Virus record (IMG/VR): IMGVR_UViG_3300037234_000200 | Coordinates: 1 to 29,122 of that record | Reading direction: 5' to 3' (one strand) | Length of the DNA: 29,122 nucleotides | Source: a virus | Part shown: positions 1-29,122 of the stretch, piece after piece | How positions within the stretch are numbered: position 1 is the first letter of the stretch | How the letters are laid out: each line of letters opens with the position of its first letter | Notes under the pieces: model-generated | The model's input: the letters and a program-made list of their open reading frames with translations, nothing else | What the model was told of the DNA's origin: nothing | The model's database searches: none | Position numbers and translations under genes: made by a program

Positions 1-1
1 T

Positions 2-2080
2 CACCTATCTGAACACTTGGCGATAGCTTCTACTCTTAGAGGTCATCTATCTGAACACTTGGCGATAGCGACAACCCTTCGTGGGTATCTTGAAAAGCAC
101 GAAACAATAGCGACAACTCTTCGAGGGTATCTGCAAAAGTCAGATGTTGAAGTAGCGACAACCCTTCGGGGGTATCTACAAAAGTTAGATGTTGAAGTAG
201 CGACAACCCTTCGGGGGCATCTATCTGAACACTTAACGATACCTTCTACTCTTAGAGGTTATCTTGAGCAGCACGTTGAAATAGCTTCTACTCTTAGAGG
301 TCATCTATCTGAACACTTAACGATACCTTCTACTCTTAGGGGCTATCTTGAGCAGCACGTTGAAGTGGCTACTTCATTAAGAGGTTATATCGTACAACCT
401 GAGACTATAGCTTCTACTCTCAGGGGTCATCTGTCTGAGAGAGTATTGTCTGACAGTACTCTCAGAGCATGGCTGAGTGCTGTTGACCTTGAAATAGCAA
501 GCTCTCTCAGGGCATACATTACGATACAGGAAGTCGTACCAACCACATTACGAGCATGGTTAAGTGCGGTTGACCTTGAAATAGCTTCTACTCTTAGAGG
601 TCATCTATCTGAACACGTTGAAATATCTACAACTCTTAGAAGTTATCTTGAGCAACACGTTGAAATATCTACAACTCTTAGGGGTTATCTTGAGCAACAC
701 GTTGAAATAGCCACCACGTTACGAGGGTACTTGCAAGCCCTTGATGTTGAAGTGGCTACTTCATTAAGAGGTTATCTCCAGAAATCTGACATAGAGGTAG
801 CTTCTACTCTCAGGGGTTATATCGTACAACCTGAGACTATAGCTTCTACTCTCAGGGGTTATATCGTACAACCTGAGATTGTAGTCACCACGTTAAGAGG
901 TCATCTATCTGAACACTTGACGATAGCTTCTACTCTTAGAGGTTATCTTGAGCAACACGTTGAAATCACCACTGATTTACGAGCATGGCTGAGTGCTGTT
1001 GACCTTGAAATAGCAAGCTCTCTCAGGGCATACATTACGGCACAGGAAGTCGTACCAACTACATTACGAGCATGGTTGAGTGCGGTTGACCTTGAGGTAG
1101 CCACCACGCTAAGAGGTCATCTATCTGAACACTTGACGATAGCTTCTACTCTTAGAGGTTATCTTGAGCAACACGTTGAAATATCTACAACTCTTGGGGG
1201 GTATCTACAGAAATCTGATATAGAAGTAGCCACCACGTTAAGAGGTCATCTATCTGAAACAGTAGAGGTGGGATCAACTCTTAGAGGTTATCTTACACAG
1301 CACGTTGAAATCACCACTGATTTACGAGCATGGTTGAGTGCGGTTGACCTTGAAATAACTACTTCATTACGAGCGTATCTTGAAAAAGCACAGGAAATAG
1401 CCACGACCCTTCGGGGCTATCTATTTGAAACAGTAGAGGTGGGATCAACTCTTAGAGGTTATATCGTACAACCCGAGACTATAGATTCAACTTTACGTGG
1501 TCATTTATCTGAACACTTAACGATAGCTACAGACCTTAGAGCGTTCTTACAGGGCGGTGTTACGATAGCTACAGACCTTAGAGCATGGCTGTCAACACAA
1601 GAAGTTATCCAAACTCAACTTCGCGGTTATCTTAGAAAAGATGATAACGAGATAGTGACCAGTTTACGAGGTCATTTATCTGAAAACGTAACAATCTCAA
1701 CCGATTTAAGGGCATACTTGCAGGCGTCTGTTGAAATCACAACGGACTTGAGAGCGTACTTGCAAGCCTTAGATGTTGAGATAGCAACAACTTTGAGAGG
1801 GCACTTAAGTCAACTTGGTGTGATACCCACTGACTTGAGGGCGTATCTTAAAGCTACGGTAGAGGTGTCTGCTGACTTACGTGCGTATCTCAGCAGGATT
1901 GAGAATGAAGTGTCTACAACCCTATCTGCGTATCTGCTCGAATATGATAGACAACCACACCACTGTTTCAAGGCGTCTCCTCGTGAGTCTTTTACGGCAA
2001 GCGAGAGGGAATCCTTTACAGCGAGTGGGCGCGAATCATTCGGTAGTTCACCAGATAGCTGCCCCTACACGGAGGATTAA
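2..2080 (+). CDS. Tandem-repeat fibre-like virion protein (5' end outside window)
   Basis: The open frame runs in from the left edge, so the true start lies upstream. The visible part (about 690 residues) is nearly all tandem repeats of 14-15 residues with the pattern (S/T)TLRGYL or (T)DLRAWL followed by a polar stretch ending in V/I-E-I/V; I count about 45 units. Blocks of units are duplicated: 467-579 and 983-1095 are near-identical 113-bp blocks. The last 40 residues change to three copies of an SF(K/T)AS-x-RE motif. No enzymatic domain is visible. Its position at the distal end of the late operon, just before adaptor-like and structural genes, suggests a tail or appendage fibre; that function is inferred from repeats and context. 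A degenerate copy of the dispersed palindrome lies at 439-463 and is read as LSDST. Confidence 0.6.
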   Translation, partial: HLSEHLAIASTLRGHLSEHLAIATTLRGYLEKHETIATTLRGYLQKSDVEVATTLRGYLQKLDVEVATTLRGHLSEHLTIPSTLRGYLEQHVEIASTLRGHLSEHLTIPSTLRGYLEQHVEVATSLRGYIVQPETIASTLRGHLSERVLSDSTLRAWLSAVDLEIASSLRAYITIQEVVPTTLRAWLSAVDLEIASTLRGHLSEHVEISTTLRSYLEQHVEISTTLRGYLEQHVEIATTLRGYLQALDVEVATSLRGYLQKSDIEVASTLRGYIVQPETIASTLRGYIVQPEIVVTTLRGHLSEHLTIASTLRGYLEQHVEITTDLRAWLSAVDLEIASSLRAYITAQEVVPTTLRAWLSAVDLEVATTLRGHLSEHLTIASTLRGYLEQHVEISTTLGGYLQKSDIEVATTLRGHLSETVEVGSTLRGYLTQHVEITTDLRAWLSAVDLEITTSLRAYLEKAQEIATTLRGYLFETVEVGSTLRGYIVQPETIDSTLRGHLSEHLTIATDLRAFLQGGVTIATDLRAWLSTQEVIQTQLRGYLRKDDNEIVTSLRGHLSENVTISTDLRAYLQASVEITTDLRAYLQALDVEIATTLRGHLSQLGVIPTDLRAYLKATVEVSADLRAYLSRIENEVSTTLSAYLLEYDRQPHHCFKASPRESFTASERESFTASGRESFGSSPDSCPYTED
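439..463. repeat. Dispersed palindrome copy 1 (degenerate, inside fibre gene)
   Basis: Arms GAGAGTATTGTC and GACAGTACTCTC around a central T, one mismatch. It is read in frame as V-L-S-D-S-T-L and replaces the usual polar segment of one fibre repeat. Confidence 0.5.
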
Positions 2081-2082
2081 TC

Positions 2083-2574
2083 ATGGCAGCAACAGTACTG
2101 ATTGAGGAAATGTCCGCGATCACCACAGGTGTTGATCGGACAGCAGGTAATGGCCCCATCGTATTTCGATCTAACGATGGCAACGAGCAGACCAGTGCTA
2201 ACCCCATCCAGATACCAGTAGCCGGTACAGATTACAGCTTTACCAAGCAGATGCGCGCCAATGTCACGGTAGCACCGGCCACACAGCTTGAAAACTTAGT
2301 CTGTTATTCGGATGGGACTAACAACTTTGGCACTGGCATCGGTGTGCAGTATGACATTAATGCCACTTTCGAAACTCAAATCGACACCGATATTTCTGGT
2401 GCGGATTATTTCGGTTTGAACTCGGGTGCACCGGGAGACTTGGGTGCCGGCCCACACAGTGGCACTGGGTATAAGGGAGACTTGCTTCGTCTTCAGATGA
2501 CCGTCGCGTCCACAGCGTCCCCTGGTCAGACTCCAGTTGACGAAGCATTGACATTTGCCTACGATGAATCTTAA
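2083..2574 (+). CDS. Hypothetical virion structural protein, 163 aa
   Basis: The start ATG follows a good ribosome site (GGAGG, about 7 bases upstream) and comes 3 bases after the fibre stop. The 163-residue product is rich in Gly, Thr, Ala and Asp, with alternating hydrophobic residues typical of beta-sheet proteins, no membrane segment and one cysteine. I do not recognise a family. Its place directly after the fibre gene in a tightly packed late operon, and its composition, suggest a small virion or appendage component. The next gene overlaps its end by 11 bases, which suggests translational coupling. Confidence 0.6.
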   Translation: MAATVLIEEMSAITTGVDRTAGNGPIVFRSNDGNEQTSANPIQIPVAGTDYSFTKQMRANVTVAPATQLENLVCYSDGTNNFGTGIGVQYDINATFETQIDTDISGADYFGLNSGAPGDLGAGPHSGTGYKGDLLRLQMTVASTASPGQTPVDEALTFAYDES

Positions 2575-2929
2575 ACTCTCTAATATCTATCAGTGGCAGA
2601 TTGAGTACCGGGATGCCGGACCATTGTCGGACAACACTCTGGTACTTAATCGCTATGATAATGGGCGAGAGCAGTCTTCTAAATCGGTTGATCCTAAGAT
2701 GGTGATACGGGTTTCCTTGCTGCCGACGGTCCCGGTGCTACCACAACACGACATATATATAAAGCCTGAACAAGGTGAATATTTTGTTAAGTGGTTTGGC
2801 CGAGGGATAATCAAAACGAACGTGCTCGCCCATTATCTAAACTGTGTCCAAACTAATCGGTATCGCGTGTGGGTACATACCGATGGAAGAGTATGGGTGA
2901 CAAGCCCTGAAGCGGAGGTATATTTATAA
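2564..2929 (+). CDS. Hypothetical late protein, 121 aa, carrying palindrome-encoded LSDNT
   Basis: I use the ATG at 2564 rather than the upstream TTG at 2555 because it gives the usual short overlap with the preceding stop. The product begins MNLKLSNIYQWQIEYRD and has no domain I recognise. Residues about 20-25 (P-L-S-D-N-T) are encoded by a copy of the dispersed palindrome centred at 2629. The stop shares a base with the next start (TAATG), so the genes are translationally coupled. Probably a tail or appendage accessory protein by position only. Confidence 0.55.
   Translation: MNLKLSNIYQWQIEYRDAGPLSDNTLVLNRYDNGREQSSKSVDPKMVIRVSLLPTVPVLPQHDIYIKPEQGEYFVKWFGRGIIKTNVLAHYLNCVQTNRYRVWVHTDGRVWVTSPEAEVYL
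2622..2640. repeat. Dispersed palindrome copy 2 (inside a CDS)
   Basis: Core TTGTCGGACAA at 2624-2634 with one good outer arm (CACTCT to the right); the left arm is eroded. It is read in frame as L-S-D-N-T. Confidence 0.6.
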
Positions 2930-3237
2930 TGGAACAATTCGCCTTTGAACGACCAAAAGCAACCTTTGATGAAGCCTTCACAGAGGTCAACATCGCGGAC
3001 TGGTTAGGACAAGAGACGATCAGTGACGTAACTTTCTCTGCCGTTGATTCCGCAGGTGGTGATGCTACCGCAGCAGTCCTCGATCTGATACTGTCTACAT
3101 TTACTGGCACCTATCTCTATCCGTGGATTAAGGGTGGGGTTGACGGTGAGAAGTATACTGTTCTGTGCCAAGTTGATACTGCCGAAGGAAGCCAACAAGA
3201 ATTTCGTGTAATCTTTAAGATAAGGGAAGCCCCCTAA
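2929..3237 (+). CDS. Phage fibre-tail adaptor-like protein
   Basis: The 102-residue product has the layout I associate with small phage fibre-tail adaptor proteins: an N-terminal D-W-L-G segment (about residues 23-26), a run of beta-strand-like sequence, then a C-terminal G-E-K-Y-T-V-L-C-Q-V block followed by E-F-R-V-I-F-K-I, resembling an Ig-like beta sandwich. In related phages such proteins join fibres or head fibres to the virion. The gene is coupled on both sides: its ATG overlaps the previous stop and its TAA overlaps the next ATG. The assignment rests on motif resemblance and on the neighbouring fibre gene. Confidence 0.5.
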   Translation: MEQFAFERPKATFDEAFTEVNIADWLGQETISDVTFSAVDSAGGDATAAVLDLILSTFTGTYLYPWIKGGVDGEKYTVLCQVDTAEGSQQEFRVIFKIREAP

Positions 3238-4097
3238 TGCCAGAATTAAAGTCCAGTAGTAAGAGTCATGGTCGGGAGTGGAACAAGTTAGGCGAGCGAG
3301 TTCGTCGAGACTTCCTAATGCAAGTAGCTGCGGGTACTATGCCAGGAATATCGGTTCATCGGATACATGGAACCAATCCTGCTGTTGCTTCAACGACAAC
3401 TCCGGTGTGGCCGGGAGTGGGGCAGTACCCATATGTTGATCGGTCACGCACCATATTAGTGTATAGTGATGATGCTGATGACACTTACAGGGGTACTGGT
3501 GCGCGGTTAGTCAGGATTGTCGGCCTTGATGCTAAACATGAAGTTCAAATGGAAGACATAGCTTTACGTGGCACCACTCCGGTACCGACGTTAGGGGACT
3601 ATACCCACCTGTACGGAGCGAGTGTCATGAAAGCAGGGTCACGCGCAGGGACCGCAGGCTTAATCACCTTTGAGTGTTCGTTGACTAACGCTGATGTTGG
3701 GTACATAGCTGCCCCTGACAATAGAATGAATAACGCGGTGTTCACTGTACCTGCCCATACTAATGCCTATCTCTTTGATTTTCATTTCAATCTTGCTGAC
3801 GCGAATCAAAGTGTAAATATTGGGATACGTCATACCAGTCCCGTTGAAGAAAATAGGGTGTGGATCGAAGTGTTTGACGATATTATCACACCTGACGGTC
3901 ACGTTGAAGAAATCTTGACAGTGCCTTATTTCATACCACCTTTTACTGATATTGAACTCGTAGCATCTAAGAGTGGTGGGGTAGCCAATGAGGTTCAAGC
4001 CAATGCTACTCTTGTGCTTATTGATACAGCGTTTGAGTGGGATAATATATACACCCAAGACGAAACCTATACCATAAGTCAGCCCGATGAGGATTAA
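3237..4097 (+). CDS. Virion structural protein, 286 aa
   Basis: The start overlaps the previous stop. The protein begins with a polar basic segment (about residues 1-27) and continues with beta-rich sequence, including D-D-A-D-D-T-Y-R-G-T-G-A-R (about 79-91) followed by V-R-I-V-G-L-D. That arrangement recurs in uncharacterised structural proteins of environmental phages and resembles tail or appendage proteins that form beta-sandwiches. There is no transmembrane segment and no catalytic motif I can name. It is likely part of the particle, downstream of the adaptor-like gene, but its exact location in the virion cannot be read from sequence. Confidence 0.55.
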   Translation: MPELKSSSKSHGREWNKLGERVRRDFLMQVAAGTMPGISVHRIHGTNPAVASTTTPVWPGVGQYPYVDRSRTILVYSDDADDTYRGTGARLVRIVGLDAKHEVQMEDIALRGTTPVPTLGDYTHLYGASVMKAGSRAGTAGLITFECSLTNADVGYIAAPDNRMNNAVFTVPAHTNAYLFDFHFNLADANQSVNIGIRHTSPVEENRVWIEVFDDIITPDGHVEEILTVPYFIPPFTDIELVASKSGGVANEVQANATLVLIDTAFEWDNIYTQDETYTISQPDED

Positions 4098-4099
4098 CT

Positions 4100-4228
4100 A
4101 TGCCTAAGAAAATGCACGAAGCCCTGAAACGGCAAGCTAAGAAAAAAGGACTTAAAGGTAAAGCAAAGGATCGGTATGTTTATGGGACTATGCGGAAAAG
4201 AAAAACCCTATTACCTGGAAGGAAGTGA
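4100..4228 (+). CDS. Small basic protein, 42 aa
   Basis: ATG at 4100 follows a GAGGA ribosome site and comes 2 bases after the previous stop; the TGA is at 4226-4228. The 42-residue product is very lysine/arginine rich, with R-Y-V-Y-G-T-M-R near its middle. Small basic proteins with a Y-x-Y-G-T motif are common in phage structural regions, but I know of no established function. Coding is supported by the start context and tight packing. Confidence 0.6.
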   Translation: MPKKMHEALKRQAKKKGLKGKAKDRYVYGTMRKRKTLLPGRK

Positions 4229-4230
4229 TC

Positions 4231-4572
4231 ATGTTCCATGATAGGCGTAAACCTTTAGGTGGTGTCGAGAAGTCTACCTATGTAGATTCGGGAGGACACC
4301 CATTAACTTATGACCTTATCGCAGGACTCAGAGGTGAGGTGTGTGCTGCTATATCCTCAGTGAAGTCAGACACGGTGCAGTTCAAAGAGAATAGCGCAAC
4401 TGAGTGTGTCAAGTGTAAAGAAGAATTCACCGGCCAGTACATCAAGAAGGCATTTGGTAAGTGGCCGGTGTCTATCGTAGAGTTTATCTTCTACATTCTG
4501 GTAGTGGGTGTGCTGATAGGTACGTCGATAATAAACCCGAAAGAGTTACTTAAACATTTCTTTAAATTCTAA
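4231..4572 (+). CDS. Membrane-anchored small protein, 113 aa
   Basis: The ATG at 4231 sits 6 bases after AAGGAAG, so it is preferred to the GTG at 4225. The N-terminal 70 residues are polar with a Cys pair (E-C-V-K-C-K, about residues 58-63). A hydrophobic helix near residues 82-103 (W-P-V-S-I-V-E-F-I-F-Y-I-L-V-V) is followed by a short basic tail. This is a single-pass C-terminally anchored membrane protein. It could have a lysis or membrane-remodelling role, but the recognisable lysis genes are at 21010-22387, so function is unassigned. Confidence 0.55.
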   Translation: MFHDRRKPLGGVEKSTYVDSGGHPLTYDLIAGLRGEVCAAISSVKSDTVQFKENSATECVKCKEEFTGQYIKKAFGKWPVSIVEFIFYILVVGVLIGTSIINPKELLKHFFKF

Positions 4573-4584
4573 AGGAGGTAAGTT

Positions 4585-4794
4585 ATGCCATTATCTGAGT
4601 ATTCATGTGGCGAGGACTTTAGGTATGGTTCTCGATCCAGTTCGCGTCTTAACGATGTTGTCTGTACCAGAACCTACTCTCGGGTAGACACAGCACCTGT
4701 TAGGTACGCTCATACGGCTTTTCGCGCGATCTTATCTGCTGTTGACTTAGAGATAGGGACTACCCTGTCTGCGACCTTGGAAGTGATTCCTTAG
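4585..4794 (+). CDS. Small protein ending in a fibre-type repeat, 69 aa
   Basis: A very strong ribosome site (AAAGGAGG) precedes the ATG at 4585. Residues about 50-69 (L-S-A-V-D-L-E-I-G-T-T-L-S-A-T-L) match the L-S-A-V-D-L-E-I-x-(S/T)-(T/S)-L motif of the fibre gene at the start of the window, including the same LSAVDLEI stretch. The N-terminal 45 residues are Ser/Arg/Tyr-rich and unlike the fibre. It is the last gene of the late operon, ending 6 bases before a long palindrome. It may be a fibre-associated protein or a remnant left by recombination of the fibre repeats. Confidence 0.55.
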   Translation: MPLSEYSCGEDFRYGSRSSSRLNDVVCTRTYSRVDTAPVRYAHTAFRAILSAVDLEIGTTLSATLEVIP

Positions 4795-4800
4795 GTAGGA

Positions 4801-4827
4801 GGGGAGTGTTGTCTGACAACACTCCCC
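4801..4827. terminator. Palindrome copy 3: likely bidirectional terminator between converging operons
   Basis: Perfect 27-bp palindrome with arms GGGGAGTGTTGTC and its complement around a central T. It begins 6 bases after the stop of the right-going operon and ends 5 bases before the last stop of the left-going operon. There is no clear U-run on either side, so a classical intrinsic terminator is only partly supported. It belongs to the dispersed palindrome family, with extended G/C arms. Confidence 0.6.
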
Positions 4828-4832
4828 GCCTA

Positions 4833-5147
4833 TTAGTCTTGGAATGGCACATATACTTCGTGCTTAGGTGGGTCGTATAATGGTTCTACTATGTATTCCA
4901 GTCTTATCGGTGCCGATGATTGACTATCATATTCCCTCTTTAACTCCCTCTTCTCCCGTTGATACTTATTAAAGTTGTTGACTGTATCACTTTGATGATA
5001 CAGATTCTGCTGTTCCAGTTGATACAACGTGAATGGTAACTCTTCTCCTGTAGCCCAGTCCCATCCAAATATCCATAGCCACAGTACGACAAGTATCGCT
5101 ATGATACATATTGCCATAACGAAGGCCCATGATGTTTTCTCCCTCAT
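4833..5147 (-). CDS. Single-pass membrane protein, 104 aa
   Basis: The ATG overlaps the stop of the primase/helicase gene (TAATG) and has a GGAGGTG ribosome site. A hydrophobic N-terminal helix (about residues 7-29: W-A-F-V-M-A-I-C-I-I-A-I-L-V-V-L-W-L-W-I) is followed by a polar Q/K/R/E-rich segment with coiled-coil character and a Pro-containing C terminus. The N-in, long polar tail layout resembles an inner-membrane spanin, but no matching outer partner is adjacent, so that is only a suggestion. It is the last gene of the replication operon. Confidence 0.55.
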   Translation of the reverse strand: MREKTSWAFVMAICIIAILVVLWLWIFGWDWATGEELPFTLYQLEQQNLYHQSDTVNNFNKYQREKRELKREYDSQSSAPIRLEYIVEPLYDPPKHEVYVPFQD

Positions 5148-7897
5148 TAGTCTTCACCTCCTTTTAATTGTTGCATTTCACTACGTTCTGATATGAATTC
5201 CATTTGCAAGTCTCTGACAGGGACGAGTGGTTCTATAGCCATGTACGTCCTATCACCATTCCTTATCTTCCGCTTCTCAATCAATTTGTTCATACTTTTT
5301 AGCGCACTAATCGACGCTCTTTTCTGTGCAGTATTCCTATCTATTACTTGACCTATGCGGAACAGGTACTCATGATAATGGTCTACAAATTTCTTGCTCT
5401 CCACGTATGTAATCTTGTCTGCATCGGGGTCCGCTTTGAAGAACTCTGCAATGAATCCTTTGAGTGGATCGAGTTGGTCTGTATAGTATTTGCTCTCACT
5501 CATGACTGATGACGGTATAGAGAATTGCTTACGTTCCGATAACCTTTCTAATCCTAATAGAGACCACTTGATTATAGCAGGTATTTCCTTATCAACTATC
5601 TGTTCATCAAGTCCGAGTATCTCATCTTCAGTACCACGGAAACCCTTATGGAAGCGCACCATGATTATGCGTTCAGCCAATGCTCCAGTATCATCTGGTA
5701 GTACGGGAGTACGATTAGTAATAATCATCATCTTACATTCTAATCTCTCTGTGATTGCTGCTTGATGCTTTGCTTCTACGTCTATCGCGTCGTTACCTGA
5801 TATTTTAAGGAGAGCAGGTATGGCTGTCAGTCTTTCTGAGAAGTTAACTTCTCTTGCTTCTTGCATGATTACAAGTTTCTTATTAGGCAACCCACCCAAT
5901 CCAAACGTACTGCCTACTTTATTAAGAGACAGGGCAGCGGTGTGTTGTCGGCCAATAGTCTCAGTTATGATCTTAACAAGTATACTCTTGCCTGATCCCG
6001 GTGTCCCTTCCAGTATTAAGAACTTGTGTAAATAGTATGAGTCTGCTAATATATAACCCATGAACTCTTGAAGTAAGTCCATCTTCTCGAAATCTTCTTC
6101 ACACGACGACACAAGGAAGTCATTAAATTTTGGGGGCGTAGCATTAGTTAACTTCCACTGATCGTATGTGATTGGCAACTCTTTGCAGATGTGGTATTTG
6201 CGTTGAAGAGTTACAACATTATCTTTGACTTTCCACCCCTTTCTGAATAGCCCTTCCATCAGTATACCCACCTTGCCACCTCTGAACGACCACCCACTTC
6301 CTGGTCTAAATGCTGTATGTCGTTCTGTCACATATTGTAGTACTAATTTTATTATGTTCTCTGCTTTCCGCAAGTTGATCTCGATGTTAAGTGGCATACC
6401 TTCATGAAGATGGCGGTAAATAAATGAGTTGGTTTGATCTCTGTTGAGTCTACGCCAGAGTCGTTTACTCTTGTAGTAACACCAGAAGTCACCGCGTAAT
6501 GCTTGATGATGCGACCGGATTAAGTCCTTGCGGAATAGTATTTCAGCCATCATCCGGTCCCCGGCTTCAGGGTCGTACTTCCCCTTATAGTGGGCAGCGT
6601 CCTTCTTGAGTCCTGTCCATGCTTTCTTGAGTTCGGTTTCCTTAATATTCTTTTTGGTCTTAGTTACTATATCGCGGAACAGGTAGTTCCTTGACATTTC
6701 ATTAAGTCCACTCTTAGACATATCGTAAAGCATGGTATCAACTATTAACTTATTCTGCCCTGCGTATCCGTCTTCAATCAACCACTCACTTCTGCGTGTA
6801 AACTCACTCGTTACCTCATCCTGATACTGCCTGTCATCCGAGATAGCCTGAGCTAATACGAACTGAAATTGATCCATCAACTCAGGCTGCTCTAACTGGT
6901 GTAGTTTGGCCCATCCGAGAGCTAAGTCATACGAGTTAAAACTCTTACGCTTACCCCCGTATATCCCATCACCTATCTGGCTAATCGGGTCTGATGAGTG
7001 GTGAGTAAAAGCGTATCCATTAGGAAATGCTATCGCTCCTGGCAGTTTTGTCTTAGAGGTTGGCGAAAGGAACCTCCCATCCCCATGATTCTCGTACCCT
7101 AAATCTTCAAGTGTACTACTTATCGAAGTGTTACGACAAAAGGAGCCGATCTTCCCCGGTAATTCTTCTGCGTCAGGTAGGTCAGACAAGTCAAGTTTTC
7201 CTCTTGGTTCAACTGTGTAGGGTTGCCATCCTGCCGGTACTACTTCTTTTTCTTTTTTGACAAGACTGACCCGAGGAAAGTACCCATGTATTTTGTCAAG
7301 CGGGTCCACGTTATCTTTAAAAACGGGTCCGGCTGTAAAGATGGGTTGTGTAAGATTGAAATAAAAAGTAGGGTCCGTTTGGATATTCTCAGACTTAATC
7401 CAAGTGCCGATCTCACGAGGATACTGACTATCCTCAAGTAGAAAGACGATGTGGCATTTAAAGCGATGGTCCTTAGTGAGGAATGATGAACTAAATCGTA
7501 ATATGTACGATACAGAGTTGAACTCTGGAGGTAGATATTCCTGTATATATCTATCTGCTTCTTTAACTGCTTGGTCATACGTTGGGTACTCATCTTTCAG
7601 TTCCCCTTCATAATCATCTAAGTCTAAGGTTAGTATATACGTTGGCTGTTCTTCAAAGTTAGCCATAGTTCTGTCTGTGTGTTTGATTACAGATTGTACA
7701 GCATGGCCGTAAACCATACAGGTGTCATAGGCTATGGATAGCTTTTTCATAACCTTGAACACACCTTCAATGTTGTATGGCACAGCTTGCAGTCCAATAG
7801 TATTCTTCCATGTTGGTCCTGCATACCGGCCATCAACTTTGCAGTAAGGCCGGCCCTTGACTTCCGACTTTACTAAGGTTAGCTTAAACTTTTCCAT
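5147..7897 (-). CDS. Primase / superfamily 3 helicase (D5/P4-type)
   Basis: At 916 residues this is a bifunctional replication protein. The N-terminal third contains L-D-L-D-D-Y (about 90-95) and a later C-H-I-V-F-L-L segment, consistent with an archaeo-eukaryotic primase-type active site. The C-terminal half has a Walker A motif, G-T-P-G-S-G-K-S (about residue 630), a Walker B-like L-V-I-M-Q-E-A (about 675) and T-N-R-T-P-V-L-P-D-D, the sensor region of phage/plasmid D5-like primase-helicases (DUF5906/P4 type). It would unwind and prime the phage DNA for the family A polymerase encoded upstream. The start overlaps the SNF2 gene by 14 bases and has a GAGGT ribosome site. Confidence 0.85.
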   Translation of the reverse strand: MEKFKLTLVKSEVKGRPYCKVDGRYAGPTWKNTIGLQAVPYNIEGVFKVMKKLSIAYDTCMVYGHAVQSVIKHTDRTMANFEEQPTYILTLDLDDYEGELKDEYPTYDQAVKEADRYIQEYLPPEFNSVSYILRFSSSFLTKDHRFKCHIVFLLEDSQYPREIGTWIKSENIQTDPTFYFNLTQPIFTAGPVFKDNVDPLDKIHGYFPRVSLVKKEKEVVPAGWQPYTVEPRGKLDLSDLPDAEELPGKIGSFCRNTSISSTLEDLGYENHGDGRFLSPTSKTKLPGAIAFPNGYAFTHHSSDPISQIGDGIYGGKRKSFNSYDLALGWAKLHQLEQPELMDQFQFVLAQAISDDRQYQDEVTSEFTRRSEWLIEDGYAGQNKLIVDTMLYDMSKSGLNEMSRNYLFRDIVTKTKKNIKETELKKAWTGLKKDAAHYKGKYDPEAGDRMMAEILFRKDLIRSHHQALRGDFWCYYKSKRLWRRLNRDQTNSFIYRHLHEGMPLNIEINLRKAENIIKLVLQYVTERHTAFRPGSGWSFRGGKVGILMEGLFRKGWKVKDNVVTLQRKYHICKELPITYDQWKLTNATPPKFNDFLVSSCEEDFEKMDLLQEFMGYILADSYYLHKFLILEGTPGSGKSILVKIITETIGRQHTAALSLNKVGSTFGLGGLPNKKLVIMQEAREVNFSERLTAIPALLKISGNDAIDVEAKHQAAITERLECKMMIITNRTPVLPDDTGALAERIIMVRFHKGFRGTEDEILGLDEQIVDKEIPAIIKWSLLGLERLSERKQFSIPSSVMSESKYYTDQLDPLKGFIAEFFKADPDADKITYVESKKFVDHYHEYLFRIGQVIDRNTAQKRASISALKSMNKLIEKRKIRNGDRTYMAIEPLVPVRDLQMEFISERSEMQQLKGGED

Positions 7898-9296
7898 TAA
7901 GATACCTCACAATATCCTGCATCAATGCTTCTTGGTCCCTGTCTTTACGACTCAAGGCATTGGCTATGACCACATCTATCGTGTCTTTAAATACAATGTG
8001 AACCACGTTGACTACCTTAGCTCTCTGCCCTTGTCTCCATAGCCTGTCAATCAACTGCGAGTAATGTTCTGCGTTGTAAGTTAGTGAGTACCAGATGACG
8101 TTACTGCCCCCTGCTTGCAAGTTCAATCCAAATGCAGCAGACGCAGGGTTGACTAAGAACTCTGAGTATTCGTAGTTATTCCATCCTGTTATCCACTTCT
8201 CTGCTTCTTTATCTTTAGTCCTGCTATCAAGGAACGGAGTGTTGTCGGACAACAGTCCTCTAAGATCATCACGTTCGTATTTAAAATTGTACGCGATCAG
8301 TGAATTACCTGTAAACATACCATTCAATTTCTTTAGCGCGTTGATCTTCTCTCCATGAATAAGGTGTGTCTTTCCACTTGCATCGTATATTCTACCCTGT
8401 AAGAACTGGCGTAGTTTCATATCAGTCGCTACCTGTGAAAAGGTTTCGACTTCTGCGCCACCTATCTCAAGAAAGAAGTTCTCTTCCAGTTCTTCGTATT
8501 GTTCTCGCAGGTCATCAGGCATATCTATTTCGATGTTGTGAAATTTGAGAGGTGGGAGTTCGAGGTGTTCGGTTTTCTTTAACCGAATAACGCGAGGGGC
8601 AATCTTCTCGGCTATTTCTTGTCTGCCCCCTGTGCGTTCACCATAGATTGTGACTCTACCGTGCAAGGTGTATGCGGGTACCATGTATAGCTTACGAAAC
8701 CCTGTGATGTTGCCGGTTCCAAGCGCACGACCACCATCTATAGTATACGCTTGTCCAAAAATGTCTTCCAATCCATTCGGGATGGGTGTTCCTGTTAGGT
8801 CAAAACGATACTTGAACTGGTGCATCAGTCGTTTAAACGCTTTGAATCTCTTGGTTGTCGAGCGTTTCATCCGCGTTGATTCATCGTAAAAGATTGAATC
8901 CCACGGCACCCCGTTGCTATGCCGTAATAAGTATGTGCTTAACCAGACTAATCCTTCATAGTTGATGAGGTGAAAATCTGCCGGCTCCATGACAGCCATA
9001 CGTCTTGAGTGTTCAGCGGTTCCTCTGTAGGTGCTGCCATGTATGGTACTGAACGTGAAATTCTGTGAGAAGTCCCACTCTTTTGCTTCTTGTCTCCATA
9101 CGTTATTCATAACGTACTTGGGGGCAACAACTAAACTGCCCCGAGTCCATCCACGTTTCTTTAACTGGTCATGGATGACCAATGATATGACGGTCTTACC
9201 CATACCAGTATCAAGAAACTGATAGCCGTACTGCATATTAATTGCATCAGCTATCGCTCTCCTTTGATACGGGTGTAGATTCTCCATCGTCCACAT
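7884..9296 (-). CDS. SNF2-type DEAD/DEAH helicase
   Basis: The 470-residue protein has the standard SF2 helicase layout. The Q-motif-like H-P-Y-Q-R-R is at about 8-13, motif I G-M-G-K-T at 31-35, motif II D-E-S-T at about 138-141, motif III L-T-G-T-P at about 168, and motif VI R-L-W-R-Q-G-Q-R-A-K at about 417-426. This short SNF2-like family is a standard member of phage replication modules, beside VRR-NUC, DUF2800, DUF2815 and family A polymerase genes, where it probably remodels replication forks or displaces bound proteins. It overlaps the nuclease gene by 50 bases. A palindrome copy at 8236-8258 supplies G-L-L-S-D-N-T-P near residue 347, between helicase lobe-2 elements. Confidence 0.88.
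   Translation of the reverse strand: MWTMENLHPYQRRAIADAINMQYGYQFLDTGMGKTVISLVIHDQLKKRGWTRGSLVVAPKYVMNNVWRQEAKEWDFSQNFTFSTIHGSTYRGTAEHSRRMAVMEPADFHLINYEGLVWLSTYLLRHSNGVPWDSIFYDESTRMKRSTTKRFKAFKRLMHQFKYRFDLTGTPIPNGLEDIFGQAYTIDGGRALGTGNITGFRKLYMVPAYTLHGRVTIYGERTGGRQEIAEKIAPRVIRLKKTEHLELPPLKFHNIEIDMPDDLREQYEELEENFFLEIGGAEVETFSQVATDMKLRQFLQGRIYDASGKTHLIHGEKINALKKLNGMFTGNSLIAYNFKYERDDLRGLLSDNTPFLDSRTKDKEAEKWITGWNNYEYSEFLVNPASAAFGLNLQAGGSNVIWYSLTYNAEHYSQLIDRLWRQGQRAKVVNVVHIVFKDTIDVVIANALSRKDRDQEALMQDIVRYLNGKV
8236..8258. repeat. Dispersed palindrome copy 4 (inside the SNF2 gene)
   Basis: Arms GGAGTGTTGTC and GACAACAGTCC around a central G, one mismatch between arms. On the coding (-) strand it is read as L-L-S-D-N-T. 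Confidence 0.75.
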
Positions 9297-9573
9297 ATTC
9301 TTCTATCCTTTCCATTAGTTGGTCTACCCCGGCTCTTGAATCTACTACAAATACGTTCATCTTCAACTTGCCAAGGCGTGTCAGTTCGCGGTGTTGTTTA
9401 GGAGTGGGCTTGCCACCCTCTCCTTTACACTCGATAAAAACAACAAACCCCGGCAGAACACATATCCTGTCGGGTACTGAATCTCTTCCTGGTGATATAA
9501 ACTTATAGGCAATACCACCACGGTCCTCAATCCTTTTCTTCAAGTGGGCTTCCACTTGTTTCTCGGTCTCCAT
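9247..9573 (-). CDS. VRR-NUC domain nuclease
   Basis: The 108-residue product is almost exactly one VRR-NUC domain of the PD-(D/E)XK fold. The G-R-D-S-V-P-D-R motif ends at residue 36 with D35 as the likely metal ligand, E-C-K is at 48-50, and K-P-T-P-K-Q at 55-60. The family cleaves branched or structured DNA; stand-alone phage versions travel with SNF2 helicases, as here. Upstream and downstream genes both overlap it, so it is translated within the replication operon. Confidence 0.87.
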   Translation of the reverse strand: METEKQVEAHLKKRIEDRGGIAYKFISPGRDSVPDRICVLPGFVVFIECKGEGGKPTPKQHRELTRLGKLKMNVFVVDSRAGVDQLMERIEEYVDDGESTPVSKESDS

Positions 9574-9814
9574 GATATAGTTCTCCCCATTTTACACGGT
9601 TAAGAGAATTGTATCTCTGTACTGCTCGCTCTCCAAATGTCTTAGAGAACGGACGCTTCACCATTAGGTATTTCAATGTCTTGAGTATCTCGTTCATATT
9701 CATCTGGCTAACTGCACCAGAGAATACGTCCCATCGAGTGCAGATTTTATCTAAAGCTCTAATATCAGCAGTCGGTAGAGTCTGCGCTTCGACTCTATCC
9801 TTGAACTTCGTCAT
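9527..9814 (-). CDS. Hypothetical replication-module protein, 95 aa
   Basis: I prefer the ATG at 9814, spaced 6 bases from AGGGGTG, to the GTG at 9823. The product is basic and predicted helical, with no cysteines beyond one and no recognisable catalytic motif. The segment N-M-N-E-I-L-K-T-L-K-Y-L-M-V-K-R-P-F-S is amphipathic. It overlaps the VRR-NUC gene by 47 bases and lies just after a perfect copy of the dispersed palindrome. A role in replication or recombination is suggested only by position. Confidence 0.55.
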   Translation of the reverse strand: MTKFKDRVEAQTLPTADIRALDKICTRWDVFSGAVSQMNMNEILKTLKYLMVKRPFSKTFGERAVQRYNSLNRVKWGELYHGDRETSGSPLEEKD

Positions 9815-9830
9815 AGTTTTCACCCCTTTC

Positions 9831-9851
9831 GACTATTGTCGGACAATAGTC
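9831..9851. repeat. Dispersed palindrome copy 5 (perfect, intercistronic)
   Basis: Perfect palindrome: GACTATTGTC, central G, then the reverse complement. Its right end overlaps the stop codon of the upstream left-going gene (9851-9853). It lies 17 bases before the next start and directly before that gene's ribosome site. Confidence 0.85.
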
Positions 9852-10273
9852 TAATCTTTGTATGCGACCTCTGCTGTAAAAAACATTTCATCAGGTGTCC
9901 ACATAAGTTTAGGAGTCCATCGCAACTCCGTTAGGTTAAAAGTATTTACATACCTATGTCGTATACATATATCTCGCTCATCCTCATCTTGGAACACAGC
10001 TAATTTATAGTTACGGTGTGGGTCTACTCGATCTGGAATATATACTACGCGAGTAGTTAACTTTGCAGTCATATATAAGCCAGTGATAGAACTTAATATC
10101 CTTTCTACCAGTCCATCTGGTATCCAGTTATAAAATGTATCAGGTACGGTCAAGACTTTAGAATTGTGTATGAGCCAGTCAGAACCTTTTATCCAGTTAT
10201 CGTTTATGTATGCGCTACCGAATACGAATTGTTGCCTAAAATCCTGTAGTTTTATCTTTATGGTTGGCTTCAC
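9851..10273 (-). CDS. Hypothetical protein, 140 aa
   Basis: The GTG start at 10273 follows AAAGGAT at good spacing, only 3 bases after the DNA polymerase stop. The product is soluble, with many aromatic and basic residues (for example W-I-P-D-G-L-V-E and R-W-T-P-K-L-M-W-T-P). I recognise no family. It is embedded between polymerase and nuclease genes, so an accessory role in replication is plausible but unproven. Confidence 0.55.
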   Translation of the reverse strand: MKPTIKIKLQDFRQQFVFGSAYINDNWIKGSDWLIHNSKVLTVPDTFYNWIPDGLVERILSSITGLYMTAKLTTRVVYIPDRVDPHRNYKLAVFQDEDERDICIRHRYVNTFNLTELRWTPKLMWTPDEMFFTAEVAYKD

Positions 10274-10275
10274 GA

Positions 10276-12291
10276 TTAATCCTTTCTGTATCGTTTACCG
10301 ACGTAACCATCGGCTCGTATGGGCAGACCCCTTGCCCATTCTGGTAAGACGCATAACGCTTCGCAGTAGGCTTCAAATCTATCTAATGTCTCTACTGCGG
10401 GTAGTGTAGACTCCTCTGCAATACTCTCATCATGCACCGACCCTATACATCTGAACCCTGCACGTTCTGCTTTTAACATACCGTATACGAGTAGGTCACG
10501 CGCTAACGCTTGAATAATATTCTCAACCAGACGACCTCCATGCACAGGCATATCCGGTGCGTGTGTTCCATCCTTTAGAACCCTGTGCTGATCCCCAAGT
10601 CTACGCCACTGTTTAGTAGCCCCATCAATACCCATGTATGTGAAGCATTGATTATCATACTGTGCATCCCGTTGGATTTGTGGTAATGGGTAAGCTAAAA
10701 ATCTATCAGATGGTAGGAGAATAAAACTGTATTCATCACGGCCTATGAATTTGATGGTAGTCGTACCAGTGTGTAATTCAAGCAAGGATTTCTCAAGCGT
10801 TGCTTTGATTAAAAAGTTCTGAACTGTGTACCACAGGTCTGGAATCTCAGGATACGTGCTACGGTAAAACTTCTTATCCTTCTCCGCAGCTTGATCTGAT
10901 AGTACAATGCCATAGTTACCGGCCACTCGTTGAAGGGCTGCTGCTCCGCCACCATACCCAAGACCGAGAACACAAGGTTTGGCATACGTGCGCTGTCTCT
11001 TACTCACCAAATCATACGACACGTTGAACCTGCGTGAAGCATACCGCTTGTACTGGTCGATCTTGTTGGCGAAGTCTTCAGTGGTACGCATATCATTGGC
11101 TGTCCAATGCAGCACGACATTCTCTACTGATACATAGTCAGCCACATATAGAACCTTACCATCTTCAGCCTTAATCATAGGACGCACCAACTTTGATGCT
11201 GCTGCCCCGATGTTACCGTAAGTATCCATTAAATACTGAATGTCTTTAGTGGTGAAATCATCAATAACTCTATCGGGGTCTTCGTGCTGTGCGCGGGGCA
11301 AGTTATGTAACTGCACTCCCACTCCTGCAAACCTGCCAGTGTGACCGCCATAGTATTTTAGATTCCCTTTAATCCTGCCATCCTTGCACAACATCTCAAC
11401 CATACGGTTAAACTTAGCTGTACTACTGTGTGATACAGCTTGGCGACAGCGAAGAATCTCACGAGTCTTAGAGTCAAACATTTTCTTATCGAGAATCTCG
11501 GCTATTGTAGGCGCAGCAAGATTGGGTAATCCATGCCCCTGTCCTTGGATATAGTTGGTGATCCTCTGAACTTGAGTACCTTTAGTGACCCTGCCATTGG
11601 TGATTTGATATAGCTTGCTATTGGCTATGTTCTTAAACTCTTCGATCTGCCCCATGATCTCATGAACAGACTCAATATCTATGGGAAATCCACGTTGATT
11701 CTGCACAAGCATATGCTCAAACACATCTTTCTCAAATTCGGATAGGTCATTTTTTATTAATGCTTTGTGGCAGGCTCGGGTAGTCCTTACGTCCTGCTTG
11801 CAATATTCATACAAGTCCATGAACTCTGCTCGGTTTGTGTCTGGTGTGGGTGGGCGTACTCCTGACTTGCGTACACATAAGGTGTTAATCAGCCTTGTGC
11901 CAGATGCATCTTTTTGGTGGGCTACATTGAGTACTTTGGCAAGCTCTTCTAACTTGGCAGGGAACCCGAAGAGTCGGGCTACAGCTTGAACATCAATGAA
12001 GTCATGGGGTGTGAAATCACGCTGATCTTCTTCGAAGCACTCGTTCCATCGGAACCACTGATGATTCAGCACCCCCATTTCAAACTCTATGTTATGAGCA
12101 GGGAGAGTGTTGTCTGACAATAGTGCGGAAGGAAACTCCTGTTCTGGAACCCATAGTTCTACTGGCTTATCATCAAGTGCATACGCCATACACAATGGTT
12201 CGAAGTACACTGATTCCATGTACTTGTATGATCCTGCTATCTTAATGTTAATATCGGAGCGCGTCTCGAAATCAATGTATAGATTAGTCAT
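10276..12291 (-). CDS. Family A DNA polymerase with 3'-5' exonuclease domain
   Basis: I start at the ATG 12291 because AAGGAG lies 5 bases upstream and the protein then begins M-T-N-L-Y-I-D-F-E-T, placing the exonuclease I motif (D7, E9) at the N terminus as in phage polymerases; this gives 671 residues. The exonuclease III region Y-C-K-Q-D-V is visible near residue 170. Polymerase motif A is Y-V-A-D-Y-V-S-V-E-N (about 385), motif B is the K-R-Q-R-T-Y-A-K-P-C-V-L-G-L-G-Y-G region (about 430-447), and motif C is V-H-D-E-S (about 618). It would replicate phage DNA. A palindrome copy at 12105-12125 encodes L-L-S-D-N-T at residues 57-62, between exonuclease motifs I and II. Confidence 0.92.
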   Translation of the reverse strand: MTNLYIDFETRSDINIKIAGSYKYMESVYFEPLCMAYALDDKPVELWVPEQEFPSALLSDNTLPAHNIEFEMGVLNHQWFRWNECFEEDQRDFTPHDFIDVQAVARLFGFPAKLEELAKVLNVAHQKDASGTRLINTLCVRKSGVRPPTPDTNRAEFMDLYEYCKQDVRTTRACHKALIKNDLSEFEKDVFEHMLVQNQRGFPIDIESVHEIMGQIEEFKNIANSKLYQITNGRVTKGTQVQRITNYIQGQGHGLPNLAAPTIAEILDKKMFDSKTREILRCRQAVSHSSTAKFNRMVEMLCKDGRIKGNLKYYGGHTGRFAGVGVQLHNLPRAQHEDPDRVIDDFTTKDIQYLMDTYGNIGAAASKLVRPMIKAEDGKVLYVADYVSVENVVLHWTANDMRTTEDFANKIDQYKRYASRRFNVSYDLVSKRQRTYAKPCVLGLGYGGGAAALQRVAGNYGIVLSDQAAEKDKKFYRSTYPEIPDLWYTVQNFLIKATLEKSLLELHTGTTTIKFIGRDEYSFILLPSDRFLAYPLPQIQRDAQYDNQCFTYMGIDGATKQWRRLGDQHRVLKDGTHAPDMPVHGGRLVENIIQALARDLLVYGMLKAERAGFRCIGSVHDESIAEESTLPAVETLDRFEAYCEALCVLPEWARGLPIRADGYVGKRYRKD
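12105..12125. repeat. Dispersed palindrome copy 6 (inside the DNA polymerase gene)
   Basis: Core TTGTCTGACAA at 12110-12120 with partly eroded outer arms. On the coding (-) strand it is read A-L-L-S-D-N-T-L. Confidence 0.7.
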
Positions 12292-12487
12292 GCTTCTCCT
12301 TCCATTCTCGAAAGTCTTCGAGTAGCTGTTGTGCTTGGGTACCTGTAAACTCAGTGAACTGGTATCCATGAACTTCTGACATTTCCTTGAGCACACACTC
12401 AGGGTCTAAATATATGTAGCCCCCATTAGCAAACATTGGTTCTACGAATCTATCTGGATATTTTTTTCTACATCTTTGGCATTTCAT
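12284..12487 (-). CDS. Small Cys-containing protein, 67 aa
   Basis: ATG at 12487; the stop overlaps the start of the DNA polymerase gene by 8 bases, which suggests coupling. Residues 3-6 form C-Q-R-C, as in a zinc knuckle, but only one further Cys (C31) is present, so a complete four-ligand site is not evident. The C-terminal half is helical and charged. A short AT-rich palindrome family member (12504-12537) sits directly upstream. Function unknown. Confidence 0.55.
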   Translation of the reverse strand: MKCQRCRKKYPDRFVEPMFANGGYIYLDPECVLKEMSEVHGYQFTEFTGTQAQQLLEDFREWKEKHD

Positions 12488-12503
12488 CTTGGCCCCTTTG
12501 GGG

Positions 12504-12537
12504 GAGAGCCGTTTTATAATATTATAAAACGGCTCTC
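12504..12537. repeat. AT-rich palindrome copy A with extended arms
   Basis: Perfect 34-bp palindrome with outer arms GAGAGCCG and CGGCTCTC and core TTTATAATATTATAAA. It fills the space between the DUF2815 stop and the next start on the left-going strand, so it may be a terminator, an operator, or both. Confidence 0.75.
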
Positions 12538-12546
12538 AATTAGATG

Positions 12547-13206
12547 TTAGAGGAACTCAAATTCGTCCTTAGTGGTTTCCTCATCAGGAGGAGGACTCAG
12601 TTGGTCAACGTCTTCAGTGGCGAAACTGGAGAACTCGTCCTTTGCAGCATCAACACTGATAACAGAGTCGAGTCGGGCGTCGTCCTTGATCTTCATGAGG
12701 ACTTCAATGTACGCCCCGATACCTTTGGACTTAACATCGAAGTAGCGAAACACAATACGTGAACGATACCACGCGCCAGAATAAATCACCTGATCGTCGA
12801 TCATAGCCGGGGGTAAAGGGTCCCCGGTTGGCCCCAAGATGATGGGCTGACGGAACTTATTACGGACGTTCATAAACAGATGACCGTGATATTCCTCATT
12901 TTCCTCGTGGTCGCCGTTACGCAGGGGGATTTTGACGTTAGGGGATTTAATCATATCCATCCCCTTCTTATCACCGAATTTGTCGATGAACACTTGGGTA
13001 AACATCTTACCCATATCCCCGGCCCATGTTTTAACCTCATCATCACTCATCGGCCACCGGAGTTGACAGCCCCATTCAGGTTTGTCTCCCTCGGAGAAGG
13101 CTTCCGGTTCGAGGATGCGTTGCATGAAGCTGCCCCTTGCCAATGGTGGTTTAACGCGGTAGATTTTCTTTTCCGCGTTCATATCAATCGTGTATGTTTT
13201 TGGCAT
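12547..13206 (-). CDS. DUF2815 family ssDNA-binding protein
   Basis: The 219-residue product matches the DUF2815 phage family, which acts as the ssDNA-binding protein of such replication modules. Features include a hydrophobic/aromatic beta-rich body (G-A-W-Y-R-S-R-I-V-F-R-Y-F, about 143-155) and a strongly acidic C-terminal tail ending D-E-F-E-F-L, like the acidic aromatic-ended tails of SSB and T7 gp2.5 that recruit polymerase and helicase. The ATG has a strong AAGGAGG site. It follows the DUF2800 gene closely, the usual pairing for this module. Confidence 0.82.
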   Translation of the reverse strand: MPKTYTIDMNAEKKIYRVKPPLARGSFMQRILEPEAFSEGDKPEWGCQLRWPMSDDEVKTWAGDMGKMFTQVFIDKFGDKKGMDMIKSPNVKIPLRNGDHEENEEYHGHLFMNVRNKFRQPIILGPTGDPLPPAMIDDQVIYSGAWYRSRIVFRYFDVKSKGIGAYIEVLMKIKDDARLDSVISVDAAKDEFSSFATEDVDQLSPPPDEETTKDEFEFL

Positions 13207-13216
13207 AATACCCTCC

Positions 13217-14761
13217 TTATGCTTCTTTCACGGTGAAGGCACCGTGCGCGTGTAAGATCACAGTGTAACCATCACGCTCGTTTAAATTCCGCAGACCACG
13301 AGTGACCTGCGACTCACTACCACTGAACAAGGCACTGGCAGCATCCGCGATTAACACACCCCCTTTCATGCCCAACTCCATCAACTGATATTTCTTCGTC
13401 GATTTCTTGGGTGGCGTAGAATTTTTACCTTCTAACACAATGTCATCTTCACTCTCATCATCGTTAAGTGAATTAACGAGAGCGTCAATGTCATCAGGTG
13501 CGTCTGACTGTTGTCCGACAACACTCTCCGGTTCAGCGAACTCTGCCATATCCGCTTCGACTGCTACGCTGACAGCTTCGCGTGTATCATGTTCATCCAC
13601 AAGGATTGTCTTGCCGGTGGGCTTGATGATATGCTTGGCGAGTTCAGCTTTACCTGCCTTGTCGAGTTTCTTCTCCGCTTGGGCAGGGGAAAGAACCTTC
13701 GGTTTGCTGAATGGATCGTCGATCTCGAAGTCATCCTTCAAGACCTTTTCGATCTTACTTGCATCAGCCCACTTCCGATTTGATTTACCATACACCAGTT
13801 TGAACCCCGGTATCTCGACCCCTTGAAGGGCTTGTTTCATCGCCCACTCACCGACCTTCTTGAAATAATTATCGAAGTCGGTCTGGTACTCCAGAATCTT
13901 GCCGGCTATGGCAGGATTCATGTAGTCGAGAGATAGGTCCATCTTCTCGCGCACGGATTTCGCCAATGGCTGAACGTCTGGAACCATTGGTACTCCACCC
14001 TCAGTTTCAGAGTAGGGTTTAAACTCGTCCTGCGCCACACCTAACAGATAGTTAGATCGGGCAGTACATACTCCATTGGCAGGGCAGAATTGGCACTGGT
14101 CCTCACCGGGATTACACACAGCATCAGGTTCACCTGCTGCTGCAAATGCAGGTTGAACTGACTTCTGATACCATGTTTTGATTTCATCTACAGTGGTTTC
14201 CCATGTGCGAGTGCCAGGAGGGATACGAGGTTGAAGGATCACAAGAAGTGCCTTCTTTGGGATGGGTGATATTAGGTTGTTTTCATGGATATGTTTCAAG
14301 GCTCCAAGAAAGTAAATCATCAGTTGGGCGTTGCCTTCCGCTTCAACTGATTTACCTCTGCCGAATTTGAAGTCAATCACAATAACGTAATCATCATTGT
14401 AAAGTAATACATCGACAGTACCCCAACATTGTTCGTTGAGGTTAACACGGACTTCAAGTTTACCACCCTTGATTCCGTATTCTGCTGATATGCGTTTGAC
14501 CTCATCCACACAATACTGGACCGCTTCAACGTGGTCATCGTCGATCTCTAATTCATAATCGTCGATGTTATGCGTGGTGCCGAGAAATTCAATCGACCCC
14601 ATCTTTTCACGTAGACACATTTCAGATAAGGTGTGGAGGATTGTACCTTCCATAGCGTACTCGGATGGCTTGTCGTCGACCCCTTCGGACAATCGGATCG
14701 AGCCGGGGCAAGGTATCCATCTATGCGCTGCGGAAGGGGCAAACTTGGCGTGTAGTGCCAT
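13217..14761 (-). CDS. DUF2800 family PD-(D/E)XK nuclease
   Basis: The 514-residue protein starts with the typical H-A-K-F-A-P-S-A-A-H-R-W-I-P-C-P-G-S segment (C18). It has the nuclease core G-T-V-D-V-L (about 112-117) with V-I-D-F-K-F-G-R-G (about 127-135) and a later Cys cluster, C-N-P-G-E-D-Q-C-x-x-C-(x5)-C (about 212-228); with C18 this suggests an Fe-S cluster as in AddB/Cas4-like nucleases. The family accompanies DUF2815 and family A polymerase genes in phages and probably acts in recombination or end processing. A palindrome copy at 13506-13526 lies in an acidic linker (about 412-418) and is read as S-V-V-G-Q-Q-S, a different frame from the other coding copies. The last 60 residues form an extra small domain. 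Confidence 0.82.
   Translation of the reverse strand: MALHAKFAPSAAHRWIPCPGSIRLSEGVDDKPSEYAMEGTILHTLSEMCLREKMGSIEFLGTTHNIDDYELEIDDDHVEAVQYCVDEVKRISAEYGIKGGKLEVRVNLNEQCWGTVDVLLYNDDYVIVIDFKFGRGKSVEAEGNAQLMIYFLGALKHIHENNLISPIPKKALLVILQPRIPPGTRTWETTVDEIKTWYQKSVQPAFAAAGEPDAVCNPGEDQCQFCPANGVCTARSNYLLGVAQDEFKPYSETEGGVPMVPDVQPLAKSVREKMDLSLDYMNPAIAGKILEYQTDFDNYFKKVGEWAMKQALQGVEIPGFKLVYGKSNRKWADASKIEKVLKDDFEIDDPFSKPKVLSPAQAEKKLDKAGKAELAKHIIKPTGKTILVDEHDTREAVSVAVEADMAEFAEPESVVGQQSDAPDDIDALVNSLNDDESEDDIVLEGKNSTPPKKSTKKYQLMELGMKGGVLIADAASALFSGSESQVTRGLRNLNERDGYTVILHAHGAFTVKEA
13506..13526. repeat. Dispersed palindrome copy 7 (inside the DUF2800 gene, other frame)
   Basis: GACTGTTGTC, central C, GACAACACTC: one mismatch between arms. 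On the coding strand it is read S-V-V-G-Q-Q-S. The central base makes the GGA codon here; a T in that place on the coding strand would be a stop. Confidence 0.85.
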
Positions 14762-14788
14762 GTTAGTCTCCTTTTAGACGCAGAAAAC

Positions 14789-14821
14789 CCTTGAGAGTGT
14801 TGTCAGACAACACTCTCAAGG
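14789..14821. terminator. Palindrome copy 8: long intercistronic hairpin
   Basis: Perfect 33-bp palindrome with arms CCTTGAGAGTGTTGTC and the reverse complement around a central A. It starts on the left-going strand 17 bases after the ParB-like stop and 28 bases before the DUF2800 start. The extended arms make a strong stem, but no clear U-run follows, so it may be attenuating rather than fully terminating. Confidence 0.65.
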
Positions 14822-14837
14822 TTAGTTGATGGATACG

Positions 14838-16067
14838 CTATTTCTTTTTCTTGTTGGCCCCACCGAAGCGCGCTCTCATCGCTTTGAGTTCCTCGGCAAG
14901 GTCTTTGAACATCGACTCGGCGTGAACGTACTGGGCCTTGGACACCTTATCCCTGCCCAATCGTGCCCTTGCCAAAACGTGTTTCATGGCTTCGACAAAC
15001 TGTTCAGCTTCTTCGCCTTTGGTTTTGGACACCGGCTCTGCGGTGGTGGTCTTTTTGGCGTCCTTCTCGGCCTTAATCTCATCCTTCTTCATGGCCGTAA
15101 ATTCCCGGATGGCTTCCAGAGGGGACAATTCCTTCCCATCTTCCTTCGCTTTTTCTTTGAAGGCGTCAATGTCCCGCAGGTCGTGATAGTTGTACCCCTG
15201 CGTTTCGATGATCTTCTCCGCAGCCTGAATATCAGCAGCCGAGGAGCGAATCTTGGCCCCATCTTCCGGGTCCACTTCGGTCATCAGATTCCGGATTTTG
15301 TAAGTCATAGCGACCGAGGGCAGTTTTTTAGCGATCTCTCGCAAGGCTTCGCCTTCCTTCCCCGGCTCGTTAATCAACTGACACGCCATCTGGATCGGTG
15401 CCAAACTGTAGGTATGCTCCCCGAGAAACTGCCTGATCGCGGACGCACTGACTCCTGTATTTTTGGCCCGAGTGAATGACCGATCATCCATTTTCAATGG
15501 ATTGGGGCTGTTCACCATCTGGATAAAATCCGCTGCATCGGTGGCTTTCCCCAACAGCGTTTCCAGAAAGGACTTGATTTGAAACACCATCAGGTACACG
15601 TTCTGATCGGTGTCCTTGCTCCACGCATCTGCGTTCTCGATCATGAAATTGCGGAGCATTTCATCCTTGGTGTAATTCTTTTTGACGACTTTAATACACC
15701 AGTCGCCATCCGAATCCTTGAACAGACCCCGAACCTTCTCGGCATCCCCTGCTTCGATCAACTCCTGCAAAGCCTTCTTGCGGTGATGACCACCACCACC
15801 TAACGAGAAGCGACCCATTCTATCAGCCACGACCTCGAAAGTGGACTGGAATCCGTCAACCAGATAGGTCTCTTTGAGACCCTTGAGTTTGTCCGGCATC
15901 CACTGGAATACCTCATCGTTCCGGTGGGGGTTATTGAGCAGTTCCATGACCTTTACGGCTACCAAACTGCCTTCAGGCTTATGCTCTTTAATCGGAGCAG
16001 CATCGACCACCTCTGCCTTTGTATCTTTTGCGGTAGTTTCCGCAGTTTCTGTTTTGGCGTTTGCCAT
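14838..16067 (-). CDS. ParB-like protein
   Basis: The 409-residue product has a ParB N-terminal-type region. N-P-H-R-N-D-E (46-52) is followed by a helical stretch and then G-H-H-R-K-K-A (93-99), the equivalent of the G-x-H-R-x-x-A signature that binds nucleotide in ParB/sulfiredoxin-fold proteins. A later I-E-N-A segment and V-S-A-S-A-I-R-Q-F-L-G helix resemble the helix-turn-helix part. The C terminus is a long Lys/Glu/Ala-rich helix ending in K-K-K-K. It may bind DNA or act as a nuclease-like early protein; no ParA partner is present, so plasmid-type partition is not supported. A ribosome site GAGGAG precedes the ATG. Confidence 0.68.
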   Translation of the reverse strand: MANAKTETAETTAKDTKAEVVDAAPIKEHKPEGSLVAVKVMELLNNPHRNDEVFQWMPDKLKGLKETYLVDGFQSTFEVVADRMGRFSLGGGGHHRKKALQELIEAGDAEKVRGLFKDSDGDWCIKVVKKNYTKDEMLRNFMIENADAWSKDTDQNVYLMVFQIKSFLETLLGKATDAADFIQMVNSPNPLKMDDRSFTRAKNTGVSASAIRQFLGEHTYSLAPIQMACQLINEPGKEGEALREIAKKLPSVAMTYKIRNLMTEVDPEDGAKIRSSAADIQAAEKIIETQGYNYHDLRDIDAFKEKAKEDGKELSPLEAIREFTAMKKDEIKAEKDAKKTTTAEPVSKTKGEEAEQFVEAMKHVLARARLGRDKVSKAQYVHAESMFKDLAEELKAMRARFGGANKKKK

Positions 16068-16097
16068 GATGATTTTCTCCTCTCATCAGTTTGTGTT

Positions 16098-16119
16098 CGT
16101 TTTATAATATTATAAATCG
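16098..16119. repeat. AT-rich palindrome copy B
   Basis: Core TTTATAATATTATAAA (16101-16116), flanked by CGT on the left and TCG on the right, so the outer arms are slightly imperfect. It lies about 31-50 bases upstream of the ParB-like start on the left-going strand. Confidence 0.7.
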
Positions 16120-16122
16120 GCC

Positions 16123-16314
16123 CTAACCAGTTTTCTTATCACCCCCTTTCGGACTGTTGTCCGACAACAGTCTGTAGTTTTTTCCATTCATCCAACAGCG
16201 AACGAGTCCGCAGATTAGACACGTACCTTTATAAGCTATGCGAGTATTGGCGAACTCATACCTTTTAAAGGACAGGTCTGGTATTAGACATTTGCATTTA
16301 CTGGTATTAGACAT
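16123..16314 (-). CDS. Small Cys-rich protein with palindrome-encoded C terminus, 63 aa
   Basis: First gene after the promoter at 16346-16374; the leader is about 25 bases. Cysteines at C7, C9, C32, C35 and C40 suggest a zinc-binding fold. Residues about 48-54 (R-L-L-S-D-N-S-P) are encoded by the perfect palindrome at 16152-16172, followed by K-G-G-D-K-K-T-G. The same R-L-L-S-D-N-S-P ending appears in the small terminase protein, so both proteins probably gained their C-terminal tails by reading through a palindrome. No family recognised. Confidence 0.55.
   Translation of the reverse strand: MSNTSKCKCLIPDLSFKRYEFANTRIAYKGTCLICGLVRCWMNGKNYRLLSDNSPKGGDKKTG
16152..16172. repeat. Dispersed palindrome copy 9 (perfect, at the 3' end of a CDS)
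   Basis: Perfect 21-bp copy: GACTGTTGTC, central C, then the reverse complement. On the coding (-) strand it is read L-L-S-D-N-S and is followed by CGAAAGGGGGTGA, a ribosome-site-like run that also follows copy 5. Confidence 0.9.
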
Positions 16315-16330
16315 ACACTTAGCCCCAAGT

Positions 16331-16345
16331 GGTACTTAAAGTACC
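16331..16345. promoter_or_regulatory. Operator-like palindrome at a transcription start
   Basis: Perfect dyad GGTACTT-A-AAGTACC directly downstream of the -10 box of the left-going promoter; the predicted start (about 16339) falls inside it. Such placement is typical of a repressor site. Confidence 0.6.
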
Positions 16346-16374
16346 ATTATACCACACTTAGTGGTGTTTGTCAA
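16346..16374 (-). promoter_or_regulatory. Consensus sigma-70 promoter (left-going)
   Basis: On the minus strand: TTGACA (16369-16374), a 17-base spacer, then TATAAT (16346-16351), a full match to the host consensus. It lies between the stop of the 95-residue Zn protein gene and the start of the 63-residue gene, and probably drives the ParB-like and replication genes to the left. Confidence 0.88.
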
Positions 16375-16383
16375 GCTTTATTT

Positions 16384-16671
16384 TTATCCCGCCACTTTCT
16401 TGCCTGTAGCGCGATCATATTCCTGTCCTTTGCCTAATCCAAGTCCTTGGCCTTTATTTCTATGGCATGGGGGACACATATTAGCCCAAGGACCGTAAAC
16501 TGTCACCCCATCAATCCAGGTTTCGTGTTCGTCTAACGCACATTTACATATGTCACATCTTGCCGGTGAAGCACCCATCCACTTCTTTTGTTTTGGCTGT
16601 TTGACCTTGCCGGTTTTGTGTTCAAGTACGGCCCCAACTGTAAACATCTTGTGTAGTTCTTTTGACTTCAT
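16384..16671 (-). CDS. Zinc-binding small protein, 95 aa
   Basis: C39-D-I-C42-K-C44 and C66-P-P-C69-H70 form a likely zinc site around G-P-W-A-N-M-C, and the C terminus is G-Q-G-L-G-L-G-K-G-Q-E-Y. Short phage proteins with this C-D-I-C ... G-P-W-A-N-M-C-P-P-C-H ... G-L-G layout are common; I know of no assigned function. A GGGAGGTGA ribosome site precedes the ATG. It ends just upstream of the promoter at 16346-16374. Confidence 0.65.
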   Translation of the reverse strand: MKSKELHKMFTVGAVLEHKTGKVKQPKQKKWMGASPARCDICKCALDEHETWIDGVTVYGPWANMCPPCHRNKGQGLGLGKGQEYDRATGKKVAG

Positions 16672-16685
16672 TTAATCACCTCCCG

Positions 16686-16922
16686 TTAATCGTAGTAGCT
16701 GAACCATAATACCACCCATCCACGCAAATCTGTTGCCCATGCAGGATACTGATATGGTGGCTCGTCCGTTGTATCCGATTGAACAATGTCGCCTAACATA
16801 CAGACAGCATACACTTCATCGTCAATCTCCATTAGGTTATAGCCACGATCAAGAGCATACCACTGGCTAATATCATCCTTGAACAAACAGATGACATACG
16901 GTTTTCCCTCAGACTTATCCAT
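16686..16922 (-). CDS. Hypothetical protein, 78 aa
   Basis: An acidic small protein with several aromatic residues, including W-A-T-D-L-R-G-W-V-V-L-W-F-S-Y-Y-D at the C terminus. It directly follows the 69-residue gene (stop TAA immediately before this ATG), so the two are co-translated. No recognised family. Short acidic early proteins of phages often bind host enzymes, but nothing in the sequence shows this here. Confidence 0.5.
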   Translation of the reverse strand: MDKSEGKPYVICLFKDDISQWYALDRGYNLMEIDDEVYAVCMLGDIVQSDTTDEPPYQYPAWATDLRGWVVLWFSYYD

Positions 16923-17132
16923 TTATTCACCCCCTCCCGTTTGGATTTCACTCCACTCTTCAATGGTGAGATTAAGTCTGACCATACCCTCTCGCCACTG
17001 TTCATTGACATTTTTAATCGTAGTCTCAGATACGCCACGCATACGTGCGTTAGTAGTCCACCTAACAAACGTGGACCCTTCAGCCTTGATCGCCTTTGCT
17101 CTTTCAAATGATATTCCGATTGTGATTGTCAT
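16923..17132 (-). CDS. Hypothetical protein, 69 aa
   Basis: A strong AAAGGAGG site lies 6 bases before the ATG. The segment M-R-G-V-S-E-T-T-I-K-N-V-N-E-Q-W resembles a helix-turn-helix recognition region (V-S-E-x-T-I-x-x-V), so a small DNA-binding protein is possible. The AT-rich palindrome copy C begins about 11 bases upstream, so this gene may be controlled through it. Family not recognised. Confidence 0.55.
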   Translation of the reverse strand: MTITIGISFERAKAIKAEGSTFVRWTTNARMRGVSETTIKNVNEQWREGMVRLNLTIEEWSEIQTGGGE

Positions 17133-17142
17133 TCAATCCTCC

Positions 17143-17160
17143 TTTTATAATATTATAAAA
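17143..17160. repeat. AT-rich palindrome copy C
   Basis: TTTTATAATATTATAAAA, perfect. It ends about 10 bases before the start codon of the 69-residue gene and abuts its ribosome site; palindrome copy 10 lies 26 bases to the right. Confidence 0.75.
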
Positions 17161-17175
17161 CGGATTAAATCCGCA

Positions 17176-17218
17176 TAATCGGTCAAGACTATTGTCTGAT
17201 AACAGTCTCAACCGATTA
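17176..17218. terminator. Palindrome copy 10 with extended arms
   Basis: The core copy (17187-17207: GACTATTGTC, T, GATAACAGTC) is flanked by TAATCGGT and ACCGATTA, making a 43-bp symmetric region centred at 17197 with two short mismatched stretches. It begins 6 bases after the stop of the 136-residue gene, fitting a terminator or processing hairpin. Confidence 0.6.
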
Positions 17219-17224
17219 AACTGA

Positions 17225-17635
17225 TCATCCGTCGCGGTAGCCTTCTCTGATAATGGGATTCAACCAATCAATAAAATTCTCTTCGTCTTCAAAATCCCAG
17301 TGCTGTGCAACATTGGCTCCGAGCGCGTATACGTGCGTTCGCAGATCACCATACGCAGGCTGCTCTAATTCCGGTCTGAATTTCTTGGGCTTCTGCTCTT
17401 CAAGTCTCGGAGAAATGTGCTTGACTCCACACAACCTCCGACCAGTGGCATACTCCACTTTTTCAATTATGGCGTTGATGCCTTCAATCGCTTCTCTCTC
17501 CATTTCCATAATCGCTTCATTTTTCAAAGCGATCTCGTCCACAATGGTTTCAGCGGAGACTTTGACTTCAAAGCCATGCTCACCATCGGGGATGGTGTGT
17601 CCTCTCGGGACAGTGCAAATCCGTTCGTACTTCAT
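17225..17635 (-). CDS. Hypothetical protein, 136 aa
   Basis: ATG at 17635 with AAGGGGG 6 bases upstream. The first 45 residues are beta-like; residues about 36-60 form a charged helix (A-L-K-N-E-A-I-M-E-M-E-R-E-A-I), possibly a short coiled coil; the C terminus is acidic and aromatic. No family recognised. It is the last gene of the small early operon started by the promoter at 18099-18127. Confidence 0.55.
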   Translation of the reverse strand: MKYERICTVPRGHTIPDGEHGFEVKVSAETIVDEIALKNEAIMEMEREAIEGINAIIEKVEYATGRRLCGVKHISPRLEEQKPKKFRPELEQPAYGDLRTHVYALGANVAQHWDFEDEENFIDWLNPIIREGYRDG

Positions 17636-17674
17636 GCGACCCCCTTCTTATGGTCTAAAGGTTTTTGCCAATCG

Positions 17675-17824
17675 CTAATCGCCCATGATGTAATCGAGCA
17701 TAAAATCAGCGTCAATATCCGCTTCATACTTCACAAAGAAAAATGCTTCCGTGTAACTATCCGCCACGAAAGACATATTTAATCCGCTTACACGCCACCC
17801 TTGATCCGTCCACTTGATCCGCAT
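17675..17824 (-). CDS. Small acidic protein, 49 aa
   Basis: ATG at 17824 preceded by AAGGGGGTGA, stop TAG at 17675-17677. The product starts M-R-I-K-W-T-D-Q-G-W-R-V and ends D-Y-I-M-G-D. It begins immediately after the stop of the next upstream gene (TAAATG), so the two are translated as a pair. No family recognised; coding support is the ribosome site and packing. Confidence 0.55.
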   Translation of the reverse strand: MRIKWTDQGWRVSGLNMSFVADSYTEAFFFVKYEADIDADFMLDYIMGD

Positions 17825-17950
17825 TTAATCACCCCCTTCAAGTTGTTCAAATCTCTTTTCAACTACGATCAGCAAATCATTGTTAAAACCATCGACTGCA
17901 TAAATCAGTGCCATGATAAACAAAATCGTGCCTATGATCCATTTTATCAT
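17825..17950 (-). CDS. Small membrane protein, 41 aa
   Basis: ATG at 17950 with GGGAGA just upstream; stop TAA at 17825-17827. Residues 2-19 (I-K-W-I-I-G-T-I-L-F-I-M-A-L-I-Y-A-V) form one membrane helix, followed by a short acidic tail. It is the first gene after the promoter at 18099-18127. Small early phage membrane proteins often act on host functions, but no role can be read here. Confidence 0.5.
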   Translation of the reverse strand: MIKWIIGTILFIMALIYAVDGFNNDLLIVVEKRFEQLEGGD

Positions 17951-17984
17951 TTTATCTCCCGATCAGTTTTGTGTTTATATTCCA

Positions 17985-18005
17985 GACTGTTGTCTGATAA
18001 TAGTC
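17985..18005. repeat. Dispersed palindrome copy 11
   Basis: GACTGTTGTC, T, GATAATAGTC: two arm differences. It lies in the leader of the left-going operon between its promoter (start about 18092) and the first gene, next to AT-rich copy D. Confidence 0.8.
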
Positions 18006-18015
18006 TACGATTCTC

Positions 18016-18037
18016 CGTTTTATAATATTATAAAACG
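18016..18037. repeat. AT-rich palindrome copy D
   Basis: Perfect 22-bp palindrome: CG, TTTTATAATATTATAAAA, CG. It lies 10 bases from palindrome copy 11, in the leader of the left-going operon. Confidence 0.8.
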
Positions 18038-18092
18038 ATTCAAAAACCGCTTTATTCAGGGTGTATACAAAAGGATAAACCTCAAGTGTTCA

Positions 18093-18112
18093 ATGTATAT
18101 TATATCATACAT
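18093..18112. promoter_or_regulatory. Operator-like dyad over a -10 box
   Basis: ATGTAT and ATACAT separated by 8 bases, symmetric across the TATAAT of the left-going promoter. Confidence 0.5.
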
Positions 18113-18127
18113 AGTCCTATATGTCAA
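18099..18127 (-). promoter_or_regulatory. Consensus sigma-70 promoter (left-going)
   Basis: Minus-strand TTGACA (18122-18127), 17-base spacer, TATAAT (18099-18104): full consensus. It is the likely promoter for the three genes from 17950 to 17225. It shares the TTGACATA start with the promoters near 19176 and 20416. Confidence 0.88.
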
Positions 18128-18249
18128 GGGACCGATAGGTGTATAAAACGGGGTTTATGGCAGGGGTTTAAAATGGATTTTAAGGGGTCTTAAAGCCGAT
18201 TCTAAGGACTTTAAAAGTCAAGATATACCATAAGCCCTTTAAAATAACA

Positions 18250-18279
18250 AAACCCCTTGAACGGCCATTCAAGGGGTTT
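18250..18279. terminator. Hairpin 3 of a tandem terminator array
   Basis: AAACCCCTTGAA / TTCAAGGGGTTT arms of 12 bases around a 6-base loop, with runs of A and T on either side. It lies downstream of the left-going 238-residue gene. Confidence 0.7.
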
Positions 18280-18295
18280 AAATTGAATTTGCTGT

Positions 18296-18318
18296 AAAGC
18301 CTTGACAGTCAAGGCTTT
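18296..18318. terminator. Hairpin 2 of a tandem terminator array
   Basis: AAAGCCTTGA / TCAAGGCTTT arms of 10 bases around a 3-base loop. Confidence 0.65.
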
Positions 18319-18327
18319 AAAATAAAA

Positions 18328-18358
18328 AACCCCTATAGACTCAAAGCCTATAGGGGTT
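18328..18358 (-). terminator. Hairpin 1 of a tandem terminator array
   Basis: AACCCCTATAG / CTATAGGGGTT arms around a 9-base loop. On the minus strand it is followed by a T-rich tract, fitting an intrinsic terminator 14 bases after the stop of the 238-residue gene. Confidence 0.75.
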
Positions 18359-18371
18359 CAAGTTAAAAGGT

Positions 18372-19088
18372 TTATGCGGTTTTGGCTTTTTTCGGTTCGG
18401 CTGGAATTGTGCCCTTGACCGTATGAATTGAAACAGCTACGTCGGACAACCGATAAGACAGGTTGTCAATTTCATGCGCTTGCGTTTCCTTATACTGTTT
18501 CGGGTTATTCAAGGTTCGCTGTTCAAGGACTTCTGTTGCATGGTTCATAAAAGCCAAAATTTGGTCAATGGTTAACTTTTCCATTGATACCGATTTTGCT
18601 TCCGCTGTTGCTTTTTCCGCTGCTGTTTTCTTTACAACCGGACCCTTGTCGACCGGACTTTTTAAACCGACCGCTTTAAAGTCCTCTGCTGTTGCCGATT
18701 CATTTGCTTTCAAGTCCTTGCGGATTGCAGCTTTGATACTGGCAGGATTTGACAAGGTTTTGCCTTTTGTGGCCTTGTCGATAGCCGATTGATTAGTGAA
18801 TAGCCAAATGGCATTTGAAACGTCTTGACTGTTCATAAGCGGAAAATAGGTTTTGACAAACTCCCCAAAGATACCGGAATTGAGGTTTGTCTTTTCACTT
18901 GCCAGATGTGATTTTGCTTGACTTGCGAACGCTCCAAAGTTCAACCAAGCCTGTTTGTCGGCTTTGATACGTTGTGTACCTTTTAAAGTATCATACGCCT
19001 TTTGAGCTTGAGTAAAGTCTTTTTTAGTCAAGCCTAAGTCCTTCAAAGCCCTTGTCAGTTGTGCGTTTGTTTCTGTTGCTGTTGCCAT
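18372..19088 (-). CDS. Hypothetical early protein, 238 aa
   Basis: The ATG at 19088 has AAAGGA about 8 bases upstream and is preferred to TTG 19094. The product is Ala/Lys/Thr-rich and helical, with an N-terminal segment T-R-A-L-K-D-L-G-L-T-K-K-D-F and a C-terminal basic tail (P-K-K-A-K-T-A). No family recognised. It is a single-gene unit: its own promoter (19153-19181), a 5' hairpin, and three tandem terminators after it. It is the first left-going gene beside the control region, so it is probably expressed early and strongly. Confidence 0.6.
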   Translation of the reverse strand: MATATETNAQLTRALKDLGLTKKDFTQAQKAYDTLKGTQRIKADKQAWLNFGAFASQAKSHLASEKTNLNSGIFGEFVKTYFPLMNSQDVSNAIWLFTNQSAIDKATKGKTLSNPASIKAAIRKDLKANESATAEDFKAVGLKSPVDKGPVVKKTAAEKATAEAKSVSMEKLTIDQILAFMNHATEVLEQRTLNNPKQYKETQAHEIDNLSYRLSDVAVSIHTVKGTIPAEPKKAKTA

Positions 19089-19126
19089 TGTCAATTCCTT
19101 TCTTGTGCCACATTGTGGTGGCTGTT

Positions 19127-19148
19127 GTCCGGTCTTAATTGACCGGAC
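19127..19148. promoter_or_regulatory. Leader hairpin at a transcription start
   Basis: GTCCGGTC and GACCGGAC around TTAATT. The predicted start of the left-going transcript (about 19146) falls in it. A further inverted copy of the arm (19184-19194) lies beyond the promoter, so two 11-base arms (19139-19149 and 19184-19194) also bracket the promoter. Confidence 0.5.
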
Positions 19149-19152
19149 CTAT

Positions 19153-19181
19153 AATGTAATACATTTCTGGTTGTATGTCAA
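19153..19181 (-). promoter_or_regulatory. Probable sigma-70 promoter (left-going)
   Basis: Minus-strand TTGACA (19176-19181), 17-base spacer, TACATT (19153-19158; 4 of 6 consensus). A perfect dyad AATGTA-A-TACATT (19153-19165) covers the -10 box, as an operator would. Confidence 0.65.
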
Positions 19182-19225
19182 GGGGTCCGGTCAAAATAAA
19201 TGAAAATAAATGAAAATAAGTTCTG

Positions 19226-19246
19226 GACTGTTGTCCGACAATAGTC
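19226..19246. repeat. Dispersed palindrome copy 12
   Basis: GACTGTTGTC, C, GACAATAGTC: one difference between arms. It is paired with AT-rich copy E 25 bases to the right. Confidence 0.85.
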
Positions 19247-19271
19247 AAGCCCTTTACCTGTCAAGCCTTGA

Positions 19272-19295
19272 CCGTTTTATAATATTATAAAACGG
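19272..19295. repeat. AT-rich palindrome copy E
   Basis: Perfect 24-bp palindrome: CCG, TTTTATAATATTATAAAA, CGG. Confidence 0.82.
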
Positions 19296-19372
19296 GAAGC
19301 GGATTGACCGCTTGACCGCTTGACCACTTCCGCATTAAAGAAATGTTCCTTGTGTTCCTTGTAAAGTTATTG

Positions 19373-19422
19373 CTTCTTTTAAAGTCTTCTTTTAATACTT
19401 CTTTTAAAGTCTTCTTTTAATA
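19373..19422. repeat. Two 25-bp tandem repeats
   Basis: Perfect back-to-back copies (19373-19397 and 19398-19422), each built of two CTTCTTTTAAW halves. Confidence 0.9.
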
Positions 19423-19736
19423 GGTCAATTACTTCCCTGTAAAACCGCTATTGACAAGGCTTTACAAGGATTTGGGAAGTACTTGTGTTTAGTGTTCCTT
19501 GTATTGTGCCAAATAAAAACAGCCCTAAGTATCTGTATTTGTTATATGTTCTTTGTGTTCTTAATAGAAGTATATTAATATAATAGAAGTATAACACAAA
19601 CAGCGGGTTATTCATTTTTTATTTTATATGTAAAACCACAATAGACCGGACAGGGAACACAAGGCACAAGGAACACTGGACCGCTTGACCGCTTCCGCTT
19701 GACCGCTTCCGGTTAGCTGTTTGCTTGCTACCTGTC

Positions 19737-19880
19737 GGACTGTCAGCGGTCAGCGGTCAGCGGTCAGCCTGTTGCCTGTCAGCCTGTCAGCCTGTCAGCC
19801 TGTCAGCCTGTTGCCTGTTGCCTGTTGCCTGTTGCCTGTTGCCTGTTGCCTGTTGCCTGTTGCCTGTTGCCTGTCAGGGT
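19737..19880. repeat. Tandem 7-8-bp array (GTCAGCG, TGTCAGCC, TGTTGCC)
   Basis: Several GTCAGCG units, then TGTTGCC, four TGTCAGCC, then nine exact TGTTGCC units (19809-19871) and a final TGTCAGG. It is phase-shifting between 7 and 8 bp, so not protein-coding. The unit TGTTGCC resembles the TGTTGTC half-site of the dispersed palindrome. Confidence 0.85.
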
Positions 19881-20111
19881 TGCAATTTTTTATCCGGACC
19901 ATTCGATATTCAGAATGTTAAACAATGAGTTTAAGACTGTTGTCGATCAAGGTTTTAATCAATCTGGCAGGTTTTGCCGACTACCGGAAAAATGAATTGA
20001 CCGACCGACCCCGGTGCCCCCTCAAGGCCCCCCACCCCCAAAAAGAAATATCCGCGAATCCAAAAACCATCCCACGATAATTTTTTCTGAAATTTCAAGT
20101 AAAAATCTTTA

Positions 20112-20132
20112 GACTGTTGTCTGCCAATAATC
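20112..20132. repeat. Dispersed palindrome copy 13 (degenerate)
   Basis: GACTGTTGTC, T, GCCAATAATC: intact left half, two changes in the right half. Confidence 0.6.
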
Positions 20133-20159
20133 CCAAATTTCCTCACTTAATAGAAACCA

Positions 20160-20179
20160 TTGGCACGATTCTTGCATAG
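20160..20179 (+). promoter_or_regulatory. Sigma-54-type promoter (right-going)
   Basis: TTGGCACG-ATTC-TTGCATAG contains the full -24/-12 signature TGGCACG-N4-TTGC(A/T), with GG and GC separated by 10 bases. It points right toward the late operon; expected start about 20187. Its exact 20-base reverse complement occurs at 20378-20397. Confidence 0.72.
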
Positions 20180-20197
20180 GAGAACTTCCGCACCCTC

Positions 20198-20358
20198 GGA
20201 GTATTGACAAGCCCGATAATACTCTGCCCCTACCCGTACCCCATTTGGGAGTATTGTAGTCGCTGACAATAGCTTTCAGGGCTGTTGTCATTCATTTAAA
20301 GGCATGGTCAATACTCCAGACTACCGACCCCACCCACTCTAAGTATTGTCACAATACT
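20198..20358. promoter_or_regulatory. Cluster of GGAGTATTG half-sites between the sigma-54 promoters
   Basis: GGAGTATTG at 20198 and 20248, inverted copies ending in ATACTC at 20217-20224 and 20308-20317, GACAATAGC at 20265, GGCTGTTGTC at 20280, and a perfect AGTATTGT-C-ACAATACT dyad at 20342-20358. All resemble halves of the dispersed palindrome. Confidence 0.5.
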
Positions 20359-20377
20359 CTCGATTTAAAGTATCGCT

Positions 20378-20397
20378 CTATGCAAGAATCGTGCCAA
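20378..20397 (-). promoter_or_regulatory. Sigma-54-type promoter (left-going)
   Basis: Exact reverse complement of 20160-20179, so the same perfect -24/-12 motif reads left, toward the other copy. Expected start about 20370, about 183 bases from the right-going start. Confidence 0.7.
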
Positions 20398-20415
20398 GTG
20401 TTTTAAAAATAGTTC

Positions 20416-20444
20416 TTGACATACACTACTTTATGTGATATAAT
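20416..20444 (+). promoter_or_regulatory. Consensus sigma-70 promoter for the late operon
   Basis: TTGACA (20416-20421), 17-base spacer, TATAAT (20439-20444): full consensus, about 60 bases before the small terminase start. It shares TTGACATA and a TGATATAAT -10 region with the promoter at 18099-18127. Confidence 0.88.
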
Positions 20445-20465
20445 GACTCCATATATGGAGTCATT
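20442..20465. promoter_or_regulatory. Operator-like palindrome at the late promoter start
   Basis: Perfect 24-bp dyad: AATGACTCCATA and its complement, overlapping the end of the -10 box and the predicted start (about 20451). Confidence 0.65.
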
Positions 20466-20482
20466 AAACGAACCCAAATTGA

Positions 20483-20503
20483 GACTATTGTAGGACAATA
20501 CTC
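20483..20503. repeat. Palindrome copy 14, start-codon variant
   Basis: GACTATTGTA, G, GACAATACTC, ending 2 bases before the small terminase ATG. The core reads TTGTAGGACAA instead of TTGTCNGACAA, which creates an AGGA 10 bases before the ATG. The same variant recurs only before the endolysin gene. Confidence 0.8.
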
Positions 20504-20505
20504 CG

Positions 20506-20994
20506 ATGGATTTTGACTTTTTAAACGACACAGCGGAAGTTGAGGATAAAGCGGGTCCCTTAATTCCAGACGTATTGGAAGAGGGACACGGACCGAATCT
20601 GACGAAGATGAACCAGATGACGCGCAAGAAGTTTACGCAGGGCGTGTTGAATGTTTATCAGCAGTTGGGCGGTGACGTATGGCTGTTGCAGCAAGCAGCT
20701 ATTGATCCTAAAGGCTTCCTTGATATGATGAAGAAACTAATCCCTACCAATATGAACATTGACCAGATGGAGGGATTTAGCATCACATTGATTGACCGCT
20801 ACGGAAACCGTGCGGAAATTAACCAAAATGGCGATTCACCCCGCGCAGTCGAACTTGGCCCCAAACCATCGCAAGACCGCGCAAATGAGCAGCCGGGGGA
20901 GGGACCTGATCTGGCTATCACGGAAACTTTCCCGGCTCCTCCTAACAGACTGTTGTCGGACAACAGTCCAGAAGGATTTGACTTTGAACTATAA
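20506..20994 (+). CDS. terS: Putative small terminase subunit
   Basis: The 162-residue product has a central T-R-K-K-F-T-Q-G-V-L-N-V-Y-Q-Q-L-G-G-D-V-W-L-L-Q-Q-A segment (about residues 42-67), then D-P-K-G-F-L-D-M-M-K-K-L-I-P, a layout I associate with podophage small terminase subunits. That role fits the first gene of the late operon, though lysis genes separate it from TerL. The N terminus is acidic. The last residues include R-L-L-S-D-N-S-P, encoded by a perfect palindrome at 20948-20968. There is no separate ribosome site except the AGGA inside palindrome copy 14. Assignment is by motif resemblance and position. Confidence 0.62.
   Translation: MDFDFLNDTAEVEDKAGPLIPDVLEEGHGPNLTKMNQMTRKKFTQGVLNVYQQLGGDVWLLQQAAIDPKGFLDMMKKLIPTNMNIDQMEGFSITLIDRYGNRAEINQNGDSPRAVELGPKPSQDRANEQPGEGPDLAITETFPAPPNRLLSDNSPEGFDFEL
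20948..20968. repeat. Dispersed palindrome copy 15 (perfect, 3' end of terS)
   Basis: Perfect 21-bp copy, GACTGTTGTC, G, then the complement; read L-L-S-D-N-S eight codons before the stop. Confidence 0.92.
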
Positions 20995-21009
20995 CGGAGG
21001 TAAAATAAA

Positions 21010-21318
21010 ATGGAAGAAGTAACTTTTGGACAGTACGCTGTCCCCGTGATATTGACCGTTGTCCTGGGATTGATTTATAAGATGGTAACATCCATTCCTG
21101 ATAAATGGAAAGCTTTGGTTGCCGTTATTTGTGGTATCGGGTTGGGTCTTATCGCAATACCTTATAACTCGTTACCATTCACCGTAGTCAATATCGTAGA
21201 CCATACAATTTATGGTCTAATGACAGGAGCGTCTGCGGTTGGCTTGTGGGAATTATCGCGGACCGTAATTAAACCACGCACCGACGGAACACCACCGCCA
21301 ACTACAAAAACCCCATAA
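21010..21318 (+). CDS. Holin-like membrane protein
   Basis: The 102-residue product has three hydrophobic segments (about residues 10-27, 34-52, 60-81) joined by short charged turns and a polar Pro/Thr-rich C terminus. This is the layout of class I-type holins. GGAGGTAAAATAAA precedes the ATG. It sits with a lipoprotein and an NlpC/P60 endolysin, forming a compact lysis cassette; a holin would form membrane lesions that free the endolysin. Other small membrane roles cannot be excluded. Confidence 0.62.
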   Translation: MEEVTFGQYAVPVILTVVLGLIYKMVTSIPDKWKALVAVICGIGLGLIAIPYNSLPFTVVNIVDHTIYGLMTGASAVGLWELSRTVIKPRTDGTPPPTTKTP

Positions 21319-21327
21319 GGAGGATAG

Positions 21328-21693
21328 ATGACCGTTAGAAAAAGCATTTATCTAATTGTCGTAGCCTTTCTGCTTGTCTCGTTTGGTTGTATGCACAAAG
21401 AAGGTAGTCTGAAGCCGGTATCAGAAATGACACCGAAAGAAAAAGCAACCTTCTTTATGAGTGTATATAACTCGCAAGCGGAAGATTACAAGGCGATGAT
21501 TGCCAAACCAAATCTGACAAATGACCAAAAACAGATACTTCGGGAGAAGAAAAAAGTTTTGACTCAGGTATATCCACTCATCAAATCATACACAACGTAT
21601 GTAGACGCGGGGGCGATACCGACTCCTGAGGTTGAGGCATCCATCACAAATCTCATTAACGAACTTACAGCGACAGCCCTGATGAATCTGTAG
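21328..21693 (+). CDS. Phage lipoprotein of the lysis region
   Basis: A signal peptide with basic start (M-T-V-R-K), hydrophobic core and lipobox L-V-S-F-G-C, so C21 would be lipidated. The mature part is helical and charged (P-K-E-K-A-T-F-F-M-S-V-Y-N-S-Q-A-E-D-Y). Lipidation and location between holin and endolysin resemble an outer-membrane spanin, though the length and lack of an overlapping inner-membrane partner are unusual; function is unproven. AAGGAGG precedes the ATG. Confidence 0.65.
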   Translation: MTVRKSIYLIVVAFLLVSFGCMHKEGSLKPVSEMTPKEKATFFMSVYNSQAEDYKAMIAKPNLTNDQKQILREKKKVLTQVYPLIKSYTTYVDAGAIPTPEVEASITNLINELTATALMNL

Positions 21694-21723
21694 GGCGAGT
21701 AAAGCTAAAGGAGGATTATAATT

Positions 21724-21927
21724 ATGTCGGTACCTTTAGGAATAATTATTGCTTCTGCGTCAGAACTGGGGAAGCTTGCCTTGCAGTCGTATTTCCAATA
21801 TGCGAGAATGTCAGGAATGACGCCTGAGCAAACCGAACAAACATACCAGTCCGAAAAGACTCGTTTCCAGGCAAATCATCCAGATACATTGGGAGATGTT
21901 CCACCCGATGAACCGGAAGAGGATTAA
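21724..21927 (+). CDS. Hypothetical small protein, 67 aa
   Basis: AAAGGAGG precedes the ATG. The N-terminal 25 residues are weakly hydrophobic (P-L-G-I-I-I-A-S-A-S-E-L), the rest is helical and the end is acidic (P-P-D-E-P-E-E-D). It sits between lipoprotein and endolysin, so a lysis-related accessory is possible. No family recognised. Confidence 0.55.
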   Translation: MSVPLGIIIASASELGKLALQSYFQYARMSGMTPEQTEQTYQSEKTRFQANHPDTLGDVPPDEPEED

Positions 21928-21941
21928 CCATAAAGAATAAA

Positions 21942-21962
21942 GACTATTGTAGGACAATACTC
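21942..21962. repeat. Palindrome copy 16, start-codon variant
   Basis: Identical 21-bp sequence to copy 14, again 2 bases before an ATG (ACTCTGATGGAT here, ACTCCGATGGAT there). AGGA in its middle is the only visible ribosome site for the endolysin gene. Confidence 0.85.
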
Positions 21963-21964
21963 TG

Positions 21965-22387
21965 ATGGATCAAAGAATCGAAATAGCAAGAGAAGTTGCA
22001 ATGTCTTACATCGGCACTTACTATAAGTGGGGTGGTGATGATCCTTCTGGATTTGACTGCTCTGGTTTTGTTATTGAAGTCCTCAAGTCAATTGGTGCTT
22101 TCCCGCGTAAAGGTGATTCAACTGCTGCCGGTCTATATCAACGGTACGCAAGAGTAAGTGGGCCTGATTTGGGAAATCTTGTCTTCTATGGTACAAGCAA
22201 GGTCACACACGTTGAATTTTGTCTCGGAAAGGAATTAGCTATTGGAGCATCTGGTGGTGGAAGTCGTTGCACCAATGACGCGATGGCTATTCAACTAAAC
22301 GCTTACATCAAAATACGGCCAATTAAATCCAGAACTGGGATTATGGGCTATAGTGATCCTTTCCAAAGGTGGAGGAGAGATGACTGA
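21965..22387 (+). CDS. NlpC/P60 peptidase, probable endolysin
   Basis: The 140-residue protein is one NlpC/P60 domain: F-D-C-S-G-F-V (catalytic Cys32) and V-T-H-V-E-F (His82), with W-G-G at 22-24. The family cleaves peptide bonds in peptidoglycan stem peptides. No signal peptide is visible, so a holin would release it. It follows the holin-like and lipoprotein genes and overlaps the large terminase start by 8 bases. Confidence 0.83.
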   Translation: MDQRIEIAREVAMSYIGTYYKWGGDDPSGFDCSGFVIEVLKSIGAFPRKGDSTAAGLYQRYARVSGPDLGNLVFYGTSKVTHVEFCLGKELAIGASGGGSRCTNDAMAIQLNAYIKIRPIKSRTGIMGYSDPFQRWRRDD

Positions 22388-23804
22388 AATCCAGATACCT
22401 TTCAACTTCTCACCGTATGATTATCAGATACCTCTCTACAACTGCATTCCTGATGGGTTCAAGAGAGGGTTTGCTATTATGCATCGACGCGCGGGGAAGG
22501 ATAAAGTGTTTATGAATATCCTCGCGCGCGAGTGCGTCAAGCGCGTGGGTACCTATTTTTATATCCTGCCATACTATAAGCAGGCACGTTTGATTATATG
22601 GGAGGGGGTTGATAACGATGGTTTTAAATTTCGTGACCATATTCCACCTGCTATTGTTGCCCGTAAAGAGAATCAGCAGATGGTTCTGGAGTTGGTTAAT
22701 GGTAGCGTTATACGTTTTCTCGGAAGTGATAATATTGATAGTATCGTTGGCACAAATCCTGTGGGGGTTCTGTTCTCGGAGTATCCACTCCATAAGCCAC
22801 AGGCATGGCAATACCTCAGACCCATCTTAGCACAGAATGGCGGGTGGGCTTTATTCAATGGCACTCCTCGTGGTAAGAACCACGCTCACAAATTATATGT
22901 ATTAGCGAAACAATCCCCCGACTGGTTCACGACAATGCAAACTGTCGAGGACACCTATAAACCTGATGGAACTCACGTTGTAACCCAAAAAGCAATCCAA
23001 GCTGAAAAAGACGCAGGTATGCCCCCTGAACTGGTAGAGCAAGAATTCTACTGTTCATTTCAGGCGGGTATGTCAGGCGCATATTATACAGACCAACTGA
23101 AGTGGTTGGATATACAAGACCCTCCCCGTATTACTGCTGTCCCTTATGATCCAAATCTACCAGTCGGGTGTGCATGGGATTTAGGGAGGAATGATGAAAA
23201 TCCTATCTGGTTTTATCAACAGCATAGAGAAGAAGTACGCCTTATTGATTTCTACACAAACAGTCACAAAGATTTACCGCATTACGTCAATTATATCAAT
23301 CGTACTGGGTATCACGTTACTGAGCATCTGCTCCCTTTCGATGTGAACGTGCATGAATACACAAACAACAGAAAACGCATCGACACCTTTCGGTCATTGA
23401 AGTTGAAGGGTTTGCGCGTAATGCCTAAGTTATCAAAGGAAGAGGGCAGAAATGCAGTACGTCAACTCTTACCAAGATGTTGGTTTGACGCAATTAAGAC
23501 TGCGTTCGGAGTCGAATGTCTTCGCAACCATCATAAAGAGTTCGACGAGAAGACAGGCACATTCAGAGACAACCCTGCGAAAACAGAATGGATTCACGGT
23601 GCGGACGCCTTCAGGATGCTTGCTATTGGTTTACGGAACGCACCTACAAAAGACCAGAAGAATATGTTGAATCAAACCCACGCTATTGGGTTTAATCATG
23701 ACCCGTTCAAAGCAAGCCATCAAAACCTAATGACGCAACATGAACGGCATGAACTTTACACTAATCCTAACAATTATGACCCCTTTCAAGGGGCAGGGAG
23801 GTAA
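22380..23804 (+). CDS. terL: Terminase large subunit
   Basis: The ATG at 22380 follows GGAGGAGAG, so the frame beginning at 22353 is trimmed; this gives 474 residues. The ATPase domain shows M-H-R-R-A-G-K-D-K (34-42) as a variant Walker A with Asp in place of Ser/Thr, a form I know from some podophage terminases, then L-F-S-E-Y (Walker B-like) and F-N-G-T-P-R-G-K-N. The nuclease part has C-A-W-D-L-G and H-G-A-D-A-F-R-M. It would package DNA with the TerS protein encoded upstream; lysis genes separate the two subunits. Confidence 0.88.
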   Translation: MTEIQIPFNFSPYDYQIPLYNCIPDGFKRGFAIMHRRAGKDKVFMNILARECVKRVGTYFYILPYYKQARLIIWEGVDNDGFKFRDHIPPAIVARKENQQMVLELVNGSVIRFLGSDNIDSIVGTNPVGVLFSEYPLHKPQAWQYLRPILAQNGGWALFNGTPRGKNHAHKLYVLAKQSPDWFTTMQTVEDTYKPDGTHVVTQKAIQAEKDAGMPPELVEQEFYCSFQAGMSGAYYTDQLKWLDIQDPPRITAVPYDPNLPVGCAWDLGRNDENPIWFYQQHREEVRLIDFYTNSHKDLPHYVNYINRTGYHVTEHLLPFDVNVHEYTNNRKRIDTFRSLKLKGLRVMPKLSKEEGRNAVRQLLPRCWFDAIKTAFGVECLRNHHKEFDEKTGTFRDNPAKTEWIHGADAFRMLAIGLRNAPTKDQKNMLNQTHAIGFNHDPFKASHQNLMTQHERHELYTNPNNYDPFQGAGR

Positions 23805-23806
23805 TT

Positions 23807-24169
23807 ATGAGTGGAGGAGGAGGAGGAGGTAGTGGTGCTGGTATTGGTGGCTTTGGTGGTGGTCTTGGCTTTGATGGTAGCGGTGTTGGTATTAGTTCTG
23901 ACGTTGGTGATCAGGGCGGGCCTACCAATGGTGGGCGTCATCCAGAACAGGCAAGCCCAAAAAAGAAGGCAGCTAAACCAAAGGGTCCAACAGAAGCTGA
24001 AAAGAAAAAGAAAAAGAAAGAGGAGGAGGAAGCAAAAAAGAAAGAACAGGATCGTAAAAATCGCTCTCTTCTTACTGGCTACACCAGTCCAAACATTAAT
24101 CGTCGGAGACTGTTCCGCACTGAGGATGGCGGGACTATCGGTGATGACACAAGCACACAGTTAACTTAG
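23807..24169 (+). CDS. Low-complexity late protein, 120 aa
   Basis: GGGAGG overlaps the terL stop. The product has a Gly-rich N terminus (about 1-45), a Lys/Glu-rich helix (about 50-80) and a basic C terminus with N-I-N-R-R-R-L-F-R. Between terminase and portal genes, it may be a portal- or DNA-associated accessory; no domain is recognised. Its stop shares a base with palindrome copy 17. Confidence 0.55.
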   Translation: MSGGGGGGSGAGIGGFGGGLGFDGSGVGISSDVGDQGGPTNGGRHPEQASPKKKAAKPKGPTEAEKKKKKKEEEEAKKKEQDRKNRSLLTGYTSPNINRRRLFRTEDGGTIGDDTSTQLT

Positions 24170-24189
24170 ACTGTTGTCCGACAACACTC
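24169..24189. repeat. Dispersed palindrome copy 17 (intercistronic)
   Basis: GACTGTTGTC, C, GACAACACTC, one mismatch; starts on the last base of the upstream stop and ends 9 bases before the portal ATG, with the ribosome site GGAG immediately after. Confidence 0.88.
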
Positions 24190-24198
24190 TGGAGAATC

Positions 24199-25839
24199 AT
24201 GATGTTAAACATAATGAAATATCAACATGATAAATTGGTCGCCCTGCTGAATGGTCGCTACGAGATTCTCAAAGGAAGGCGTGGAACGTGGGAGACCCAT
24301 TGGCAGGAAATCGCAGACCTGATGCATCCATTTGATGATAACTTCGTTACGCATGATTCTCCTGGCTCTGAGAAGATGACATATGTCTTCGATTCCACGC
24401 CTATCCATGCGAATCAGTTACTTGCAGCAGGTTTGTTCTCGATGCTGACTAATCCTGCTCAACGATGGTTTGAACTTCGCATGATGGAAGAGTGGCTGAA
24501 CCACATACGGGAAGTGCAGGAGTGGCTTGACAGTACTTCTCGTATCATGTACTTTGAGATTAACAAGCCAGTGTCACATTTCAATACGGCCATGCACGAG
24601 GTTTACCTTGAATATGGGGCGTATGGAAATGGCTTGGTGTTTGTCAACGAAACACTTGACCGTAACAATTTGAAGTTTCAGGCGTTGCCATTGTCTGAGT
24701 CGTATCTGTGCGAGGGCGCGGACGGCATAATGGATGCCATGTTCCGTAGGTACCCTCGCACGGTGCGACAACTTGTTCAGAAGTTTGGTGTGAATAATAT
24801 GTCTGACGCAGTTAAGCGTAAAGTGGACAGTAAAAAGATCGACGAAATGACTTTCTGTTTACACATTGTTGTCCCTGCGTCTGATTATGGTGTGAAATCA
24901 CCAGTCCCCTATCTGTCTGCGTATCTTGACATACAGAACAAACACGTTATGAATATTCGCGGATACCACGAACTCCCATTCATGGCCCCACGGTTTTACA
25001 AAAACCCTTGGGAAATGTATGGAAGAGGTCCCGGTACCACCGCTTTACCCGATGTGAAAATGCTTCAAGAGGTTATGCGTACAACAATCAGGGCAGCTCA
25101 AAAAGCAACAGACCCCCCTCTGCAAGCACCTGATGACGGCTTCTTGAATCCAATTCGCACTACTCCTGGTGGAGTCAATTTCTATCGGTCAGGAAGTACA
25201 GACCGAATTGAACCCATAGACTTTGGCTCTAATCCAGGGGTCGGGTATGATGTTGTAAATGACTTACGCGCGCGCATACGAGAAATCTTTTTTATTGACC
25301 AACTGCAACTTCGCGAAGGCCCACAGATGACAGCGACCGAAGTGCTACAGCGCACGGAGGAAAAACTGCGTCTGATGGGTCCGCTTATGGGTAGGCTTCA
25401 AACGGAACTTCTCGGGCCGATGTTGGGCAGAGTTTTCGGCATACTAAGTCGTCAGGGTAAAATACCCCCGATGCCTGAGGTGATGCAAAACCAAGGTATT
25501 AGACCTGTTTATACTTCGCCAGTAGCCCGAGCGCAGGAGCAGGTTGAAGCTAACGGACTGATGCGTTCTCTCCAGATACTTACCCCCTTTCTGGAGATGG
25601 ACCCCGAAGTCACAGACCGATTCGACGGTGATGAAATCGCCAAAGGTGTGTTCGAAATGTTCAGCGTCCGCCCGAAATTTCTCCGGACAGATGAAGCAAC
25701 CCAAGCACGAAGAGATGCAAGGAAGCAGTCTGAAGCACAAGCACAACAGGCGAAGAATGTGCAGAGTGCAGGTCAAGGTTTTGAAGCCATTACTCGTGCA
25801 GGCGTTAACCTTAAAGAGATTGAAAGTGGAGAAGAATAA
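24199..25839 (+). CDS. Portal protein (T7 gp8-like head-tail connector)
   Basis: At 546 residues it matches the head-tail connector family of podophages: R-R-G-T-W-E-T-H-W-Q-E-I-A-D-L-M-H-P near the start, then L-T-N-P-A-Q-R-W-F and later F-F-I-D-Q-L. The dodecameric portal joins capsid and tail and conducts DNA. GGAG at 24191-24194 serves the ATG pair at 24199/24202. It follows palindrome copy 17 and precedes scaffold genes, the usual podophage order. Confidence 0.88.
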   Translation: MMLNIMKYQHDKLVALLNGRYEILKGRRGTWETHWQEIADLMHPFDDNFVTHDSPGSEKMTYVFDSTPIHANQLLAAGLFSMLTNPAQRWFELRMMEEWLNHIREVQEWLDSTSRIMYFEINKPVSHFNTAMHEVYLEYGAYGNGLVFVNETLDRNNLKFQALPLSESYLCEGADGIMDAMFRRYPRTVRQLVQKFGVNNMSDAVKRKVDSKKIDEMTFCLHIVVPASDYGVKSPVPYLSAYLDIQNKHVMNIRGYHELPFMAPRFYKNPWEMYGRGPGTTALPDVKMLQEVMRTTIRAAQKATDPPLQAPDDGFLNPIRTTPGGVNFYRSGSTDRIEPIDFGSNPGVGYDVVNDLRARIREIFFIDQLQLREGPQMTATEVLQRTEEKLRLMGPLMGRLQTELLGPMLGRVFGILSRQGKIPPMPEVMQNQGIRPVYTSPVARAQEQVEANGLMRSLQILTPFLEMDPEVTDRFDGDEIAKGVFEMFSVRPKFLRTDEATQARRDARKQSEAQAQQAKNVQSAGQGFEAITRAGVNLKEIESGEE

Positions 25840-25851
25840 AGAGCGATTAAT

Positions 25852-26055
25852 ATGGCCGGTGAGGTAATTCAATTAAATGATCGGTTTTACGCGACTTGTG
25901 AGTGTGGCTCACAGGATTGGAAGATAATGGTTGACGGTCCGGCCCATCATTGGACTAATATTACAGGTACTAAGTGTTCTGAATGTGGAGGAATAATAGA
26001 GTGGATTCGAGCAGAAAAAGTGGTGAAGAGTAATGGCGACGACAGAAGACTATAA
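25852..26055 (+). CDS. Small zinc-ribbon protein, 67 aa
   Basis: C16-E-C18 and C42-S-E-C45-G-G form a four-cysteine zinc-ribbon-like site. Ribosome signal is weak (AAAGAG). It overlaps the next gene by 23 bases. Small zinc ribbons occur in phage late regions without assigned role. Confidence 0.6.
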   Translation: MAGEVIQLNDRFYATCECGSQDWKIMVDGPAHHWTNITGTKCSECGGIIEWIRAEKVVKSNGDDRRL

Positions 26056-26260
26056 TATGGTTTTTAATATATCGGATGCAGGGCGAGAAGTGCTTAAAGA
26101 TATGATGTTAGCACATCATTTCTACAGTTCGTCATTCAGTCCTGATCCTTATACGATGGCTAAGAATGAAGGTGAGCGAAATGTGGTCCTTCGAATATTA
26201 ACGATGTTAGATGAACATGAAAAGGAGGTAAAAGTAGATGGTAAAATTTCTGATGGATAA
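26033..26260 (+). CDS. Bbp19-like phage protein, 75 aa
   Basis: The pattern V-F-N-I-S-D-A-G-R-E-V-L-K-D, followed by D-P-Y-T-M-A-K-N-E-G-E-R-N-V-V-L-R-I, matches the Bbp19 family (named for Bordetella phage BPP-1) found near portal and scaffold genes. Function of the family is not established. It overlaps both neighbours by 23 bases, so it is translationally coupled. Confidence 0.72.
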   Translation: MATTEDYNMVFNISDAGREVLKDMMLAHHFYSSSFSPDPYTMAKNEGERNVVLRILTMLDEHEKEVKVDGKISDG

Positions 26261-27230
26261 TGTGGTACCTTTCTTGGGTAATGCCACACCATTCAAGTTT
26301 CATGCTATCATAGGTGATGAAGGCGGTGGTGGCGGTGGCGGTGACGCAGGTGATGCCGGTGATGGTGATGCCGGGGACGCAGGTGATGCCGGGGACGCAG
26401 GTGATGCCGGGGCCGGTGATGGTGATGGCGGAGGTACAGGCGACACGCATTGGATGGAGGGTCTTGAAGGTTTGGATTTTAACGACCGGGATGCGGGTGT
26501 ACTGAAACGATTTAGTGATGTGGGTGCTTTAGCAAAAGGCTACCTTAATGCTTTTAATCTGGTAGGGCGAGATAAAATCCCCATGCCACAAACTGAAGAA
26601 GAGTGGAATGAAGTCTATGACCGACTTGGTAGGCCAAAAGAAGCCGGTGAGTACAATCTTACCGTCGGAGACGACCTTCCTCAAGAATTTAAAGAAGCGA
26701 TGGCGAAGAACATGGGTTGGTTTCAAGATACAGCTCATCGACTCGGACTTAATGCGGAGCAAGCGGGAAAGCTGTACACAGAGTATGCCGGCTTTGTGCA
26801 CGAGCAAGCGACGCTCCAGAATGAAACAGTTACTCAAGAAATGGACGCAGCCCGAGAAGAGTTGAAAGGAGAATTGGGTGAAGCGTATGAAGGAAAGATG
26901 ACTCTCGCAAATCGAGCTATTGAAGAACTCGGTGGAGAAGATTTAATTAGCCTGTTTGAACGGTCGGGAATGGGGAGAAATCCTACGGTCGTTAAGGCTT
27001 TTATCAAGATGGGAGAAATGATGGGTGAAGATGTTGGACTTGATACTGAAGGACACGCCACTGAAACTTTCGACCAACTTGACGAACAAATTGCAGCTAT
27101 TCAAGCAAATACGGCTTATTTGGATGATAAAGCACCGGAGCATAAAGTTCTCGTCGAAAAGATGCAGAAGTTAATGCAACGACGCCATCCAGAGCCGAAA
27201 ACAGCACCGGGAACAATTAGATTATTCTAA
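26238..27230 (+). CDS. Capsid assembly scaffold-like protein
   Basis: AAAGGAGG precedes the ATG. The 330-residue product has a Gly/Asp/Ala repeat tract (about 28-68), then I-P-M-P-Q-T-E-E-E-W-N-E-V-Y-D-R-L-G-R-P (about 113-132), a segment common in podophage scaffold or capsid assembly proteins, and a long charged helical C-terminal half. Position directly before the capsid gene is the usual one for scaffolds. The repetitive GAT-GCC-GGG type tract looks expansion-prone. Confidence 0.68.
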   Translation: MVKFLMDNVVPFLGNATPFKFHAIIGDEGGGGGGGDAGDAGDGDAGDAGDAGDAGDAGAGDGDGGGTGDTHWMEGLEGLDFNDRDAGVLKRFSDVGALAKGYLNAFNLVGRDKIPMPQTEEEWNEVYDRLGRPKEAGEYNLTVGDDLPQEFKEAMAKNMGWFQDTAHRLGLNAEQAGKLYTEYAGFVHEQATLQNETVTQEMDAAREELKGELGEAYEGKMTLANRAIEELGGEDLISLFERSGMGRNPTVVKAFIKMGEMMGEDVGLDTEGHATETFDQLDEQIAAIQANTAYLDDKAPEHKVLVEKMQKLMQRRHPEPKTAPGTIRLF

Positions 27231-27307
27231 CCCACCTGTCAATCACGGAGCCTTCGGGAGCAACTCCAACCTAAACGAAGTCTAATCTTAACCGTAAAGG
27301 AGGGACA

Positions 27308-28186
27308 ATGTCCCAATACATTACCACAGCCTTCGTGCAACAGTACAAGGCCAATGTGGATTTGCTCTCACAGCAGATGGGTTCCCGACTGAGAGGATGC
27401 GTTCGCGTAGAGTCTCAGGAGGGCGAGTATGCGTGGTACGAGCAAATTGCTGCCACCGCTGCTGCACAAAAAACGGGGCGTCATGCCGACACGGATGACG
27501 CATTTGTCGATACCGGCCACGAGTCTGTTCGTGTCGGTATTGTTGACTATGCATGGGTGGATTACATCGACCGCGAGGATCGGGTCCGTATGCTGATTGA
27601 CCCCACTTCCCCTTACGCTCGTAACGCTGCTGCTGCCTTCGGACGGAGTATGGATTCAGTCATGCTCGTCGCTGCACTCGGAAATGCCGACCGTGCAGCC
27701 AACGTCACCAAGGATAATGTCGCGGCTGTTGCGCTGCCGGCGGGTCAGAAAATCGCTGCCGGTGCTGCCGGACTCACCGTCGATAAACTCATCGAAGCCA
27801 AAGGAAAATTTTGGGCTGCCGATGTTGCCGATGAGATTCCGAAGTACATCGCAGTTACCGGAACGCAGTTGGAAGACCTACTCAAGACCACGGAGGTCAC
27901 GAGTGCCGATTACAATACCGTCAAGGCTCTTGTCCGTGGCGAAATTGATACCTTCATGGGTTTCACTTTCAAAAGGACCGAACTGGTTAACCTGAATGTG
28001 ACGACCCGCGAGTGTGTTGCGTGGGCACAGGATGGTATCCTTTTGGCCCTTGGCATTGACATTAACGCCCGAATTGGGGAACGTCCTGACAAGCAGTATC
28101 TGACTCAGGTATTCACCCAAATGACCATCGGGGCAACCCGAATGGAAGAAGTCAAGGTGGTTCAGGTTGACTGCACCGAGACTTAA
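27308..28186 (+). CDS. Major capsid protein
   Basis: AAAGGAGG precedes the ATG after a 77-base gap. The 292-residue protein, with an extended start (F-V-Q-Q-Y-K-A-N-V-D-L-L-S-Q-Q) and a G-R-H-A-D-T region near 57-62, looks like the HK97-fold capsid proteins that follow scaffolds in these phages. It has noticeably more G/C-ending codons than neighbours, consistent with high expression or separate ancestry. A strong palindrome follows it. Assignment relies on gene order and general resemblance. Confidence 0.72.
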   Translation: MSQYITTAFVQQYKANVDLLSQQMGSRLRGCVRVESQEGEYAWYEQIAATAAAQKTGRHADTDDAFVDTGHESVRVGIVDYAWVDYIDREDRVRMLIDPTSPYARNAAAAFGRSMDSVMLVAALGNADRAANVTKDNVAAVALPAGQKIAAGAAGLTVDKLIEAKGKFWAADVADEIPKYIAVTGTQLEDLLKTTEVTSADYNTVKALVRGEIDTFMGFTFKRTELVNLNVTTRECVAWAQDGILLALGIDINARIGERPDKQYLTQVFTQMTIGATRMEEVKVVQVDCTET

Positions 28187-28198
28187 ACCTTAACTGGG

Positions 28199-28231
28199 CT
28201 GGCGGAGTGTTGTCTGACAACACTCCGCCAG
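28199..28231. terminator. Palindrome copy 18: long hairpin after the capsid gene
   Basis: Perfect 33-bp palindrome with arms CTGGCGGAGTGTTGTC and the complement around T, 12 bases after the capsid stop. A strong stem without a U-run; it may terminate partially or protect capsid mRNA ends. Confidence 0.7.
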
Positions 28232-28249
28232 ACAACCCGAGGAGTGAAC

Positions 28250-28768
28250 ATGACTAAGAAAGACGAGTTAGAATTCGATTTCACTGAAAAAGGTGAGTTA
28301 GGAAAAGAGGGTCCTAAGTTTGAGCAGTTCTCATCTAATGTACTCTCTGCGCGTAACCTTGCAATTTTCAATCCTTGCGATCTTCATGGAACTTTGAAGA
28401 TTTTATCATTCAAAATTAAAGCTGACAAAGATTATGCACAAGACACAACTTTCGCTTTGTGTAAGATACCGCAGAGTCAAGTCAGAATCTTAGGGGCCTT
28501 AAGCCGGATCAAGTTTAACCTGTCCTGTGACAAAGCCGTACTCGGTTGGCCGAAATTCAAAAAGCGGAACCAACAGATGATCGAAGCGGACTTCAAAGGA
28601 TTTGGTGAAGTGAGCGAAATGAAGGGGGAAACGTCTTTTCTGGAACATCTGCCAGGACAAACTATCACTGTTGATAGTCTTGAAGGTGTCTTCGTGGTGT
28701 GTACTGTATTTAGTGACGGAAAGAAAGGCGATTCCATCGAAGGGTACTTCGTCTACGTTAAACAATAG
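28250..28768 (+). CDS. Hypothetical late protein, 172 aa
   Basis: The ATG at 28250 is 5 bases after GAGGAG; the GTG at 28244 lies within that site. The product begins with an acidic segment and continues with beta-like sequence (F-K-I-K-A-D-K-D-Y-A-Q-D-T). Placed between capsid and tail tubular A genes, it may be a head decoration or head-tail completion protein. No family recognised. Confidence 0.55.
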   Translation: MTKKDELEFDFTEKGELGKEGPKFEQFSSNVLSARNLAIFNPCDLHGTLKILSFKIKADKDYAQDTTFALCKIPQSQVRILGALSRIKFNLSCDKAVLGWPKFKKRNQQMIEADFKGFGEVSEMKGETSFLEHLPGQTITVDSLEGVFVVCTVFSDGKKGDSIEGYFVYVKQ

Positions 28769-28776
28769 GTGATATG

Positions 28777-29122
28777 ATGGCGTCAGAAATAGAAATCGTA
28801 AACAGGGCATTGATTAAACTCGGTGAGAAGACAATCCTGTCTCTTGACGATGATAAGAAATCTGCCCGTATAATGAAATCCTTATACGCGCCTACACGCG
28901 ATTACGTTACGCGAAGTCATCCGTGGAATTTCGCGATTAAACGTATTGAATTGGCACGTAATATCGCTGATCCTGTATTCGGGTATCAGTACTCCTATAA
29001 ACTTCCAAGTGATTGTCTTCGGGTTCTCATTCCGAACAGGGAGATTTGGGTGTATGGTATTGAAGGTCGTAATATGAACACGGACTATGGAGACGCCTTC
29101 ATCAAGTACATCGCTCGAATAT
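28777..29122 (+). CDS. Tail tubular protein A-like (3' end outside window)
   Basis: The second of two ATGs (28774, 28777) is better spaced from AGGTG. Translation gives A-S-E-I-E-I-V-N-R-A-L-I-K-L-G-E near the start, then S-H-P-W-N-F-A-I-K-R (about 47-56) and Y-S-Y-K-L-P-S-D-C-L-R, the signature layout of T7 gp11-like tail tubular A proteins, which form the ring between portal and tail. The gene runs off the right edge. Confidence 0.82.
   Translation, partial: MASEIEIVNRALIKLGEKTILSLDDDKKSARIMKSLYAPTRDYVTRSHPWNFAIKRIELARNIADPVFGYQYSYKLPSDCLRVLIPNREIWVYGIEGRNMNTDYGDAFIKYIARI

Follow-up and report, generated by a model that had tools for sequence, protein, structure and literature searches.

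The window, i.e., the whole stretch of DNA analysed here (29,122 bases, an entire IMG/VR record), is a fragment of a podovirus-like phage with two divergent gene blocks. The replication block (genes at 4833-19094, - strand) encodes a primase/helicase-type protein, an SNF2-like helicase, DNA polymerase A, a single-stranded DNA-binding protein and an exonuclease. The terminase/structural block (+ strand, from 20506 onward) encodes a holin, the terminase large subunit, a T7-type head-tail adaptor, the major head protein and a tail protein. A noncoding junction of 1.4 kb separates the blocks and contains both of the sigma-54-type sites that are the subject of this study (Table 1). The product of the first gene of the terminase/structural block has no match in Pfam or PHROG and, judged by its position, is probably the terminase small subunit. 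By portal and capsid, the nearest cultured relatives are SAR11 phages, e.g., HTVC010P; no DNA match to the window phage was found among annotated phages, and a portal search of cellular genomes gave no relative. An ORF of many short repeats (S/T-TLRGYL... type) at 2-2080 probably encodes a tail-associated or fibre protein.

Table 1. Positions of the features discussed in the text (window coordinates, except for the last row)
Feature	Position	Strand	Remarks
First gene of leftward block, 240 aa	18372..19094	-	~1.3 kb downstream of leftward sigma-54 predicted start; weak homologue at equivalent position of G025
Sigma-70-like promoter nearer leftward block	19153..19181	-	10/12; region no richer in such sites than shuffles, hence weak
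21-bp dyad	20112..20132	.	-55 to -75 from rightward sigma-54 predicted start
Conserved noncoding regulatory block	20124..20468	.	341/345 bases identical to sister phage L004
Rightward sigma-54-type element	20160..20179	+	-24 TGGCAC 20161-20166; -12 TTGC 20172-20175; predicted start 20187; toward terminase/structural block
Inter-site segment, 198 bp	20180..20377	.	shared leader of the two predicted transcripts; contains eight alternately oriented half-sites of the phage-wide dyad
Leftward sigma-54-type element	20378..20397	-	exact match; predicted start 20370; toward replication block
Consensus sigma-70 promoter of terminase/structural block	20416..20444	+	TTGACA-N17-TATAAT, 12/12 match
Perfect 26-bp palindrome TAATGACTCCATATATGGAGTCATTA	20441..20466	.	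spans predicted sigma-70 start
21-bp dyad	20483..20503	.	ends 2 bases before 20506 start codon; -113 to -133 from leftward sigma-54 predicted start
First gene of late block	20506..20994	+	162 aa; homologue at equivalent position of G025, 52% over 64 aa
Terminase large subunit	22353..23804	+	phrog_2, 3.6e-30
21-bp dyad, starts of copies 1-10	441, 2619, 4804, 5940, 8237, 9831, 12105, 13506, 14795, 16152
21-bp dyad, starts of copies 11-19	17187, 17985, 19226, 20112, 20483, 20948, 21942, 24169, 28205
G025 dyad GAYTGCCACNNGTGGCARTC, examples	15264, 16728, 20438, 20939, 25410, 28069

Two perfect sigma-54-type sites face each other

The two 20-mers are exact reverse complements, each with the core TGGCACGATTCTTGCA and with 10 bases separating GG from GC; an earlier sequence-only reading of this DNA had pointed them out, and its coordinates and sequence were verified. 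Both are perfect matches to TGGCAC-N5-TTGCW, located in a divergent junction upstream of transcribable genes. No third copy of the 20-mer occurs in the window at up to 3 mismatches, and outside the two sites TGGCACN5TTGCW has no zero-mismatch match in its 29 kb. With a second-order Markov model, 0.028 perfect sites are expected per 29 kb and none of 600 simulated windows contained two, so that we rejected a chance origin of the pair.

Predicted starts were obtained by counting from the -12 element and fall on the positions named in that reading. The rightward site reads across the leftward one into the terminase/structural block, and the leftward site reads across the rightward one toward the replication block. 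The two predicted transcripts, starting at 20187 and at 20370, would overlap for ~183 nt and then enter opposite gene blocks, the first genes lying 0.32 kb (+) and ~1.3 kb (-) from the predicted starts. The proposal that transcription converges on the DNA between the sites thus holds in that the sites face each other, but there is no shared target, the gene blocks being divergent.

Imperfect complementarity of the two sites reaches 26 nt (an inverted repeat at 92%), as would be seen in sites of site-specific inversion or of hairpin formation. Alternatively, TTGGCA in the leftward site could merely be the -35 of a weak sigma-70 promoter, its TTGGCA-N17-GATACT scoring 9/12. That score is the level reached by shuffles, no -10 goes with the rightward site, and this reading would give no reason for the -12/-24 spacing. 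The segment has the same orientation in the window and in 2 close relatives (L003 and L004), and the single or tandem copies in other viruses (see below) are not inverted repeats; we thus give these proposals a very slight chance of being right. An invertible promoter segment in particular was rejected, given the single orientation in all three records and the absence of a recognised recombinase from the scanned proteins of the window.

Other elements of the junction and a phage-wide dyad

The terminase/structural block has a consensus sigma-70 promoter, whose -35 has the leftward sigma-54-type site 19 bp behind it; the palindrome that spans the predicted start of this promoter is likely an operator. 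The sequence-only reading had a host activator controlling entry into late expression. We do not favour this, since the late block has a perfect sigma-70 promoter; because the more conserved, leftward site points toward the replication block, the phrase would suit the rightward site only. A physical genome end at the junction is not favoured either: the contigs of the window, L003 and G025 (a distant relative, see below) assemble across it. Elsewhere in the noncoding junction, at 19740-19880, there are tandem repeats of CCTGTTG/CCTGTCAG units, which are longer and altered in L004.

The segment between the sites contains half-sites at about 20198, 20217, 20248, 20265, 20281, 20307, 20342 and 20352. 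As RNA, it folds better than shuffles (z -5.9 and -3.4), but inverted half-sites alone would produce such folding, and no Rfam family matches the inter-site RNA. We therefore rejected a structured RNA or known RNA family as the explanation of the segment.

The full 21-bp dyad, GASTRTTGTCNGACAAYASTC, occurs in 19 copies across the window, with 0.17 expected by chance, and 13 of the 19 lie outside genes though ~87% of the window is coding. At positions 3 and 5, one arm of the dyad varies independently of the other, which points more to the target of a dimeric DNA-binding protein than to an RNA hairpin. G025 (L193/L194) has 23 copies of a different dyad, several of them at equivalent gene boundaries; on this comparison, the sequence of the dispersed dyad family is changed between relatives and its placement is partly kept. 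The dyads at 20483-20506 and 21942-21965 of the window are identical to each other. Each stops exactly 2 bases short of a start codon and includes AGGA, an element resembling a ribosome-binding site, so that binding there could also control the start of translation. A 409-aa protein (14838-16067, - strand) is conserved in G025 and has a GHHR motif resembling ParB N-domains. As a ParB-like binder of the dyad it was set aside: neither Pfam nor PDB gave a match, and its model is of low confidence (pLDDT 42).

Conservation of the leftward site in distant relatives

The record L003 is 99.8% identical to the window. In the sister phage L004, the 345 bases at 20124-20468 are 98.8% identical, compared to 81-91% in the flanks (341/345 in the block, 181/224 in the left flank and 413/454 in the gene on its right; Fisher P 1e-11). 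In the 198-bp segment separating the sites, identity is 100%. Three of the 4 differences in the block hit the rightward site: two fall in its 5-base spacer and the third changes the final base of the 20-mer; the -24 and -12 elements of this site are intact, and the leftward site is 100% conserved. Although it comprises only three changes, this substitution pattern agrees with selection on the -24 and -12 elements.

To look further afield, we collected relatives at 30-55% identity by terminase alignment. Of these, G025 (L177; 40 kb, L193 + L194) shows synteny with the window across the two blocks, and its proteins are ~28-55% identical (the weakest matches being short). Its 40 kb contain a single site at up to 1 mismatch, TTGGCATGATTCTTGCATAC at 20293 (-), which shares 18/20 bases with the leftward site of the window and has the same junction location and leftward orientation, while the surrounding noncoding DNA is nearly unalignable. 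This site lies ~65 bp behind a perfect TTGACA-N17-TATAAT, compared to 19 bp in the window, and in a local alignment of the two junctions the sigma-70 promoter and the leftward site are among the three best pieces. The perfect TTGACA-N17-TATAAT of this relative (L176/G025) is at the place equivalent to that in the window, next to the leftward sigma-54-type site. In L179, a degenerate leftward counterpart, TGGTATGCCGCTTGCA, is found at the equivalent place behind a sigma-70-like promoter, with a perfect leftward site 280 bp further. No sigma-54-type site is present in the terminase relatives L178, L180, L183, L184 and L189. L007 has one weak rightward site, on which we do not rely.

G025 has no counterpart of the rightward site at the equivalent place, and this site was seen solely in the near-identical relatives L003 and L004. 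Of the two motifs, only the leftward one is therefore conserved in distant relatives. As judged from these alignments, the leftward site is an old one that has been retained repeatedly, the rightward site is restricted to the nearest kin, and the facing arrangement, absent from G025, is a local elaboration.

The sequence-only reading also saw in the shared spacer a sign that one copy arose from the other. This argument loses most of its force because GATTC is the commonest spacer of viral sites (26/416); it is present in G025 too, and the rightward spacer differs in L004. The common spacer, together with the confinement of the rightward copy to near-identical phages, would also be expected if the pair were due to chance or to a recent duplication without function. 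We consider this very improbable in view of the expectation of 0.028, the conservation of the block (98.8% versus 81-91% around it) and the homologous site in a relative with ~50% protein identity.

The motif recurs in unrelated viruses

The exact 20-mer was found in 20 IMG/VR stretches. With the spacer left free, two convergent cores 175-205 bases apart are present in 25 viral contigs, tandem core pairs in at least 80 contigs and divergent core pairs, with a looser pattern, in 36; these pair counts, like the groups below, are drawn from loci chosen for a given pair spacing and are not frequencies among all viruses. Not a single IMG/VR contig has a convergent pair with a broken, 6-base spacer, and across 128 loci from these scans there are 538 cores with a spacer of 5 bases but only 1 each with 4 and 6. 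The published sigma-54 consensus is TGGCAC-N5-7-TTGCT (PMC12316311). In 416 distinct viral contexts, the bases flanking the core, which were not used in selection, follow the preferences of the sigma-54 consensus: Y before TGGCAC in 80%, R after it in 96% and W after TTGCW in 76%. Together with the conservation of the leftward site, this lends support to the sigma-54-type identity originally proposed, as far as sequence comparison can.

The sites cluster in at least 79 viral groups without detectable DNA similarity around the cluster. The statement that sigma-54 promoters are rarely reported in phages may thus hold for the literature, but such sites recur across many viral genomes. They were not found everywhere: HTVC010P has no perfect sigma-54-type site, and neither do, in the parts read, cultured phages close to the cluster-bearing viruses, namely PP21, the CVT22 ends, Rhodoferax P26218, Venkman and a Microcystis phage. 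Same-direction arrays comprise up to ten sites (L082, 1964-2252) and nine sites (L106, 6302-6657), with spacings of ~18-91 bp. L012 (3661-3779) contains three 43-bp tandem units, each a head-to-head pair one base apart that leaves no room for two holoenzymes together. In certain clusters of other viruses, sites are separated by 17-19 bp, a distance that would not let holoenzymes occupy both at once.

Clusters lie 5' of the terminase and mostly point away from it

Rough ORF-based classes put 18 of the 79 groups at divergent junctions, 13 within runs of co-directional genes and none at convergent junctions, with 22 mixed and 26 undecided; the window itself was classed as mixed, small antisense ORFs in the junction confusing the method. 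Of 20 large ORFs adjoining clusters that were scanned, 16 are terminase large subunits, belonging to several families. A homology search recognised a terminase in 40 groups, and in 39 of these the cluster is on the 5' side, with the terminase reading away from it (P 7e-11). Among sites within 3.6 kb of the terminase, 83 point away from it versus 35 toward it; by group, 15 are all-away and 0 all-towards. The block that the sites point to in the other viruses is mostly without assigned function, and its "early" nature is suggested by position and by the window, where it holds the replication genes.

Since pac and cos sites often occur next to terminase genes, the motif might instead serve another DNA-binding protein of the phage, acting in replication, packaging or regulation, that shares the consensus by coincidence; the arrays and palindromic pairs in L012 and L080 do resemble operator arrays. 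However, the 10-base core with its free spacer stands beside widely diverged terminases, whose recognition sites would differ, and the unselected flanks agree with sigma-54. Moreover, relatives in this phage family differ in the sequence of their true phage-specific dyad but not in that of the sigma-54-type site. We regard recognition by such a protein as improbable.

A host activator may license transcription

The sequence-only reading had noted that no sigma-54 activator gene is seen here, which we could confirm on a wider basis: PF00158 has no match in 25 viral records (the window, L004, G024, G025 and 21 others, mostly fragments), while 14/14 control genomes match. In the range where upstream activator sites would lie (about -80 to -200), there is a dyad at -113 to -133 of the leftward start in the window and at about -155 to -174 in G025, but the same dyad is found genome-wide.

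Within sigma-54 biology, the main rival to promoter function is that sigma-54 holoenzyme is bound at the sites but mainly stays there as a silent closed complex. Such complexes would repress or insulate, stand in the way of polymerases or titrate RpoN, and would seldom initiate transcription. E. coli provides a precedent: most of its mapped sigma-54 sites appear to give no transcription, and promoters that overlap a site can be repressed by sigma-54 (PMC4591121). Such a role would be in keeping with the 19 bp between the leftward site and the sigma-70 -35, with the dense or head-to-head arrays in other phages and with the absence of a phage-encoded activator from the records scanned. On the other hand, the distance of ~65 bp in G025 means that steric occlusion is not conserved, and the bias away from the terminase and the absence from convergent junctions suit promoters better. 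Silent regulation of neighbouring promoters is, in our judgement, unlikely, with a small but real chance of being correct.

We therefore come back to promoter function. On sequence grounds, both 20-mers are probably promoters read by the host sigma-54 (RpoN) polymerase at the junction of the replication and terminase/structural blocks, although we hold this with no more than moderate confidence. Some points speak against it: the leftward block is 1.3 kb away and has a nearer sigma-70-like promoter, several TerL relatives have no site, HTVC010P has no perfect one, and sites in some clusters of other viruses are very closely spaced. From the sequence, conservation and position of the sites and from the lack of an activator in these records, we infer binding, activation, timing and collision as follows. 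Sigma-54 holoenzyme would sit at each site as a closed complex, which a host enhancer-binding protein, switched on by a stress or nutrient signal, would open with ATP. From the leftward promoter, which is conserved and older than the other, a transcript with a leader of ~1.3 kb would then run into the replication block, and the rightward promoter would add sigma-54-dependent transcription of the terminase/structural block atop that from the consensus sigma-70 promoter. Because the promoters face each other, activated polymerases might collide or yield complementary leaders over ~183 nt, and the pair could in this way bias expression to one side at a time.

Significance and comparison with known systems

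Takeover of the host by phages is usually explained by sigma-70 promoters and phage-encoded factors. A broader proposal, which we put forward tentatively and at slightly less than even confidence, is that many unrelated tailed phages carry clusters of host sigma-54 promoters 5' of the terminase, mostly aimed at the early/replication block on the other side. On this proposal, the start of expression would be licensed by a host activator responding to stress or nutrients, and not by a phage factor; the window would be the case in which a facing pair serves both blocks. The pattern suggests an unreported way for phages to couple expression to a host stress or nutrient regulator, and no report of sigma-54 promoter clusters in phages was found in the open-licence literature searched. 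Sigma-54 promoters as such are already known, and the new aspect would be their recurrent clustered use beside phage terminase genes; the interest thus attaches mainly to the pattern as a whole, with the window as a single, well-conserved instance. If the proposal is true, the timing of infection depends on host physiology (nitrogen, envelope stress), and rpoN and its activators become determinants of phage success. The positional rule, which puts the cluster 5' of the terminase in 39 out of 40 unrelated groups, lends itself to direct testing in cultured phages that have such a cluster.

Several known systems invite comparison. The stoperators of mycobacteriophage L5 and the c1 operators of P1 are many copies of one binding site dispersed over a phage genome; the 21-bp dyad of the window would be analogous in its dispersed copies, but is symmetric, has a spacing of ~1.5 kb and comes with no recognised repressor. 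HTVC010P-type podoviruses resemble the window phage in having a homologous portal (41%) and capsid (53%) and a divergent junction before the terminase, but HTVC010P differs in being without a perfect sigma-54-type site. Bacterial sigma-54 (RpoN) promoters (-24 GG / -12 GC) are alike in core, spacing and flanking preferences, from which an activator-dependent start would be expected; unlike them, the window sites are in a phage genome, form a facing pair that would feed divergent viral blocks and have no linked activator gene, and in other viruses there are arrays of up to 10 sites. The host psp operon, with its sigma-54 activator PspF, ties sigma-54 transcription to envelope stress, which infection can cause; it differs in being a host stress operon, the window sites being candidate phage promoters. 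Finally, the early promoters A1-A3 of T7 are strong, tandem sigma-70 promoters for the host polymerase that open the early region. The sites described here would be similar as host-polymerase promoters at an early region, with the difference that expression from promoters of sigma-54 type would depend on an activator.
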